Assembly (NCBI GenBank): GCA_026984795.1
Contig: JALSRK010000018.1
Location: forward strand, 1-64,000
Length of the DNA stretch: 64,000 nucleotides
Source of the DNA: Solibacteraceae bacterium
GTDB taxonomy: Bacteria; Acidobacteriota; Terriglobia; Bryobacterales; Bryobacteraceae
Direction of reading: 5' to 3'
The translations under genes and the position numbers were made by a program. Shown here in pieces: positions 1 to 64,000 of the stretch. Numbering within the stretch: position 1 is the first letter of the stretch; every line of letters starts with the position of its first letter. Under the pieces are notes generated by a model. The model was not told the DNA's origin. It did no database searches and saw only the letters and a list, made by a program, of their open reading frames with translations.

Positions 1-108
1 GAGGTGGAGCTGATCACGCCGGTGGCGATGGACAAGGGGTTGCGGTTTGCGATCCGGGAAGGCGGCCGGACGGTGGGCGCCGGCACCGTCACCGAGATCA
101 TCGAGTAG
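1..108 (+). CDS. tuf: Elongation factor Tu, C-terminal fragment (5' end outside window)
   Basis: Open from base 1 to a TAG at 106-108, giving 35 residues. They match the last beta-barrel strands of EF-Tu domain 3: [20 protein letters not shown], then [16 protein letters not shown]-Tu delivers aminoacyl-tRNA to the ribosome in a GTP-dependent cycle. Its position directly before rpsJ is the normal str-S10 junction. The GTPase domain lies outside the window, so nothing can be said about intactness. The identification is secure from this tail and the context. Confidence 0.95.
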
Positions 109-163
109 CGGTGACGGCGCCACGGAGCCGGCTTCCGGCGCCGGCGGAAAGAGAAGAAGCGAT

Positions 164-490
164 ATGGCAACTTCGCTGAGAGAACGAATCCGCATCCGGT
201 TGAAGGCGTATGACCATCGGATCCTGGACCAGTCGACGCGGGAGATCGTCGAAACGGCGAGGCGCACCGGTGCGCAGGTGGCGGGGCCCATTCCGCTGCC
301 CACGGTGAAGAACCGCTTCACCGTCCTGCGGTCGCCCCACGTCGACAAGAAGTCGCGTGAGCAGTTCGAAATCCGGACGCACAAGCGGCTGCTCGACATC
401 GTGGAGCCGACCCAGGACACCGTGGACGCGCTCATGAAACTCGATCTGCCTGCCGGCGTGGATGTGGAGATCAAGGCGTTTGGGAAATAG
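164..490 (+). CDS. rpsJ: 30S ribosomal protein S10
   Basis: 108 residues, within the usual 100-108 for S10. The start is the ATG at 164, preceded by GAGAAGAAG, and gives [19 protein letters not shown]. The family signature [30 protein letters not shown] is evident in the middle of the protein. S10 sits in the 30S head and, as NusE, also takes part in transcription antitermination. It opens the S10 operon, about 55 bases after tuf. A longer in-frame upstream reading exists from base 47 but does not look like S10 and overlaps tuf, so it was not used. Confidence 0.97.
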
Positions 491-634
491 TGCGGACGGA
501 AGCCGGCGCCGGGATCTTCCCTCCGGCTTCCGGGTGCAGGCAAGTATGGAAGGCTTCGGGTTCCACTGGCGCGGGCGGCCGTCGGCCGAGGGCGCGGTTC
601 CCGCTCCGGCGGCCCGATACTTCTCGAGGTGGTT
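491..634 (+). other. rpsJ-rplC intergenic spacer, 144 nt
   Basis: This is the longest spacer inside the S10 part of the cluster. No coding signal is visible. It is rich in short complementary GC tracts (GCCGGCGCCGGGATC, then CCCTCCGGCTTCCGG), so a structured leader is possible. A GAGGTGG ribosome binding site ends it just before rplC. In E. coli the S10 leader acts before rpsJ, so any role here is speculative. Confidence 0.4.
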
Positions 635-1270
635 ATGGCCCCAGGAATTCTCGGCAAGAAAATCGGAATGACGCAGGTGTTCCGCCCGGATGGGCAGGTG
701 GTGCCCGTGACGCTGCTGAAAGCCGGGCCGTGCGTGGTGGTGCAGCGGAAGACGCCCGCCAAGGACGGCTACGACGCGGTCCAGTTGGGCTTGATGGAAT
801 ATGTCAAGCCCAGCCGGATCAACAAACCTCGCACGGGCCATTTGAAGAAGGCCGGCGTGAGCGGCATCCGTTACCTGCGGGAACTGCGCCTGCGTCCCGG
901 CGACGACGACTTGAAGGCGGGCGACAAGGTCCTCGTCAGCGAGTTCAAGCCCAGGGAGAAGGTTGACGTGATCGGAATCAGCAAGGGGCGCGGTTTTGCC
1001 GGTCTCTTCAAGCGGCATCACTTCCGCGGCGGCGACGCCACCCACGGATCGATGTTCCACCGCCGGGCCGGCTCCATCGGCGCTTCGAGCTTCCCGTCCC
1101 GGGTCTTCCCGGGAATGCGGATGGCCGGCCACATGGGCGCCCAGCGGGTCACGGTGAGGAACCTCGAGATCATCGATGTGGACGAGGAAGACAACGTGCT
1201 GGTAGTCAAGGGCGCCGTGCCCGGCCCTAACGGTGGCTACGTGATCGTCCGCCGGGCGAGAAGGAGATAA
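635..1270 (+). CDS. rplC: 50S ribosomal protein L3
   Basis: 211 residues starting [16 protein letters not shown], the classic L3 N-terminus. The ATG at 635 follows GAGGTGG. The central tentacle sequence [16 protein letters not shown]...[14 protein letters not shown] is intact and reaches toward the peptidyl-transferase centre in the 50S subunit. L3 is one of the first proteins to assemble on 23S rRNA. rplD follows after 4 bases, so the two are probably translationally coupled. An in-frame GTG 6 bases upstream is a less likely start because it falls within the binding site. Confidence 0.97.
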
Positions 1271-1274
1271 GCGT

Positions 1275-1901
1275 ATGCCCAAGGTGGATGTCGTTGACTT
1301 GAACAACCAGAAAGTGGGCGAGATCGAACTCGCGGACAGCGTCTTTGCCGCCGACATCAACGAAGCCCTCTTGTACGAGGCCGTCCGGCACTACCTCGCC
1401 TGCCGCCGCCGCGGGACGGCCAAGACCAAGACGCGGGCCGAGGTTTCCGGCTCCGGCCGCAAGCCCTGGCGGCAGAAGGGCACCGGGCGCGCCCGGGCCG
1501 GCTCCATCCGCAGCCCCCTGTGGCGTCACGGCGGCACCGTCCATGGCCCGCAGCCGCGCGACTATAGCTACCGGCTGCCCCGGAAGATGCTGCTCGGCGC
1601 CCTCCGTTCGGCCTTGAGCGCCAAGCTGCGCGAGGGCCGGCTCACCGTGGTGAGGGAGTTCGCTCTCGCGGACCACAAGACCAGGACCGTCCGTTCCGTG
1701 CTCGACGCCCTCGAGGCCCGGCGCACGGTGCTGCTCGTCGATAACTCCGGCGACCAGAAGCTGACGCTTGGTTCCCGCAACCTGCCCGGCGTCACCCTGC
1801 TGCCCAGCCGGCAGCTCACTCCTTACCACCTGCTGGGCCATGAGCGCGTCCTCATGTCGGAGGCCGCCGCCCGCAAGCTTTCGGAGGTGCTGGCGAAATG
1901 A
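1275..1901 (+). CDS. rplD: 50S ribosomal protein L4
   Basis: 208 residues with the L4 pattern: an N-terminal strand pair (VDVVDLNNQKVGEIEL), then the internal loop that lines the exit tunnel, RRRGTAKTKTRAEVSGSGRK followed by PWRQKGTGRARAGSIRSPLW. L4 binds 23S rRNA. In enteric bacteria it also represses its own operon, which cannot be judged here. GGAGAT precedes the ATG. The gene overlaps rplW by four bases (ATGA). Confidence 0.97.
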   Translation: MPKVDVVDLNNQKVGEIELADSVFAADINEALLYEAVRHYLACRRRGTAKTKTRAEVSGSGRKPWRQKGTGRARAGSIRSPLWRHGGTVHGPQPRDYSYRLPRKMLLGALRSALSAKLREGRLTVVREFALADHKTRTVRSVLDALEARRTVLLVDNSGDQKLTLGSRNLPGVTLLPSRQLTPYHLLGHERVLMSEAAARKLSEVLAK

Positions 1902-2185
1902 ACATCTACGAAGTCATCCGCCGGCCGCTGATCACCGAGAAGGGCGTCGCCGTCAAGGACGAGCAGCGCACCCTCGTCTTCGAGGTGGCTCGCGGGGCGA
2001 ACAAGACCCAAATCAAGAAAGCCGTCGAAACGCTGTTCAAAGTCAAGGTCGAAGAGGTGCGCACCACCAATATTCGGGGCAAGCTTCGGCGGCGCGGCCG
2101 TTTCTCCGGCTACCGGCCCGATTGGAAGAAAGCCTACGTCAAATTGCAGCCCGGCCAGAAGATGCCGGAGTTCGCGGAGATCTAA
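1898..2185 (+). CDS. rplW: 50S ribosomal protein L23
   Basis: 95 residues. It starts [20 protein letters not shown], the L23 signature, and ends with the variable edge strand. L23 forms the rim of the exit tunnel and the docking site for trigger factor and SRP. The ATG overlaps the rplD stop by four bases, so translation is probably coupled. The motif [20 protein letters not shown] is the usual basic loop. Nothing unusual was seen. Confidence 0.97.
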
Positions 2186-2200
2186 AAGGGGTAGAGTGCG

Positions 2201-3034
2201 ATGCCAGTGAAATCTTACCGCCCCACGACGCCGACCCGGCGGTTCCAGACGGTGCTGGACCGCTCGGACCTCGCTAAGAAGAAGCCGGAGAAGGCGCTCA
2301 CCAAGGGGCTCAAAAAGAGCGGCGGACGCAACAACACCGGCGAGATCACCATCTGGTGGCGCGGCGGCGGTCACAAACGCCGCTACCGGGTCGTCGACTT
2401 CAAGCGGGACAAGATCGGCGTGCCCGCCCGGGTGGCCGCCATCGAGTATGACCCCAACCGGTCAGCCCGCATCGCCTTGCTGCACTACGCCGACGGCGAG
2501 AAGCGCTACATCCTCGCTCCCGTCGGTCTGGAAGTCGGCCAGACGGTGATGTCCGGGCCCGAAGCCGATATCCTGCCGGGCAACGCCTTGAAGCTCGAGA
2601 ACATTCCGCCTGGCACCACGATCCACAATATCGAGCTGCGGCCGGGCAAGGGCGGGCAACTGGTCCGCTCGGCCGGCGCCGACGCCCAACTGGTAGCCCG
2701 GGAAGGAAAGTACGCGCTCGTCAAGCTCCCGTCGGGCGAGGTCCGCAAGATCCTCTCGGCCTGCATGGCCACCGTCGGCCAGGTGGGCAACGTCGACCAT
2801 GAGAACGTTTCCCTCGGCAAGGCGGGCCGCTCCCGGTGGCTGGGCCGCCGGCCTCATAACCGGGGCGTGTCGATGAACCCGGTGGACCACCCCCACGGCG
2901 GCGGCGAGGGCCGCACCTCCGGCGGCCGCCACCCCGTCACCCCCTGGGGCCAGCCGACCCGCGGGTTCCGTACCCGCAACAACAAGCGGACCGACAAGTA
3001 CATCGTCAGCAGGAAGTCGAAGAAGGGCAGATAA
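2201..3034 (+). CDS. rplB: 50S ribosomal protein L2
   Basis: 277 residues, the usual bacterial length. It has the N-terminal [17 protein letters not shown], the RNA-binding stretch [21 protein letters not shown], and the C-terminal [20 protein letters not shown] with the conserved HPHGGGEG loop. Its conserved His lies near the peptidyl-transferase centre. L2 is needed for subunit association. AAAGGGG lies upstream of the ATG, and rpsS follows after 3 bases. Confidence 0.97.
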
Positions 3035-3037
3035 GCT

Positions 3038-3319
3038 ATGGGCCGTTCACTGAGAAAAGGACCGTTCGCCGACGAGCACCTCGTCAAGAAGGTGCTGGCG
3101 ATGAACGAACAAGGGCAGAAGAAGGTGATCCGCACCTGGTCCCGGCGCTCCACCATCCTGCCCGAGTTCATCGGCCACACCATCGCGGTGCACAACGGCA
3201 AGAAGTTCATCCCGGTCTACATCACCGAAAACATGGTGGGCCACAAGCTGGGAGAGTTCGCTCCGACGCGGACGTTCCGCGGCCATGCGGGCAAATCGGA
3301 GAAGACCGCGCGGAGGTAG
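3038..3319 (+). CDS. rpsS: 30S ribosomal protein S19
   Basis: 93 residues beginning [19 protein letters not shown], with the conserved core [20 protein letters not shown] and [20 protein letters not shown]19 sits in the 30S head beside S13 and contacts the A-site tRNA region. It is 3 bases after rplB and 12 bases before rplV, in the canonical L2-S19-L22-S3 order. No anomaly was seen. Confidence 0.97.
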
Positions 3320-3331
3320 GGAGTTCGAGCC

Positions 3332-3694
3332 ATGCAAGCTAGAGCGGAAGCGCGTTACGTCCGGGTCTCGCCGCAGAAAGCCCGGCTGGTGGTGGACCTG
3401 ATCCGCGGGCAGCGGGCCGAGGACGCCCTCGTCACGCTGCAGTTCACCAACAAGCGGATCGCTCCGATGGTCGAGAAGGTCTTGCGGTCCGCCATCGCCA
3501 ACGCCGAGAACAAAGATCCCGACATCGACGTCGATGAACTCGTCGTCACCGGGGCCTACGTCAACGAGGGGCCGCGGATGAAGCGGATCCGTCCAGCGCC
3601 GATGGGGCGGGCATTCCGCTACCAGCGGCGCATGTCCCACATCGTGGTCGAAGTCGGCACGCCGGATTCCGACGAGGAAGCTGAGGAAGCTTAA
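3332..3694 (+). CDS. rplV: 50S ribosomal protein L22
   Basis: 120 residues. It shows the L22 features [20 protein letters not shown], the long beta-hairpin [20 protein letters not shown] that lines the exit tunnel, and HIVVEVGT. A short acidic tail, SDEEAEEA, ends the protein. Macrolide-related variation in this family maps to the hairpin, which looks full length here. The stop is 2 bases before the rpsC ATG. Confidence 0.97.
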
Positions 3695-3696
3695 GA

Positions 3697-4764
3697 ATGG
3701 GTCAAAAGGTTCATCCATACGGTTTTCGCCTGGGCGTGACAAAGACGTGGCGCTCGCGCTGGTTCGCCAAACACGACTACGCCGAGCTGCTCCGGGAGGA
3801 TCTCGAACTCAAGAAGATGCTCCGCAAGCGGCTGAAGTCGGCTGGCGTGAGCTCCATCGAGATCGACCGTCCCGGCAACAAGCTCCGGCTGACCATCCGC
3901 ACTTCCCGCCCCGGCATCGTCATCGGACGCAAAGGGGCCGAGATCGAGAAGCTCAAGGCCGAGCTGACCCGGCGCACCAACCGCGACGTCTACATCGACA
4001 TCCAGGAGGTGCACAAGCCCGAGCTCGACGCCCAGCTCGTCACCGAGTCGATCGCCCTCCAGCTCGAGAAGCGCGTCGCCTTTCGGCGCGCTATGCGGAA
4101 GGCCGTGGACAGCGCCCTGCGCTTCGGCTGCAAAGGCATCAAGGTGCGCGTCTCCGGGCGCCTGAACGGGGCCGAGATCGCCCGCAGCGAATGGTACCTG
4201 CAGGGGCGGCTGCCGCTGCACACCCTGCGCGCCGACATCGACTACGGCTTCAGCCAGGCCTATACGACTTACGGCGTCATCGGCGTCAAGTGCTGGATCT
4301 ACAAGGGCGAGATCCTCGACGATTCCTGGCACCCGGCTTTGAAGCTGGAGCCTGAGCCGCGCCGGCTCCCGCGGCGGGAGCGGCGTCCGCGCCACGAGCC
4401 TCAGGCGCCTCCAGTCACCGCCGCTCCGCCGGAGGGGGCGCCCCGGCCCGTGCAGCCGCCGCCCGCGGCGATACCCAAGCGCAGCGCCGCGGGACCCGGC
4501 GAAGGGCCGTTGATGCCTCCGCTGGTGCCGCCGAAGCCGGCCTGGAAGGAAGAGTTGGGCAAGCCTGCCGCCGAGCCCGCAAAACCGGAGGACGAATCCG
4601 CGAAGGCCGAGGCCGCTGCGCCGGCGCCCGAGACTGCTGCGCCGCCCGCCGCTCCCGAAACGGCCGCGCCGGAGACTCCGCCGCCGGTTGCGCCCGCTCC
4701 CGCCGAGGACGCCGGAGCGCCGGAAACTCCGGGAGAGGACGCCGGGGAAAACAAGCAGGAATAA
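3697..4764 (+). CDS. rpsC: 30S ribosomal protein S3 with long Pro/Ala-rich C-terminal tail
   Basis: 355 residues, against about 210-240 in most bacteria. Residues 1 to about 215 are a complete S3: [14 protein letters not shown], the KH domain with [15 protein letters not shown], and the C-terminal domain with [20 protein letters not shown] and [16 protein letters not shown]. From about residue 225 the chain becomes low-complexity, rich in Pro, Ala, Glu and Arg, and ends [10 protein letters not shown]. The frame stays open without break into rplP's ribosome binding site, so this looks like a real extension and not a frameshift. S3 is on the mRNA entry side of the 30S. The function of the tail is unknown. 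Confidence 0.95.
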
Positions 4765-4782
4765 CCAGGGAGTGAGATTGCC

Positions 4783-5199
4783 ATGTTGATGCCAAAGAAG
4801 GTCAAGCACCGCAAGGTGCAGCGCGGCGCCATGCCCGGTAAGGCATGGCGCGGCTCGACGGTGGCGTTCGGCGATTACGGTCTGAAGGTGCTGGACCGGG
4901 CCTGGATTACTGACCGGCAGATCGAGGCCGCCCGCGTGGCCATGACCCGGCACATCAAGCGCGGCGGCAAAGTCTGGATCCGTATCTTTCCGGACAAACC
5001 GATCACCAAGAAGCCCGCCGAGGTCCGTATGGGCAAGGGTAAGGGCAACCCGGAGCAGTGGGTGGCCGTGGTGCGCCCCGGCCGGGTCGTCTTCGAAATG
5101 GAAGGCGTGGCCGAGCCCGTCGCCCGCGAGGCCCTGCGGTTGGCGGCCCAGAAGCTGCCGGTGCCGTGCAGGTTTGTCACCCGCCGGCCGTTCGACTGA
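4783..5199 (+). CDS. rplP: 50S ribosomal protein L16
   Basis: 138 residues starting [20 protein letters not shown], the standard L16 start, after CAGGGAGTGAG. The conserved [19 protein letters not shown] and the C-terminal [18 protein letters not shown] are present. L16 organises the A-site side of the 50S. A second Met two codons in is possible but less typical of the family. Nothing unusual was seen. Confidence 0.97.
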
Positions 5200-5230
5200 G
5201 GCCGGAGGACGGTTCGAGGAAACCACCACG

Positions 5231-5443
5231 ATGAGAGCAGAAAAACTTCGGGAGCTCGACGACAACGAGTTGCGGCTTCAGGAAAAGGAGATCTCCGAGC
5301 AGTTGTTCCGCCTGCGGCTGCAGTTGAGTCTCGGTCAGATGGACGGTTTGAAGAAGTACAAGGTGCTCAAGAAGGACCGTGCCCGGATCCTCACCATCCT
5401 TCGCGAGCGTGAGTTGGCGGCGCAACAGGAAGGGAAGAAGTGA
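5231..5443 (+). CDS. rpmC: 50S ribosomal protein L29
   Basis: 70 residues forming the two-helix coiled hairpin of L29: [20 protein letters not shown] followed by [19 protein letters not shown] and a basic second helix. L29 lies at the tunnel exit next to L23. The start is the ATG at 5231, after GAGGAAACC. The frame is open upstream to 5174, but that part does not resemble L29. A ribosome binding site for rpsQ is embedded in its 3' end. Confidence 0.95.
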
Positions 5444-5445
5444 CC

Positions 5446-5763
5446 ATGGCTCACTCCAGTGGAAAAGGGCGCAAAAACACCAAGGTCGGCCGCGTCGTCT
5501 CGACCAAGATGGACAAGACCATCGTCGTCGAGGTGACCCGCCGCGTGCCTCATCCGCTCTACAAGCGGATCGTGACCCGCCGGAAGAAGTTCCACGCCCA
5601 CGACGAAGAGAACACCTGCCGCCCGGGCGACCTGGTCCGGATCATCGAGAGCCGTCCGTTGAGCCGGACGAAACGCTGGCGTCTGGATGAGATCATCCGG
5701 CGCGCCGTCCAGGTCGGCGTGGGCGGACCGGCCCCCGCCGGCGACAAAACGGAAACCACGTGA
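5446..5763 (+). CDS. rpsQ: 30S ribosomal protein S17
   Basis: 105 residues. The OB-fold core is [40 protein letters not shown] and [20 protein letters not shown]. The ATG at 5446 was chosen because AGGAAGGGA sits 9-10 bases before it; an in-frame GTG two codons upstream overlaps the rpmC stop. The C-terminus runs about 20 residues past the S17 core. S17 is a primary 16S rRNA binder in the 30S body. Confidence 0.95.
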
Positions 5764-5780
5764 GAAGAGGTTGAGACGCC

Positions 5781-6149
5781 ATGATCGGAATGCGAACGAT
5801 GCTCGAGGTGGCCGACAACAGCGGGGCGCGGAAGCTCCAGTGCATCCTGCCCCTCGGGGGCAACGTGGGTGACCGCGCCGGGCTGGGCGATGTGGTCACC
5901 GCCAGCGTCAAGGAGGCCGCCCCCGATTCGCCCATCAAGAAGGGCAAGGTGGTGCGCTGCGTCATCGTCCGCCTCCGCAAGGAGACCCGCCGCAAGGACG
6001 GAACCTATATCCGGTTCGACTCCAACGCGGCGGTCTTGATCAACAACGACGGCGAGCCGATCGGAACCCGCGTTTTCGGGCCGGTGGCCCGTGAACTGCG
6101 CGAGAAGCGGTTCATGCGGATCGTCTCGCTGGCTCCGGAGGTGATTTGA
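5781..6149 (+). CDS. rplN: 50S ribosomal protein L14
   Basis: 122 residues, exactly the family's usual length. It starts [20 protein letters not shown] and contains [40 protein letters not shown] and [17 protein letters not shown]14 forms an intersubunit bridge and is the docking site for the silencing factor RsfS. The stop overlaps the rplX ATG by one base (TGATG), so the two are coupled. Confidence 0.97.
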
Positions 6150-6529
6150 TGGGCCGTCACAACGCACAGCGTAAGCGCGAGGCGCTCCGCAAGAAGACGC
6201 GCATTCGCAAGGATGACCTGGTCATGGTGATCGCCGGCCGGGACAGAGGCAAGACCGGCCGCGTGCTCCACGTAGACCGCGTCAAACAGCGCGCCCTGGT
6301 CGAGGGTGTCAACATCGTCAAGGTGCATACGCGCCCTGACCCGTCCAAGCAGATCAAGGGCGGCATCGCCGAACGGGAGTCCCCCATCCATATCTCGAAC
6401 CTGATGCTGGTGGCTTCCGATGGCAAGCCGACGCGTGTCGGCTATCGGGTTGAGAGTGTCGGCGGCCGGACGCGGCGGATCCGCATCGCCAAGCGCACCG
6501 GCGAGCCGCTGGAGACGAAGGGCGCTTGA
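6149..6529 (+). CDS. rplX: 50S ribosomal protein L24
   Basis: 126 residues, somewhat longer than the usual ~105. The KOW domain is clear: RIRKDDLVMVIAGRDRGKTG, VLHVDRVKQRALVEGVNIVK, then the IHISNLMLV strand and CD-terminal RVGYR. The N-terminus has a short basic lead ([16 protein letters not shown]). L24 is an assembly initiator at the tunnel exit. The A of its ATG is the last base of the rplN stop. A TTG one codon upstream is a weaker start. Confidence 0.95.
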   Translation: MGRHNAQRKREALRKKTRIRKDDLVMVIAGRDRGKTGRVLHVDRVKQRALVEGVNIVKVHTRPDPSKQIKGGIAERESPIHISNLMLVASDGKPTRVGYRVESVGGRTRRIRIAKRTGEPLETKGA

Positions 6530-6644
6530 TGAGCCGGAGGAGTTCGAGACCGCAGCGCCTCCGCCCGTCGCGGGTGGCCCGGCGCTCCGCTGCCGAATAC
6601 AGCGAGGAGGTCCGGTGGTACGACGCCCACCGGGATGAGAAACG

Positions 6645-7187
6645 ATGGCTGCGAGATTGAAAGAGCTGTACCGGGAAAAGATCGTCCCGGCTTTGATGAG
6701 GGAGTTCAACTACAAGAGCGTGATGGCCGTCCCCAGGCTGGAAAAGGTCACGATCAATATGGGCTTGGGCGAGGCCACCCAGAATCCCAAGATTCTGGAC
6801 GGCGCCGTCCGGGAGCTGGCCCAGATCACCGGCCAGCGCCCGGTCGTCACCAAGGCCAAGAAGTCGGTCTCCGCCTTCAAACTGCGTGAGGGCATGTCCA
6901 TCGGCTGCATGGTCACGCTCCGCGGAGACCGGATGTACGAGTTCCTCGACCGTTTGTTCAATATAGCTTTGCCGCGCGTCCGCGACTTCCGCGGCCTCTC
7001 GACCAAGAGCTTCGACGGCCGCGGCAACTATACGCTCGGTATCCGGGACCAGTTGATCTTCCCGGAGATCGACTACAACAAGGTGGACAAGCTCAAGGGA
7101 ATGAACGTCTGCATCACCACCACCGCCGAGACCGACGCCGAGGCCCTCAGCCTGCTCCAGCAGCTCGGCATGCCCTTTGCGCGGTAA
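6645..7187 (+). CDS. rplE: 50S ribosomal protein L5
   Basis: 180 residues starting [20 protein letters not shown], with [40 protein letters not shown], and the C-terminal [20 protein letters not shown] with [21 protein letters not shown]5 binds 5S rRNA in the central protuberance and contacts P-site tRNA. A 115-base spacer precedes it. GATGAGAAACG is a modest binding site before the ATG. Confidence 0.97.
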
Positions 7188-7250
7188 GCGGCGGGTGGCG
7201 CAGAATGCACTGAAAGTTCGGAACGGGAAAAGAAAGAACGAGACGGAACC

Positions 7251-7460
7251 ATGGCAACAGTCGCCAAGATTGCAAAAGACCGAAAGCTGGCGGAGGCCAA
7301 GGCTCGCGGGATTCCCAAACTCCGCTGCCGGCACCGCAACCGTTGTTTCCGGTGCGGCCGGCCGCGGGGCTACATCCGGAAGTTCCATCTGTGCCGGATC
7401 TGCTTCCGTGAACTCGCTTTGGCGGGGGAGATCCCCGGAGTGATCAAAGCGAGCTGGTAG
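7251..7460 (+). CDS. rpsN: 30S ribosomal protein S14, zinc-binding (type Z) form
   Basis: 69 residues. Two CxxC pairs, C32/C35 (RCFRCG) and C48/C51 (HLCRICF), make this the zinc-containing C+ form, not the ~100-residue zinc-free form. The end, [17 protein letters not shown], is diagnostic of S14. It lies between rplE and rpsH as in most spc operons. S14 is a late-assembling protein of the 30S head. It is a little longer at the N-terminus than the usual 61 residues. Confidence 0.95.
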
Positions 7461-7493
7461 AGCCGGACGGAGCCGCCGGAGAGGTTGAGCGCT

Positions 7494-7889
7494 ATGTATA
7501 CGGATCCTATCGCAGACATGCTGACGCGCATCCGCAACGCGGTGGCGGCGCGCCACCCGAAGGTCGACGTGCCCGCCTCCCGTCTGAAGACGGAGATTGC
7601 ACGGATTCTCAAGGACGAGGGCTACATCCTCAACTACAAGCCCACCGAAGACGGTTCGAAAAAGCTGATCCGCATCTATCTGAAGTACAGCCCGGCGAAG
7701 GTCCCCGCCATTACTCACATCGAGCGGGTCTCGAAGCCCGGTTGCCGGGTCTACGTCGGCAGCCGTGAAGTTCCCCGGGTGCGCGGTGGCTTGGGAATCA
7801 GCATCCTGACGACCCCGAAAGGAGTCATGACCGGCGCCGCCGCCCGCAAGGCCAAGGTGGGCGGCGAAGTCTTGTGCCAGGTCTGGTGA
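7494..7889 (+). CDS. rpsH: 30S ribosomal protein S8
   Basis: 131 residues, the normal length. It begins [20 protein letters not shown], and the C-terminal motif [20 protein letters not shown] is intact. The ATG at 7494 follows GGAGAGG; an upstream TTG three codons earlier was set aside. S8 is a primary 16S binder and, in E. coli, the spc-operon repressor. No matching mRNA site can be claimed here. rplF begins 26 bases later. Confidence 0.97.
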
Positions 7890-7915
7890 GTTCGGTCTGG
7901 TATTCGGAGAAAGCC

Positions 7916-8452
7916 ATGTCGAGAATTGGAAGGAAGCCGATTCCGGTCCCCCCAGGGGTCAAGATCGCGATCGGCGAGACGCTGGAGGTAGAAGGGCCGA
8001 AGGGCAAGCTCTCGGTCCCGATTCCAAAAGGCATCACCATCGAGCGCGACGACGGCACGCTGACCGTCAAGCGCGCCAACGACAAACTGGCGCCTCTGCA
8101 CGGGCTTACCCGATCCCTGGCCGCCAACGCCGTCGTCGGCGTCTCCCAGGGCTGGACCAAGGAGCTCGACATCGTCGGCATCGGTTACCGGGCCGAAGTG
8201 AAGGGCCGCATCGCCACCTTCTGGCTCGGCTATTCGCACCCCATCGAGATGCTGATCCCCGAGGGCGTCGAGTTGAAGGTCGAAAAGCAGACCCACGTTG
8301 TCGTCAGCGGCCACGACAAGCAGCAGGTCGGCCAGGTCGCCGCCATCATCCGGGCCTTGCGGCCTCCGGAGCCTTACAAGAACAAGGGAGTCCGCTATAC
8401 CGGCGAGAAGTTGCGCAAGAAGGTCGGCAAGGCCGGGGCGGGGGGTAAGTGA
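7916..8452 (+). CDS. rplF: 50S ribosomal protein L6
   Basis: 178 residues beginning [20 protein letters not shown], with the two repeated L6 domains. The C-terminal signature [20 protein letters not shown] is present. L6 sits near the sarcin-ricin loop and the L7/L12 stalk base. The ATG at 7916 follows CGGAGAAAGCC. The frame is open back to 7874, overlapping rpsH, but that segment is unlike L6. Confidence 0.97.
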
Positions 8453-8457
8453 TCGCC

Positions 8458-8820
8458 ATGATTTACAAAGAACCCAGGAACGTGCACCGCCGGCGCATCC
8501 ACCTGCGTATCCGGAAGAAGATCAGCGGAACGGCCGAGCGGCCCCGCCTCTCTGTCTACCGCAGCCTGAAACATATCTACGCGCAGCTCATCGACGACCA
8601 GACCGGCCGCACCCTGGTGTCGGCTTCCTCGGCCGAGAAGAACTCGCCGGTCACCTATGGCGGCAACGTGGCCGCCGCCAGAGCGATCGGCAAGCTGGTC
8701 GCCGAACGGGCCAGGCGGAAGGGAATCACCAAGGTAGTGTTCGACCGCGGCGGATACCGCTACCACGGCCGCGTCAAGGCTCTCGCGGAAGCAGCCCGCG
8801 AAGCAGGATTGGAGTTCTAG
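8458..8820 (+). CDS. rplR: 50S ribosomal protein L18
   Basis: 120 residues starting [20 protein letters not shown], with [40 protein letters not shown] and [21 protein letters not shown]18 binds 5S rRNA with L5 in the central protuberance. The ATG at 8458 lies 6 bases after the rplF stop. A GTG overlapping that stop (8449) could give three more residues. The GGGGGGTAAG in the rplF end may serve as binding site. Confidence 0.96.
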
Positions 8821-8824
8821 TCCG

Positions 8825-9343
8825 ATGACGGAGCTATCGAATAACGACCGCATCGACCTGCAGTCGCTGAACCTCAAGGAGCAGGTCGTCTCCATCAACC
8901 GCGTCACCAAGGTGGTGAAGGGCGGCAAGAACTTGAGCTTCACCGCTCTGGTCGTGGTCGGCGACCCGGAGCAGCACGTCGTCGGCTTCGCCAAGGGCAA
9001 GGCCAAGGAGGTGCCGGCCGCCATCAAGAAGGGCATCGAGGCGGCCAAGAAGAATCTGCGCCGGGTCAACGTGATCAACAAGACCATCAAACACACGGTG
9101 CTCGGCCGCTTCGGCTCCGGCGAGGTGCTGCTCAAGCCGGCGCCCGAAGGCACCGGCGTCATCGCCGGCGGCACCGTGCGCGCCGTGATGGAAGCGGCCG
9201 GCATCCCCAACGTGGTGACCAAGTGCATCGGGACGAACAATCCCCACAACGTCGTCCGGGCGACTTTCGACGCCCTGGAGCAGTTGCGGGACCGCGACAC
9301 CGTGGCTCAGCTCCGCGGCATCCAGCCCGAGAGGCTGGGATAG
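8825..9343 (+). CDS. rpsE: 30S ribosomal protein S5
   Basis: 172 residues. It has the S5 double-stranded RNA-binding domain ([29 protein letters not shown]), the [20 protein letters not shown] helix, and the second-domain [20 protein letters not shown]5 contributes to decoding fidelity at the mRNA entry side of the 30S. It starts 4 bases after rplR and ends 21 bases before rpmD. No unusual residue was noted. Confidence 0.97.
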
Positions 9344-9364
9344 TTCTTCGAGGAGAGAGCGTCG

Positions 9365-9547
9365 ATGGCCGAAGGCAAGATCAAGATTCAACTCAAGCGC
9401 AGCACGATCGGGACGCCCCGGAAGCACAAGGAGATCGTCCGGGCTCTCGGACTGCGGCGGATCAACCAGATCGTCGAAAGGCCCGACACGCCGGCCTTCC
9501 GGGGAATGGTGGCCAAGGTTCCGCATCTGCTGGCTATCGTGGAGTAG
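9365..9547 (+). CDS. rpmD: 50S ribosomal protein L30
   Basis: 60 residues, the normal length. It reads [20 protein letters not shown], then [20 protein letters not shown] and a closing hydrophobic strand (HLLAIVE). This matches bacterial L30 in full. GAGGAGAG precedes the ATG. L30 lies on the 50S solvent side and is absent from some lineages, but is present here between rpsE and rplO as usual. Confidence 0.96.
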
Positions 9548-9583
9548 TGGATCGCAACGACGACTGGGACATAGGGAGACGAC

Positions 9584-10033
9584 ATGAATCTGAGTGAACT
9601 TCGCCCGCCTGCCGGGCAGAAGCACAAAAAGAAGCGGGTCGGCCGCGGCATGGGTTCCGGTCGCGGCAAGACCTCCGGACGCGGCCACAAGGGCCAGCAT
9701 TCGATCTCCGGCTTCAGCCGCATGCGCGGCTTCGAAGGCGGCCAGATGCCGATCCACCGCCGCCTGCCCAAGCGCGGATTCACGAACATCTTCCGCAAGC
9801 AGTACGCCATCATCAACGTCGGCCGGCTCGAGAAGCTCGAAGGCGACAACTTCGACCCGGCCCGGCTCGTGGCGATGGGCGTGATAAAAAAGTTAGGGGA
9901 CGGGCTTAAGGTCCTCGGCCATGGAGAGCTGACGCGGAAGCTGACGGTGAAAGCCCACCTCTTTTCCAAGTCGGCCGAGGAAAAGATCAAAGCGGCCGGA
10001 GGCTCGATCGAGAAAATCGAAGGGCGGGCCTGA
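9584..10033 (+). CDS. rplO: 50S ribosomal protein L15
   Basis: 149 residues. The Gly/Arg-rich N-terminal extension ([26 protein letters not shown]) penetrates 23S rRNA. The globular part has [20 protein letters not shown] and the closing [19 protein letters not shown]. It starts [11 protein letters not shown] after a GGGAGACGAC binding site. It is the last ribosomal gene before secY, which follows after 42 bases. Confidence 0.97.
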
Positions 10034-10075
10034 TGACGGGCGCCGCCGGCGCGGCGCCTCCGTAGAGGGCGGATT

Positions 10076-11476
10076 ATGAACAAGTTCTTTGAAGGACTGG
10101 TGAACATGTTCCGGATTCCGGATCTCCGGAACCGGGTCCTGTTCACCTTGGGTATGCTCGCCATTTACCGTCTTGGCGGCCACATCCCTACGCCGGGCAT
10201 CGACGCCGCCAAGCTCGAGCAGTTCTTTTCCCAGAACCAGGGCACCCTGTTCGGCTTCTTCGACCTCTTCTCCGGGGGCATGTTCCGGCGCATGACGATC
10301 TTTGCCCTCGGCATCATGCCCTACATCACGGCGTCCATTATTCTGCAGCTCCTCACCGTCGTCATTCCTACCCTGGAGAAGCTCCAGAAAGAGGGCGAAC
10401 TGGGCCGCCGCAAGATCACCCAGTGGACGCGCTACCTCACCATCGGCCTCTCGATGATGCAGTCGTTCGGCATCGCCGCCGCGCTGCAGGGCTCCCAGGG
10501 CGGATTCGTCGTCAATCCGGGCATGGGTTTCATCCTCATGACCATGCTCACCCTCACCACCGGCACGGCGTTCATCATGTGGCTCGGCGAGCAGATCACC
10601 GACCGTGGCGTCGGCAACGGCATGTCGCTGATCATCTTCGCCGGCATCGTCGTGGGGCTGCCTTCGGCCGCCGTGGAAATCTACACCAACGCCTTCGTCA
10701 CCCGCCAGTGGAACATCATCCAGGTGATCATCATCCTCATCATGATGGTGGCCGTGGTCGGCTTCATCGTGCTGGTCGAGCGGGGCGAGCGGCGCATCCC
10801 GGTCCAGTACGCCAAGCGCGTCGTGGGCCGGCGGATGATGGGCGGCCAGCAGACCCACCTGCCCCTCAAGGTCAACGCCGGCGGCGTGATCCCGGTGATC
10901 TTCGCCTCTTCGCTGCTCGCCTTCCCGCAGACCTTGCGCCAGGTGGCCTGGGTGCGCGACAACCCCTGGATCCGGGGGATGCTCGACTCCATCAGCCAGG
11001 GCGAGCCGCTCTACTACCTGATTTACGTCATCGGCATCATCTTTTTCTGCTTCTTCTACGTGTCGATCATTTTCAACCCCAATGAGGCCGCCGACAACAT
11101 GAGGAAATACGGGGGCTTCGTCCCCGGCATCCGGCCGGGGCGCAACACCGCCGAGTACATGAACCGGATCCTGACCCGGATCACCATGGTCGGCGGACTG
11201 TACCTGGCCATCCTCAGCCTGCTGCCGGAAATCATGATCTCCGGCATCAAGCTCCAGACGCTGCCGCTGGTGGGCAACTTCATCGACAACACCTTCCCGC
11301 GGTGGCTGCTGGACGGCCTCGGGGTGCGTTTCTATTTCGGCGGCACCTCGCTGCTGATCGTCGTGGGGGTCGCCATGGATTTCATCAACCAGATCGAGGC
11401 GCAGATGATCATGCGCCATTACGAAGGGTTTACCCCGCGCTCGGGCCGCATCCGCGGCCGCCGGAGCGTCTTTTGA
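10076..11476 (+). CDS. secY: Protein translocase channel subunit SecY
   Basis: 466 residues with ten predicted membrane helices, the SecYEG pore. Recognisable features are the plug region after TM1 ([11 protein letters not shown]), [20 protein letters not shown] in TM2, and the cytosolic loops with [20 protein letters not shown] and [20 protein letters not shown] that bind SecA and the ribosome. The C-terminus ends RIRGRRSVF. It follows rplO as in the spc operon. Unlike many bacteria, adk does not follow; map does. Confidence 0.97.
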
Positions 11477-11528
11477 GAGGATCGCGCGATGCGGAGGCGG
11501 TGGGCCGCGGGCGGTTCGCCGCATGGTT

Positions 11529-11534
11529 TACAAT
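11529..11534 (+). promoter_or_regulatory. Possible -10 element before map
   Basis: TACAAT (5 of 6 to TATAAT) lies in the 114-base secY-map spacer, 57 bases before the map ATG. No convincing -35 element sits 16-18 bases upstream (the spot reads CGCGGG). It may therefore be fortuitous, or weak. It would allow map-infA-rpmJ and the alpha operon to be transcribed separately from secY. Confidence 0.25.
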
Positions 11535-11590
11535 GAGAACAAGCACCCCCGCCGGAACCGCTCCATCGCGTTGCTGGACCTGGTGAGTAG

Positions 11591-12361
11591 ATGATTGTTC
11601 GGAAATCTCCGGCTGAGCTGGAAAAGATGCGGGCGGCCGGGCTGCTCGTCTATCAGGTCCTCCAGAAGATGAAGGAAATGGTCGCCGAAGGCGTGACGAC
11701 CATGGACCTGGAGGTCGAGGCCGAGCGCCTGATCCGCGATGCCGGAGCAAAGCCGGCCTTCAAGGGCTATTACGTTCCGGCCGTCGGCAGCCGGTTTCCC
11801 TACGTGCTCTGCACGTCGGTGAACGACGAGATCGTCCATGGGATGCCGTCGGCTAAGAGGGTGCTCAAGAGGGGCGATATTGTTTCGATCGACACCGGCG
11901 TGCAGCTCCACGGCTATTACGGGGACTCGGCCATCACGGTGCCGGTCGGGGAGGTGAACGGGCAGGTTCAGCGGCTGCTCGACGTAACACGTGAGGCGCT
12001 GGAACGGGCGATCGACCAGGCACGGCCAGGCAACCGGCTCTTTGACATTTGCGGCGCCGTCGAGCGGTACGTCACGGAAAACGGTTTCAGCATCGTCCGC
12101 GAGTATGTGGGACACGGGATCGGCACCCAGCTCCACGAGGAGCCGCAAGTCCCCAACTATATCGAGCGGAAGAACGAGAATCCGCGGCTCAAGGAAGGCA
12201 TGGTGCTCGCCATCGAGCCGATGGTGAACGCCGGGAAACCGGGCAGCCGGCTGGCCCCGGACCGCTGGACCGCCGTCACCAAGGACGGCTCCTACGCTGC
12301 GCACTTCGAACACTGCGTGGCGATCACCAGCGCCGGACCGTGGGTCTTGACCAGACCGTGA
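11591..12361 (+). CDS. map: Type I methionine aminopeptidase
   Basis: 256 residues of the pita-bread fold. The metal ligands are visible in order: the first Asp in [11 protein letters not shown], the second in YYGDSAITV, His in [12 protein letters not shown], Glu in LAIEPMVN, and Glu in HFEHCVAIT. It removes the initiator Met from nascent proteins in the cytoplasm. The start [17 protein letters not shown] is typical of short, type Ia enzymes with no N-terminal zinc finger. infA follows after 14 bases. Confidence 0.97.
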
Positions 12362-12375
12362 GGCGGACAACGGCC

Positions 12376-12600
12376 ATGCTGGAGAACAAACGGGAAGAGA
12401 CGCCGGGCCTCGAGGCGACGGTTACCGAGATCCTGCCTCGCGCCGTCTACCGCCTCGCCCTCGCGGACCGCCGCGAGGTGCTGGCCCATGCCGCCGGCGC
12501 GGCCCGGACGAACTTCGTTCGTCTCCGCAAGGGCGACCGGGTGAGAGTTCAGCTCTCCCGGAACGACCCCACGCGGGGACGGATCGTGAAATTGTTGTGA
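12376..12600 (+). CDS. infA: Translation initiation factor IF-1
   Basis: 74 residues, an S1/OB fold. The IF-1 pattern is clear: [56 protein letters not shown]. The family consensus around 'KMRKNFIRI' is diverged here (AARTNFVRL). IF-1 blocks the A site during initiation. The ATG at 12376 follows GAGGCGG. The reading frame is open upstream inside map but is unrelated there. The position between map and rpmJ is standard. Confidence 0.93.
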
Positions 12601-12644
12601 ACCGCCGCCGCGGCGGCGCGGACGGCGGGGCGAGGACGAGAATC

Positions 12645-12758
12645 ATGAAAGTACGGGCTTCAGTCAAGAAGATTTGCGACAAATGCAAGATCATCCACCG
12701 CCACGGCGTGGTCCGGGTGATCTGCGAAAACCCGAAGCACAAGCAGCGGCAGGGTTGA
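12645..12758 (+). CDS. rpmJ: 50S ribosomal protein L36
   Basis: 37 residues, [20 protein letters not shown] and onward to [10 protein letters not shown]11, C14, C27 and H32 form the zinc ribbon of the C+ form of L36. GACGAGAATC precedes the ATG. It lies between infA and rpsM, the usual place. L36 is the smallest ribosomal protein and helps organise 23S domain II/V contacts. The spacing and sequence leave little doubt. Confidence 0.95.
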
Positions 12759-12776
12759 TAAGGAGCAGGAAGCAAT

Positions 12777-13160
12777 ATGGCGCGTATTATCGGCGTTGAC
12801 CTGCCGGACAGGAAACGGGCGGAGATCGGCCTCACCTATATCTACGGGATCGGTCGGACCCGCGCCCGCTCCATCCTGTACCGGGCGGGGGTGGACTTCA
12901 ACAAGCGAATCGGCGAGCTCACCGAAGAGGAGACCACCCGCATCCGCCAGATCATCGAGGAAGAAGGCGCGGTGGAAGGCGATCTCCGCAAGGAGGTCTC
13001 GATGAACATCAAGCGTCTCATCGAGATGGGCTCTTACCGGGGACTCCGCCACCGCCGGGGCCTCCCCGTCCGCGGACAACGCACCCACACCAACGCCCGC
13101 ACCCGGAAAGGGCCGCGCCGCGGCACCGTGCCGGGCAAGAAACGGGCCGGTAAGAAGTAA
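12777..13160 (+). CDS. rpsM: 30S ribosomal protein S13
   Basis: 127 residues. It begins [20 protein letters not shown], with the helix-hairpin-helix [19 protein letters not shown] and the basic tail [20 protein letters not shown] ending KKRAGKK that reaches P-site tRNA. S13 forms head-to-50S bridges. AAGGAGCAGG precedes the ATG. It opens the alpha operon rpsM-rpsK-rpsD-rpoA-rplQ. Confidence 0.97.
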
Positions 13161-13174
13161 GGCAGGTTCAGACT

Positions 13175-13579
13175 ATGGCGAAAGCGGCAAAGGGTAAGAA
13201 AAAAAAGGCCTTCAAGAAGAAGGAGAAGAAGAACGTTCCCGAGGGGATCGTCCACATCCAGGCGACCTTCAACAATACCATCGTCACCTTCACCGACCCC
13301 AAGGGCAACGTGATCGCCTGGTCGAGCGCCGGTTCCCTGGGCTTCCGGGGGTCCCGCAAGGGCACTCCCTTCGCTGCCCAGCAGGCCTGCCTGACCGCCG
13401 CCAAGCGCGCCCGGGAGTGCGGCATGCGCGTGGTGGAGGTGCGCGTCAGTGGTCCGGGTTCCGGTCGGGAGTCGGCGGTTCGAGCCTTGGCCGTCGCCGG
13501 GCTCGACGTAAGGGCGATCAAGGACGTGACGCCCATTCCGCACAACGGCTGCCGGCCGCCGAAGCGGCGCCGCGTGTGA
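13175..13579 (+). CDS. rpsK: 30S ribosomal protein S11
   Basis: 134 residues. A Lys-rich N-terminus (about 20 residues) is followed by [40 protein letters not shown], and the C-terminal [18 protein letters not shown]. The last segment includes the conserved NG dipeptide that becomes isoaspartyl in E. coli. S11 lines the mRNA exit channel of the 30S platform. A 115-base spacer follows before rpsD. Confidence 0.97.
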
Positions 13580-13694
13580 TGAGGGCGTCGGGAAAGGACC
13601 AGGAAAGCAGGAGGAAGGACGGCCCGAGGGGTCCGTTCGTAAACTGCACCAGACTGGATGACGAAAGAGTCGAAGGTTTAGGAGGTTTTTCACC

Positions 13695-14327
13695 TTGGCA
13701 CGATATATCGGTCCTGTTTGCCGGCTTTGCCGGCGTGAAAGCATGAAACTTTTCCTCAAAGGGGAGCGTTGCCACAGCGAGAAGTGCGCCATCGAGCGCC
13801 GGAACTTCCCGCCGGGCCAGCATGGGCATGACCGGCGGCGGCGGATCATCGGCTACGGCCTCCAGCTTCGCGAGAAGCAGAAGGCCCGCCGCGTCTACGG
13901 CGTCCTCGAGCGACAGTTCCGCCGCTATTACGAAAAGGCCGCCCGGATGAAGGGCATTACCGGCGAGAACCTGCTGGCTTTGCTCGAGCGGCGGCTCGAC
14001 AATACGGTCTACCGCCTCGGTTTCGGCACCAGCCGGGCTCAGGCGCGGCAGCTCGTCCGCCACGGTCACATCCTGGTGAACGGCCGGAAAGTCAATATTC
14101 CGTCCTACCAGGTGAAGGAGAACGACGTGATCGAGGTCAAGGAAAAGAGCCGCAAGAACCCCACCATCCTCGCCGCGCTCGAGGCCACCGCCCACCAGCC
14201 CACCCCGAGCTGGCTCGAGGTGGACCGGGAAGCGCTCAAAGGCCGTGTCATCGGCTCCCCGAAACGCGAGGAGCTGGTCCAGATTCAATTGAACGAGCAG
14301 CTCATCGTCGAGCTTTACTCGAAGTAA
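13695..14327 (+). CDS. rpsD: 30S ribosomal protein S4 (zinc form), TTG start
   Basis: 210 residues. It reads [21 protein letters not shown]9, C12, C26 and C31 form the N-terminal zinc site of C+ S4. The S4 RNA-binding domain is [39 protein letters not shown]. The start is TTG at 13695: a strong AGGAGG at 13680-13685 is spaced correctly, and no ATG fits before MKLF, which would remove the zinc site. S4 nucleates 30S assembly and affects fidelity. Confidence 0.96.
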
Positions 14328-14343
14328 CGAAAAGGAGACAGCG

Positions 14344-15390
14344 ATGTTTGTAGGCTTCCAGAAGCCAAAGAGACTCGTCGCCAATACGGAAACTCTCACC
14401 GACCGGTACGGCATGTTCTATGCCCAGCCGTTCGAACGGGGTTTCGGTACCACCATCGGTGTGGCCTTGCGCCGCATCCTGCTCAGCTCGATCGAAGGAG
14501 CCGCTATCACCGCCGTCCGGATCGAGGGGGTCGCCCACGAGTTCAGCCCGATCCCCGGCGTGACCGAAGATGCCACCGACGTCATCCTCAACCTCAAGCA
14601 GGTGCCCTTTCGGATGACCGGGGAGGGGGTTCGCACCGCGCGTTTGCAGATCGAAGAGCCCGGCGAAGTGCTCAGCGGCCAGATCGAGACCGACCAGGGT
14701 GTCGAGGTCCTCGATCGCCATCTCCACATCGCGACCGTCGGCGAGGGCGGCAAGCTCATCGTCGAGATGCGCCTCAAGATGGGCCGCGGCTACGTCAGCG
14801 CCGACCGCAACTATGACGAGGACCTGCCCCTAGGGTTCATCCCCATCGACTCGGTCCACTCGCCGGTCCGTAAAGCCAACTTCGCCGTCGAGAATGCGCG
14901 CCTCGGCCAGATGACCGAGTACGACAAGCTCACCCTGGAGGTCTGGACCAACGGCGCCATCTCGCCGCAGGATGCCGTCGGCCAGGCCGCCAAGCTGCTG
15001 CGCGACCACATGACCATCTTTATCAACTTCGAGGAGCTCGAAGAGCCGGAGGCCGAACCGATCGAAGCGGCGGTCAGCCAGATGCAGGAGATCCTCAACC
15101 GCTCCGTCGAAGAGCTGGAGTTGAGCGTTCGTTCCTACAACTGTTTGAAGAACGCCAACATCCAGACGATCGGCGACCTGGTGCAGAAGACCGAAGCCGA
15201 AATGCTGCGGACCAAGAACTTCGGCCGGAAGTCGCTGAACGAAATCAAGGACATCCTGGCCGGCCTCGGTTTGCAGTTCGGTATGAAGTTCGACTCCCAG
15301 GGCCGCCTGGTGACTCCCTCGGGCCAGCCGGTCACTTTCGAGTCGGGCCATGCCACCCCGGTCGGGGGCTCCCAGGAAGGCGGAGCGTAA
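14344..15390 (+). CDS. rpoA: DNA-directed RNA polymerase alpha subunit
   Basis: 348 residues. The N-terminal dimerisation domain has the conserved [20 protein letters not shown] and the insertion domain. A short linker of about 15 residues leads to the alpha-CTD, with [20 protein letters not shown] and [20 protein letters not shown], the two helix-hairpin-helix elements that bind UP-element DNA and activators. The C-terminal tail is about 25 residues of Gly/Pro/Ser-rich sequence. GAAAAGGAGACAGCG precedes the ATG. Confidence 0.97.
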
Positions 15391-15420
15391 CAGAACGCCG
15401 GAAAGGGTATCGGAAGCAGG

Positions 15421-15873
15421 ATGAGACACAGAAAGGGCGGATTCAAACTCCAGCGCGATCCGGCAGCCCGCAAGGCGCTGCTGCGGGGCCTGGTGACCAA
15501 TGTCATCGAGCACGAGCGCATCATCACCACAGTTCCCAAGGCAAAGGCGGCGCGGCCGCTGGTGGACAAGATGATCACCCTGGCCAAGCGCGACACCCTG
15601 CACGCGCGCCGCCAGGCGGCGGCCTTTCTGAACACCCCTTCGGCCGTAAAGAAGCTGTTCGACACCCTTGGGGCCCGCTTCGGCCAGCGCGAAGGCGGCT
15701 ACACGCGCATCGTCCGCATCGGCCCGCGCAAGGGCGACGGCGCCGAGCAGGCGCTGCTGGAACTCGTGGACGCCAAGCTGGTCAAGCGCGCCGCCGAACG
15801 CGCCAAGCGCAAGGAAGAGCGGCTCCAGGCCATGAAGGAGGGCCGGTTCGACGAGGAAGAGGGCGGCGCCTGA
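15421..15873 (+). CDS. rplQ: 50S ribosomal protein L17
   Basis: 150 residues. The first 115 or so are a typical L17: [40 protein letters not shown] and [21 protein letters not shown] basic-acidic extension ([28 protein letters not shown]) follows. L17 lies at the bottom of the 50S near the tunnel exit. It ends the alpha operon and the whole ribosomal cluster; a structured spacer follows. Confidence 0.96.
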
Positions 15874-15876
15874 ACC

Positions 15877-15930
15877 GGGCGGCGCCGCTACTCTTTCACG
15901 CCGGTCCTAGAGGTCCGGCAAGCGCCGCCC
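15877..15930. terminator. Nested inverted repeats between convergent rplQ and kinase gene
   Basis: The outer arms GGGCGGCGC (15877-15885) and GCGCCGCCC (15922-15930) are perfectly complementary. Inside them GCCGGTCCT (15900-15908) pairs with AGGTCCGGC (15911-15919) with one mismatch. The structure fills the 74-base gap between two convergent genes. No T-run follows on either strand, so it would be a GC-rich, non-canonical terminator. Its position is the main support. Confidence 0.5.
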
Positions 15931-15947
15931 ACCCGTCCGCCAGGCAG

Positions 15948-17342
15948 CTAAGCTTTGCCGATCCGGTTCACCGGCAGCGTCACGGCCACGGTGGAGGGCG
16001 CCCCGGGCGATGCATGGGTCTGGACGTCGCCGCCGTGCTGGTGGACGATCTGGCGGGCCGCAAACAGGTTCCAGTTTGCCGCCGTGATGCGGTTGCTTTC
16101 CACCTGAAAGTCCAGCTCCCCCATCACTTCGCAGTGCCGCCGCTCCTCGCCGGCGGTGTGATACCGGATCTCCACCCGGATCTGGTCGCCGTCGAGCCGC
16201 GTCTTCACGTGCACCGGGGATCCTGCCGGACAGGCCTGCGCCGCGTGGTGCAGTAACGCCGAGAAGGCGGCGCTCACCAGCTGCGGCTTCACCAGGACCT
16301 CCGGGATCAGTCCCAGGTCCCAGCGGAATACGATGGGCCTCTCCGTCGCGTCCTTCACGATCTCCGCTACATCTTCCAGCAGCTCGTTCAGCCTCACCGG
16401 CAGGACCTCGGCCCGGTCGAGGTTGGTGAAGCGCTGCATCCGGGCGACGATCTGTTGCAGCCGTTCCACCGCCTCCTGCGCGTTCGAGCAGAGTTGCGCC
16501 TTCATCTGCCGGAGGGCGGCCTGTTTGTCTGGAGGGACGGGCCGGTTCTCGATGACCAGCCCCTTCATCGTGTCCAGGTTGCTCTTCAGCACGCTCAGAG
16601 GGTTGTTCAATTCGTGGCTCAGAGCCGCCGCCAACCGGCCCATCGACGCGGCCGTGTCCGAGAGCACCATGCGGCACTGCGTGTCCCGGAGGCGTTCGGC
16701 GGCCTCCAGTTGCCTCCGGTAGGCGGCGTAGTTCTCCCGCACCTGCTGGTAGCGGCCCACGGAGACGCCGGTGGCGAGCACCGTCAGCAGGAAAAGGAAC
16801 AGCAGGTTTACGTCGCCGCCCTCGGACTCAGGCAGCAGGCCGGAGCGCACCCCCCATGAGAAGGTAGTCCACGAGTAGAGGGCGGCCAGCAGCCCGATCA
16901 GAAGGACCTGGACCGGGCGGAACGGTATCGCCAGCAGCACGATGAGGAGCACCACCGCCACCTCGGCGCTCGTCAGATAGAGAAAGACCGGCTGCTTCGC
17001 CGCCCGGAGCAGCAGGCTCGAGATGGAAGCCCATGAGACGATCACCGACACCGCGAAGGCGCCGCTCCGTGCGTGCTCCGGAAATTTGCCGCCCTTTTGC
17101 CAGGCGACGACGAGCGCCCCCACCCCCGAAATCGACAGCGTCAGGGCGGCCGAGGCCGCCGTCGCCGCGCCGGGGAATGTCAGCGCCGTCACCCCTAGCA
17201 TCACCAGGGGCGCCGCCACCAGCGCCCATCCGATCGTCCTGAGACCCTGCCAACTCCGGCGCTGAAGGTCGGCGCGGAATTCGGCGTCTCGTTCCGCTTC
17301 CTCCTGGCTGAGCGCCCCCCAGAGGCGTTCCAGCAGACTCAT
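15948..17342 (-). CDS. Membrane histidine kinase-like protein with degenerate ATPase domain
   Basis: 464 residues from the ATG at 17342; a GTG nine codons upstream is possible. Residues ~30-200 hold about six hydrophobic helices in pairs. A short coiled segment (QQVRENYAAYRRQLEAAERL) follows. The HisKA phosphoacceptor box ALSHELNNPLSVLKSN is intact, with His243. The C-terminal third should be HATPase_c, but the N-box Asn is His (LLHHAAQAC), the DxGxG box reads YHTAGEER, and the G2 region reads NWNLFAARQIVHQHGG. No response regulator is adjacent. It may be a pseudokinase, a phosphatase-only protein or a phosphotransfer partner; this is an inference from the missing motifs. The ligand is unknown. 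Confidence 0.75.
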   Translation of the reverse strand: MSLLERLWGALSQEEAERDAEFRADLQRRSWQGLRTIGWALVAAPLVMLGVTALTFPGAATAASAALTLSISGVGALVVAWQKGGKFPEHARSGAFAVSVIVSWASISSLLLRAAKQPVFLYLTSAEVAVVLLIVLLAIPFRPVQVLLIGLLAALYSWTTFSWGVRSGLLPESEGGDVNLLFLFLLTVLATGVSVGRYQQVRENYAAYRRQLEAAERLRDTQCRMVLSDTAASMGRLAAALSHELNNPLSVLKSNLDTMKGLVIENRPVPPDKQAALRQMKAQLCSNAQEAVERLQQIVARMQRFTNLDRAEVLPVRLNELLEDVAEIVKDATERPIVFRWDLGLIPEVLVKPQLVSAAFSALLHHAAQACPAGSPVHVKTRLDGDQIRVEIRYHTAGEERRHCEVMGELDFQVESNRITAANWNLFAARQIVHQHGGDVQTHASPGAPSTVAVTLPVNRIGKA

Positions 17343-17431
17343 TCCCACCCCATTACGATCCCGCTCCACCGGACTTCGTGACAGGATTGTCGCCGTGTCC
17401 TCCCGTCTTGAGGCGGTGTAAGCTGAAAAGA

Positions 17432-17454
17432 ACGGAGTCTTTTCGGTTCTCCGT
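17432..17454. promoter_or_regulatory. Inverted repeat in divergent kinase/efflux spacer
   Basis: ACGGAG (17432-17437) and CTCCGT (17449-17454) are separated by 11 bases, about 15 bases before the adaptor ATG. It could be an operator half-site pair or an RNA hairpin in the efflux-gene leader. No regulator gene of the TetR or MarR type lies beside it. No convincing -35/-10 pair was found in this 127-base spacer. Confidence 0.3.
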
Positions 17455-17469
17455 GCCGGCGATGATTCT

Positions 17470-18549
17470 ATGAGGTTGTTGGCGGGTCTCGCGATAATAT
17501 CTGTGTTTGCGGCGGCCGCTCCGGCCCAGCCCGGACGGCCGGCTACCCCGGTCGGCTACACCGAAGCGCGGCAGTTCCGTATCCGGCAGAGCCTGACGGT
17601 TCCCGGTTCGGTGGCCACGAATCTCACCTCGCTGGTGGCCAGCGAAATCTCCGGTCTCGTAGAGGAATTTCCGGTCCGGGACGGCGACCGGGTCGAAAAA
17701 GGGCAACTCCTCGCGCGATTGAGGACGCGCAGCCGGGAGATCGAACTGGCGGCTACCGAGGGACAACTCAAGGAGGCGGAGGCGCGGCGCAAACTGGCGG
17801 AACGGAATTTCGAACGGGCCCGGGAACTGTTCGATTCCGGCGTTTTCAGCCGCCAGCAGCTCGACGACACACGCTACGAGCTGAACGCCTGGGAAGGCCG
17901 GGTGGAAAACTTGAAATCCCAGATCGAGCGTATCCGCTACGACATTGAGTGCAGCGCCATCAAAGCGCCGTTTTCGGGCGTCGTCGTCGCCCGGCACACC
18001 GAGGTAGGGCAGTGGCTTGGCGTCGGAGACGCCGTGGTGGAGCTGCTGTCCCTCGAGGAGCTGGTCGTCGAGGCGGAGGTGCCCGAACAATACTTCGATT
18101 CGGTCCGTCCCGGCGTTGCCGCCTCGATCCGTTTCGATGCCCTGCGGGGGCGCACCGTGCGCGGCCGGGTGAGCGCCGTAATTCCCAAAGCCGATAACCA
18201 GGCCCGGACTTTCCCGGTGAGGATCCGGGTGCCGTCCGACGGTCTGGCGGTCGGCTTGATCGCCCAGGTGCGTCTCGAGGGCCTGTCCCGGCGCGGCTCG
18301 TCCCCCCGCGCGGTGACGGTTGTGCCCAAGGATGCCATCGTGCGGCGCGGGCCGCAGGCGATGGTCTACGTCCTCGACGGCGACGGCACGGCGAAGCCGG
18401 TGCCCGTCCAGCTTGGAGCGGCGGCCGGCGACTGGGTCGAGGTGAAGGGCCCGGTCGCGCCGGGAACCAAGGTGATCACCCGCGGCAATGAGCGGATCCG
18501 CCCTGGCCAGAAAGTCCAGGGGCAGCCCGTGGAGTATCCGGCGCCATGA
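17470..18549 (+). CDS. RND efflux periplasmic adaptor (HlyD/MFP family)
   Basis: 359 residues. A cleavable-type signal (MRLLAGLAIISVFAAAAPAQ) is followed by the lipoyl/barrel-sandwich half VASEISGLVEEFPVRDGDRV, EKGQLLARL, a helical hairpin (ELAATEGQLKEAEARRKLAE), the second lipoyl half with IKAPFSGVVVARHTEVGQWL, and a beta-barrel domain. Adaptors of this type bridge an inner-membrane RND pump to an outer-membrane channel. The permease gene follows with a 4-base ATGA overlap. No TolC-like gene is in the window. The substrate cannot be deduced. Confidence 0.9.
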   Translation: MRLLAGLAIISVFAAAAPAQPGRPATPVGYTEARQFRIRQSLTVPGSVATNLTSLVASEISGLVEEFPVRDGDRVEKGQLLARLRTRSREIELAATEGQLKEAEARRKLAERNFERARELFDSGVFSRQQLDDTRYELNAWEGRVENLKSQIERIRYDIECSAIKAPFSGVVVARHTEVGQWLGVGDAVVELLSLEELVVEAEVPEQYFDSVRPGVAASIRFDALRGRTVRGRVSAVIPKADNQARTFPVRIRVPSDGLAVGLIAQVRLEGLSRRGSSPRAVTVVPKDAIVRRGPQAMVYVLDGDGTAKPVPVQLGAAAGDWVEVKGPVAPGTKVITRGNERIRPGQKVQGQPVEYPAP

Positions 18550-21500
18550 AGCTGGTCCAGGACGCCATCCGGTACCCGGTAACCACCGCCGTCGGCGTCC
18601 TCTTGCTGGCGCTGTTCGGCTCGCTGGCCTTGCGGCGGATCCCCGTCCAGCTCACCCCTACCGTGGAAGAGCCGCAGATCACGGTCCAGACCCTCTGGCC
18701 GGGGGCCAGCCCTGAAGAGATCGAGCGGGAAATCGTCCAGGAACAGGAGGAACAGCTCAAGGGCCTCGAAGGCGTCGTCCGGATGGAGAGTTCCAGCTCC
18801 GACAGCTCCGGCTCCATCATTCTCACTTTCCGCATCGGTACCGACATCGACGCCGCGCTGCTCAGGGTTTCCAACCGCCTCCAGCAGGTGCCCAGCTACC
18901 CCCCGGACGCGGAAAAGCCGGTCATCTACACCGTTGCCGCCGAGGCGGACGCCATCGCCTGGTTCATTCTCCAGCCCGGCGGGGACAAGCCTTTCGACGG
19001 CGATATCTCCACGCTGTACGACTTCGTGGACGACTACATCAAGCCCGAGCTGGAGCGCGTCCCGGGACTCTCTCGAGCCAACATTTACGGCGGCCGGCGC
19101 CGTGAGATGCACGTCATCGTCGATCCGGAGAAGCTCGCTGCCAGGGGCGTCACCCTGAACCAGCTCGGCGCCGCCCTCGAACGCGAGAACCGCAACTACT
19201 CCGGCGGCGATTTCGCCGAAGGCAAGCGGCGCTACATCGTCAGGACCGTCGGGGAGTATTCCTCGCCCGAGGAGATCGCCGACGTCGTCATCGCCGTCCG
19301 CAACGGGGTTCCGATTTATGTTCACGACGTCGCCCAGGTGGAACTCGGCTACCGCAAGCCGCTGGCCGAGCCTTATTACTTCGGCGATCCGATGATCGCC
19401 GTCGCCACCTCCAAGGAACCCGGCGAGAATGTCCTCCGGGTGATGGAGGATCTGCGGGCGGTGGTGGATCGGCTGAACCGCGAGCTGCTCGCGCCGCGCG
19501 GGCTGCAACTGATCCAGGTCTACGACGAAACCGACTACATCGAGAGTTCGATCAGCCTGGTGCGCCAGAGCCTGTTCATCGGCGGCGGTTTGGCGATCGC
19601 CGTCCTGCTGCTTTTCCTGCGTAGCGTCACCAGCACCCTGGTGGTCGCCGTAGCGATCCCAGTCAGCATGATCGGCACGTTCCTCGCCATGCTCTGGTTC
19701 GGCCGGAGCATGAACGTGATCAGCCTGGCCGGTCTCGCTTTCGCCGTCGGCATGGTGGTGGACAACTCGATCGTCGTCCTGGAGAACATCTACCGCCACC
19801 GCCAGATGGGCAAATCCCGGATCCAGGCCGCCTACGACGGCGCCAGCGAAGTCTGGGGAGCTGTGCTCGCCTCCACGCTCACCACGATCGCCGTCTTCGT
19901 CCCGGTCGTCTTCGTCAAGGAGGAAGCCGGCCAGCTCTTCCGCGACATTGCTATCGCCATCAGCGTCGCCGTCGGCTTGAGCCTGATTGTGTCGATCACG
20001 GTCATCCCGTCGCTGTCGGCGAAAGTGCTGCACGTCAGCGGCAGGAAGTACTCCCGTTTCGGCTTCCACAATCTGTTCGGTCTGGTGCCGCTTGCCGAGG
20101 GGGCGACGCGCCGGTTCATGGACGTCGTCTACTGGCTCAGCGGGGGCGTCTTCCGCCGCATCCTGATCGTCGGCGGCCTGACGGCGGCGGCGGTGTTGAT
20201 CAGCGTCGCCTTGATGCCGAAGATCGAGTACCTGCCCCGCGGCAACGTGAACTTCATCTTCGGCGTTCTGATGCCATCGCCGGGCCAGAACCTCGATGAG
20301 GTCGCGAGCCTGCGAAATTACTACGTCCAACAGCTTTCCTACCTTTGGCGGACGCCCCCCGAGAAAGCGGTGGATCTGCCGGGCGGCGGCATCGATGGGT
20401 TCTTTTTCATCGCCCTTCACAACGCCTGCTACATGGGGATCCGCTCCCGTGACCCGCTGCGCGCCCGGGAGCTGATACCGGAGTTCCGCCGGGTGACCAG
20501 CTCGATTCCCGGCGCCATCGGCTTCATTCAACAGGCTTCGATCTTCCAGCGGGGGATGGGCGCGGGCCGCAACATCGACATCGACATCACCGGCCCCGAC
20601 ATCCAGCGCTTGATCGCCCTGGGGGGAGAGATCTTCGGGCGGGTGATGCAGGTCTTGCCCGGGGCGCAGGCGCGGCCCATTCCTTCGCTCGACTTGGGCA
20701 GCCCCGAGGTCCACGTGATCACCGACCGGCGCCGCGCTGCGGAAGTGGGTATCTCCAACCGCGACCTCGGCTTCACGGTCAGCGCCTTGGTGGACGGAGC
20801 GAAGGCCAGCGAGTACCAGTACCGCGGGCGCGAGATCGACCTGAAGGTCATGGCCGAGGAGAGCTTCGCCCACCGCACCCACCTGCTGGAGCAGATGCCC
20901 ATCGCCACGCCGTCCGGCGGCCTGGTCACGTTGGGTTCGGTGGCGCGGGTGGTGGAAGCGACCGGGCCGACGACCATCCAGCACCGGGAACGCGAGCGCG
21001 CCATCACCATCCAGTTGACTCCTCCGGAACACATGCCCCTCGAGCAGGCCATGGAGATCGTCAACAACGACATCCTCGCTCCGATGTACAAGCAGGGGCG
21101 TCTCGGCGGGCTCTACCGAACGCATCTGGCCGGCAGCGCGGACAAGCTCACCCAGGCTTTCGACAGCTTCAAGCTCAACTTCCTGCTGGCCGTGGCCATC
21201 ACCTACTTGCTGATGGCCGCTCTGTTCGAGAGCTTCCTGTATCCTTTCGTGATCATGTTCAGCGTGCCCCTGGCCGCCGCCGGGGGCTTTCTCGGCCTCG
21301 GGGCCGTGAACCGTTTCATCGGCTACCAGGCCCTGGACATCCTGACCATGCTCGGCTTCGTCATCCTGGTCGGCACGGTGGTCAATAACGCCATCCTGAT
21401 TGTCCACCAGTCGCTGAACAATATGCGGGACCAGGGCATGGCGCCGCGGGAGGCGATCCGCGACGCCACCGGCACCCGGGTCCGGCCGATCTTCATGTCG

Positions 21501-21734
21501 GTCGGCACTTCAGTGTTCGGGATGCTCCCACTGGTGCTGTTCCCGGGTCCGGGGTCGGAACTCTACCGGGGATTGGGCTCGGTGGTGGTCGGGGGGCTCA
21601 TCGTTTCGACGGTCTTTACGTTGTTCGTGGTCCCCAGCCTGTTCAGCCTGGTGCTGGATGCGCGGGCGGCGCTCGGCCGGGCCTTGCGGCGTGTGTTCCG
21701 GATTCGTGAACCGGAGCCGGAAGCCGGCGACTGA
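18546..21734 (+). CDS. RND family efflux transporter permease
   Basis: 1062 residues, the usual RND length, with TM1 near residue 12-32, a large periplasmic loop, TM2-6, a second periplasmic loop and TM8-12. TM4 carries the proton-relay region GMVVDNSIVVLENIYRH; its Asp is residue 406, and Asn takes the place of the second Asp of AcrB. Proton-driven export across the inner membrane is the family function. Substrate class (drug, lipid or metal) is unresolved. The metal-RND methionine relay was not obvious. It is coupled to the adaptor by an overlapping start. Confidence 0.9.
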   Translation: MKLVQDAIRYPVTTAVGVLLLALFGSLALRRIPVQLTPTVEEPQITVQTLWPGASPEEIEREIVQEQEEQLKGLEGVVRMESSSSDSSGSIILTFRIGTDIDAALLRVSNRLQQVPSYPPDAEKPVIYTVAAEADAIAWFILQPGGDKPFDGDISTLYDFVDDYIKPELERVPGLSRANIYGGRRREMHVIVDPEKLAARGVTLNQLGAALERENRNYSGGDFAEGKRRYIVRTVGEYSSPEEIADVVIAVRNGVPIYVHDVAQVELGYRKPLAEPYYFGDPMIAVATSKEPGENVLRVMEDLRAVVDRLNRELLAPRGLQLIQVYDETDYIESSISLVRQSLFIGGGLAIAVLLLFLRSVTSTLVVAVAIPVSMIGTFLAMLWFGRSMNVISLAGLAFAVGMVVDNSIVVLENIYRHRQMGKSRIQAAYDGASEVWGAVLASTLTTIAVFVPVVFVKEEAGQLFRDIAIAISVAVGLSLIVSITVIPSLSAKVLHVSGRKYSRFGFHNLFGLVPLAEGATRRFMDVVYWLSGGVFRRILIVGGLTAAAVLISVALMPKIEYLPRGNVNFIFGVLMPSPGQNLDEVASLRNYYVQQLSYLWRTPPEKAVDLPGGGIDGFFFIALHNACYMGIRSRDPLRARELIPEFRRVTSSIPGAIGFIQQASIFQRGMGAGRNIDIDITGPDIQRLIALGGEIFGRVMQVLPGAQARPIPSLDLGSPEVHVITDRRRAAEVGISNRDLGFTVSALVDGAKASEYQYRGREIDLKVMAEESFAHRTHLLEQMPIATPSGGLVTLGSVARVVEATGPTTIQHRERERAITIQLTPPEHMPLEQAMEIVNNDILAPMYKQGRLGGLYRTHLAGSADKLTQAFDSFKLNFLLAVAITYLLMAALFESFLYPFVIMFSVPLAAAGGFLGLGAVNRFIGYQALDILTMLGFVILVGTVVNNAILIVHQSLNNMRDQGMAPREAIRDATGTRVRPIFMSVGTSVFGMLPLVLFPGPGSELYRGLGSVVVGGLIVSTVFTLFVVPSLFSLVLDARAALGRALRRVFRIREPEPEAGD

Positions 21735-21755
21735 GACCTCCGGCGCTTCTGCGGC

Positions 21756-22529
21756 TCAGGTGCGCAGCGCGTCTACGATCGACTTCGCACCCTGCAGCAG
21801 CATGCCTGTCTCGGCGCCGCAACCCACGAACCGCATGCCCCGCTCCATCCAATGGCGCGCCAGTTCGATGGGCCGGGTCTGGATGCCCGGGACCACGCCC
21901 TGGGCCAGGGCGCTGTCGCGGATCTTCTCGATCGCCTCTTCCATCTTCGGGTGGAAGAATTCCCCAGGCACGCCCAGGGAGATCGACAGGTCCACAGGAC
22001 CGATCATCACCACGTCGAGTCCGGGCACCGAGAGCAGATCATCGCGCTGCTCGACTGCCAGGGCCGTTTCGATCTGCAACACCACCAAGGTGTTCGCGTT
22101 GATGTGCGCCGCTACTTCGCCGATGGAGGCCTTCTGGTAGCGCACCTGTAAGTGACTCGGCGTGATCCCGAAGCCCCGGACGCCGTCCGGCGGGAACCGG
22201 CACCAGCTCACTGCCTTTTCGAGGAGCTCCCGCGACTCCACCCGGGGGAAAATGATCCCCATCGCGCCGTTGTCGAGCGCCCGGGCCACGAGCGAGTATT
22301 GCAAGTCGGCCACGCGGACCAGGGGGACCAGCCCGGTGTCGGCGGCCGCGCGGGCGAGGTCATGGATCGTCCCGTAGTCGAATGTGCCGTGCTCGGCGTC
22401 GATGTAGGTGTAGTCGAAGCCGGCCGCGGCCAGGATGCGCGGAACCTCCGGAGAGCGGATGGTGTTGAAGGCGCAGCCGATCACGGTCTTGCCTTCCGCC
22501 AGGGCTTGTTTCACCTTGTTGACTTGCAT
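21756..22529 (-). CDS. HpcH/HpaI-family aldolase
   Basis: 257 residues from the ATG at 22529, chosen because GGAAACCGGGATC lies before it and MQVNKVKQALAEGKTVIGC is the normal family start. A TTG at 22592 overlapping the bshC stop would add 21 residues. Motifs are FDYTYIDAEHGTFDYGTIHD, GAMGIIFPRVES, VVLQIETALAVE and DVVMIGPVDLSISLGVPGE, including the metal-binding Glu and Asp. Such class II enzymes cleave or form 2-keto-3-deoxy sugar acids with a divalent metal. The exact substrate is unknown. It is probably co-transcribed with bshC. Confidence 0.88.
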   Translation of the reverse strand: MQVNKVKQALAEGKTVIGCAFNTIRSPEVPRILAAAGFDYTYIDAEHGTFDYGTIHDLARAAADTGLVPLVRVADLQYSLVARALDNGAMGIIFPRVESRELLEKAVSWCRFPPDGVRGFGITPSHLQVRYQKASIGEVAAHINANTLVVLQIETALAVEQRDDLLSVPGLDVVMIGPVDLSISLGVPGEFFHPKMEEAIEKIRDSALAQGVVPGIQTRPIELARHWMERGMRFVGCGAETGMLLQGAKSIVDALRT

Positions 22530-22588
22530 GATCCCGGTTTCCAACAGAGAAGACGGCAGCACCACCTGCGGGCGGGAAGCTCGATCGC

Positions 22589-24160
22589 TCAAAGGGCAAG
22601 GACGAGGTGGTCCCGGCAGTCCAAATGCACATTCTCGTAAACCCGCAAAGGGAAATCAAGGCCGTGGCGCGCCAGGAACGGCAGCACCGTATAGAAGCGC
22701 TCCTGCGGCCGCTTCCTGGGGTAGATCAGATTGTAGAGGTAGGCCGCGTCCGCCTCGGCGCGGTTCTCCCGCCGCAGGGCTTCCCGGGCCGCCTTGCGCT
22801 CGATCTTGGCGAGCTGGTGCAGGATCTTGGCACGGCTCTTGTCCAGCGCCGCGGCCAGGGTCGGGTCGAACCGGTCGAGCTTCTCTCGCAACTCGGCGAT
22901 ATGTCCGGCGACGGACTCGGTGGTGGCGAGGATCGCCTCTTCGAGATCCGCCGGAATCAGGCGGCCGGCGATCCTCTCTTCCACGTCGGCCAGGCCGTGG
23001 AAGAAGTCGGAGATCCGCAGCCCGTAGCGCTTCACGAGTTTCGCCGCCCGGGGGTCGAGGATCGTGAAGCTCGCTCGCGGGACGATGACCGGCATGCGGC
23101 CCAGCAGGGCTTCGAACAACACCTGCGATTGGGCGAAGTAAGCAATCTCCGCCGGCCCGCCGGCGTAGGCCACCGTCGGCAGGATGTAGTCCTGGACCAC
23201 CGGGCGCAGCAGCGCGTTCGGCGAGAGAGACTCGGCCCGCGCCGCCAGCTCCTGTCTGGTATAGATCCTCTCTCCCGCCGAGTAGCCCCCGTCGCGCTTC
23301 CGCAGGGGAAGCCGGCGGCCGTCTTCGAGCAGGAACAGCAGGGAGGCGGCCCCGTCCACCCGCACCTGGGCGTGGTAGCCGGCCCGGTCCAGTTCCTGTG
23401 TCCTGATCCGGAGCTTCTCTCGCAGATCGTCGGCGGCTGCCAGAGCCTCGCGCATCAGCGGCGCGGCCAGGGAGCGGACCGCCGGATGTAAGGGGTCCAG
23501 GTACAGCAGGCACTCCGGCAGGATGCGCTGGAGCAACTCCATCATCGCGGCGCCCATCGTCCGGCCGGGCGCGTAGCAGAGCTCGGTGATCGTCGCTACC
23601 TCGTCCCCGTAAGGCAAGGCGCTGACGGAGGCCCGCAGTTGGTTGAGCGGCGGGTTCTCCAGCCGGATCGTGCCCACCGGGCGCTGGCCTTCTTCGCTCG
23701 AGATCTGGAACGGGACGGGGTTCAATGTCGCATCGAAGCCCCAGCAGCGGCTCACCTCGGCGAAATCGTGATCCTCAGTGGCGATCCAGAAGATCGGCAC
23801 GGCGGCGAGGCCACGGCTCGAGAGCGTCCGCGCCAGTTTGACGGCGGTCAGCGCCTTGTAAACGGTGTAGCAGGGGCCCGAGAACAGGCCCGCCTGCTGC
23901 CCGGTGACCACCGCCAGCGTCCCCGGCCGGACCAGCTTCTCGAGCGAGGGATTGTCGCCGTTGATCTCGCGGAGCGCCGCTACCAGCGCTTCCCGCCGGC
24001 TGGGCGGGAAATCGATGCGTCCCGCTACCGCCTCGTAGCTCGCCGCTTCGTACGGGTCTCCGCCGTAGAAGGGAGCCACCCGGTGATAATGATAAAGGTA
24101 GTCGGTGACCAGCTTGCTCGTGTGCGGGAACTCGGTGTGCGGGACGGCGAGCGGCTCCAT
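22589..24160 (-). CDS. bshC: Putative cysteine ligase BshC (bacillithiol biosynthesis)
   Basis: 523 residues from ATG at 24160 (a TTG at 24172 is possible). The nucleotidyltransferase-like core shows GTLAVVTGQQAGLFSGPCYT, VYKALTAVKLAR and PIFWIATEDHDFAEVSRCWG, the BshC signature. A C-terminal coiled coil lies around residues 400-470 (FDPTLAAALDKSRAKILHQL and onward). BshC adds cysteine to GlcN-malate in the last step of bacillithiol synthesis. bshA and bshB are not in the window. It ends YENVHLDCRDHLVLAL. Confidence 0.9.
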   Translation of the reverse strand: MEPLAVPHTEFPHTSKLVTDYLYHYHRVAPFYGGDPYEAASYEAVAGRIDFPPSRREALVAALREINGDNPSLEKLVRPGTLAVVTGQQAGLFSGPCYTVYKALTAVKLARTLSSRGLAAVPIFWIATEDHDFAEVSRCWGFDATLNPVPFQISSEEGQRPVGTIRLENPPLNQLRASVSALPYGDEVATITELCYAPGRTMGAAMMELLQRILPECLLYLDPLHPAVRSLAAPLMREALAAADDLREKLRIRTQELDRAGYHAQVRVDGAASLLFLLEDGRRLPLRKRDGGYSAGERIYTRQELAARAESLSPNALLRPVVQDYILPTVAYAGGPAEIAYFAQSQVLFEALLGRMPVIVPRASFTILDPRAAKLVKRYGLRISDFFHGLADVEERIAGRLIPADLEEAILATTESVAGHIAELREKLDRFDPTLAAALDKSRAKILHQLAKIERKAAREALRRENRAEADAAYLYNLIYPRKRPQERFYTVLPFLARHGLDFPLRVYENVHLDCRDHLVLAL

Positions 24161-24276
24161 GAGTACGTTCAACCTTAACAGATGCGAAGCGGCGCGGAAA
24201 AGTTGTCCGCCGTCTACCGCAGTCCTGGGCGGGCGGGGCGGATTGGGCGCGCCCGAGAAGAGGGGAGGATAAGAGA

Positions 24277-24606
24277 TTGATAGACGAGCACGATTTCCAG
24301 ATCAAGGCCGATGAGGCGCTCGAAGAGCTCGACCAAGCCCTCGGGGCGGCGGCCGACGAGCATGGGTTCGAGCCGGATTTCCAGGCCGGCGCCCTGACGA
24401 TCGAGTTCGACGACCCACCGGCCAAGTTCGTCGTCAGCCCGAACAGCGCCGTACGCCAGATCTGGGTCTCGGCTCTGGCCACCAGCTACAAGCTGGACTG
24501 GGACGCCGGGCGCGGGGCGTTCGTCCACGGCGAGACGGGCCGCACCCTCAAGGAGCTGATCGGCGACCTGATCGGCAAGCAGATCGGCGAGCCGGTTCAG
24601 CTCTGA
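24277..24606 (+). CDS. cyaY: Iron donor protein CyaY (bacterial frataxin)
   Basis: 109 residues of the alpha-beta sandwich. The acidic first helix (DEALEELDQAL) is followed by FEPDFQAGALTIEFDD, then FVVSPNSAVRQIWVSALATS and YKLDWDAGRGAF, with the frataxin NxxxPxxQIW pattern present as SPNSAVRQIW. The start is TTG at 24277, supported by AGGGGAGG 8 bases upstream; no ATG is in frame before it. Frataxin binds iron and tunes Fe-S cluster assembly by IscS/IscU. It is divergent from bshC and followed 24 bases later by a radical SAM (Fe-S) gene. Confidence 0.85.
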   Translation: MIDEHDFQIKADEALEELDQALGAAADEHGFEPDFQAGALTIEFDDPPAKFVVSPNSAVRQIWVSALATSYKLDWDAGRGAFVHGETGRTLKELIGDLIGKQIGEPVQL

Positions 24607-24630
24607 TTCCCCGAACCGGACCCTTTAGCG

Positions 24631-25725
24631 ATGGCAGGCGTCTACATCTCCTACCCCTTCTGCCGCCAGAAGTGCACGTACTGCAACTTCGCCTCGGGCG
24701 TGGGCCGGGCGGCGGAGGAGCGGGAGTACTTCGAAGCGCTGCTCGCCGAGGTCGCCGCCCACCGCTGGGAGTGGACGCCGGAGACGGTCTACCTCGGCGG
24801 CGGTTCGCCGGACCGCCTCGATCCGGCTGATCTGGAGCGCCTGCTCGCTCTCGTTCCCGGACGGCCCTGGCGCGAGGCCACCATCGAAGCCGCGCCCGAC
24901 GACGTGAGTCCGGACAAGGCCGCGGAATGGGCGCGCAGCGGCATCACCCGGGTGAGCCTGGGCGTGCAGTCCTTCGTCGAGGCCGAGATCCGCCGGACGG
25001 GCCGGCAGCACACCGCCGCCGGCGTCGCCGAGGCGGTCTGGATTCTGCGCCAGGCCGGCATCGGCCGGATCAACATCGACCTGATTGCAGGCCTGCCCGG
25101 CCAGACCGCGGAGAGCTGGGAGGAGTCGCTCGAGTGGATCGCGCGGCTCGCGCCCGGCCACGTCTCGGTCTACATGCTCGAGATCGACGGCAAGAGCCGG
25201 CTGGGACGGGAGCTGCTCGCCGGGGGCTCGCGCTACGGCGCGGCGGAGGTCCCGGACGAGGAGACCGTCGCCCTGCTCTACGAGCGTGCCGTGGCGGCCC
25301 TGGCGGAGATGGGGCTGCGACGCTACGAGATCTCGAACTTCGCGAGGCCCGGCGAGGAGTCGCTCCACAATCTCAAGTACTGGCGGCTGGAGCCGTACGT
25401 GGGATTCGGGGCCGACGCTCACTCCTACGACGGGCGCTCGCGCCGCCGGAACGCCGAGACGGCCCGGGAGTACGTGGACCGCTTCCGGCGCGGGCGGCCC
25501 CCGGCGGTCGAGACCTCGGAGGCTGCGTCCGACGAGCGCTTCTTTCTCGGGCTGCGCCTGGCCGAGGGCATCCGGCTCGACGCCGGTGGGCGGCGGCTGC
25601 ACGCGGCGGCCATCGAGCGGTTCCTCCGGGCGGGCTTGCTCGAAGAGTCCGGCGGACGGCTCCGGCTGACAGACCGCGGCGTTCTGCTGTCCAATGAAGT
25701 ATTCCAGGAGTTTCTTGCCGTATGA
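24631..25725 (+). CDS. hemW: Radical SAM heme chaperone HemW-like protein
   Basis: 364 residues. The 4Fe-4S motif is C11-x3-C15-x2-C18 ([11 protein letters not shown]). Asn-Phe after the last Cys, instead of the extra Cys of HemN, favours HemW. Other features are [38 protein letters not shown] and the C-terminal winged-helix-like HemN_C domain ending [12 protein letters not shown]. HemW binds heme and is thought to deliver it to respiratory enzymes. It overlaps ltaE by four bases. Confidence 0.88.
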
Positions 25726-26768
25726 ACCAGCCAACGCAGTGGATCGATCTTCGCAGCGATACCGTGACCCGGCCCACGCCTGAGATGCGCCGGGCAATGG
25801 CCGAAGCCGAGGTCGGCGACGACGTCTACGGCGAAGACCCCACGGTGAACCGGCTGGAGGCCCGCGCCGCCGAGATCCTGGGCAAGGAAGCGGGGCTGTT
25901 CGTGCCCACCGGCTCGATGGGCAACACGATCGCCGTCAAGCTTCACACCACCCACGGCCAGGAGGTGATCTGCGAGGCCCGCTCCCACGTGATGAACTAC
26001 GAGCTGGCGATGATGGCCTGGTTCTCCGGCTGCCTGGCGCGGCCGATCCCGACGCCCGACGGCATCCTGCGCTGGACGGACATTCGCAAGGAGTACCGTC
26101 CGCTCCACGCCCACTTCGCCCCCACCGGGCTCATCGAGCTGGAGAACACCCACAACATCGCCGGCGGCGTGGTCACCCCGAAGGAGGTGATCGACGAGAT
26201 CTGCGACGAGGCGCACAACCTCGGCCTGAAGGTCCACCTGGACGGGGCGCGCATCTTCAACGCCGCCACCTATCTCGGCATCAGCGCCGCCGAGCTTTGC
26301 GCCAAGGCCGACACGGTGATGTTCTGCCTCTCGAAGGGTCTGGGCGCGCCGGTGGGCTCGCTGCTGGTTGGGACCCGCGAGGACATGGCCCGGGCGCGCC
26401 TGTATCGCAAGCGGCTCGGCGGCGGGATGCGCCAGGCGGGGGTACTGGCCGCGCCGGGGCTGATCGCGCTGGAGCGGATGCCGCAACGGCTGGCCGAGGA
26501 CCACGCCAATGCCCGCTTGCTTGCCGAAGGTCTGGCGCGCGTCCGGGGCATCTCGATCGATCCGGCCAAGGTCCAGACCAATATCCTCGTCTTCGATGTC
26601 AGCGCCACCGGCCTGGAGTCGTTCGAGATCAGCCGCCGCTTGAAGGAGCGCGGGGTGCTCGCCAACGGCATCAGCCCCTCGCTGATGCGGATGGTCACTC
26701 ACTTCGACGTGGACCGCGCCGGATGTGAGCGGGCGCTCGAAGCCATGGAACAAGCAGTACGGTACTGA
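25722..26768 (+). CDS. ltaE: Low-specificity L-threonine aldolase
   Basis: 348 residues of fold-type I PLP enzyme. It begins with [20 protein letters not shown] and [17 protein letters not shown], then [12 protein letters not shown]. The PLP lysine is in [17 protein letters not shown]. It cleaves threonine or allo-threonine to glycine and acetaldehyde. It is translationally coupled to hemW (ATGA overlap). Its stop is 12 bases from the convergent glnD stop. The family assignment is strong; in vivo substrate preference is not readable from sequence. Confidence 0.93.
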
Positions 26769-26780
26769 CGCCCCAAGGGC

Positions 26781-29598
<2,818 letters not shown>

Positions 29599-30951
29599 TT
29601 ACGACTCGAAGTTGTAGGCTTCTTCCCCGTGCATGGACAAGTCCAGGCCTTGCGTCTCCTGTTCGCTATCGACGCGGACACCCACCAGCGCGTCGCAGAT
29701 CTTCAGGATGAGGAACGTGGCCACGGCGGCGAGCACCCAGGTGAGCAGGGCGCCGAGAGCCTGGTTCACGACCTGGAAAGCGTTGCCGTCCACGAGGCCG
29801 AGGCCGGCCCAGCCTTCCGGGGGATCAGCGACGGCGCTGGTAGCGAAGACGCCGGTCAACACCGCGCCGACAGTGCCCCCGATGCCATGGACGCCGAAAG
29901 CGTCGAGCGAATCGTCGTAGCCGAGCTTCTGCTTGACCACCGCTACCATCCAGTAGCAGACGACGCCGGTGGCAAAGCCGATCACCAGGGCCGCCATAGG
30001 GGTGACGAAGCCGGCGGCCGGAGTGATGCCCACCAGGCCGGCGACGGCGCCGGTGATCGCCCCCAGCATGCTCGGCTTACCGTCGCGGATCCACTCGACG
30101 AGGACCCAGCCCAGCGTCGCCGCGGCGGCTCCGAAGTGGGTGGCGACAAACGCTGTGGAGGCTCCGGCCCCGGCGCTGAGGGCGCTGCCGGCGTTGAAGC
30201 CGAACCAGCCGACCCAGAGCAGGCAGGCTCCGATGACGCTGATGACCAGGTTGTGGGGCTTCATGGCCTCGCTCGGGAAGCCGTGCCGCTTGCCGATGTA
30301 GAGGGCGCAAACAAGGGCCGAAATGCCCGAGCTGATGTGGACCACGGTACCCCCGGCGAAGTCGAAGCAGGGGATCGGACCGTTCTCGAAAGCATTGAGC
30401 AGGCCGCCGCTGCCCCAGACCATGTGGGCCATCGGATAGTAGACGACGAAGGACCACAGCGCCGTAAACAGCAGCATGGCGCTGAACTTCATCCGTTCGG
30501 CGAAGGCCCCCGAGATGAGCGCCGGGGTGATGATGGCGAACATCAACTGGAAGACCATGAAGGTGAGGGCCGGGATGCCGCCGCTTGCGTCCGTGCCGAC
30601 CCCGTTGAGCAGCAGGTGGTCGAAGTTTCCGATGATGCGTCCACTGCCGCCGAAGGCGAGACTGTAGCCTACGAGAGCCCAGATCACCGTGGCCAGGGCC
30701 ATCAGGATGAAGCTGTGCATCATGGTGCCCAGCACGTTCTTGCGCCGGACAAGCCCGCCGTAGAAGAGGGCCAGCCCCGGGCCGGTCATCATCAGGACCA
30801 GGGCGGAGCTGACGAGCATCCAGGCGTTGTCGGCCGACATCTGGGCGGCAGCCACGGCCTTCTCCAGCTCGGCGATCCTGGTTCCGGTGTCGGCCAGGGC
30901 CATGCCCGGCAGCAAAAATAAGACTCCACTCAGTATGGACAATCGGTTCAT
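29599..30951 (-). CDS. amtB: Ammonium transporter
   Basis: 450 residues. The start is the ATG at 30951 with GAGGAG 7 bases before it; it gives a signal peptide MNRLSILSGVLFLLPGMALA, common in AmtB. About eleven membrane helices follow, with MMTGPGLALFYGGLVRRKNV, FDFAGGTVVHISSGISALVC (twin-His region) and DDSLDAFGVHGIGGTVGAVL with the second pore His. The cytosolic tail is short. It conducts ammonium at the inner membrane and is blocked by PII, encoded next. The longer reading to 31035 lacks a binding site. Confidence 0.95.
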   Translation of the reverse strand: MNRLSILSGVLFLLPGMALADTGTRIAELEKAVAAAQMSADNAWMLVSSALVLMMTGPGLALFYGGLVRRKNVLGTMMHSFILMALATVIWALVGYSLAFGGSGRIIGNFDHLLLNGVGTDASGGIPALTFMVFQLMFAIITPALISGAFAERMKFSAMLLFTALWSFVVYYPMAHMVWGSGGLLNAFENGPIPCFDFAGGTVVHISSGISALVCALYIGKRHGFPSEAMKPHNLVISVIGACLLWVGWFGFNAGSALSAGAGASTAFVATHFGAAAATLGWVLVEWIRDGKPSMLGAITGAVAGLVGITPAAGFVTPMAALVIGFATGVVCYWMVAVVKQKLGYDDSLDAFGVHGIGGTVGAVLTGVFATSAVADPPEGWAGLGLVDGNAFQVVNQALGALLTWVLAAVATFLILKICDALVGVRVDSEQETQGLDLSMHGEEAYNFES

Positions 30952-31359
30952 CAACGTCTCCTCAAAGAGATTCACGAAAGGGTTCGCCGTAAGGCGAGAC
31001 ACTATCATCATGCCCTGAGTTTTCAGGTTCGACAAACTAAACGTTTCTATGCAGGCGATTAGAATTTTTGATTGGATTCCCGCGACCGCTTGCGCTAGAC
31101 TTTTCGTGAATCGGGCGGAAGAGACGCCGCCCGGCCGGCGCGGACCCGCCGGCCGGGCAACGCCCGCCGCAGGCGAGTGACCACCCTCCCTTGGCCTGCG
31201 GATCTTCAGAATCGTTTATCGGCAGGGCACCCCCCTCCCCGGTCGAGGCCGCAGGCGGCATGGAGGCCGGCTGGGAGTGTGGCTTTCCGGCTCGTGGTGA
31301 GTGCGACCGGGGGCGGCGTGCGCCCTGAAAACAATACAACAGGGGGCGAAAGAAGAAAG
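30952..31359. other. Divergent amtB/porin regulatory spacer, 408 nt
   Basis: No gene is supported here. The part next to amtB is relatively AT-rich (about 30990-31080), as expected of a promoter region. The part next to the porin is GC-rich and contains a strong hairpin listed separately. No sigma-54 element (TGGCA-N7-TTGC type) was found by eye on either strand. The ribosome binding region of the porin is AG-rich (GGGGGCGAAAGAAGAAAG). Confidence 0.5.
31129..31158. promoter_or_regulatory. 12-bp perfect hairpin in amtB/porin spacer
   Basis: GCCCGGCCGGCG (31129-31140) is fully complementary to CGCCGGCCGGGC (31147-31158), with a six-base loop CGGACC. It is 178 bases from the amtB start and 202 from the porin start. 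It may act as an attenuator or insulator, or be a dispersed palindromic repeat. No T-run follows on the + strand (AACGCCCGCC). Confidence 0.45.
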
Positions 31360-32076
31360 ATGCGATTTGTGTTTTCGAGATTGTTGCTGGTCGTAGCGGC
31401 GGCGTCGCTGGCGGCGTCTCCGTGCCTGGGGCAGGAGAAAGAGACGCCATGGAGCTTTTCGGCCGACGCCACGTTCGTCAACCAGTACCTGTGGCGCGGT
31501 TTCGTGGCCAACGATTCTCCTTCGCTGCAGCCTTCGGTGAGCTTTGGATACAGAGGGCTGTCGGTAACTTCTTGGAGCAATTTCTCCCACCGGACGCCGC
31601 GAGGGCAGAAGTGGACCGAGCATGACCTGATCGTAGACTACACGCACGCGATGGGCGACATCAGCGTGTCGGCCGGCTATATCTTGTACGCGTTTCCGGA
31701 CATCGCGGCGGGTGATGGAAACCGGAGCCAGGAAGTGTACGCGGGAATATCTTATTCCGGCTTCCTGCAGCCGTCTTTCACTTACTACCGCGACTTCGAC
31801 CAGGGAGACGGTGATTATTTCTATTTCTCGACCGGCCGGTCGTGGTTATTGGGGCGCGGCGTCGTGTTGAACGGTGGACTGGGCCTGGGCGTCAACAACG
31901 GCCAATGGATCGACAACACCACGGTGAGCAACTTCGACATCAACGTTTCCGTGGACATCCCGGCGGGGCAAGTGGTCTTCTCGCCGTTCTTCTCCCAGTC
32001 GATCGGCCACCGCACGCTGTTTGGATCGCACAACATCTTCGGCGTGAAGTTGACGGTGGCCAGCTTCACGTGGTGA
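31360..32076 (+). CDS. TorF-like putative outer-membrane porin
   Basis: 238 residues from the ATG at 31360. The signal peptide is MRFVFSRLLLVVAAASLAAS to about CLGQ. The mature part alternates polar and hydrophobic residues in many short strands: FSADATFVNQYLWRGFVAND, then SPSLQPSVSFGYRG, and ends GVKLTVASFTW, a C-terminal aromatic like other barrel proteins. The early YLWRG motif is typical of the Gcw_chp/TorF family. Function is unproven; it could be a pore for small nitrogenous compounds given the neighbouring ammonium genes, which is inference. Confidence 0.75.
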   Translation: MRFVFSRLLLVVAAASLAASPCLGQEKETPWSFSADATFVNQYLWRGFVANDSPSLQPSVSFGYRGLSVTSWSNFSHRTPRGQKWTEHDLIVDYTHAMGDISVSAGYILYAFPDIAAGDGNRSQEVYAGISYSGFLQPSFTYYRDFDQGDGDYFYFSTGRSWLLGRGVVLNGGLGLGVNNGQWIDNTTVSNFDINVSVDIPAGQVVFSPFFSQSIGHRTLFGSHNIFGVKLTVASFTW

Positions 32077-32149
32077 GGCGGGCCGCGGGGTCCGTGAAAA
32101 AGGGGGCGGCGCGGACCGGGGCGGATGAAACACGTGCTGCCGGCTGTTG

Positions 32150-32899
32150 TCAGGGGCCGCCCGCGGATTGCTGGGGCGGCCCCACGGCGTAGCCGCCGTC
32201 GGGTGGAACCGGGGAGCCCGGCGGGTCCCGGCGGACGGCGAGGGGGCGGTCGTCGAGCCAGCGTTTCCAGGAGAGGTAGTGGCTGGTGCGGTGGTCGCGG
32301 CGGCGGTCCTCGCGGAGCTGGTCGAGGCGGCGCATGGATTCGGTCTCCTCGGGCGGGAGGAGGTCCTCGGGGGTGTAGACCTTGGGGGCGTTGGCGCGGG
32401 CCTTGTGGATGGAGTGGACGTCGGCGAGGACGGGAAAGGCGGCGGCGTCGGCGCGGGGGATCTCGTTGGAGAGCAGGACCTGGTTGGTCTGGTGCTCGCG
32501 GAGCAGGCGGAACGTACGGTGGAAGGATCGCTCGAAGCGGGTGCGGTAGCGGGCGAGCAGCTCGAGGCGGGGCAGGAGGTCCTCGCGGGTGAAGGGGTCC
32601 TGGGCGCCGTCGTAGAGGCGGGCCTCGGCGAGGGCGATGCGGTGGAGGTTCCAGGCGGCGTGCAGGAGCTGGTTGAAGAGGAGCTCGGCGAGGGCGCCGG
32701 CGGGCTTGATCTCGACGGCGAGTTCGCGGCGCAAGGTTTCGAAGTGCTCGCGCTCCTGACCGGGGACGATGAACTCGCGGGAGGTAAAACCGTGGCGCAG
32801 CGCGTTCTGGGAGCTGCGGGCTTTGCCTTCGGGGGTGCGAGGGCCGGTGGAGCGCCGGGCGTTGCGGCGGTTGGCGGCGATCTGCGCTGGGGAGGCCAT
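32150..32899 (-). CDS. Conserved hypothetical protein of the 'STGPRTPEGK' type
   Basis: 249 residues. The N-terminal signature ANRRNARRSTGPRTPEGKAR followed by SSQNALRHGF is a pattern I know from hypothetical proteins in Acidobacteriota and other soil bacteria, often in many copies. The centre is helical and charged; the C-terminus is Pro/Gly-rich (DDRPLAVRRDPPGSPVPPDG). No catalytic motif, membrane segment or signal peptide is seen. It borders the CRISPR module and its repeats, which fits a gene that spreads in variable regions. Function unknown. Confidence 0.7.
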   Translation of the reverse strand: MASPAQIAANRRNARRSTGPRTPEGKARSSQNALRHGFTSREFIVPGQEREHFETLRRELAVEIKPAGALAELLFNQLLHAAWNLHRIALAEARLYDGAQDPFTREDLLPRLELLARYRTRFERSFHRTFRLLREHQTNQVLLSNEIPRADAAAFPVLADVHSIHKARANAPKVYTPEDLLPPEETESMRRLDQLREDRRRDHRTSHYLSWKRWLDDRPLAVRRDPPGSPVPPDGGYAVGPPQQSAGGP

Positions 32900-33019
32900 G
32901 GTCGAAGGGCTCCGGGCTGAGATTCTTGGGAGCGGGCGGGGCCACGCTCTCTGTTCTTATTGTGATGGGGCGGCGGGTCAAGCGTCTGGGGCTAAGTGGT
33001 TGGCAGGGCGGGGGAAAGA

Positions 33020-33210
33020 TCTCGAACCAGAGAGGACACAGAGGGCACGGAGGGCCCGGCGACTGGTTGGGGTGTCCAGGGTACGGGGAACGCGGTTCGC
33101 GCGGGTGGGCTGGAGATCTTGCGAAACGAAGCCAACCGCCGGGCGGGCTGCCGGGATACCGGGCCAGCTAAGTATACAGAATGAGGGGGCTGAACCGGGG
33201 CCGTGACGGC
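33020..33210 (+). repeat. Dispersed repeat, left copy flanking the Cmr module
   Basis: A tract rich in CACAGAGG/CACGGAGG (33030-33055) leads to GGAGATCTTGCGAAACGAAG at 33112-33131, whose last base extends to C33132. A tail with GAATGAG and CGGGGCCG follows (33180-33203). The same three elements recur in the same order and orientation at 42160-42383. The 34-base core differs at three positions. It is probably non-coding and dispersed in the genome. Confidence 0.65.
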
Positions 33211-33265
33211 CGGGGGGACGGTTTGATCAAACATTTTCCGGAGAAAATGTCCGTGCTTTGCACGG
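33199..33265. repeat. Row of four adjacent palindromes downstream of csx3
   Basis: In order: GGCCGT-G-ACGGCC (33199-33211); GTTTGATCAAAC, a perfect 12-mer (33221-33232); ACATTTTCCGGAGAAAATGT with 8-base arms and a four-base loop (33231-33250); CCGTGC-TTT-GCACGG (33251-33265). The last three abut or overlap. They lie about 100 bases past the csx3 stop, where operon termination would be expected. A terminator array or a protein-binding boundary are both possible. Confidence 0.6.
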
Positions 33266-33363
33266 CCGAACGTTTGGATTGGCGGGTCGCTGGTCCGAAG
33301 GATCCGGCCGGGCGAGCCGCGGCCGGCAGGAAGGGCCGGGTGTAGAGAAGCGGCCACTGGGGC

Positions 33364-33690
33364 TCATGTCGGGGCCCCAGAGGCCGGCAGCGTGACGTCG
33401 ATCACCTGGCCGGGGCGGTAGCGGGGGTCGTGAGAGGCGACGATGACGGCGCCGAGGCGAGGGTCGTAGACGGCCAGGGCGGCGGCCGGCGAGCCGTGCA
33501 GTTCGTGTACGGCCATGGCGTAGCGCCAGATGGGCGCCCGGCCTTCGATCACGACGATCCCGCCGCGGGGAATCTCGGGCAGTGGCGGCAACGGCTCGTC
33601 AGGGGTGATGGGGGCCTCGACGCCGATGGAGTAGAAGACGAGTTCCGCCGCTCGCTTGCCGCCAGGGATAACTTCGTTTCTGTCAGACAT
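33364..33690 (-). CDS. csx3: CRISPR ring nuclease Csx3 (Crn3)
   Basis: 108 residues from the ATG at 33690, which overlaps the end of the CARF nuclease gene by 8 bases. The Csx3 core is GGIVVIEGRAPIWRYAMAVH, then LAVYDPRLGAVIVASHDPRY. D76, R78 and H87 in YDPR...SH have the spacing I recall for the catalytic Asp, Arg and His of Archaeoglobus Csx3. H62 or H65 could be the further His. Crn3 enzymes cleave cyclic tetra-adenylate and switch the type III response off. About 40 N-terminal residues, Pro-rich, precede the core. It is last in the operon. Confidence 0.88.
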   Translation of the reverse strand: MSDRNEVIPGGKRAAELVFYSIGVEAPITPDEPLPPLPEIPRGGIVVIEGRAPIWRYAMAVHELHGSPAAALAVYDPRLGAVIVASHDPRYRPGQVIDVTLPASGAPT

Positions 33691-34870
33691 TTCCTGGCTT
33701 TCCAAACAAAAGTCGCTGAAGGAGCTCGTGATCGTCCGGAGCACCGGCGAGTTTCTGGATATCGGGCGTGGTCAAGAATCGGCAGTTGTACAGACTTGCC
33801 CGGTCACGCACTGATGGCTTGATGTTCCCGCCAGGGTCGAGCAGATTCGTGGAGGTTGTGGCCAGGAAAGAACGCACCCGGAGAGCGCGGAACTGGCGCG
33901 TTATGGCTTCGATCTTGTACAGAGCGGCCACGTCCGGGTCGTGTTCCTGACTGCCTGTCTTGCACTCGATCATGTGCAACGCGTATTCCCGCATGAAAGC
34001 GACGTCGAAGTCATTCTCGGCTTTGGATCCTTTCGCCGCCGGGACGATGCCCAGCCGCACGTCCCAGATCCCGATCCGATCTTTGTGCCTGTCGAGCAGG
34101 CCCCACAGCAGCACCTCGAGCCAGCCGCCGGTTAAGAACTGAACGCCGTACCGGTCCAGCCTACCGGTCAGATTGGTCCCTTCGACCTTGAGATTGAAGG
34201 TGCGCCACAGCGTGTTGCCCAGATGCAGATCGGAAACCGGCAAGTCGCCCGGGCGCAACTCCAATCCTTGCTTTCGTCCTTTCGAGCGCCGGTGAGCGTC
34301 AACCTTCAACAGGGCTGTGCCGGGGCTTGTGAGTGCGATCGCCAGGGCGACTGGGAACCATTTCCGAGCCCTCTCCTCGGAGCGCAGGATCTTTTCCGGA
34401 TCTTTGTGTTGTTCGAATCCGTAGCCTCGTAGAAACTCCTCGATGGAGAGCCGGTGGTCTACTATCTCGGTTGTGTTGGTCTCGACGTCGAGAATGCGGT
34501 TGGGCTTTTCGGCGTCGATGTAGATCAGCCGAGCCCCTACCGCTTTGAAAAACTCATAGGCGACGATGGACATCGGTTTGGTGCCGCCGGTGAGATTGAC
34601 GATCCAGTCTCCAGTGGGGTGCTTGCCGAAGGCATTTCGCAGCGACTCCGCAATCGACGCGAAGTCCGAGACGTCTCCGTGGGGGACGACGTCGCAACGT
34701 TCCGTGTAGTCGAGCTTCCCGCACTTCAGGGCGTCGAGGAAGTTCTGCGCCGCGTTGCGCCGTCTCATGCGTTCGGACTCGATGAGCACCAGACGGTCCG
34801 GCTGGAAATGATGAATGGAAAGCAGGTTGGGCACGTGCTGATCGGAAAGAAGACAGCAAAGGACTTTCAT
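33683..34870 (-). CDS. Card1/Can2-like CARF-domain nuclease (DUF1887 type)
   Basis: 395 residues. The N-terminal CARF half begins MKVLCCLLSDQHVPNLLSIH and carries the ligand-pocket motif NLTGGTKPMS at 92-101. The C-terminal half is a PD-(D/E)xK nuclease: GGWLE (248-252), NDFDVAF with D289, and ECKTG with E302 and K304. Family members are activated by cyclic tetra-adenylate and cut single-stranded nucleic acid; this is known for Card1 and Can2. Its ATG overlaps the cmr6 stop (ATGA), and csx3 overlaps its end, so all three are coupled. Confidence 0.88.
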   Translation of the reverse strand: MKVLCCLLSDQHVPNLLSIHHFQPDRLVLIESERMRRRNAAQNFLDALKCGKLDYTERCDVVPHGDVSDFASIAESLRNAFGKHPTGDWIVNLTGGTKPMSIVAYEFFKAVGARLIYIDAEKPNRILDVETNTTEIVDHRLSIEEFLRGYGFEQHKDPEKILRSEERARKWFPVALAIALTSPGTALLKVDAHRRSKGRKQGLELRPGDLPVSDLHLGNTLWRTFNLKVEGTNLTGRLDRYGVQFLTGGWLEVLLWGLLDRHKDRIGIWDVRLGIVPAAKGSKAENDFDVAFMREYALHMIECKTGSQEHDPDVAALYKIEAITRQFRALRVRSFLATTSTNLLDPGGNIKPSVRDRASLYNCRFLTTPDIQKLAGAPDDHELLQRLLFGKPGNV

Positions 34871-35994
34871 CGTGACTTCCCGCTCTGTTTCCCCCGTTTC
34901 GGTTCCCGCAGTGTCAACAAGTAGGTGGTTCCCGCGACGTTGGCCACCCATACGTCGATGCTGGCGTTCATCTCTACTTCTGGCGGAGCTTCTCCAGCAA
35001 AGTGTCCGATGATGCCGTCGTCGGCGCGGAAACGTGGTTTACCCTTTTTGGAATCCTCGATACGAGTGACCTTGATCTTCTCGCCCGGCCGGTGGCATGG
35101 CTTGGGGTGGGCGGGCGCGGAGGGGCCCGAATGTCCGGCGCCAGCGCCGTGCCGGGAACTCGGCCGGACCAGCCGGCCGTAGCCGCTCGAGGTCTTGCCG
35201 CCGGCGCCCCAGTCGCGTAGGGCCTCTTGGAGGAGATCCAACGCGAGCTGGCTCCAGTTGTCGCCCTCCGGACCGCCCGCATCGCAGGAGACGGCGACGA
35301 GGAAGCGCCCGGTGACCGAGAGAAAGGCGACGGGGTTGGGGTCGTCGAAGTCGGTGGGCGGGACGATGTCTTTCTTCCCGCCGGACCGCTCGCGGGTGTT
35401 GCCGCTGTAATAGTCCCCGTGGTGCGGCGTCATGACATCGAGCACGAGGCCGGAGTCGTTGCCGGCGAGCGACTCCGGCGTGATCCAGGCGTCGTGAAAG
35501 ACGATATGGCCGGCGTCTTCCGTCGTTCCGAAGATCGTCTTGAAGAATTCCCCCGCGTCTTTTTTGAACCTCCCGTCGGCCTCACCCCAGACGCGGTCAC
35601 AGTAGTGGGCGGTGAGGCCTTTCAAGGCGGAACCGGGGACGATCGGGACGCCGTAGGTGTGGTGCAGCCTGATGCCCGTCTCGAGGACGCTCTCGGCGCC
35701 GAGGCCGACGACCAGCCGGCCGTTGACGGCGAGGACGGCGCTGGAGCACGGCTGGGGCAAGGTGGCTTTCCAACGCGCGTAGGCGAGACGGTACACGTCG
35801 AGAAGTGTAGTGGACCGCTGGGCCTTCTGGGCCGCCCTAAGAAGTTCCCGTCTGAACTCCTTTTCACTGTCGTGTTCGATCAGGCACCGAGCTAATAGCA
35901 AGCCAGGGTGGGAATAGTCGTCCGGATAAGGACGGCGATCACGATGCGGCATGAAGATGTCCCGCAATACGCTTCGGCAGGCCTGCGCGTTCAT
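34867..35994 (-). CDS. cmr6: Type III-B effector subunit Cmr6, with extra C-terminal domain
   Basis: 375 residues. The RAMP (Cas7-like) core includes LVVGLGAESVLETGIRLHHT, YGVPIVPGSALKGLTAHYCD, HIVFHDAWITP, VLDVMTPHHGDYYSGN and the Gly-rich WGAGGKTSSGYGRLV (262-276). Cmr6 caps the filament near the crRNA 3' end. A Pro/Gly/His-rich linker (about 278-303) then leads to 60 or so extra residues, KIKVTRIEDSKKGKPRFRAD and onward, that look like a small beta domain. The start overlaps the cmr5 stop (ATGA). Confidence 0.92.
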   Translation of the reverse strand: MNAQACRSVLRDIFMPHRDRRPYPDDYSHPGLLLARCLIEHDSEKEFRRELLRAAQKAQRSTTLLDVYRLAYARWKATLPQPCSSAVLAVNGRLVVGLGAESVLETGIRLHHTYGVPIVPGSALKGLTAHYCDRVWGEADGRFKKDAGEFFKTIFGTTEDAGHIVFHDAWITPESLAGNDSGLVLDVMTPHHGDYYSGNTRERSGGKKDIVPPTDFDDPNPVAFLSVTGRFLVAVSCDAGGPEGDNWSQLALDLLQEALRDWGAGGKTSSGYGRLVRPSSRHGAGAGHSGPSAPAHPKPCHRPGEKIKVTRIEDSKKGKPRFRADDGIIGHFAGEAPPEVEMNASIDVWVANVAGTTYLLTLREPKRGKQSGKSR

Positions 35995-36386
35995 CCCGCC
36001 TCCTTCGCGGTGTCGTCCAGCAGCGCCTCGGCGTAGCGCTTCAGCCACCCGGCGGCGGCCAGGGCGTCGCGGCTGAGGCGGAGATACGCGACAATGTCCT
36101 CTTTCCGGCTCCGCTTGACGAGTTCGTCCCGGTCGAAGCCGAGCACGGTCGCGAGATCGTCCAGAAACTGCAGCGTATGGCCCCGCTTGTTCTCTTTCTC
36201 TTTCCCTTTGGCTTCGGCGAAGGCGAGGGCCTGTACCAGCCCGCAGGTGTGGATCAGAGCGGGGAAGCTCTTGGCGAACGAGGCGTAGTCGTCCTTCTTC
36301 GGATAGTTCCGCCGCTCGCTGACGGCCTGGAACGCCTTCTCGGCCCACCGCTGGGTGCGGGTACGGATGGTTCCCGTTTCAGCCAT
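35991..36386 (-). CDS. cmr5: Type III-B small subunit Cmr5 (Cas11)
   Basis: 131 residues, all helical and basic, the expected size. It begins TGTIRTRTQRWAEKAFQAVS, the common Cmr5 N-terminus, and contains SFAKSFPALIHTCGLVQALA with the family's TCGLxQxLAF pattern. Repeated Cmr5 subunits form the minor filament along the target RNA. GAACCG precedes the ATG. It overlaps the end of cmr4 by 8 bases and the start of cmr6 by 4. Confidence 0.93.
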   Translation of the reverse strand: MAETGTIRTRTQRWAEKAFQAVSERRNYPKKDDYASFAKSFPALIHTCGLVQALAFAEAKGKEKENKRGHTLQFLDDLATVLGFDRDELVKRSRKEDIVAYLRLSRDALAAAGWLKRYAEALLDDTAKEAG

Positions 36387-37290
36387 CGGTTCCCTCCTTG
36401 GTGAAGACCAGCCGGACGCGTCCCTTGCCGGTGGTGGCGTCGCCGCCCATTTGCAGCGTCGTGTCCCGGCAGAAACGGTCCATAAGCTCGGCCGGCTGGA
36501 TGCCGTTGTTACCGAAGACCCGGTCGCACCAGACGATGCCGGCCAGCAGGGTTTCGGCCGGCAGGGCCTCCTCGTACCAGAGGGCCCCGGAAGCGACCGT
36601 CTTGGTTTTGTCCTCGAGGCGCACGCGGGCGTTGACTTCGGTGCCGGTTTCCGAGAGGAAGTTGAAGGCGTTGTCCGGCAGGACCGTGAAACGCTCGAGG
36701 AACGCCTTCTGCCAGGTGTCGTTGCCGGGGAAGACCCACTCGGCGAGGCGGGAGGCCCAGGCGGCGGCTCCGGACGAGGCCTCTGTTTTGAAGTCCAGGT
36801 CCTCGAGGTAGAGCCGATTGTCGTGCGCCAGGACGGAGGCCGTGCCATCGGGCAGCAGGGCGCCGTCTTCGCGGACGGAAAGGTCCGCCGCGAGGTCGGC
36901 GACGCCGGCGCCGGCCATCTCGAAGTCGCGGCGGAGCCGGCGCAGGACGGCCGGCGACGCGCACCAGGCGAAGGTGCCGTAGAGGCTGCGGACCGGCAGG
37001 CAGACGATCCGGGCGTCGGCGAAGACGAGGGAGCCGGAGTTGGCCTTTCTGTCTTCTGCTTCGTCGCTCCTGCCGAAAGCCGCTACGATCCACGGATCGG
37101 TTTTCCGCTTGTCCGGCGTAGCCTCGTACTTGTCCGCCAGCACGCCCTTCACCGCCGAGCCGGGAACCAGCGGCCAGCCGGTGACCTTTTCGCGCATGAT
37201 CGGCAGATCGACGTAGCCGGCGCCGCGGCCGGAGCCGACGTGGAGGGGCGAAATGACGTGGATCCAATAGATTCGTGTGTTCTGCGCCAT
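36379..37290 (-). CDS. cmr4: Type III-B backbone nuclease subunit Cmr4 (Cas7)
   Basis: 303 residues from the ATG at 37290, preceded by GGAAAGGAG. The RAMP start is IHVISPLHVGSGRGAGYVDL, then PIMREKVTGWPLVPGSAVKG and VLADKY. D28 in GYVDLPI corresponds to the Asp that cuts target RNA every six bases in characterised Cmr4. The C-terminal Gly-rich loop is QMGGDATTGKGRVRLVF. It lies 46 bases after cmr3, the only real gap in the operon, which may allow separate translation of this multi-copy subunit. Confidence 0.95.
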   Translation of the reverse strand: MAQNTRIYWIHVISPLHVGSGRGAGYVDLPIMREKVTGWPLVPGSAVKGVLADKYEATPDKRKTDPWIVAAFGRSDEAEDRKANSGSLVFADARIVCLPVRSLYGTFAWCASPAVLRRLRRDFEMAGAGVADLAADLSVREDGALLPDGTASVLAHDNRLYLEDLDFKTEASSGAAAWASRLAEWVFPGNDTWQKAFLERFTVLPDNAFNFLSETGTEVNARVRLEDKTKTVASGALWYEEALPAETLLAGIVWCDRVFGNNGIQPAELMDRFCRDTTLQMGGDATTGKGRVRLVFTKEGTDG

Positions 37291-37336
37291 CAGGACGCTC
37301 TCCTTTCCGGGTCGGAATCGGACAAAGCTCGTTTCA

Positions 37337-38542
37337 TCACTGCGAATCCCATACTCCCCAGACGGCGAGACCGAAGCCCTCGCGGTTGTGCTGGCCGTCA
37401 TCGCAGACCGGGGCGAGCCACTTTCCGGCCAGTTCGGCGACGTCGCCGCCGATGACCTCGAAGAAATAGACCCCGCCGGCCGGCACGAGCCGCCGGACGG
37501 GCTTGGGGCCGAAAGAGCTCTTCTCGAGCGACCAGCCGGAGACGGGTTGCCAACGGCCGATGGAGACGCCTGCGAGGCGAACGCGGACACTCGTGCCGGG
37601 GACCGTCCCGGCGAAGCCCTCCGGAGTTTCCTCGAGCCAGCCGGGCCGCCAGCCCGCCGAGAAGACCGCCGGGGTGGCGAGCACCAGGCGGACTTTTTTG
37701 GTCCGGGCGAGCTTTTCTTTCACCCGTTCCGGGCACCCCCAGCCGGCGGCCGCTCCGTTGCCGGTCTCCCAGTAGGCGAGGCGCCGCTCGCCGCCCATCG
37801 GGTGGAGGTGGGCAAGCCCTTTCAGGTGTTCTTCGAAGGCCGAAGGATCGTCGATACGGGCCGCCAGGCGGACGAGGCTGAGTTCGGGGCCGCCGGCGAG
37901 CCGGAGGTGGTAGTCGAGTCCGGCGGTCATGAAGAGCTGGGACTCGGCGGCCGCGCCGGTATCCGCGTCGATGCGGACGTGCCAGCGCGCCTCGGTCTCC
38001 GGCGCAGGCAGAAATCCTTCGGCGCACCACGCGGTCTTGCCGTTCTTCGGGCCGGCCTGGACGGCGTCGAACGACCACTCGGGCGTCCCGCTGAGCCATT
38101 CCGACAGCCGTTCCGTGGAGAAGAACCGGGGCACGTCGGCCGGCTTGAAATCCTCGTCCTCGTCAGCGAGGGGGAGCATCACGGGCCGCAGGGAACCGTG
38201 CGGAAGGTCGCAGCCCTCACCGCCGCCGGGCTCGGCCGGGCGGGCGGCGAAGCAGCGGCCGTCGCCGGGCCGGACCGCCAGGTCGGCGGGTACGGGGAAG
38301 TAGAGCTGTCCTTCGAGCAGAGGCAACGGACCGGCCACCGCCAACCTTTTCAGCTCTTTGACAGTTTCCGAGTCGAACTTTCCTCCGGCGAGCTTGCCGA
38401 CGAGAGTGCGGAGCGAGCCGGCCAGCACCGACGGGTAGGGCCAGTCGAGGGAGCGCATCCGCTCGCTCGAGCCAACGCCGAAGGGACGGCCGTCGCGGGC
38501 GATCAAGGGGTCGCGGGGCGTGATGGTGAGCATCAGGCTCAT
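37337..38542 (-). CDS. cmr3: Type III-B subunit Cmr3 (Cas5)
   Basis: 401 residues. It opens with MLTITPRDPLIARDGRPFGV and then MRSLDWPYPSVLAGSLRTLV, the diagnostic Cmr3/Cas5 N-terminus. Further motifs are LVLATPAVFSAGWRPGWL and VYFFEVIGGD. Cmr3 binds the 5' tag of the crRNA together with Cmr2. Its ATG overlaps the cmr2 stop (ATGA). Another Met three codons downstream is an alternative start. Confidence 0.94.
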   Translation of the reverse strand: MSLMLTITPRDPLIARDGRPFGVGSSERMRSLDWPYPSVLAGSLRTLVGKLAGGKFDSETVKELKRLAVAGPLPLLEGQLYFPVPADLAVRPGDGRCFAARPAEPGGGEGCDLPHGSLRPVMLPLADEDEDFKPADVPRFFSTERLSEWLSGTPEWSFDAVQAGPKNGKTAWCAEGFLPAPETEARWHVRIDADTGAAAESQLFMTAGLDYHLRLAGGPELSLVRLAARIDDPSAFEEHLKGLAHLHPMGGERRLAYWETGNGAAAGWGCPERVKEKLARTKKVRLVLATPAVFSAGWRPGWLEETPEGFAGTVPGTSVRVRLAGVSIGRWQPVSGWSLEKSSFGPKPVRRLVPAGGVYFFEVIGGDVAELAGKWLAPVCDDGQHNREGFGLAVWGVWDSQ

Positions 38543-40401
38543 GAGGACACCTCCTTGGCGGGAGCGGCCGCTCGGCCCGCCTCATCGGCCTGGTGCACGG
38601 CCTCGCCGATGTGCTGGGCGACGAGCATCTCATTGGCGAGGCGGTGGAGATCGCCGGCGCTTCTGGCGGCCGCCAGCCGTTTCAGGACCCAGGTCTTGTC
38701 AGCGTTTTCCAGCCGGGTCTCTTTCTGCGCGAGCAGGCGGTCCAGGCCGGCCGCGATGGCTGCCGGGAGCGTGGCCGCGGTTTGCCAGGAGGCGTAGTGG
38801 CGGGCCAGTTGGCGGATGTCGTAAGGAAGCTTGTTGGGCAGCGAGCCCTTCCGGAACAAGCCGGCCCACCTGGCGAGGCGGCGCTCGATGGAGCCGTCGT
38901 CATCTTGCCACCGCTCGCGGATGCCGAAGGGCGCGCCGCCGCGGGGGTGGACGAAGACGGCCAGCGCGTTGCGCTCGGCGTGGAGGCCTGAGCCGCCTGT
39001 TTCCGGAGTCGCGGTCTTGGCGGCCTTTTCCGCTTCGCGGGCGTAGTTGCGGAGATCCTCCAGAGGATCCATGAAGTGGCCGATGGCGAGGCCGACCGAG
39101 AAGGTCGGTGGACCGTCGGCGATTTCGAAAGAATCAAGCGACTTGCAGAACTTGTCGCGGAGACCGCGGGCGCACTCGAGACACTTGTCCAGCGGCAGGA
39201 GAGCGAGGACATCGTCGCCGCCGGCGTAGATGCAGACGCCGTTGTGTTCTCGGACGATTCCGGCAGCCTCTTTGGCGAAGCCGGCGAGCCGGCGCGAGAA
39301 CTCGCGGTGCCGCTCGGGCGAATCGAGGGCGGAGATGAGCTTGCCCATGCGGTCGCCGTCGGCGACGAGGAGAGCGACGTAGGGATAGGGATCGCCGAAA
39401 CCGAGGCCGCCGCGATTCTTCGGGCGAGTCAGACGGTCGAGGGCTTCTCTGAGCTGGTCCAGCTCGCGGACGTCACGGCCGGCTTCCTTGGCGAGGCTGG
39501 GGTAGCGGTCGCGGTAGACCGCGGTGCCGTCGAAGGGGAAGGCGGCGTAGATTGGGAACTTCCGCTCGTCGATCTTGCCGATCACGTCCCCACCGAGGCG
39601 CTCGCACTGTTCTTTGAGGGCCTCGAGCGCCGCCGCGGCTTCACGGTCGTCTTTGGCACGCCCGGCGACGCCCCGGAGCCAGGGGTCGGCCGCGATGCGG
39701 GCCACGGAGACGAACGCCCGCCGGCCGTGGGCCAGGCGTTTCGTCAGGCCGACGGCGTCGAGCTGTTCGCCCTCCTGCAGGCGGAGGCGGGCGCGGAGGC
39801 CGGAGCCAGCCCGATCCGGGTCGGCCAGCACCGTTTCCCGGCGGCCGTCGAGGGAAGATTTGGGCAGGCGCCGTTTGGCCGGGTCACCCAAGGGTTGGGC
39901 GAAATCGCGGCAGCGCTTGCGGGCGTCGAGCAGCCTCATGAGGCGCTTGCGGGCGGCGGGATAGCTACCGTCGAGGGGCGCCCAGGCGGCGTAGAACTCG
40001 ATGACGTCGTCGAGCTGGAGGTTCCAGATCTCGTCGCGGACGAGCCTCCCTGCCTCTTTCCTGGCCTGCCCGGCGAACTCTCGCCAGCGCTCTTGAACCG
40101 CTTCGCGGGCGGTCCCGGCGAGATCCTTCGGGGAGGCGCCGTCGGGGAGCCGGGCGACGACGACGTTGGCGACGGTGAGTTCCGGATCTTCGCGCTCGGG
40201 CGTGGGCTCGAGTTCTTCAGGCTTTTCCGGGGCAGGGAAGATCAGGGTTTCAAGGCTGGAGCCGTCAGCGATGGCCTTGGCGGCGGCCTTGCTGAGCTCG
40301 GACAGAAGAAAGGAGCCGAACCAGAGGTCGCGGGTGCGCCGGGCGGCGGAGATGAACTCCTGGACAGGACCGATGGAGAGGGCGAGTAGATGTCCGGCCA
40401 T
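38539..40401 (-). CDS. cmr2: Type III-B large subunit Cmr2/Cas10 with GGDD cyclase motif
   Basis: 620 residues. It opens directly at the palm region: LLALSIGPVQEFISAARRTR, DLWFGSFLLSELSKAA, the Cmr2 signature, with no N-terminal HD nuclease domain. Palm 1 has LLVADGDRMGKLI. Palm 2 has VCIYAGGDDVLALLPLD, GGDD at residues 394-397. The C-terminus is helical. Cas10 of this kind makes cyclic oligoadenylates from ATP once target RNA is bound. It should therefore signal but not cut DNA by an HD site. Its ATG shares one base with the cmr1 stop (TGATG). Confidence 0.95.
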   Translation of the reverse strand: MAGHLLALSIGPVQEFISAARRTRDLWFGSFLLSELSKAAAKAIADGSSLETLIFPAPEKPEELEPTPEREDPELTVANVVVARLPDGASPKDLAGTAREAVQERWREFAGQARKEAGRLVRDEIWNLQLDDVIEFYAAWAPLDGSYPAARKRLMRLLDARKRCRDFAQPLGDPAKRRLPKSSLDGRRETVLADPDRAGSGLRARLRLQEGEQLDAVGLTKRLAHGRRAFVSVARIAADPWLRGVAGRAKDDREAAAALEALKEQCERLGGDVIGKIDERKFPIYAAFPFDGTAVYRDRYPSLAKEAGRDVRELDQLREALDRLTRPKNRGGLGFGDPYPYVALLVADGDRMGKLISALDSPERHREFSRRLAGFAKEAAGIVREHNGVCIYAGGDDVLALLPLDKCLECARGLRDKFCKSLDSFEIADGPPTFSVGLAIGHFMDPLEDLRNYAREAEKAAKTATPETGGSGLHAERNALAVFVHPRGGAPFGIRERWQDDDGSIERRLARWAGLFRKGSLPNKLPYDIRQLARHYASWQTAATLPAAIAAGLDRLLAQKETRLENADKTWVLKRLAAARSAGDLHRLANEMLVAQHIGEAVHQADEAGRAAAPAKEVSS

Positions 40402-41753
40402 CAGAGGACCTCCTCGAAGCCGTTTTCCGGTTTCTTAGCGAAGGCGATAAAGGCGTCAACGGCATTGTCGTGCCCGTCCATGGGCGAGCCGGAATAGTTT
40501 GCGAGGTGAGAGCCGGCGATCTCGCCGGGACCGAAGCGGCGCAGGCTCTTGTCGCCTTGCCGAAGCTCTGCGCCATCGGGCGGCGGCGTGCGCAACCGCA
40601 GGATCAGCGGGACAGCGGCGTTGGGAGAGATTACCCAAGGTTTCAGGATCAAGGGGCTGCCCATCCTTTGGGCCGCTTCCCCGTTGACAACGGGATAAAC
40701 CTCCGTATCCGGTGGGTCGCCGCTGCGCTCATCCTTGAAGTGGAAAACGATAGGGGCTCCAAAAAGGACCCGCGGAACGCCGTCAAGGTGATGCTTGAAT
40801 GCACTATGAATCGGGGCGCGAGCTAGGGTGGTTTTCCGGATAGTCTCCGGCTCCGGCCAGCGGGAGCGGCCGGGGCGGTTCGGACTACGTCCTGGGTTTC
40901 GCCCGACTCCCGGGCCTTGCCGGAATCGCTGGAGGACGTCCATGGCTGCGTTCCACGCCGCCAGCGGGTCGCGTCCCGGTTTCCCGACGAGGATGGTTTC
41001 GAGCAACATCGGCCACGGATTGGACTGTGATGCGGCAGCGGGAACGTCAGGAAAGGTGGTTCGGAGCCACTTCTTCAGAGACTGAGGATCGGATTCCCGG
41101 GGGGCGAAATCAGCGCAGTAAAGGCTGCCGCAGCCGCGGCGGGTGCGGGCTCCGACGCCGCCGAAGTTCAGCCAGGCGCCGGCCGCGCGCCGGACGTCGT
41201 CACGGCATTCCGGCGGATAACGGAGCGTGAGCCGGAACGAGAGCCCGACAACCATGTCTGCCGGCTCCTCCTCCGGCGGGGCGGACTGCTTGTCTTTATC
41301 TTTTGGAGGTTTTCCCTGGAACGGAAACAGAGCGTAGGGCAGGGCCGTACCGCGGAACCGATCCTCCCATCTGAGCTGGTGGCCGCCTTTTCCTCCCCGG
41401 GCGCGCGGATTCCAAGAATACTTCGCGCACGGGACTCGCTTGCCGGGTTTGACCAGTTCGACGGCGACAAAGACCCGGCTTTGCTGGTCCGTGCTGCCCC
41501 AGATCAAGATCTCGCGGCGCCGGAGCCCCTCGGCACTGTTGCACGCCGCCCCTCGCGTCGCTCGCCACCAGAAGCGGAGGTGGCCGCGGATGGAAGAGGG
41601 CCGGATCAGGGTGACCGGGTCGGGGCGGCCTGCCTCGACCCCGCCGCCGAACAGCGGGGTGACGACCTCGACGGTGCAGGTCAGGGTCTCGTAGTCTTTC
41701 CAGGGATTGGCTCCCTGGGGGCGTTCGGGGCACTTGACGATCGATCGCGGCAC
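40401..41753 (-). CDS. cmr1: Type III-B subunit Cmr1 (Cas7-like)
   Basis: 450 residues. The Cmr1 start is DYETLTCTVEVVTPLFGGGV, EAGRPDPVTLIRPSSIRGHL and RFWWRATRG. A second RAMP half follows, with VGLSFRLTLRYPPECRDDVR and GGVGARTRRGCGSLYCADF. Cmr1 caps the 3' end of the complex. The start is GTG at 41753 with AAGGAGAAG 8 bases before it. It is the first gene of the operon. Confidence 0.94.
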   Translation of the reverse strand: MPRSIVKCPERPQGANPWKDYETLTCTVEVVTPLFGGGVEAGRPDPVTLIRPSSIRGHLRFWWRATRGAACNSAEGLRRREILIWGSTDQQSRVFVAVELVKPGKRVPCAKYSWNPRARGGKGGHQLRWEDRFRGTALPYALFPFQGKPPKDKDKQSAPPEEEPADMVVGLSFRLTLRYPPECRDDVRRAAGAWLNFGGVGARTRRGCGSLYCADFAPRESDPQSLKKWLRTTFPDVPAAASQSNPWPMLLETILVGKPGRDPLAAWNAAMDVLQRFRQGPGVGRNPGRSPNRPGRSRWPEPETIRKTTLARAPIHSAFKHHLDGVPRVLFGAPIVFHFKDERSGDPPDTEVYPVVNGEAAQRMGSPLILKPWVISPNAAVPLILRLRTPPPDGAELRQGDKSLRRFGPGEIAGSHLANYSGSPMDGHDNAVDAFIAFAKKPENGFEEVL

Positions 41754-41892
41754 AAAATCTTCTCCTTGCAGGCGCGGCCGGCGGAAAAACCGGCGCCGTT
41801 CCGGCGGAACGGATCGAGACCAGAGAAATGTCCCGGTCTTTCGCGGGCCGGTGATGTCAATGTTACACGCCGGGTTGGATTTTGTCCAGAGA

Positions 41893-41906
41893 TGTCAAGC
41901 TTGACA
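41893..41906. promoter_or_regulatory. Perfect palindrome TGTCAAGCTTGACA upstream of cmr1
   Basis: A 14-base perfect palindrome 140 bases before the cmr1 GTG. Each arm is TGTCAA/TTGACA, and a further TGTCAA is at 41855-41860. Wider partial symmetry is given by TTGTC (41882-41886) and GACAA (41907-41911). It is a plausible operator for the cmr operon. Each arm also resembles a -35 box, but no good -10 lies at the right distance on either strand. Confidence 0.4.
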
Positions 41907-42159
41907 GACAAGCGGGAAAAGAAGCTGAAAAAAACGGTGCGGCCGGCGGCCACAGGGCTCGTGGGAGCGCCGCGGGGAGGCGGGCGCGGAGGGTTTCGAA
42001 CCACAAAAAGGGCAGAAAGGGGACGGAGAATTCATGGGGAAGGGATCCGGCGACACGCGGCAGGTTCGGGCGTCTGGCTTGGGACGTGGTTACGAAGGGT
42101 TTCCGCCGCCGGGGGGCCGAAGGCCGGCTGGCCGTGGCGCCCATGGAGGACGAATTCGG

Positions 42160-42383
42160 AAACCACCGAGCCACGGAGGCCGCGGAGGGTGTCGGAATGA
42201 GCGTTGTCGATGGCAAAGGATCGTCATCCCTGGGGTCTCTGTGTTTTCCGTAGCCTTGTGGGTGGATGCGGTGAACCGCGGGCGGGCCGGAGATCTTGCG
42301 AAACGAAGCGAATCCCCGGGCGATCGCCGTGGCGCCGGCTGGGTAACGGCATGGAATGAGCGAGCCGAGGCGGGGCTGTAGCG
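42160..42383 (+). repeat. Dispersed repeat, right copy flanking the Cmr module
   Basis: AACCACCGAGCCACGGAGGC (42161-42180) begins the copy. GGAGATCTTGCGAAACGAAG follows at 42289-42308, with C42309 completing the 21-base identity with the left copy. GAATGAGCGAGCCGAGGCGG is at 42355-42374. The order and orientation match the left copy at 33020-33210, with a longer internal segment here. It is non-coding. Confidence 0.65.
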
Positions 42384-42573
42384 GCGGAGGCGGCAGGGGA
42401 GGCGACGTGGCGGCGGGGCTGGAAGCGAAAACGTGTTCCCGGCAAACTGCTTCGACGTCCCGAGGGCGAAAGGGGCAGGCTGGGCGTCTGCGGACCCGGG
42501 ACGACGCTTCAGTCGGACGCGCCGGGAGCCGGCGAGGAGGGCCGCGGGAGGAAATCGGCCAGCGCCGGCCGAA

Positions 42574-42590
42574 TTGTCTGGCGTTGACAA
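42574..42590. promoter_or_regulatory. Candidate MarR operator overlapping the marR -35 box
   Basis: TTGTC-N7-GACAA is an inverted repeat of 17 bases. TTGACA at 42584-42589 inside it is a consensus -35, and TACCAT at 42607-42612 is 17 bases downstream (4 of 6 for -10). Binding here would block the promoter, the common MarR autoregulation layout. Transcription would then begin near 42619, at the GTG itself. Confidence 0.45.
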
Positions 42591-42618
42591 CAGTCGTTGG
42601 AACAAATACCATGGCCGG

Positions 42619-43071
42619 GTGGAACGGATTCCGCCGCTGCTCGAGGAGCAGGTCTTCGTGGAGTTGCAGCGCGCCGCCGACGCGCAGATTCACGCAGTGA
42701 CGGCGCTGCTGAAGGCCCGGGGCCTGTCCCCCACCCAGTACAACGTGCTTCGCATCCTCCGGGGGGCGGGGGAGTCAGGCCTGCCGTGCCGGGAGATCTC
42801 CAACCGGATGATCAAACGCGATCCGGATGTCACCCGGCTGCTGGACCGGATGGAAGCCAAGGGCTGGGTGAAGCGGCGGCGGGGAACGAGCGACCGGCGG
42901 GTGATCCTGGTGCAGATCACGCCGGCGGGGCTGGAGCTGGTGCGCTCCCTTGACGAGCCGGTCCGGGGGCTGCACCGGCGGCGGCTGGGGCGCATGGGGG
43001 CGAAGAGGCTGCGGACGCTTCTCGGGCTCTTGGAGGAAGCCCGCAGATGCGCCGACATGGAGGCGGGTTGA
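42619..43071 (+). CDS. MarR-family transcriptional regulator
   Basis: 150 residues from GTG at 42619. The winged helix is LLKARGLSPTQYNVLRILRG, then GLPCREISNRMIKRDPDVTR and LLDRMEAKGWVKRRRGTSDR (recognition helix and wing), followed by RVILVQITPAGLELV. The C-terminal helices form the dimer interface. No Shine-Dalgarno sequence precedes the GTG, which fits a leaderless message from the promoter described. The frame is open to 42433 but that part has no family match. doxX follows after 22 bases; ligand unknown. Confidence 0.88.
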   Translation: MERIPPLLEEQVFVELQRAADAQIHAVTALLKARGLSPTQYNVLRILRGAGESGLPCREISNRMIKRDPDVTRLLDRMEAKGWVKRRRGTSDRRVILVQITPAGLELVRSLDEPVRGLHRRRLGRMGAKRLRTLLGLLEEARRCADMEAG

Positions 43072-43093
43072 AAGAGGACATTGGGGAGGAACC

Positions 43094-43537
43094 ATGGCGC
43101 AGTTGGGACTGACGGTGCTCCGTGTGGTCGTGGGCCTGGTGTTCGTCGCCCACGGCTGGCGCAAGGTGATGGTGGGCTTCGACCAGGTTTCGCAGTCGTT
43201 CGCCGGCCTGGGCATTCCGGCCCCGCTGGCGGCGGCGGTGCTGGCGATGCTGGCCGAGCTGGTGGGTGGAGCCCTGCTGATCATCGGGCTGAAGACGCGT
43301 CTGGCGGCGATACCGCCGGCCATCGTGATGGTGGTGGCGACGGTGGTGGCGCACCTGCCGCACGGCTTCTTCCTGCCGAAGGGCTACGAGTACACGCTGG
43401 TGCTGCTGGCGGCGCTGGTGACGCTGATCTTGGCTGGACCGGGCCCATACTCGGTGGATGAGATTCTGCGGCGCTGGAGGGAGAAGGGCGGTAAAGCGGA
43501 GCCCTCCCCGCCGGCGGATGCGGAGCCGGGTTCGTAA
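43094..43537 (+). CDS. DoxX-family membrane protein
   Basis: 147 residues with four membrane helices: LTVLRVVVGLVFVAHGWRKV, LAAAVLAMLAELVGGALLII, LAAIPPAIVMVVATVVAHLP and TLVLLAALVTLILAGPGPYS. The HGWRK at the end of TM1 and GF..P.GYEY before TM4 are DoxX features. The C-terminal tail is charged and Pro-rich. GGGGAGGA precedes the ATG. DoxX proteins are small integral membrane proteins, some linked to redox stress. Being behind a MarR gene suggests inducible expression. Confidence 0.88.
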   Translation: MAQLGLTVLRVVVGLVFVAHGWRKVMVGFDQVSQSFAGLGIPAPLAAAVLAMLAELVGGALLIIGLKTRLAAIPPAIVMVVATVVAHLPHGFFLPKGYEYTLVLLAALVTLILAGPGPYSVDEILRRWREKGGKAEPSPPADAEPGS

Positions 43538-43617
43538 CGGGGCGGCGCGGCGCTTGAAGCCGGCCAGGGGGAAAGGGGCGGTTTCGTGCCCGGGGGAGGA
43601 CGAGAGGCCGGCTGGAG

Positions 43618-44592
43618 CTACAGGGAGCGGTAGAGTTCGGACTCCATCAGCGACCGGCAGAAATACTCTCCCGAGAGCCAATGCTTGGGCATGGCGCGCA
43701 GATACTCGTGCGCTTCGCGCAGGGACTCGAGATCGCCCGCCTTGGCGGCCGCTTCCTCCAGCGAGGCGAAGTAGAGGGGATAGTCCCGGCCCAGGTACTC
43801 CTCGACCGCCGGCAGGCGGTTCACCAGCACCGGCGTGTTCCTGGCGATGCACTCCAGGATAGTGTTGACGGCGACGGCGGAATACAGGTGCAGGAAGACG
43901 ATGTTTTCCGAGAGCAGCCGGTCGTAGCCGCGCGGGGACTGCCGGGGAAGGATCTCGACGTCGCGCCACTCGTCGAGGGGCGGCGCACCCAGCATGAGGC
44001 GCTGGCGTTCGACGGCGGCGAAGAAGCGCGCCTGGCCGCGGGGATCGGGTACGGGTACGAGCAGCGTCTTCCGCCAGGGCACTTCCGGAAGCTGCCAGAT
44101 GGAGCAGTGGCGCCGGAGCATGGAGCCCACCTGGATCAGGCGCGGCGTGGGGTTCTCCAGGAAACGGCGGAAGCGGAAACGGAGCGAGGGGGCGGCGGTG
44201 GGGTGCTTCAGGGCGAGAACGGGTACGGGGACTCTAGGCTGCAGCCAGTCCCGCATGTGGGCCGAGAGGGTGACGAGTCCGCGGCAATAGGGCAGGCTTT
44301 CCTGCCAGACGCGCAGGCGGAAGAGGTAGCGGGGCGACTTGCGGTAGTCGCACCAGCGGGGGATGTCGTAGGGGGCGTGGACGAATCCGACCCAAGGGCG
44401 CCGGTAGGGGATCTCATGGCCGGCGAGCGCTTCCCGGAGCCGCCGGCAGAAGTTCTTTTCGATCATGGTGTCGAGCAGGACGCCAGCGCCGTTTTTGGAG
44501 AGCGCGGGCGCCAGAGCGGCGGTGGCGTAAGCCCAGCCGCTGCGGTGGTGGGGGTAGACGATTCTGCGCTGCAGGACGAATTTGCCCGCCAT
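43618..44592 (-). CDS. Glycosyltransferase-like protein (GT-B, GT4-like)
   Basis: 324 residues. The N-terminal half has VGFVHAPYDIPRWCDYRKSP, then GLVTLSAHMRDWLQPRVPVP as at the domain boundary of GT-B enzymes. The C-terminal half has PRLIQVGSMLRR and LHLYSAVAVNTILECIARNT followed by PVLVNRLPAVEEYLG. This last stretch matches the nucleotide-sugar site of GT4-type enzymes, with the Glu in ILECIARNTP. No signal peptide is seen. Donor and acceptor are unknown. It is divergent from the HprK-like gene. Confidence 0.65.
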   Translation of the reverse strand: MAGKFVLQRRIVYPHHRSGWAYATAALAPALSKNGAGVLLDTMIEKNFCRRLREALAGHEIPYRRPWVGFVHAPYDIPRWCDYRKSPRYLFRLRVWQESLPYCRGLVTLSAHMRDWLQPRVPVPVLALKHPTAAPSLRFRFRRFLENPTPRLIQVGSMLRRHCSIWQLPEVPWRKTLLVPVPDPRGQARFFAAVERQRLMLGAPPLDEWRDVEILPRQSPRGYDRLLSENIVFLHLYSAVAVNTILECIARNTPVLVNRLPAVEEYLGRDYPLYFASLEEAAAKAGDLESLREAHEYLRAMPKHWLSGEYFCRSLMESELYRSL

Positions 44593-44620
44593 GGAGGTCC
44601 AGCCCGACGGACCAGATGAA

Positions 44621-44646
44621 AGTATATTAACATATCAATATCTGTA
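44621..44646. promoter_or_regulatory. AT-rich divergent promoter region
   Basis: AGTATATTAACATATCAATA begins a run of 26 bases that stands out from its GC-rich surroundings, in the 54-base gap between two divergent genes. On the - strand, TATACT (44626-44621) is a 5 of 6 -10 element, 29 bases before the glycosyltransferase ATG. A weak TTACAG lies 15 bases upstream of it. For the + strand gene the run reaches the ATG itself, with no binding site. Confidence 0.4.
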
Positions 44647-45708
44647 ATGGGCGTCTCCACCGATCCCGCGGCTGCCGGGCATGGGATTGCGGCTTCCTCG
44701 AGGCTTGAACCCCGGCCCTGGTTCGACGTCTACGGCTATCGGTTCACCGTGACGAGCACGGCGGACGGGCCACTGAAGGGGCTGCTGCAGGATTTCGGGT
44801 TCTTTCGCTTGGGGGAAGGCGGCCCGGCGGTCAGCATCGAACTCGAGGAGGCCGAGCCGGACTATTCCATCGTGCCGCCGTGCGACGCCTCGATCTACAC
44901 GCCGCGCAACGTCGTCTATCGCTACGGCGGCCGCCGGTATATCGACTACGGGGGGCGGGGTCTCGGCATCTGGGATAGGGTGGCGGGCCGGTTCCGGGTG
45001 GTGAGCCGCGACCTCAACCTGCTCTACGAGGCTGCGTACCTGTTCTTGCTCTCGCAGATCGGGGCCCATCTGGACCGGCGCGGGATCCACCGGCTGCACG
45101 CGTTGGGCGTCGAGCTAGACGGGCGGGCCATCCTGGTGCTGCTGCCGGCCGGCGGCGGCAAGAGCACAGTGTGCACGGCGTTGATGGAGCGGCCGGAGAT
45201 CCGGTTGTTGTCCGACGACTCGCCCCTGATCGACCGGCGGGGCCGGGTGCTGGCGTTTCCGCTGCATCTGGGCTTGAGGCGCGGCCAGGAGCACCGGGTT
45301 CCGGCGCGCTACCGGCGCGTCGTCGAGCGGATGGAGTTCGGCCCGAAGACTCTGGTGAGTCTGGATTACTACCGCGGCCGGGTGGCTGCGGCGGCCGAGC
45401 CGGGGCTGGTGCTGTTGGGCAGGCGGACGACGGCGCCGGAGTGCCGGCTGGAACGGGCCCGGGCAGGAGCGGCTCTGCGGGCCATGATTGCCAACTGCGT
45501 GGTGGGGATGGGCCTCTACCACGGTCTCGAGTTCCTGCTGCAGAGCAGCGCCTGGGAGCTGGCATCCAAGGCCGGCCTCGGACTGTCGCGGCTGCGGAAC
45601 GCGGTGGCTCTGTTGCAGCGGGCGGAAACCTACGTGCTCCACATGGCGCGGGAGGTGGAGCCGACGGCGGCGGCAATCGTGGAACTGGCGTACGAACTGT
45701 TCCGGTGA
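44647..45708 (+). CDS. HPr kinase/phosphorylase-like P-loop kinase
   Basis: 353 residues. The N-terminal third has strands and conserved aromatics (DVYGYRFTVTS, YRYGGRRYIDYGGRGLGIWD). The kinase domain has HRLHALGVELDGRAILVLLP, then Walker A AGGGKST with K172, and LLSDDSPLID with D190-D191, as in HprK. These HprK relatives lack the HPr substrate context and occur with peptide or polysaccharide clusters; some phosphorylate peptide products. No Shine-Dalgarno is visible at the ATG. The end overlaps the next start (GTGA). Confidence 0.75.
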   Translation: MGVSTDPAAAGHGIAASSRLEPRPWFDVYGYRFTVTSTADGPLKGLLQDFGFFRLGEGGPAVSIELEEAEPDYSIVPPCDASIYTPRNVVYRYGGRRYIDYGGRGLGIWDRVAGRFRVVSRDLNLLYEAAYLFLLSQIGAHLDRRGIHRLHALGVELDGRAILVLLPAGGGKSTVCTALMERPEIRLLSDDSPLIDRRGRVLAFPLHLGLRRGQEHRVPARYRRVVERMEFGPKTLVSLDYYRGRVAAAAEPGLVLLGRRTTAPECRLERARAGAALRAMIANCVVGMGLYHGLEFLLQSSAWELASKAGLGLSRLRNAVALLQRAETYVLHMAREVEPTAAAIVELAYELFR

Positions 45709-46967
45709 AGAGCGGGGGCGGGCATCGGGCGGCGCTTCCGGCGGCTGCAGCGCCGGCGGAGGCAGTGGGGCGAGGGGGGTTCGCGAACGCCGCGTATCTC
45801 GCCCTGGCGCGGCTGGCGGGAAGGCTCCTGGCGGCCCGTGCAGGCGTACGCACGGTGTTCGTGCGGCGGAGCCTGGCGGCCGGCGAGATCGACTTCGGCC
45901 GGAGCGATATCGACTTCGGCCTGCTGCTCGAGCCGCCGGCGCCTGGCGAGGTGGACCGCCTGGTTGCGCTCCTGCGCACATACCGTCGCTTGCGCTGCTT
46001 CCGGCCGGTAATCGGGGAATGCCTTGTCTATACCCAGGACGAATACCGGACGTACTACCTTCTCGATCCTTACCGGGCCTCGATCGACCGGCGGGCCGCC
46101 ATCCGGCTGTACGGGCCGGACGTTCCGCGGATTCGGGTCCCCGTGCCGCCCGCAGCGGCCATCCGGCGGCAAGTGCATTGGTTCGACCGGTACCTGATGA
46201 ACGCCCTCCACCGGCGCAACCGGCGGAACATGCGCAAATTCCTCCTGGAGAGCTGGAACGCGCACGCGGTGGCGGCGGAACGGTTGCGGGAGCCGTACGT
46301 GACGCGCCGGGAGACCGAGGCGGCGTGGCGCGCGAGCGAGGGCGGGCGTCTCTTCGAGGGCCGGATGGATCCGCTGAGGGCCTTCGCGGTGATTTGCGAA
46401 CTGGCCGGCCGGACGCACCGGCGGTTCCGCAAGCCCCTCGACAGGCTGCGGGAGCCCCGGATCTTCCGCGCGAGGCCGCCGCTGGGGGTCCGGGAGCGGA
46501 CCTTCGTGCTGATCCCGACGCCGGATACGCCCCTGCCGCGGCAAGCGCGGCGGGCGGACGCCTTCGTGGGGACGCCGGAGGTGCTGGATCTCTTCGTCCG
46601 GTATGCCGAGCCGTTCCTCTATCCGGCCGTCGAGCCGGTGCTGGGGGATCTCGGCGCGGAGCCGCCGCCGTGGCGGGCTTACGCGTGGGCCTGCCTGAGA
46701 CGGGCGGCGGGGCCGAAGCTGCGCGAGCCGGGTTTCGCGGGATCGCCGGTGGAAGGCGTGCTGGCGGGCATGGAACTGGTGCGGAGATCCCTGCCGAGCC
46801 TGCGGCGGAAGGAGCCGCCTCCGGCAGGGCCGCCGCCGGGCATCGCCGGCTCCCCGGGGCTCGAGGAGTACTATCGGGATCACTACCCCCGGCTGCTCGC
46901 CGAAGCTCGTGAGGCGAGTGAAGAACTGCTGGAGCTGTTGGGCGTTTCGGTTCCCGGGCAGCGCTGA
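45705..46967 (+). CDS. Nucleotidyltransferase-fold protein, partner of HprK-like kinase
   Basis: 420 residues from GTG at 45705, which overlaps the kinase stop by four bases. The nucleotidyltransferase motif is FVRRSLAAGEIDFGRSDIDF, with S...GxSDxD and a later GECLVYTQDEYRTYYLLDPY strand. The middle is helical and Arg-rich (NALHRRNRRNMRKFLLE). The C-terminus (EEYYRDHYPRLLAEAREASE) is helical. Substrate unknown. The same kinase plus nucleotidyltransferase pairing is known next to lasso-peptide genes, but no lasso precursor or cyclase is seen here. Confidence 0.65.
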   Translation: MKSGGGHRAALPAAAAPAEAVGRGGFANAAYLALARLAGRLLAARAGVRTVFVRRSLAAGEIDFGRSDIDFGLLLEPPAPGEVDRLVALLRTYRRLRCFRPVIGECLVYTQDEYRTYYLLDPYRASIDRRAAIRLYGPDVPRIRVPVPPAAAIRRQVHWFDRYLMNALHRRNRRNMRKFLLESWNAHAVAAERLREPYVTRRETEAAWRASEGGRLFEGRMDPLRAFAVICELAGRTHRRFRKPLDRLREPRIFRARPPLGVRERTFVLIPTPDTPLPRQARRADAFVGTPEVLDLFVRYAEPFLYPAVEPVLGDLGAEPPPWRAYAWACLRRAAGPKLREPGFAGSPVEGVLAGMELVRRSLPSLRRKEPPPAGPPPGIAGSPGLEEYYRDHYPRLLAEAREASEELLELLGVSVPGQR

Positions 46968-47021
46968 CCGGCCGAGGCGGGGCTGGCGGATGGGGCCGGG
47001 TTGTGGTGGAGTGGTAACGCT

Positions 47022-48542
47022 ATGCGCGCAGTTTGGATGATCGTTTCCTTCTGCCTCGCCGCGGCGCTCGTTCGCGGCGAAGACCTGCGGACGCCGAAGC
47101 CGGGGCCGGAGCCCCGGATCAACGGTCCGAAGATCTACGGCGCTCGGCCGGGGCGTCCGTTCCTCTACCGGATACCGGCCACCGGGGAGCGTCCGATGAA
47201 GTTCTCGGCGGAGGGGCTGCCGGAAGGGCTGTCGTTGGACGAGGACACGGGCATCATCCGGGGCCGGACGCCCGGCGAGCGAGGCGAGTACCGGTTGACG
47301 TTGCGGGCCGAGAACCGCCACGGGGCCGATGAGCGCGCCTTCAAAATCGTCGCCGGCGACACGCTGGCGCTGACGCCGCCGATGGGCTGGAACCACTGGT
47401 ACACGCACTACTACCGGATCACCGACGGCCACATCCGCCGGGCGGCGAAGGCGATGATCGATTCCGGCATGGCCGACTACGGCTATCAGTACGTCAACAT
47501 CGACGACTGCTGGATGGTGAAGCCCGGCTCGGACGATCCGATGATCGGCGGGCCGGCGCGCAATCCCGACGGCACGATCCGCCCGAACCGCCACTTCCCG
47601 GACATGAAGGCGCTTACCGCCTACATCCACTCCCTGGGGCTGAAGACCGGCATCTACACTTCCCCGGGTCCGCTTACCTGCCAGCGGTACGAGGGGGCGT
47701 GGCGGCACGAGGAGATCGACGCGCGCACCTTCGCCGAATGGGGCTTCGATTTCCTGAAGTACGACTGGTGCTCCTACGGCCGGGTGAAGAAGCCCGAGAC
47801 GCTCGCCGACCACCAGGAGCCCTACCGGAAGATGGGGGCGATCCTGGCCCGGCTGGACCGCGACATCGTCTTCAACCTGTGCCAGTACGGCCGAGCCGAG
47901 GTCTGGAAATGGGGCCGCGAGGTGGGCGGCAACTGCTGGCGCACCACGGGCGACCTGGGGCTGGCCCAGGGCGACCGGCTTCCGGGTTTCTACCACATCG
48001 GTTTGCGGAACGCGCGGCTCTGGGAGTACGCGGGGCCGGGGGGCTGGAACGATCCGGACTACATCCTGATCGGCTACTACGGCGAGGCCCGGGGAATGAA
48101 GGAACCCCGGAAGACGCCGCTGACGGCGGCCGAGCAGTACAGCTACATGTCGATGTGGGCGCTGATGGCGGCTCCGCTGTTCTTCTCCGGCGACATGGAG
48201 CGGTTGGACGAGTTCACCCTGAACGTTCTGTGCAACGCCGAGGTGATCGAGGTGAACCAGGACGCGCTGGGCAAGCAGGCGCGGATCGTGCGGGAGAGCG
48301 GCGACGAGCTGATCCTGGCCAAGCCGCTCGAGGACGGCTCGCTGGCGGTGGGGCTGTTCAATCTGTCCGAGGGGGAGCGGGAAATCCGCGTCTCCTGGGA
48401 GGAGCTCGGGCTGAGCGGGCCGCAGGCGGCGCGGGACCTGTGGCGGCAGCGCGACCTGGGGCAGGTGCGGGGTTCCTACGCGGCGACGTTGCCGCGGCAC
48501 GACGTGGCGCTGGTGCGGTTGAGGCCGGCGAAGAGCGAGTGA
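47022..48542 (+). CDS. Secreted GH27-type alpha-galactosidase
   Basis: 506 residues from the ATG at 47022. The signal peptide is MRAVWMIVSFCLAAALVRG. Residues ~25-110 are an Ig-like putative-binding domain (FSAEGLPEGLSLDEDTGIIR, GRTPGERGEYRL). The GH27 barrel begins TPPMGWNHWYTHYY, with DYGYQYVNIDDCWM and FLKYDWCSYG (the nucleophile Asp in YDWC) and GGWNDPDYILIGY. A C-terminal beta domain closes it. It would release terminal alpha-galactose, or a related sugar, outside the inner membrane. Its stop is the first half of a palindrome. Confidence 0.88.
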   Translation: MRAVWMIVSFCLAAALVRGEDLRTPKPGPEPRINGPKIYGARPGRPFLYRIPATGERPMKFSAEGLPEGLSLDEDTGIIRGRTPGERGEYRLTLRAENRHGADERAFKIVAGDTLALTPPMGWNHWYTHYYRITDGHIRRAAKAMIDSGMADYGYQYVNIDDCWMVKPGSDDPMIGGPARNPDGTIRPNRHFPDMKALTAYIHSLGLKTGIYTSPGPLTCQRYEGAWRHEEIDARTFAEWGFDFLKYDWCSYGRVKKPETLADHQEPYRKMGAILARLDRDIVFNLCQYGRAEVWKWGREVGGNCWRTTGDLGLAQGDRLPGFYHIGLRNARLWEYAGPGGWNDPDYILIGYYGEARGMKEPRKTPLTAAEQYSYMSMWALMAAPLFFSGDMERLDEFTLNVLCNAEVIEVNQDALGKQARIVRESGDELILAKPLEDGSLAVGLFNLSEGEREIRVSWEELGLSGPQAARDLWRQRDLGQVRGSYAATLPRHDVALVRLRPAKSE

Positions 48543-48566
48543 GCGCTCCGTGACACGGAGCGCTCA
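48540..48566. terminator. 27-base perfect palindrome holding both convergent stop codons
   Basis: TGAGCGCTCCGTG (48540-48552), a central A, then CACGGAGCGCTCA (48554-48566). The first three bases are the TGA of the galactosidase. The last three, read on the - strand, are the TGA of the phzF-like gene. It is the only sequence between the two genes, so it is very probably a bidirectional terminator hairpin. No long T-run is present on either side. Confidence 0.7.
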
Positions 48567-49340
48567 GACGTAGATCGTGCCTTCGAGATAGAGCACGGCC
48601 TGGCCGGCGATGGTGACGCGCTCGCCGTGGTCCTCGCAGTGCAGCTCGCCGCCGCGAGGCGAGACCTGGCGGGCCTCGAACCACCACTTGCCCTGGCGGA
48701 GGGTCCAGAAGGGGATCAGGGTGCAGTGGGCCGAGCCGGTGACGGGGTCTTCATCGACGCCCCAGGCGGGAGCGAAGAAGCGGGAGACGAAGTCCGCCTC
48801 GTCGCCGGGAGCGGTGACGATGACGCCGTCGTCGATGCGCGCCAAGGCGCGGAAGTCGGGATCGAGAGCGCGGATCTCCTGTTCGCTGCCGTAGACGACC
48901 AGGTAGTATTGGCCGCGGAGGACTTCCAGCGGCTCGCCGCCGAGGGCTTCCAGCAGGCCCGGGGGCGGCTCGCAGAACTTCGGCGGCCGGGAGGGGAAGT
49001 CCATCGAGAGGCGGCCGCCGTCGCGGGTGACGGTGAGGACGCCGCTGCGGGTGTCGAAGACGACTTCCTGGGCGCCCTGGCCGAGGCGCTCGAGAGTGAC
49101 GTAAGCGGCGGCGAGGGTGGCGTGGCCGCAGAGATCGACTTCGCGGCGCGGGGTGAACCACCGTAGAGAATAGTGCTCGCCGTTGGGGATGAAGAAGGCG
49201 GTTTCCGAGAGGTTGTTCTCGGCGGCGATGGCCTGCAAGGTTTCGTCGGGCAGCCATTCCTCCAGGGGGCAGACGGCGGCGGGGTTTCCTTTGAAGAGCT
49301 TCGAGGTGAAGGCGTCCACCTGGTAGAGGGGGATCTGCAT
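48564..49340 (-). CDS. PhzF-family isomerase/epimerase-like protein
   Basis: 258 residues starting MQIPLYQVDAFTSKLFKGNP, with AAENNLSETAFFIP (the catalytic Glu46 of the family in SETAFF), RWFTPRREVDLCGHATLAAA, and the second-half GVDEDPVTGSAHCTLIPFW. This is the two-lobed PhzF fold. Characterised members isomerise dihydro-hydroxyanthranilate, but most, including this lone gene, have no known substrate. The frame stays open upstream across the receptor gene on the other strand; that is antisense and was trimmed at the ATG at 49340. Confidence 0.9.
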   Translation of the reverse strand: MQIPLYQVDAFTSKLFKGNPAAVCPLEEWLPDETLQAIAAENNLSETAFFIPNGEHYSLRWFTPRREVDLCGHATLAAAYVTLERLGQGAQEVVFDTRSGVLTVTRDGGRLSMDFPSRPPKFCEPPPGLLEALGGEPLEVLRGQYYLVVYGSEQEIRALDPDFRALARIDDGVIVTAPGDEADFVSRFFAPAWGVDEDPVTGSAHCTLIPFWTLRQGKWWFEARQVSPRGGELHCEDHGERVTIAGQAVLYLEGTIYV

Positions 49341-49445
49341 CCCTACCAGTTTAGATCCAGGGGGTGCGAAGCGGCCCGGATCGGAAGCGGCGGATTCGGG
49401 CGGCGGGCGGCGCCCTTTCAGGGAACCTTCAGGGATGCGGCGTAG

Positions 49446-49486
49446 CATCGGAGGCGAGGAGGTCGGAATCCGATGCGCCTCCGATG
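49446..49486 (+). promoter_or_regulatory. Hairpin enclosing the ribosome binding site of the receptor gene
   Basis: CATCGGAGGCG (49446-49456) and CGCCTCCGATG (49476-49486) are perfectly complementary, 11 base pairs. The 19-base loop (49457-49475) contains AGGAGG and ends with the ATG at 49473-49475. The right arm is codons 2-5 of the gene. If it forms in the mRNA, it would present or hide the start site and could regulate translation. Confidence 0.5.
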
Positions 49487-52037
49487 GGCGGTGTTGGCGA
49501 CGTTGACGGCCGTGGCTCTGGCCGGGGGCCGGCCGGGGACGGCCGGCGGCGCGGTGGTTTCCGGGGTAGTGCTGGATCCGAGCGAGGCTTCCGTACCGGG
49601 AGCCGAGGTGGCGCTGCTCGGCCCGGACGGGGCTGTGATCCAGACGGTTTCCACCGGCTCGGCCGGCGGGTTCCGGTTCGAAGGGGTGGCGCCGGGCTCT
49701 TACCGGCTGAAGGTCACGAAGGAGGGCTTCCGGATCTTCACTGCGCCGGTGGAGGCGCGTCGGGAGGGCGCCGAACCGCTGCGGATCGTGTTGCAGATCG
49801 CCCAGGGGCGCGAGCAGGTGACGGTGGCCGGGCGGGCCGAGCGCGTCAGCACCGAACCTTCCCAGAACGTGGACGTGGTGCGGCTGGACCGGCGGATGCT
49901 GACTTCGCTGCCGATCCTCGACAACGACGTCGTGGGCGCGGCGGCGGAGTTCGTCGATACCGGCATGGTGGGCAGCGGGGGAGTGACGCTGGTGGTGGAC
50001 GGGATGGAGACCTCCCGGGTGGGTGTGACGGCTTCGGCGATCCAGGAGATCCGGATCAACAAGAACCCGTACTCGGCGGAGTTCCGGCGCCCCGGACGGG
50101 GACGGATCGAGGTGATCACGAAGCCGGCCGTTCCGCAGTTTCACGGAGCATTCAACTTCCTGTTCCGCGACGGCCACCTGGATGCGAGGAACGCCTTCGC
50201 CGCCGAGAAGCCGCAGGAACAGCGCCGCATCTACGAGGGCCATCTGACGGGGCCGGTGGGAAAGAGCCGGAAGACGTCCTTCCTCATCAGCGGAGAGCGG
50301 CGGGAAGACAACCTGCAGTCGGTCGTCTACGCGCTGACGCCTTCCGGCGAAGTACGGGAGAACGTGCCGGCGCCCCGGCGCGGCGCCGAGTTTTCGGGGA
50401 AGATCACCCGGGCGCTGCGCGGCGGGCGGACGCTGTCGTTCCGCTACGAGTTCGAGGACGAGTCGGCCCGGTCGCGCGGGGCGGGTGGGTTCGTGCTTCC
50501 CGAAGCGGCGTACGACTGGACGAACCGGGAGAACCACATCTACTTCAACTACATGACGCCGGTGGGCAAGAACGCCGTCAGCCAGTTCTACTTTCGCGGC
50601 GGCCGGCACGACGGCCACACCCGGAGCCGCCAGCCGGGGGTGCGGAAGATCGTGGTGCTGGACGCGTTCACCGGCGGGGGCGCGCAGGCGGAGGCGCGGT
50701 CCACGGAGAACCATTTCGAGCTGAGCGAGGTGGTCTTCTGGAACCGCGGCAAGCACGCGGTGAAAGCCGGCCTGATCGTGGACGATGTCAGCCGGAGGGG
50801 GCAGAACGACCAGCGCAACACGGACGGTACCTTTTACTTTTCGTCCCTGGACGACTACACGGCGGGGCGGCCGTACTCGTTCACCCAGCAGCGGGGCGAG
50901 GGTCATCTGGCGATCTGGCAGAAAGAGCTGGCGCTGTTCTTCCAGGACGACATCCGGCTGCGGCCGGGCCTGGCGGTCGGTGTGGGCGTGCGGTGGGACT
51001 TCGAGAACTTCACGCCGGACTACGACAATTTCTCGCCGCGCCTCTCGATCGCCTACGGGTTGGGCAAGCAGCGCAAGACGGTGCTGCGGGCCGGCGCCGG
51101 CTACTTCTATGACCGGGTGGGGTGGCGCTCGGCGGCGGACACGGTGAAGTACGACGGGCAGCGGCTGCAGCAGATCGTGATCACGGATCCCGGCTATCCC
51201 GACCCGTTCGCGGGCGGGGGCATGCTTACGGTGCTGCCGAGCAACGTAGTGCGCTTCGCGCCGGACCTGAGCTCGGCCTACATCCTGACCTTCAGCGGGG
51301 GCGTCGAGCGCCAGCTTTGGCGCTCGGCGACGGTGAGCGTCAACTACGTAGGCTCCCGCGGGGTGAAGCTGTTCCGCTCGCGGGACTTGAACGCGCCGCT
51401 GCCGCCTTCCTTCGAGCGGCCGGACCCGTCGATCGCCATCTTGCGGCAGATCGAATCCTCGGGGCGGCTGAAGAGCAACTTCCTGGAGATTGCGATGCGG
51501 GGGAAGCTCTTCCGGTGGTTCGACGGGATCGTCCGTTACCGGACCGGAGAGACGTGGAACGACACGTCGGGGGTGAGGTCGTTGCCGGCCAACAGTCTGG
51601 ACCTGAGCGGCGAGTGGGCGCGGGCGGACTATGACGAGCGGCACCGCTTCGAGGTGGCAGGCAGCTTCGAGCCGGCGAAGCTGTTCCGGCTGGGGGTGAT
51701 CCTGCGGATGCACACGGGGCGTCCGTACACGCTGACGACGGGGCGGGACGACAATCGGGACGGTCTGGCGATCGACCGGCCGCCGGGCGTGCCCCGGAAC
51801 AGCCTGGAAGGCCCGGGTTATGCGCGGCTCGATCTGCGCTGGGCGAAGGAGTTCCCTGTGGGCCGAAGCGACGAGGAGCACAAGCGGGTCCTGGCGGTGG
51901 GGGTGGACGCGTTCAACGTGTTGAACCGGGTGAACGTGACGCGGGTGGTGGGCAACCAGAGCTCGCCGTTCTTCGGGCAGCCGGTCAGGGCGGCCGCGGC
52001 CCGGCGGCTGCAGATGTTTCTGAGCTTCCGGTTCTGA
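49473..52037 (+). CDS. Oar-like outer-membrane receptor with carboxypeptidase-regulatory domain
   Basis: 854 residues. After a signal peptide (MRLRWAVLATLTAVALAGG) a carboxypeptidase-regulatory-like domain follows: SGVVLDPSEASVPGAEVALL, then SAGGFRFEGVAPGSYRLKVT. A plug-like domain has MVGSGGVTLVVDGMETSRVG and AIQEIRINKNPYSAEFRRPG. The rest is a long beta-barrel ending RRLQMFLSFRF, with a terminal Phe. It is shorter and more diverged than the two receptors at 52-59 kb. It probably transports or binds a glycan or peptide; no SusD-like partner is nearby. AGGAGG precedes the ATG by 8 bases. Confidence 0.85.
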   Translation: MRLRWAVLATLTAVALAGGRPGTAGGAVVSGVVLDPSEASVPGAEVALLGPDGAVIQTVSTGSAGGFRFEGVAPGSYRLKVTKEGFRIFTAPVEARREGAEPLRIVLQIAQGREQVTVAGRAERVSTEPSQNVDVVRLDRRMLTSLPILDNDVVGAAAEFVDTGMVGSGGVTLVVDGMETSRVGVTASAIQEIRINKNPYSAEFRRPGRGRIEVITKPAVPQFHGAFNFLFRDGHLDARNAFAAEKPQEQRRIYEGHLTGPVGKSRKTSFLISGERREDNLQSVVYALTPSGEVRENVPAPRRGAEFSGKITRALRGGRTLSFRYEFEDESARSRGAGGFVLPEAAYDWTNRENHIYFNYMTPVGKNAVSQFYFRGGRHDGHTRSRQPGVRKIVVLDAFTGGGAQAEARSTENHFELSEVVFWNRGKHAVKAGLIVDDVSRRGQNDQRNTDGTFYFSSLDDYTAGRPYSFTQQRGEGHLAIWQKELALFFQDDIRLRPGLAVGVGVRWDFENFTPDYDNFSPRLSIAYGLGKQRKTVLRAGAGYFYDRVGWRSAADTVKYDGQRLQQIVITDPGYPDPFAGGGMLTVLPSNVVRFAPDLSSAYILTFSGGVERQLWRSATVSVNYVGSRGVKLFRSRDLNAPLPPSFERPDPSIAILRQIESSGRLKSNFLEIAMRGKLFRWFDGIVRYRTGETWNDTSGVRSLPANSLDLSGEWARADYDERHRFEVAGSFEPAKLFRLGVILRMHTGRPYTLTTGRDDNRDGLAIDRPPGVPRNSLEGPGYARLDLRWAKEFPVGRSDEEHKRVLAVGVDAFNVLNRVNVTRVVGNQSSPFFGQPVRAAAARRLQMFLSFRF

Positions 52038-52072
52038 GAGGGGCGCCCGGCAGAGCTGGACAAGGAAGGAGA

Positions 52073-52096
52073 CGCCCGGGACCGAAGCCCCGGGCG
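52073..52096. terminator. Hairpin between convergent receptor genes
   Basis: CGCCCGGG (52073-52080) pairs with CCCGGGCG (52089-52096) over an eight-base loop, in the 94-base gap between two convergent receptor genes. A second GGGCGCCCGG lies at 52041-52050 and could compete for pairing. No T-run follows. Position favours a bidirectional terminator. Confidence 0.5.
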
Positions 52097-52131
52097 CCGT
52101 GAAGCGGCCGCTCAGCCGGCGGATGCGCTTC

Positions 52132-55100
52132 TTACCAGATCAGCTTGAGGCCGAACTGGAGGTTGCGGGGCGTGCCGGCGCTGGTGATTTGCCCGAAGGT
52201 GTTCGTGCCGAACGCGTTGCCCGCCTGTCCGAAGCGCGGCGTGTTGGTGAAGTGGAAGGCTTCGAAACGGAACTGCAAACGCAGGCGCTCGTAGATCTGG
52301 AAGTACTTGAGCAATGAGAAGTCCCAATTGAAGAAGCTGCGCTGCCGCATGGTGTTGCGGCCGAGGGTTCCGATGTGGAAGTCCTCCTGGCGGCTGAAGA
52401 CGCTGGTATCGAAGTCCTGCTGTAGTGTGCGCTTGACGGCGTAGGGGTCGCCGTTGACGTTGGGACGGTTCACGACGCCGTGCGAACCGGTGTTGGCCGG
52501 GTTGCCGGAGATCGTGACGCTGTACGGGCGGCCGCTCGACCAGACGACGATGGAGCCGACAGTCCACCCGCCGACGACCGCGTTCCACGCACTGTGCATG
52601 TTGGCGCCGAAACGGCGGTTGCGGCCGAAGGGGAGGTCGTAGAGACCGCTGACAACGAAGCGGTGGGGGATGTCCTGATTGTCCACCGAGCGCTCGATCC
52701 GGAGGTTCCGGATGTCCTGGAAGCCGCATCCGGAAGTGTTGCCGGCGGCGGCGTTGCCGCAAGTGTCGCCGATCGACTTGGACCAGGTGTAGGAACCGAG
52801 CAGCGTAAAGCCGGCGGAGAAGCGCTTCTCGATCTTGGTGACCAGGGCGTGGTAGAGAGAGTTGCCATCCTGGTTATAGAAGATGACCTCTCCGAGCGGC
52901 GAAGTGACGATGCCGGTGCCGGGGATCTCGGCGCTCTTGTAGCGGCGCTTGGCGTTGATGTTGCCGGGGCCGGGGGGCGAGAAATTACCGTCGTAGCGGC
53001 GCAGCAGGTGGACGCCGTGGGAGCCGGAGTAGCCGATTTCGAACATCCAGTCCTTGCCCAGTTCGCGCTGGATGTTGAAGTTCCACTGCTGGGCGCTGGC
53101 GAGTTCGGGGTGGCGGTTGTAGGAGGAGAAGGTCAGTCCGGTGGCGTTTTCGAGTTCGAGGGAGCCTTCCGGCGGCCCGTCTTTGAGGATAACGGCGGGC
53201 GTCTTCGGGCTGGAGCGCAGGTTGACGCCGAAGGCATTCGGCGGGTTGCCGATGAGGTACTGGGCGTCGCCGTAAGGCTCCATGTAGGAGTAGAAGATCC
53301 CGTAGCCGGCGCGGAGGACGGTCTTGTCATTGAGCTTGTAGGCGATGCCGAAGCGGGGCATGAAGTTGTTCTTGTCGAGGGCGTACATGGCGCGGTCGAA
53401 GTAGCTATCGCCTTCCGACCCGGCGAAGATGAGCCGGGGGTTGTTCGGGTCGGTGGTGATGTCGAAGATGCCCATCCGGTCGCGGACGTCCACCCAGGGC
53501 AGCAACAGCTCGTAGCGGAGGCCGAGGTTCAAGGTGAGCCGGGGCGTGACCTTCCAGTCGTCCTGGATGAAGAAGCCGTGGAGCCACTGCCGGAGCTGGA
53601 CCTGGATACGGGTCTGCCAGCGGTACTGGCTGGCCCAGCCGAGCATCATGTCGGCCATGCCGTCCTTGGTGAAGCGGCTGTTGAAGCTGTAGGTGCCGAC
53701 TTCGTGGCGGATGTTGAAGATGTTGTTCTGCGAGCGGAGGATGCTGCCGCCGAACTTGATGGTGTGGCGGCCCCTGGTCCAGGTGACGTCGCCGACGAGC
53801 TGGCGGTTCTGTGAGTCGCGGTCCACCGGATTGAAGGGGCCCATGCCGACGTTGGTGTAGCCGGTGATGCTCATGATGGACTGGCTGCCGGGGATGTTGC
53901 GGTTGCCGCCGGGAATGCCGTAGGCGTCGTTCAGGCTGACGACGCCGAGTTGTTCGGCGAGGGCCTTGGCGGCGGCGACGTTGTCGCGTTTGAAGAGGCC
54001 GAAGTTCCAGACGCCGCGGATGGACATGATCACGTTGGGCGACCAGATGTGGTTCCAGCCGGCGCCGGTGTTGACGCCCTGGACCAACTGGTCGTTGCCG
54101 CCGCCGAAGGCCGGGGGCGGCAGGGTGAGGGCCTGCGGGCGGACGAAGTCGTGCCAGCTATAGCGCCAGAAGACGTTGTCCTTGCTCGAGAGGTTGACGT
54201 CGGCGCGAACGTCCCAGCGTTTGACGTCCTCGGTGCGCGGCGACTGGTTGACGAAGTTGGCCGAGACATCGGGTTTCTGCGGCGTGGGATAGAGGTTGAT
54301 CAGGGTCTGGGCGACGGGATCGATGCGGTCCTGGGGGATGAGGTTGCCGGGGAAGGGGTCCCCGGTGGTCGGGTCGATGATCGCCTTTCCTTTCTGGGTG
54401 AGCAGATCCGAGAAGTCGCCCGAACGCATCCCAACGGTGGGGATGGTGCTGGTGGCGGTGCGGGATTCGCGGATGTCGGTCCACTCGGCGTCGGCGAACC
54501 AGAAGATCTTGTTGCGGCCGTCGACGAGTTTCGGGATGTAGAGCGGCCCGCCGACGGACCAGCCGTACTGGTTGCGTTTGAAGGGCGGTTTAGGCCTGTC
54601 GGCCGGGTCGAAGAAGTTCTTGGCGTCGAGCTTCTCGTTGCGGAGGAACTCGAAGGCGGTGCCGTGGAGTTCGTTGGTGCCGGACTTGGTGGTGACGTTG
54701 ACCACGCCGCCCATGGCCCGGCCGTACTCGGCGGCGTAGGCGTTGGTCTGGACCTTGAACTCCTGGATGGCGTCGATGGAGGGCTGGACCATCTCGCTGC
54801 GGCGCTGGGCGCCGGCCAGCTCGGCGCCGTTGTTGTCCACGCCGTCGAGCAGGAAGTTGTTCTGGGTGGTGCGCTGCCCGCCGACGCTGAAACCGCCGTA
54901 GCGGCCGCCGACCGGCTGCACGGTGCCGGCCGAAAGCAGGGCGAGCTCGTTGTAGTTGCGCCCGTTGAGGGGCATCTCGACGATGCGCTGGTGGTCGATG
55001 ACCTGGCCGCGGCTGGCGTCCACCGTGTTGAGCAGGATGGCGTCGGCGGTCACCTCGATTTGCTCGGTCACCTCGCCGATCTCCATGGTGAAGTTGATCT

Positions 55101-55407
55101 CGGCCCGCTCGTCGACCTCCAGGGTGATGCCGCTCTGGGTGATCGGCTTGAAACCGTCCTGCTCCACCCGGATCCGGTAGCGGCCGGGCGGCAGCAGCGG
55201 CACCGTGTAGTAGCCGACCTCGTTGGTCTCCACCGCACGCTCGACGCTGGTGGCTTCGTTGATGACGGTGATGTGCGTGCCGGGGATCACCGCCCCGCTC
55301 GAGTCGGTGACTCTCCCGGTGATGGTTGCGGTCTGACCCAGCGCCGCCGGCGCCAGCGCGGACAGCGCCAGCGCGAGCAGCGCGAGAAACATCTTGTCGT
55401 GTCTCAT
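52132..55407 (-). CDS. Oar-like outer-membrane receptor, second of tandem pair
   Basis: 1091 residues from the ATG at 55407 with AAGGAGACGACG before it. The signal peptide is LALLALALSALAPAALG. The carboxypeptidase-regulatory domain is ITGRVTDSSGAVIPGTHITV, then LPPGRYRIRVEQDGFK. The plug region has MPLNGRNYNELALLSAGTVQ, NNFLLDGVDNNGAELAGAQR and YGRAMGGVVNVTTKSGTNEL. The barrel ends TPRNLQFGLKLIW. It closely parallels the 55.5-58.8 kb gene across its whole length, so it is a tandem duplicate. It probably belongs to the same sigma/anti-sigma transcript. Confidence 0.9.
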   Translation of the reverse strand: MRHDKMFLALLALALSALAPAALGQTATITGRVTDSSGAVIPGTHITVINEATSVERAVETNEVGYYTVPLLPPGRYRIRVEQDGFKPITQSGITLEVDERAEINFTMEIGEVTEQIEVTADAILLNTVDASRGQVIDHQRIVEMPLNGRNYNELALLSAGTVQPVGGRYGGFSVGGQRTTQNNFLLDGVDNNGAELAGAQRRSEMVQPSIDAIQEFKVQTNAYAAEYGRAMGGVVNVTTKSGTNELHGTAFEFLRNEKLDAKNFFDPADRPKPPFKRNQYGWSVGGPLYIPKLVDGRNKIFWFADAEWTDIRESRTATSTIPTVGMRSGDFSDLLTQKGKAIIDPTTGDPFPGNLIPQDRIDPVAQTLINLYPTPQKPDVSANFVNQSPRTEDVKRWDVRADVNLSSKDNVFWRYSWHDFVRPQALTLPPPAFGGGNDQLVQGVNTGAGWNHIWSPNVIMSIRGVWNFGLFKRDNVAAAKALAEQLGVVSLNDAYGIPGGNRNIPGSQSIMSITGYTNVGMGPFNPVDRDSQNRQLVGDVTWTRGRHTIKFGGSILRSQNNIFNIRHEVGTYSFNSRFTKDGMADMMLGWASQYRWQTRIQVQLRQWLHGFFIQDDWKVTPRLTLNLGLRYELLLPWVDVRDRMGIFDITTDPNNPRLIFAGSEGDSYFDRAMYALDKNNFMPRFGIAYKLNDKTVLRAGYGIFYSYMEPYGDAQYLIGNPPNAFGVNLRSSPKTPAVILKDGPPEGSLELENATGLTFSSYNRHPELASAQQWNFNIQRELGKDWMFEIGYSGSHGVHLLRRYDGNFSPPGPGNINAKRRYKSAEIPGTGIVTSPLGEVIFYNQDGNSLYHALVTKIEKRFSAGFTLLGSYTWSKSIGDTCGNAAAGNTSGCGFQDIRNLRIERSVDNQDIPHRFVVSGLYDLPFGRNRRFGANMHSAWNAVVGGWTVGSIVVWSSGRPYSVTISGNPANTGSHGVVNRPNVNGDPYAVKRTLQQDFDTSVFSRQEDFHIGTLGRNTMRQRSFFNWDFSLLKYFQIYERLRLQFRFEAFHFTNTPRFGQAGNAFGTNTFGQITSAGTPRNLQFGLKLIW

Positions 55408-55549
55408 TCGTCGTCTCCTTCGTATTCGTTGGCCGCCGCGGTATCCGGGCCGCAAAGGCGCACAAACCACCTGCGCGGCCCGCCGCCCGGGCGGCATCCG
55501 TCAATCAAACAGCCCGATTTGTGTCAGATGTTTGCCCCTGTGCCTCTCT

Positions 55550-58500
55550 TCAGAACAGCAGCTTCAAACCGAGCTGCAAGTTGCGCGGCGTGGCCGCGCG
55601 GGTGATCCTCCCGAAATCGGCCGTGCCGACCTGATTGCCAGGCGTGCCGAACCGAGGGGTGTTGGTGAACTGGAACGCTTCGAACCGCAGTTGCAGCCGG
55701 AGCCATTCCGTCACCGGAAGCGTCTTGAACGCCGAAAAGTCCCAGCCGAAGCGGCGCCGCTCCCGGAGCACGTTCCGCCCGAGGGCGCCGAGCCGGTATC
55801 GCCCGTTGGGCACGACGGCGTCCGTGTTGAAGTCGCGTTCGATGGAACGATGGTCAGTATGCAGGCGGCCGATGGAATCAGGACGGTTCACGATCGTATT
55901 CGTGCCGGTGTTGGCCGGGTTGCCGGGCGTCAACAGGCTGAATGGGCGCCCGGAGGAAAACGTCACGATGCTGCCGATGGTCCAGCCGCCGAAGAGGGCG
56001 TCGAAGATGGCGCCGCCGGCGCTCCAGCGCCGCCCGGAGCCGAACGGGACGTCCCAGAGCCCGCTTACGACCAGCCGGTGGGGGACGTCCTGGTTGTCGG
56101 GCGCCTTCTCCAGGCGGAGGTTCCGCGGATCCTGATAGCCGCAGCCCGGCGCGTTGCCGGAAGCGGCATAGCCGCACGTGTCGCCGATGGCCCGCGAATA
56201 GGTATAGGCGGCGAGCAGCGTCAGCCCCCGGGACCAGCGCCGCTCGAAGCGGCTCACCAGGGCGTGGTAGCTGACGTTGCCGGCGAAGTGGTGATAGATG
56301 ACCGGCCCCAGCGGCGAGGCGACGATACCCGTACCCGGAATCTCGACGCTGCGGATGGGGCGTTTCCCGTTGAGGTCTCCCGGACCCGGGGGGGAGAAGT
56401 TGCCATCGTGCCGGATGAGTAGGTGGGAGCCCTTGGCGCCTGCGTATCCGACCTCGATGAGGCCGAGCTGAGGCAGCTCACGCTGCAGGGTGAGTGACCA
56501 TTGCTGGGAGTACTCCCGCGCGGGGCGCCTTTCGTAAGAAGAAAAGGTCAAGCCGGTGGCCTGTTCGAGCGTAAGCGAGCCTTCGCCGGGACCTTCAGCG
56601 AGCGGAAAGGCCGGCTGCTCGGCGCTCGAGGTGCGTTCCACGCCCCAGGCGAAAGGGGGATTGGCGATGAGGAACTGGGCGTCGCCGGTCGGCTCGAGGT
56701 AGCCGTAGTAGATGCCGTAGCCCGCCCGCAGCGCGGTGTGGGGCCGAAGGCGCCAGGCGATGCCGAGGCGGGGCATGAGGTTATCGGTGTCGGCGGCGAC
56801 CAGAGAGCGCCGCATGCGCCCGGAGCCCGCCTCGGACGCGCCGGCGAGTACGAGAGCAGGCGCGCCGGGGGCGGTTTCGAAGTCGAACGTGCCCATCCGG
56901 TCGTAGCGGTCCAGCCAAGGAAGGGCAAGCTCGTAGCGGACACCGAGGTTCAGCGTGAGGCGCGGCGAGATGCGCCAGTCGTCCTGGAGGAACCCACCCA
57001 GCAGCCAGCCGCGGAGATTGGCGGCCAGGGGGGTTGACCAGGTGAAGGAGCTGGTGGCGCCGAGCAGCAGATCGGCGGCGGCGTCGCCGGAGAACTTGCC
57101 GTTGAAGCGGAAGACGCCGGCGTCGTTGCGGACGTTGACGATGTTGTTCTGGCTGCGCAGCAGGTTGAAGCCGCTCTTCACCGTATGCTTGCCGGGGCTC
57201 CAGATGAGGTCGGCGGCGAGCTGGCGGTTCTGCGAATCGCGGTCGACGCCGTTGAAGCCGCCGAGGCCGAGGTTGCGGTAGCCGCTGAGGGCGAAGACGG
57301 CGAATCCGCCGGGCCGGGAGCGGTTCACCTCAGGGACGCCGAGGAGAGCGTTCCAGTTCTCTCTGCCGGCGGCGGCGGGGTTGGCGCGGGTGAAAGCAGC
57401 ATAGTTCCACACGCCGCGCACCGAGGCCACGAGGCCGGCGGCGAAGACGTGGGTCCAACTTGCTCCGACGTTCCAGCCGGTCACCGTGCCGTCGAAGCCG
57501 CCGCCGAAGGCGGGGGGAGGAAGAGCCAGGGCGGCGGGAAAGACGCGATCATGGAAGCTGACGCGGGCGAAGAACGTATCGTTGGGGCCGGCGTTGTGGT
57601 CGAGCCGGGCGTCGAACTTCCGCACGTCTTCGCGGTCCGGCGACTGGTAGATGAAGTTGGCGGCGCGGCCCGCCCGCTGCGGCAAGGGGTAGAGTTGCAG
57701 CAGCCGGGCGCCGAGCGGATCCCAGCGGTTCCCGGGAATGAGATTCCCGGGGAACGGTTTGCCGGTGAGGGGATCGCGCAACGGGATTCCCAGGCCGCTG
57801 AAGTCGCCCCGGCGCATGGCGGCGGTGGGGAGCGTGCTGGTGGCGGTGCGGCTTTCGCGGACGAGGGTCTCCTCGTAGTCGCCGAAGAAGAAGGTCCGGT
57901 TTTTGACCACCGGGCCGCCCACGGCGAATCCGAACTGATGCCGCTTAAAGGGGGGCTTGGGCTTCTCCGTGGGGTCGAAGTAGTTCTTGGCGTCGAGGGC
58001 CTCGTTGCGATGGAACCAGAAGGCGGAGCCGTGCAGTTCGTTGGAGCCGGACCTGGTGGTGACATTCACGACGCCCCCCATGGCCCGGCCGTACTCGGCG
58101 GCGTAGGCGTTCGTCTGGAGCTTGAACTCCTGGATGGCGTCCACCGAAGGCTGCACCATTTCGCTGCGGCGCTGGGCCCCGGCCAGCTCGACACCGTTGT
58201 TGTCCATGCCGTCGAGCAAGTAGTTGTTCTGGGTGGTCTTCTGGCCGGCGACGCTGAAGCCGCCGACCCGTCCGCCAACGGGCTGGACGGCGCCGGCGGC
58301 GAGCAAGGCCAACTGGACGTAGTGGCGGCCGTTGAGGGGCATGCCGACGACGCGGCGGTTGCCGATCACCTGGCCGAGGCTGGCTTCGGCGGAGTTCAGC
58401 AACGGGATGGCGAAGGAAACGCGAACCTCTTCGGTGACGACGCCGACGTCGAGGACGAAATCTACCACGGCCCGCTGGCCGACCTTCAAGACGATGCCGC

Positions 58501-58789
58501 TGCGGTTCACCGGACGGAAGCCTTCCTTGCGAACGACGATGCGGTAGCGGCCGGGTGGCAGCAGCGGCACGGAGTAGAGTCCGACGCCGTTGGATTGCGT
58601 GCGCCGCAGGAAGCTCGTTCCGCGGTGGATCACCATTATGGAGGCCCGGGGGATGACGGCGCCGGTGGCGTCGGTGATGCGGCCGCCGATGCGGGCTGTC
58701 TGGGACCAGGAGGCCGGGGGCGCAGCGGCCATCAGCAAGAGCGCGGGAAGCGCCCATGGGCAACCGGACCTGCGCCCCGCCGTGATCAT
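55550..58789 (-). CDS. Oar-like outer-membrane receptor, first of tandem pair
   Basis: 1079 residues. The signal peptide is WALPALLLMAAAPPASWSQ. The regulatory domain is IGGRITDATGAVIPRASIMV, then LPPGRYRIVVRKEGF. The plug has MPLNGRHYVQLALLAAGAVQ, NNYLLDGMDNNGVELAGAQR and YGRAMGGVVNVTTRSGSNEL. The C-terminus is TPRNLQLGLKLLF. Its ATG overlaps the anti-sigma stop by four bases (ATGA), so it is directly coupled to the regulator. A 142-base gap separates it from the next copy. The ligand is probably a glycan or glycopeptide. Confidence 0.9.
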   Translation of the reverse strand: MITAGRRSGCPWALPALLLMAAAPPASWSQTARIGGRITDATGAVIPRASIMVIHRGTSFLRRTQSNGVGLYSVPLLPPGRYRIVVRKEGFRPVNRSGIVLKVGQRAVVDFVLDVGVVTEEVRVSFAIPLLNSAEASLGQVIGNRRVVGMPLNGRHYVQLALLAAGAVQPVGGRVGGFSVAGQKTTQNNYLLDGMDNNGVELAGAQRRSEMVQPSVDAIQEFKLQTNAYAAEYGRAMGGVVNVTTRSGSNELHGSAFWFHRNEALDAKNYFDPTEKPKPPFKRHQFGFAVGGPVVKNRTFFFGDYEETLVRESRTATSTLPTAAMRRGDFSGLGIPLRDPLTGKPFPGNLIPGNRWDPLGARLLQLYPLPQRAGRAANFIYQSPDREDVRKFDARLDHNAGPNDTFFARVSFHDRVFPAALALPPPAFGGGFDGTVTGWNVGASWTHVFAAGLVASVRGVWNYAAFTRANPAAAGRENWNALLGVPEVNRSRPGGFAVFALSGYRNLGLGGFNGVDRDSQNRQLAADLIWSPGKHTVKSGFNLLRSQNNIVNVRNDAGVFRFNGKFSGDAAADLLLGATSSFTWSTPLAANLRGWLLGGFLQDDWRISPRLTLNLGVRYELALPWLDRYDRMGTFDFETAPGAPALVLAGASEAGSGRMRRSLVAADTDNLMPRLGIAWRLRPHTALRAGYGIYYGYLEPTGDAQFLIANPPFAWGVERTSSAEQPAFPLAEGPGEGSLTLEQATGLTFSSYERRPAREYSQQWSLTLQRELPQLGLIEVGYAGAKGSHLLIRHDGNFSPPGPGDLNGKRPIRSVEIPGTGIVASPLGPVIYHHFAGNVSYHALVSRFERRWSRGLTLLAAYTYSRAIGDTCGYAASGNAPGCGYQDPRNLRLEKAPDNQDVPHRLVVSGLWDVPFGSGRRWSAGGAIFDALFGGWTIGSIVTFSSGRPFSLLTPGNPANTGTNTIVNRPDSIGRLHTDHRSIERDFNTDAVVPNGRYRLGALGRNVLRERRRFGWDFSAFKTLPVTEWLRLQLRFEAFQFTNTPRFGTPGNQVGTADFGRITRAATPRNLQLGLKLLF

Positions 58790-60813
58790 TGCCGGTTCCC
58801 TCCGGGGGACTCCGTCTGCCCCCGGGCCAGACGGCGGCGGGCCCCGGCCAGCGACGCGGCGGTTTCCTCGATGGCCGCCAGGAGATCCGAAGGAGAGGCG
58901 GCCGCGGCGTCCCCGCCGGAGAATCCGCGCAGCGTAAGGTCGTGGAGCCTCCCGACGCAGCCGCCGAGGATCTCTACGGTTTCCTCCCAGCTTGCGGCGG
59001 TGGCCGCGGGCGCTGGGGCAGCAGTTGCGGCAATCCCGGACGCTTCGGCCAGCGGTTCACCGGCGAGGCTGCGGAAGCGGGCCAGATGCGATTCCAGGGA
59101 CCGCACGTGGTCGCCCACCATTACTTCCAGAAGCCAGAGGGACTGGCGCGCCGCCCCGTCCAGGCTCCGGCCAGCGAGGGCCTTCCGGAGGCGATCGAGC
59201 GCCGCGGCGTCCATCAGCATGTCGCCGGCCTGCTCGACGGCGCCGTTGGCGGCGGCGGTGGCCGATTCCATGGCCGCTTGCGCCGGGACGCCGCGGCTGC
59301 GCTTCCAGTCATAGAGCAAGGCGATCAGCGGTGGGATGCCCTCGCCGGCGACGGTGACGCGCTGTTCACCGGCCACGGCCGCGAGGGGTTGGGCGTCAGA
59401 AGCGGCGGCGGTCTCTTCGAGGGTCCGCAACTCGATGCGGGCGAGGGCCGGGCCGGCGATTTCCGTCAACAACGCAGTCAGCTCGCGCCGCCTGGCTTCG
59501 GATTCCACCACGCCGTGAACCTCGAGGCGGCCGTCCCCGGCGCGGGTGATCTCCACCGTGTCCCGCAGGCAGGCCCCGGCGCGGTGCAGCGCGTAGCGGA
59601 GCTCGAGTTCGGCGGTGAGCACGTCGGCCGCGCCGGGACGGAGCGTGGCGCCTATAAGGGCCGGCTGCGGACGGAGGGAGCGCCGGGCGGGCGGCCAGGC
59701 GAGGCCGGGCTTGAATACGACGCGGCGGATCCAAGCGGGCTGGAACTGTTCCCTGGCGTTCTGGGCTGTAAGGCGCTTGGGCCGGCCCTTTTCGACATGG
59801 AGCGTGACGCGGCGGCCGTCCTCTTCGACCGAGATGGCGAGGCGAACCGGGCGGAACTCGGTCCGGGTCACGTCGAGCCAGAGGATCACCCTGCGTTGGC
59901 CGGCGGGGCCTTCCGCGGTGAGCCGGTACAGGGCGGCGGAGGGGACATCCGGCCGGGGAGCCAGTCGCTCGATGCGCAGCGAGACGCCGTCGCGGGCGGC
60001 GAACTCGGCCACCCCGGCGGCGATGCCGAGGGGCCTCCATTTCCGGCTCATGATCCAGCGGACGAAAGCACGTTCCAACTGAGCGGCGCTCAGCTCGCTG
60101 CGGGCGAGGGTCTCGACGAGGCCCACGGGCGGAAGGTTTTCGAGGCGGCGGACAACATGCGTGTCCGCGGAGCGGTCGAAGAGGAAGATCCCTTGCCCGG
60201 GTTCCCGCCAAAGGGCTTGCTCGAGGGCGCCGCCGGAGTTCTCCCACCGTGCGGCGAAGCGCCCGGAAGCGCCGTCCGACCAGGCGCGCAACCGCCCGGC
60301 CGGTTCCTGCGCGGCACCGTCTTCACCCGCGGCGAAGCGGATTTCCTGTTCCAGGGGCTGCGCCGAAAGGTCTCGTTCGAAAGCGGCGGCCCGGCTCAGC
60401 GCGGCCTCGGCGGGGGGCAGCTTGGGCTCCAAGAGCCTCGGCGTGCCGAAGATCAGCGCCACAGCGGCGGCCGCAGCGGCGGCAAGGAGTTTGGCGGCGC
60501 GGAGGCGGCGGGCCGGAGCGATGGAAAACCGGGGAACGTGGACGGAGGTGCGCTCGGTTTCCGCCATGGCTTCGACGAGGCGCTGGCGCGCGCCGGCTTT
60601 CCGGCCGATGCCGGGGTACGTGCTGCTCGCCGCTGCCTCGGCGGCTTTTCGCGTCGCCTTTTCCAGAGCGAACAGTCTGGCGCGGCACTGCCAGCACTTC
60701 TCGAGGTGCCAGCGGGCGGTCCAGCGGCGCGGGCGGGCGAGCTCCCCGTCGGCGTAGGCGAGGAGCGCAGTGTCACTGCAGTGTTTGTCGAAGATGGTTC
60801 GCCAGATCCTCAT
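58786..60813 (-). CDS. Large membrane anti-sigma factor-like protein
   Basis: 675 residues. The N-terminus has a zinc-finger pattern H36-x3-C40-x2-C43 (WHLEKCWQCRARLF) like ZAS anti-sigma factors. One membrane helix lies around 105-122 (AAKLLAAAAAAAVALIFG). The remaining 550 residues would be periplasmic and contain no motif I recognise; stretches such as LRIERLAPRPDVP and YRLTAEGPAGQRRVILWLDV suggest beta structure. It overlaps the sigma gene by 41 bases and the receptor by 4. The role as anti-sigma is inferred from the finger and the gene order. Confidence 0.8.
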   Translation of the reverse strand: MRIWRTIFDKHCSDTALLAYADGELARPRRWTARWHLEKCWQCRARLFALEKATRKAAEAAASSTYPGIGRKAGARQRLVEAMAETERTSVHVPRFSIAPARRLRAAKLLAAAAAAAVALIFGTPRLLEPKLPPAEAALSRAAAFERDLSAQPLEQEIRFAAGEDGAAQEPAGRLRAWSDGASGRFAARWENSGGALEQALWREPGQGIFLFDRSADTHVVRRLENLPPVGLVETLARSELSAAQLERAFVRWIMSRKWRPLGIAAGVAEFAARDGVSLRIERLAPRPDVPSAALYRLTAEGPAGQRRVILWLDVTRTEFRPVRLAISVEEDGRRVTLHVEKGRPKRLTAQNAREQFQPAWIRRVVFKPGLAWPPARRSLRPQPALIGATLRPGAADVLTAELELRYALHRAGACLRDTVEITRAGDGRLEVHGVVESEARRRELTALLTEIAGPALARIELRTLEETAAASDAQPLAAVAGEQRVTVAGEGIPPLIALLYDWKRSRGVPAQAAMESATAAANGAVEQAGDMLMDAAALDRLRKALAGRSLDGAARQSLWLLEVMVGDHVRSLESHLARFRSLAGEPLAEASGIAATAAPAPAATAASWEETVEILGGCVGRLHDLTLRGFSGGDAAAASPSDLLAAIEETAASLAGARRRLARGQTESPGGNRQ

Positions 60814-61312
60814 GAAGTTTCCACCCGCCTTCCTGGGTTGCGCGTCTCAGCTTAGCGACGGCCCGGGCCAGCAACGTGTTGACGGCGCTGCCACTGATGC
60901 CCAGCCGCTCGGCGATCTCGCGGTACTTGAGGGAGGCCAGCCGCAGCAGGACGACCTCCTGCTCGCGGAGGGTCAGCACGCCGAACAGCGTCTCCAGCTC
61001 ATCGGCGGGATCGGCCGTCGGAGGCAGCGGTGCGGGTTCCACAAGCTCGCCGGTTTCCGCCAGCGGCCCTTCGCGCGATTGGCGCCGTTTCAGCTTTCCG
61101 ATCTCGTTGCGGAGAACGCAGAACAACCACGCCTTGGGGTTGGTGATCTCGATGCCCTGCCGGAGCTCGCGATACAGGCGGAGAAAAGCCTCCTGGACAA
61201 GATCCTCGGCGGGAGCGACGCCGCCGATGACGCCGGCCGCATAGCGCACGAGAGCGGAGTACCAGCTATCGAAACAGCCCGTGACAAGCCTCGAAGCCTG
61301 GGTACGATCCAC
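60773..61312 (-). CDS. ECF RNA polymerase sigma factor
   Basis: 179 residues from GTG at 61312. Region 2 is GGVAPAEDLVQEAFLRLYRE, then NPKAWLFCVLRNEIGKLKRR. Region 4 is LTLREQEVVLLRLASLKYRE, IAERLGISGSAVNTLLARAV. It redirects polymerase to its own regulon. It is followed by the anti-sigma gene with a 41-base overlap, then two receptors, the layout of cell-surface signalling loci. No Fec-type signalling extension is apparent on the receptors. The 204-base gap to the divergent GH106 gene could hold its autoregulated promoter. Confidence 0.93.
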   Translation of the reverse strand: MDRTQASRLVTGCFDSWYSALVRYAAGVIGGVAPAEDLVQEAFLRLYRELRQGIEITNPKAWLFCVLRNEIGKLKRRQSREGPLAETGELVEPAPLPPTADPADELETLFGVLTLREQEVVLLRLASLKYREIAERLGISGSAVNTLLARAVAKLRRATQEGGWKLHEDLANHLRQTLQ

Positions 61313-61516
61313 TCCGTGCCCCTTTGCGCCAACATCCCCCGACCGCAGAATCGGTGCGCCCTATCTGAGTCCGGAATGACGGCTCCTATGTGAGAGAACC
61401 CTGGCCACAGTATTTCACCACAAGATGGAGAGAGCGAATGTAAAGTTTCCCGGAGAGTCCCCATACCCTGGCCGCGAGGCCCGGCAGAACGGCGGGCGGG
61501 GATATACTCGAATCCC

Positions 61517-64000
61517 GTGCGAGTGGTGAGGAAAGTGAGCAGAGCTGCAGGGCCGGGCCGCGCCGCCGCGGTCCTGGCGGCCGTGATGTGCTGTCTGGGG
61601 GCAGGTGTGGTTGCCGGCCTTGGGGCGGAGGGTTCCGGGGCCGCGCACTGGTGGCCCGAGGTGCGCCGGGAGCACCGGCCGTGGACCCGGTGGTGGTGGC
61701 CGGGCAGCGCGGTGACGCGCGAGGGGATCGCCTGGCACCTGCGGAAGCTGCGGGAGGCGGGCTTCGGGGGTGTCGAGGTGACGCCGATCTATGGGGTCAA
61801 GGGGGCGGAGGATCGGTTCGTCCCATACCTGTCAGCCGAGTGGATCGACCTGCTGCTGTACGCCGCGCGGGAGGCGGAACGCCTCGGCATGGGGCTGGAC
61901 ATGCCGCCCGGTTCGGGTTGGCGGACGGGCGGGCCATTCGTCACGCGGAAGCACGCCGGCGCCCGGTTGAAACTGACGGCCGTCCCGGTGGCTCCGGGCA
62001 CGGTGCACCGCGAGGACTTCCTGGGACGTGACGTGCAGGCGGTGGTGGCGTCTCCGGATGAGGGGCTGCCGGTGGACCTGACGGAGAAGATCCGCCCGGA
62101 CGGGTCGTTCCGGTGGGAAGCGCCGGGGGCGGGTTGGACGCTCTACATTGCCGAGCTGGAACGGACCGGCGAGAAGGTGAAGCGCGCCGGGCCCGGCGGC
62201 GAGGGGCTGGCGATCGACGTGTACTCGCGAGAGGCGGCGGAGTGGTTCTTCCGGGAGTACGAGCGGCGGCTCGCCGGGCTGCCGCGGGGAACGGTGCGGG
62301 CGTGGTTCCACGATTCGTTCGAATACACGGGCAACTGGACGCCGCGGTTCTTCGAGGAGTTCCGGCGGCGGCGCGGCTACGACTTGAAGCTGCACCTGCC
62401 GGCGCTGGCCGGCCGCACCGGTTTCGGCGATCCGGCCCGGGTGCGGGCGGACGCGCGCGAGACGCTGGCCGAGCTGCATCTGGAGAACTTCGTCGAGCCG
62501 TTCACCGCGTGGGCGCACCGCCGGGGCGGGCTCAGCCGCAACCAGGCCCACGGAGCGCCGGGCAACTGGCTGGATCTTTACGCCGCGGCGGACATTCCGG
62601 AGACGGAGGCCTTCGGGCGGCTGGAGCCGGACAGCCCCTATCCGCTGATCGGGAAGTTCGCTTCGTCGGCGGGCCATCTCGCCGGGCGGCGGCTGATCTC
62701 TTCAGAGAGTTTCACCTGGCTCGACGAGCACTTCCAGGTGACGCTGGCCCAGATGAAGCGCCTGGCGGACCAGTTCTTCCTGGCCGGAGTGAACCACATG
62801 ATCTACCACGGCACGGCCTACTCGCCGCCGGGAGCGCGGTGGCCGGGTTGGCTGTTCTACGCTTCGACGCAGGTGAATCCCCGCAACCCGATCTGGCGCG
62901 ACCTGCCGGCGCTGAATGCATACATCACGCGGTGCCAGTCCCTGCTGCAGGCCGGCGGGCCCTCGGCCGAGGCGCTGCTCTACTGGCCGTTTCACGATCT
63001 GCTCGAGGAGCCGGGCGAGATCGGCGAGCACATCACGATCAACCGGATCGAGTGGTTCACGGGGCAGCCCGTCGGGGCGGTGGCAGCTCGGCTTTGGCGC
63101 GGCGGCTGGGCGTTCGACTACGTCTCGGACAAGCTGCTGGAGCGGGTAGAGTTCCGGGAGGGAGCGTTGCGCGCGGGGGCTTCCCGGTACCGGACGATCG
63201 TCGTGCCGCGCACCCGACGGATGCCAGTGAAGACGTTGCGCCGGCTGATCTCGCTGGCCGAAGCGGGCGCTACGGTGATCTTTCACGACTCCCTGCCCGA
63301 GGACGTTCCCGGCTGGGGGCGGCTGGAGGAGCGGCGGGCGGACTTCGCGGCGTTGCAGTCCGCTCTGGCGTTCCGCCCGGTCGCGCCGGGGATCGAGGAG
63401 GCGGCCGTGGGCGCCGGGCGGCTGTTGCGGGGAGGCGATCCAGCGCAGTTGCTCGACTACGCGGCCGTCCCGCACGAGCGGCTGACGGAGCACGGCATCT
63501 TCTTCGTCAGAAGGCGGCTGGAGGACGGCCATCTCTACTTCCTGGCGAACCTCTCGGGAGAGGAGAGGGACGTGTGGACGCCGCTGGGCGCGCCGTTCGA
63601 GAGCGCGCTGCTGATGGATCCCATGACGGGACAGGTTGGGCGGGCCGCCGTGCGGCAAAGCGAAGGCGGCGTGCGGGAAGTGCGGCTGCAACTGCGCGCC
63701 GGCGAAAGCCTGCTGCTGAGACTGTTCCCCGCTGGGCAGCCCGCCGCTCCGGAATGGCGCTACCTGGAGGCGGCCGGCGCTCCCGTGGAGATATCCGGAA
63801 CATGGCAGGTGCGGTTCCTCGCGGGAGGGCCGGAGTTGCCGCAGCCGTACGCGACGCCGAAGCTGGAATCGTGGACGCGCCGGGGCGGGGAAGCGGAACG
63901 TTTCGCCGGTACGGCGGTCTACTCGATCGTGTTCGATGCGCCGGGGCGGGCCGAGAGTTATCTGCTCGATCTGGGCCGGGTGGCCGAGAGTGCGCGGGTG
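61517..64000 (+). CDS. GH106-type alpha-L-rhamnosidase, partial (3' end outside window)
   Basis: 828 codons are open to the window end. The start is uncertain: GTG at 61517, or GTGs at 61523, 61526 or 61535. A signal peptide follows (AAAVLAAVMCCLGAGVVAGL). The GH106 start is EHRPWTRWWWPGSAVTREGI, AWHLRKLREAGFGGVEVTPI. Catalytic-domain stretches are AWFHDSFEYTGNWTPRFFEE, RRLISSESFTWLDEHFQVTL and HMIYHGTAYSPPGARWPGWL. The part after about residue 740 starts a beta-sandwich domain. It would cleave alpha-rhamnosides outside the inner membrane. It is divergent from the ECF operon. Confidence 0.88.
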   Translation, partial: MRVVRKVSRAAGPGRAAAVLAAVMCCLGAGVVAGLGAEGSGAAHWWPEVRREHRPWTRWWWPGSAVTREGIAWHLRKLREAGFGGVEVTPIYGVKGAEDRFVPYLSAEWIDLLLYAAREAERLGMGLDMPPGSGWRTGGPFVTRKHAGARLKLTAVPVAPGTVHREDFLGRDVQAVVASPDEGLPVDLTEKIRPDGSFRWEAPGAGWTLYIAELERTGEKVKRAGPGGEGLAIDVYSREAAEWFFREYERRLAGLPRGTVRAWFHDSFEYTGNWTPRFFEEFRRRRGYDLKLHLPALAGRTGFGDPARVRADARETLAELHLENFVEPFTAWAHRRGGLSRNQAHGAPGNWLDLYAAADIPETEAFGRLEPDSPYPLIGKFASSAGHLAGRRLISSESFTWLDEHFQVTLAQMKRLADQFFLAGVNHMIYHGTAYSPPGARWPGWLFYASTQVNPRNPIWRDLPALNAYITRCQSLLQAGGPSAEALLYWPFHDLLEEPGEIGEHITINRIEWFTGQPVGAVAARLWRGGWAFDYVSDKLLERVEFREGALRAGASRYRTIVVPRTRRMPVKTLRRLISLAEAGATVIFHDSLPEDVPGWGRLEERRADFAALQSALAFRPVAPGIEEAAVGAGRLLRGGDPAQLLDYAAVPHERLTEHGIFFVRRRLEDGHLYFLANLSGEERDVWTPLGAPFESALLMDPMTGQVGRAAVRQSEGGVREVRLQLRAGESLLLRLFPAGQPAAPEWRYLEAAGAPVEISGTWQVRFLAGGPELPQPYATPKLESWTRRGGEAERFAGTAVYSIVFDAPGRAESYLLDLGRVAESARV

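Follow-up and report, generated by a model that had tools for sequence, protein, structure and literature searches.

A glycosyltransferase-like gene (GT), the gene of an HprK-related kinase (KIN) and that of a nucleotidyltransferase (NT) lie side by side in the window, the whole stretch of 64,000 nucleotides that was analysed, and we read them as a small glycoconjugate-tailoring cassette, with a probability of slightly under one half (about 0.48). Its probable target is a molecule that contains sugar, not a peptide antibiotic.

Gene layout and surroundings

KIN (44647..45708, plus strand, 353 aa) and NT (45705..46967, plus strand, 420 aa) overlap by the four bases GTGA at 45705-45708, in agreement with the first-pass annotation, and the same four-base overlap recurs in the relatives L012, L043, L044 and L046. 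The mechanical open reading frame of NT begins at 45171, within KIN; we set the start at the GTG at 45705 because of the overlap and the homologues. GT (43618..44592, minus strand, 324 aa) is divergent to KIN, facing the pair as first described across 54 A+T-rich bases (44593..44646) considered a divergent promoter region on the basis of their composition and of one sigma-70-like site. The A+T content of this gap is 57%, against 33% in the window, and equally A+T-rich 54-mers amount to 0.26% of those in the window. A search of 43500-47100 yielded that single sigma-70-like site, where shuffled sequences gave a mean of 0.2; it is on the minus strand and points to GT, and none directed towards KIN was found in the gap. 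GT, KIN and NT leave no precursor-sized gap among them.

The cassette is not itself within a polysaccharide locus: its neighbours in the window are an alpha-galactosidase, a TonB-dependent receptor, MarR, DoxX and a type III-B CRISPR locus. A phage or defence function was tried and rejected, as none of the three proteins matches PHROGs or PADLOC at E <= 0.01 and the plasmid collection holds no relatives of KIN.

The kinase: family and predicted fold

The first reading of KIN as an HprK-like kinase holds: it has a P-loop (GKST) with a His upstream and an Asp-Asp pair downstream, together with two-domain homology to kinases of that kind. The kinase core (45091..45225, plus strand), taken from an alignment of the window protein with 35 relatives, contains RLHALG (H151), LPAGGGKST (the P-loop, K172) and LLSDDSP (D190-D191). 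H151, K172, T174 and D191 are each found in 36/36 sequences, while position 190 is D in 26 and E in 10; K172 and D190-D191 had been rightly picked out as the kinase residues. When aligned by hhalign with four HprK-related kinases of the same order, KIN matched over 240 columns (columns 23-278, probability 97%, E 1.5e-11), through both the N-terminal and the kinase domains. One of the four comes from a locus that resembles a lasso cluster by eye. The N-terminal domain plus P-loop kinase domain is the arrangement of the HprK-related families TIGR04352 (HprK_rel_A) and TIGR04355 (HprK_rel_B); with NCBIfam TIGR04352 the window protein scores 30.7 bits, below the cut-off of 200, and 29/36 members touch that profile at E <= 0.01 (best E 4.3e-12). 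Sequence comparison thus places KIN as a branch of the HprK-related kinases, in the HprK/PEPCK group.

This branch is present in 11 bacterial groups, as these are labelled in the records. A scan of the genome contigs with the single KIN sequence returned no relative, whereas the alignment as query did find relatives. In the KIN tree, which has four long branches and a root for drawing only, the window clusters with other trio loci (9 rows; support 94/92, just below the star threshold). L076, labelled planctomycete, falls inside the Acidobacteriota group of this tree and may be a misbinned contig.

Could KIN be a protein kinase with a regulatory role, of the HPr(Ser) kind? Its family profile touches HprK structures at E 0.018-0.061, though it hits a guanylate kinase about equally well (E 0.016), and Pfam Hpr_kinase_C is matched weakly by 2/36 members, at E 0.0031 for the best. 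We find the idea scarcely credible: KIN reaches 11.6 bits with TIGR00679, the profile of true HPr kinase/phosphorylase, against a cut-off of 240, contains no Pfam family at E <= 1, and sits in a genome without an Hpr_kinase_C match at E 1e-5, on which count it was also rejected as that genome's HprK.

Searching solved structures by sequence gave no clear match for KIN, NT or GT. With the predicted model of KIN, the best Foldseek match was ATP-dependent PEPCK (E 2.5e-9); residues 16-353 superpose on PEPCK 1j3b with Z 17.8 and rmsd 4.5 over 286 aligned residues, so that the predicted fold matches this enzyme along its length. The P-loop domain of HPr kinase/phosphorylase also superposes on the model (Z roughly 12-13, 130-136 residues), but here the match is essentially to the C-terminal domain alone, and the curated profiles are not reached. 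The H, K and DD of ATP-dependent PEPCK (PF01293) align with those of KIN in a profile-profile comparison, itself a weak match (probability 27.5%, E 6.5e-4). The two differ in that solved chains of the ATP type have just over 500 residues against 353 in KIN, in an identity of 12%, and in the lack of a Pfam match in KIN. A separate true PEPCK is encoded elsewhere in the genome (G000:C56, 744 bits), and KIN was rejected for that role. The link to PEPCK is thus one of fold, and homology to a housekeeping kinase, which would have spoken against the original proposal, was not what we found. Because the N-terminal domain is common to other HprK-related kinases, we make no claim that a PEPCK-like fold is peculiar to the KIN family.

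The nucleotidyltransferase and glycosyltransferase partners

NT was correctly called a nucleotidyltransferase from its GRSDIDF motif: S67, D68 and D70, like G60 and E61, are each present in 15/15 aligned sequences, and SDxD is invariant across 14 divergent members. It has no Pfam match at E <= 1. The nearest solved folds to its predicted model are the aminoglycoside nucleotidyltransferases (residues 25-242, Z 10.8, rmsd 4.0, 203 aligned; Foldseek E 2.4e-3); ANT(3'')(9), AadA, AAD(9) and ANT(4') also carry the DxD motif and may have the same fold, helical domain included, but are 12% identical and lack the extra C-terminal part of NT, about 180 residues. The conserved metal-binding DxD marks NT as a Pol-beta-type nucleotidyltransferase. 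Tam41 is among the weak structural matches (Z 6.2, 107 aligned). Membership of NTP_transf_5 (PF14907) was rejected, since hhalign against six members of that family gave E 0.29 and 0.21, no detectable homology, and NT has no Pfam match. We take PF14907 to be the nucleotidyltransferase family of PqqD-linked HprK systems, and presumably the one to which PsmN-like nucleotidyltransferases belong.

GT is tentatively assigned to the GT-B type by weak profile matches: Pfam Glyco_transf_4 (E 7e-4, 20 bits, below the cut-off of 28.5), Pfam Glyco_trans_1_2 (E 3e-3, 18.2 bits, below 25) and NCBIfam SenB (E 0.004, far under the cut-off), with solved structures of the SenB type met at E 0.058-0.13 by sequence. 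Homologues occupy the same position at 6 other KIN loci; GT is found in 12 genomes, 5 of them without KIN. Among loci without GT, another glycosyltransferase family lies near KIN in 8, and the two members of it tested match UDPGT and EryCIII-like proteins. At three loci (L074, L077 and L094) NT is fused in one frame to a family-2 glycosyltransferase (GT2).

Phosphoryl, nucleotidyl and glycosyl transfers are all known for aminoglycosides and macrolides, and the genes could be viewed as a detoxification cassette by which an antibiotic is inactivated through phosphorylation, nucleotidylation and glycosylation. The likeness of NT to ANT(3'')(9), AadA and ANT(4'), that of the alternative glycosyltransferase to EryCIII and UDPGT, and the form of the trio, a stand-alone unit amid changing surroundings, would suit this function. 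We nevertheless judge it very improbable, given that distant relatives sit among glycosyltransferases, that the plasmid collection has no match, and that three loci have the NT-GT2 fusions, which are unlike any drug-modifying enzymes known to us.

A second possibility is that the cassette makes an activated building block: KIN would phosphorylate a small polyol or sugar, NT would activate the phosphate with an NTP, and the product would pass to an acceptor through GT or another transferase close by. Kinase, nucleotidyltransferase and transferase form a classical order, as in LicA/LicC/LicD and HldE, and Pol-beta-type enzymes can use phosphate monoesters, as Tam41 does. We regard this route as unlikely, though deserving of weight: the nearest folds to NT are aminoglycoside nucleotidyltransferases, which act on hydroxyls, while the usual sugar-1-phosphate nucleotidyltransferases have another fold, and the NT-GT2 fusions fit an acceptor step at least as well.

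The company kept by the kinase, and a proposed route

Our survey of gene neighbourhoods, suggested by the first-pass annotation, turned up shared partners, NT and glycosyltransferases, rather than unrelated contexts only. Counting the window, 7 of 23 scanned KIN loci contain the intact GT-KIN-NT set in the same divergent layout. At 31 of 43 KIN loci NT is no more than 5 kb away, at 35 a glycosyltransferase (any of four types) is, and at 25 both are, the GT2 and GT4 profiles used for these counts having been built from the KIN loci themselves; where 5 kb is available on both sides (25 loci), NT is present in 20 and a glycosyltransferase in 22. Twelve of the 43 have no NT within 5 kb, five of these with full flanks. 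Control loci (31 loci, 477 kb) contained no NT; glycosyltransferases are frequent in controls too (10/24 windows). Across 257 genomes of the order, KIN was found in 20 and NT in 15, all 15 KIN-positive, but these searches scored only first-look candidates, 7-8 per genome, so that absences are soft. NT places in the order are away from KIN in 4 cases out of 20, several of the matches at distant loci score poorly (between E 1e-5 and 1e-8), and a second NT type is present in three KIN-positive genomes (G123, G249 and G201) that have no A2 match.

Neighbouring proteins were tallied from 25/43 KIN loci (102/127 near and 85/93 farther off) after removal of NT genes and hence of the NT-GT2 fusions; the near proteins not counted are for the most part short, and the five longer ones among them are L059:3268, L061:8871, L063:11769, L073:491 and L073:6542. 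Pfam GT2 accounts for 12/102 neighbours within 3 genes of KIN and 6/85 at 6-9 genes; group-1 glycosyltransferases make up 11/102 within 3 genes and at 6-9 genes are not among the 25 families listed. ABC exporters were noticed by eye at L078, L081 and L083. The transporter domains ABC_tran (4/102) and ABC2_membrane (3/102), which an export locus would be expected to have, are no commoner near KIN than farther off (6/85 and 2/85); ABC exporters were therefore rejected as an indication that a polysaccharide is exported. Radical SAM genes, which frequently accompany peptide modification, number 5/102 near KIN and 2/85 farther off.

The radical SAM genes bear on a third alternative, in which KIN and NT, like lasso-peptide kinases and PsmN, would modify a ribosomal peptide whose precursor is encoded elsewhere. 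KIN shares two-domain homology with HprK-related kinases, one of them from the lasso-like locus, and has the His-Lys-Asp-Asp set described for lasso kinases (PMC9266682); KIN is likened to the lasso kinases PadeK, ThcoK and PsmK by description only. The pseudomycoidin lasso cluster likewise pairs a kinase, PsmK, with a nucleotidyltransferase, PsmN, which together are reported to lead to hexoses on the phosphorylated residue (PMC9266682). PsmK and PsmN, however, act on a lasso peptide, and NT, set against PsmN by description only, is not detectably related to PF14907. KIN differs from the HprK-related and lasso kinases in its partners, GT and another NT family, with no adjoining PqqD. PqqD and PF14907 are each present in 11/20 KIN-positive genomes of the order, and PqqD lies 13 kb from KIN at one locus (G033:C58); within 10 kb of KIN neither was matched in the 20 genomes, several of whose contigs are short. 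The genome-wide search for PqqD proposed at the outset found none above cut-off in the window's genome (one match of 12.8 bits against 23.4, none at E 0.01), nor was PF14907 found there at E 0.01. No lasso cyclase or leader peptidase gene was seen beside KIN in the window, and the cassette has no gap for a precursor. We consider the peptide alternative improbable.

The initial observation that PqqD and precursor genes are missing nearby was thus right, whereas the description of the pair as "without its usual peptide cluster" fails in its premise: relatives of KIN accompany glycosyltransferases and a particular NT family not detectably related to PF14907. A lasso/PqqD cluster that lost parts was rejected on the same absences, from the genome and from within 10 kb in KIN-positive genomes, and KIN belongs to a separate family keeping company with glycosyltransferases. 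Judged by PqqD and PF14907, the window's genome gives no support to a peptide encoded elsewhere. The other early suggestion, action on a polysaccharide, seems the better one in view of the glycosyltransferase company of the relatives.

For a glycoconjugate-tailoring cassette the following route can be proposed. GT would put a sugar on an acceptor; this may be a glycan or lipid, or some other small molecule. KIN would then use ATP to phosphorylate a hydroxyl of the glycoconjugate made by GT; H151 and D190-D191 would sit at the metal, and K172 in the P-loop. Through its SDxD metal site NT would next act on that phosphate or on a hydroxyl close to it, and the outcome may be either nucleotidyl transfer or a sugar on the phosphate, the latter being what is reported for PsmN in pseudomycoidin (PMC9266682). 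The broader proposition, that undescribed and widespread PEPCK-fold glycan kinases and a dedicated NT family decorate glycans or glycolipids of the cell surface with nucleotidyl or glycosyl groups linked through phosphate, we advance as a doubtful one. We know of no enzyme set for such glycan capping.

A literature search, judged at listing level, found no description of a kinase-NT-GT cassette; it also gave nothing on "HprK-related kinase", or on HPr kinase, phosphoenolpyruvate carboxykinase and lasso peptide together. Peptide natural products are the main setting in which HprK-related kinases outside the PTS are known. The branch described here, in 11 bacterial groups, associates with glycosyltransferases and with an NT family of its own, including NT-GT2 fusions. 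Should KIN act on glycans, a phosphorylation-plus-conjugation step would be added to bacterial glycan chemistry, and the isolated three-gene form in the window would make a compact system for testing such action.

Layout of the locus

The glycosyltransferase-like gene (GT; 43618-44592, minus strand) faces a gene for an HprK-related kinase (KIN; 44647-45708, plus strand), which in turn overlaps by four bases a Pol-beta-type nucleotidyltransferase gene (NT; 45705-46967, plus strand). These coordinates bear out the first-pass annotation of overlapping genes opposite a glycosyltransferase-like gene, and the layout confirms the kinase-nucleotidyltransferase pair as a whole; the A+T-rich 54 bases that separate GT from KIN are real as well, at 57% A+T vs 33% for the window, a content reached by only 0.26% of the window's 54-mers. 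On its upstream side the cassette is flanked by genes for DoxX and MarR and by a type III-B CRISPR effector locus (33683-41753, minus strand; Cmr1, Cas10/Cmr2, Cmr3, Cmr6 and a Csx1-type CARF protein, by PADLOC), and on its downstream side by genes for an alpha-galactosidase and a TonB-dependent receptor. Neither KIN nor NT has a Pfam match at E <= 1; GT matches two Pfam glycosyltransferase families, both below cut-off, and KIN scores 30.7 bits against HprK-related kinase A (TIGR04352; cut-off 200).

Contig C18, to which the window belongs, comes from a 96.8%-complete assembly of 5.23 Mb that carries a single KIN. That genome has no PqqD over cut-off, extending genome-wide what had been noted locally, no PF14907 nucleotidyltransferase at E 0.01, and nothing matching the HprK C-terminal domain at E 1e-5; a true PEPCK lies on another contig (744 bits).

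Kinase and nucleotidyltransferase families

Four HprK-related kinases can be aligned to KIN across both domains, a stretch of 240 columns (E 1.5e-11). Ten residues are invariant over 36 rows (E128, R149, H151, K172, T174, D191, R228, K234, E295, R315) and position 190 is D or E, which upholds the kinase residues K172 and D190-D191 picked out earlier; the His-Lys-Asp-Asp set reported in lasso-peptide kinases (PMC9266682) is also present. Residues 16-353 of the predicted model (pLDDT 88.4, pTM 0.85) match ATP-dependent PEPCK (1j3b; Z 17.8, rmsd 4.5, 286 aligned), while HprK is matched over little more than the P-loop domain (Z 12-13, 130-136 residues). In PEPCK, the metal is bound by the His and the second Asp. 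Against a PEPCK profile of these bacteria H151, K172 and D190-D191 fall opposite the MHCSAN His, the P-loop Lys and the GDDEHG Asp-Asp, with a weak score (probability 27.5%, E 6.5e-4). One kinase classification groups HprK with PEPCK (PMC1079889).

The nucleotidyltransferase motif GRSDIDF likewise stands: all 15 close and all 14 divergent NT members keep S67, D68 and D70. For the third catalytic carboxylate no invariant position emerged, E105 being present in 8/15 and D121 in 12/15. Residues 25-242 of the NT model (pLDDT 89.6, pTM 0.89) match aminoglycoside nucleotidyltransferases (7uy4; Z 10.8, rmsd 4.0, 203 aligned); the best Foldseek E is only 2.4e-3, and no relation to PF14907 is detectable.

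Gene partners and distribution

An alignment-query scan of genome contigs, many of whose records probably represent the same contigs as the genomes of our order survey, gave 68 loci, 43 of them (L057-L099) matching over at least 185 residues. Within 5 kb of KIN, 31 of the 43 have an NT and 35 a glycosyltransferase belonging to any of four types, with both present in 25; where 5 kb is available on both sides (25 loci), the figures are 20 for NT and 22 for glycosyltransferase. No NT was found in 31 control loci totalling 477 kb (25 other HprK-like, five chosen for their GT, one lasso-like), and 10 of the 24 control windows, each 11 kb long, contain a glycosyltransferase. Since the GT2 and GT4 profiles derive from the KIN loci themselves and the controls contain some glycan genes, the NT count is the stronger. 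Pfam GT2 is found in 12/102 proteins within three genes of KIN vs 6/85 at six to nine genes; group-1 glycosyltransferases account for 11/102 near KIN and are not among the 25 families listed farther out. Radical SAM proteins number 5/102 vs 2/85, and ABC-transporter domains are not enriched (ABC_tran, 4/102 vs 6/85; ABC2_membrane, 3/102 vs 2/85).

An intact divergent GT with the KIN-NT pair occurs at 7/23 loci, counting the window. In the KIN tree, built from the window and 35 of the 43 loci, the window clusters with eight other rows (support 94/92), and seven of these nine loci have intact GT and NT; of the remaining two, L076 has NT with no glycosyltransferase found, and L063, which is also L041 among the 23 loci (G178:C54, around 9037-11203), retains an intact KIN next to broken pieces of GT and NT, a decaying cassette. 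The contig of L076 is titled Planctomycetaceae, yet its KIN lies inside the Acidobacteriota group, through either transfer or misbinning. By record title, 33 rows of the tree fall in 11 groups and three, the window among them, in none.

Another glycosyltransferase family lies near KIN at eight further loci (two tested members are of UDPGT/EryCIII type), and six loci carry a longer NT type, related to the first (hhalign E 1.3e-13). NT is tied to glycosyl transfer most directly by single open frames comprising an NT domain then a GT2 domain, at L074 (titled Deltaproteobacteria; NT E 1.4e-8, GT2 E 1.9e-23), L077 (Myxococcales; 4e-15, 4.3e-24) and L094 (Planctomycetota; 2e-26, 1.6e-26).

Among 257 genomes of the order, KIN is present in 20, NT in 15, all KIN-positive, and GT in 12, seven of them KIN-positive; in the phylum, three of 396 genomes drawn carry KIN, including the window's. 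Four of the 20 places where NT occurs in the order are away from KIN (G077:C134, G068:C14, G068:C9, G273:C318). At L016 (G077:C44, 6326-10437) the KIN frame has an internal stop and a gene that looks transporter-like by eye separates KIN from NT; the second NT of that genome, on C134, also has a stop inside its match. GT probably has an independent role, because five KIN-negative genomes (L155-L159) carry it next to seemingly unrelated genes.

Peptide clusters and proposed function

The earlier interpretation survives in part: kinase, nucleotidyltransferase and lack of PqqD hold, and the premise of a missing peptide cluster does not, the setting being a glycosyltransferase one. KIN represents a branch of the HprK-related kinases that is accompanied by an NT family specific to it, and its surroundings are those of glycosyltransferases rather than of a peptide cluster.

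Several loci touch on peptide clusters. About 17 kb from the GT-KIN-NT of genome G004, L014 (G004:C6, 4848-9168) is by eye a lasso-like cluster with HprK-like kinase, sulfotransferase-like and asparagine-synthetase-like genes, so that both kinds of kinase seem to occur in a single genome. The 18.4-kb contig of L013 (G033:C58) carries KIN, the longer NT and a PqqD gene (1190-1384), with, by eye, two radical SAM proteins, several glycosyltransferases and a transposase-like gene between. A small SPASM-like protein recurs near KIN at L085 (7532-8567, adjoining a radical SAM protein), L093 (8200-8451) and L056 (13339-13599); the three are alike by eye.

Our preferred reading is that the cassette modifies a glycoconjugate, with substrate, step order and NT donor inferred: GT would add a sugar, KIN would phosphorylate a hydroxyl, and NT would modify that phosphate or a neighbouring hydroxyl. 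The nearest tested precedent is pseudomycoidin, for which PsmK is reported to phosphorylate and PsmN to lead to one or two hexoses on the phosphorylated residue, nucleotidylation being possible (PMC9266682). The strongest rival is a building-block route, in which KIN would phosphorylate a small polyol or sugar, NT activate the phosphate with NTP, and GT or another transferase close by pass the product to an acceptor. The glycan link may extend past the KIN family, because more distant HprK-like kinases from that contig scan (L103, L104, L106, L112, L114, L123) likewise have glycosyltransferases on the same stretch (up to 20 kb).
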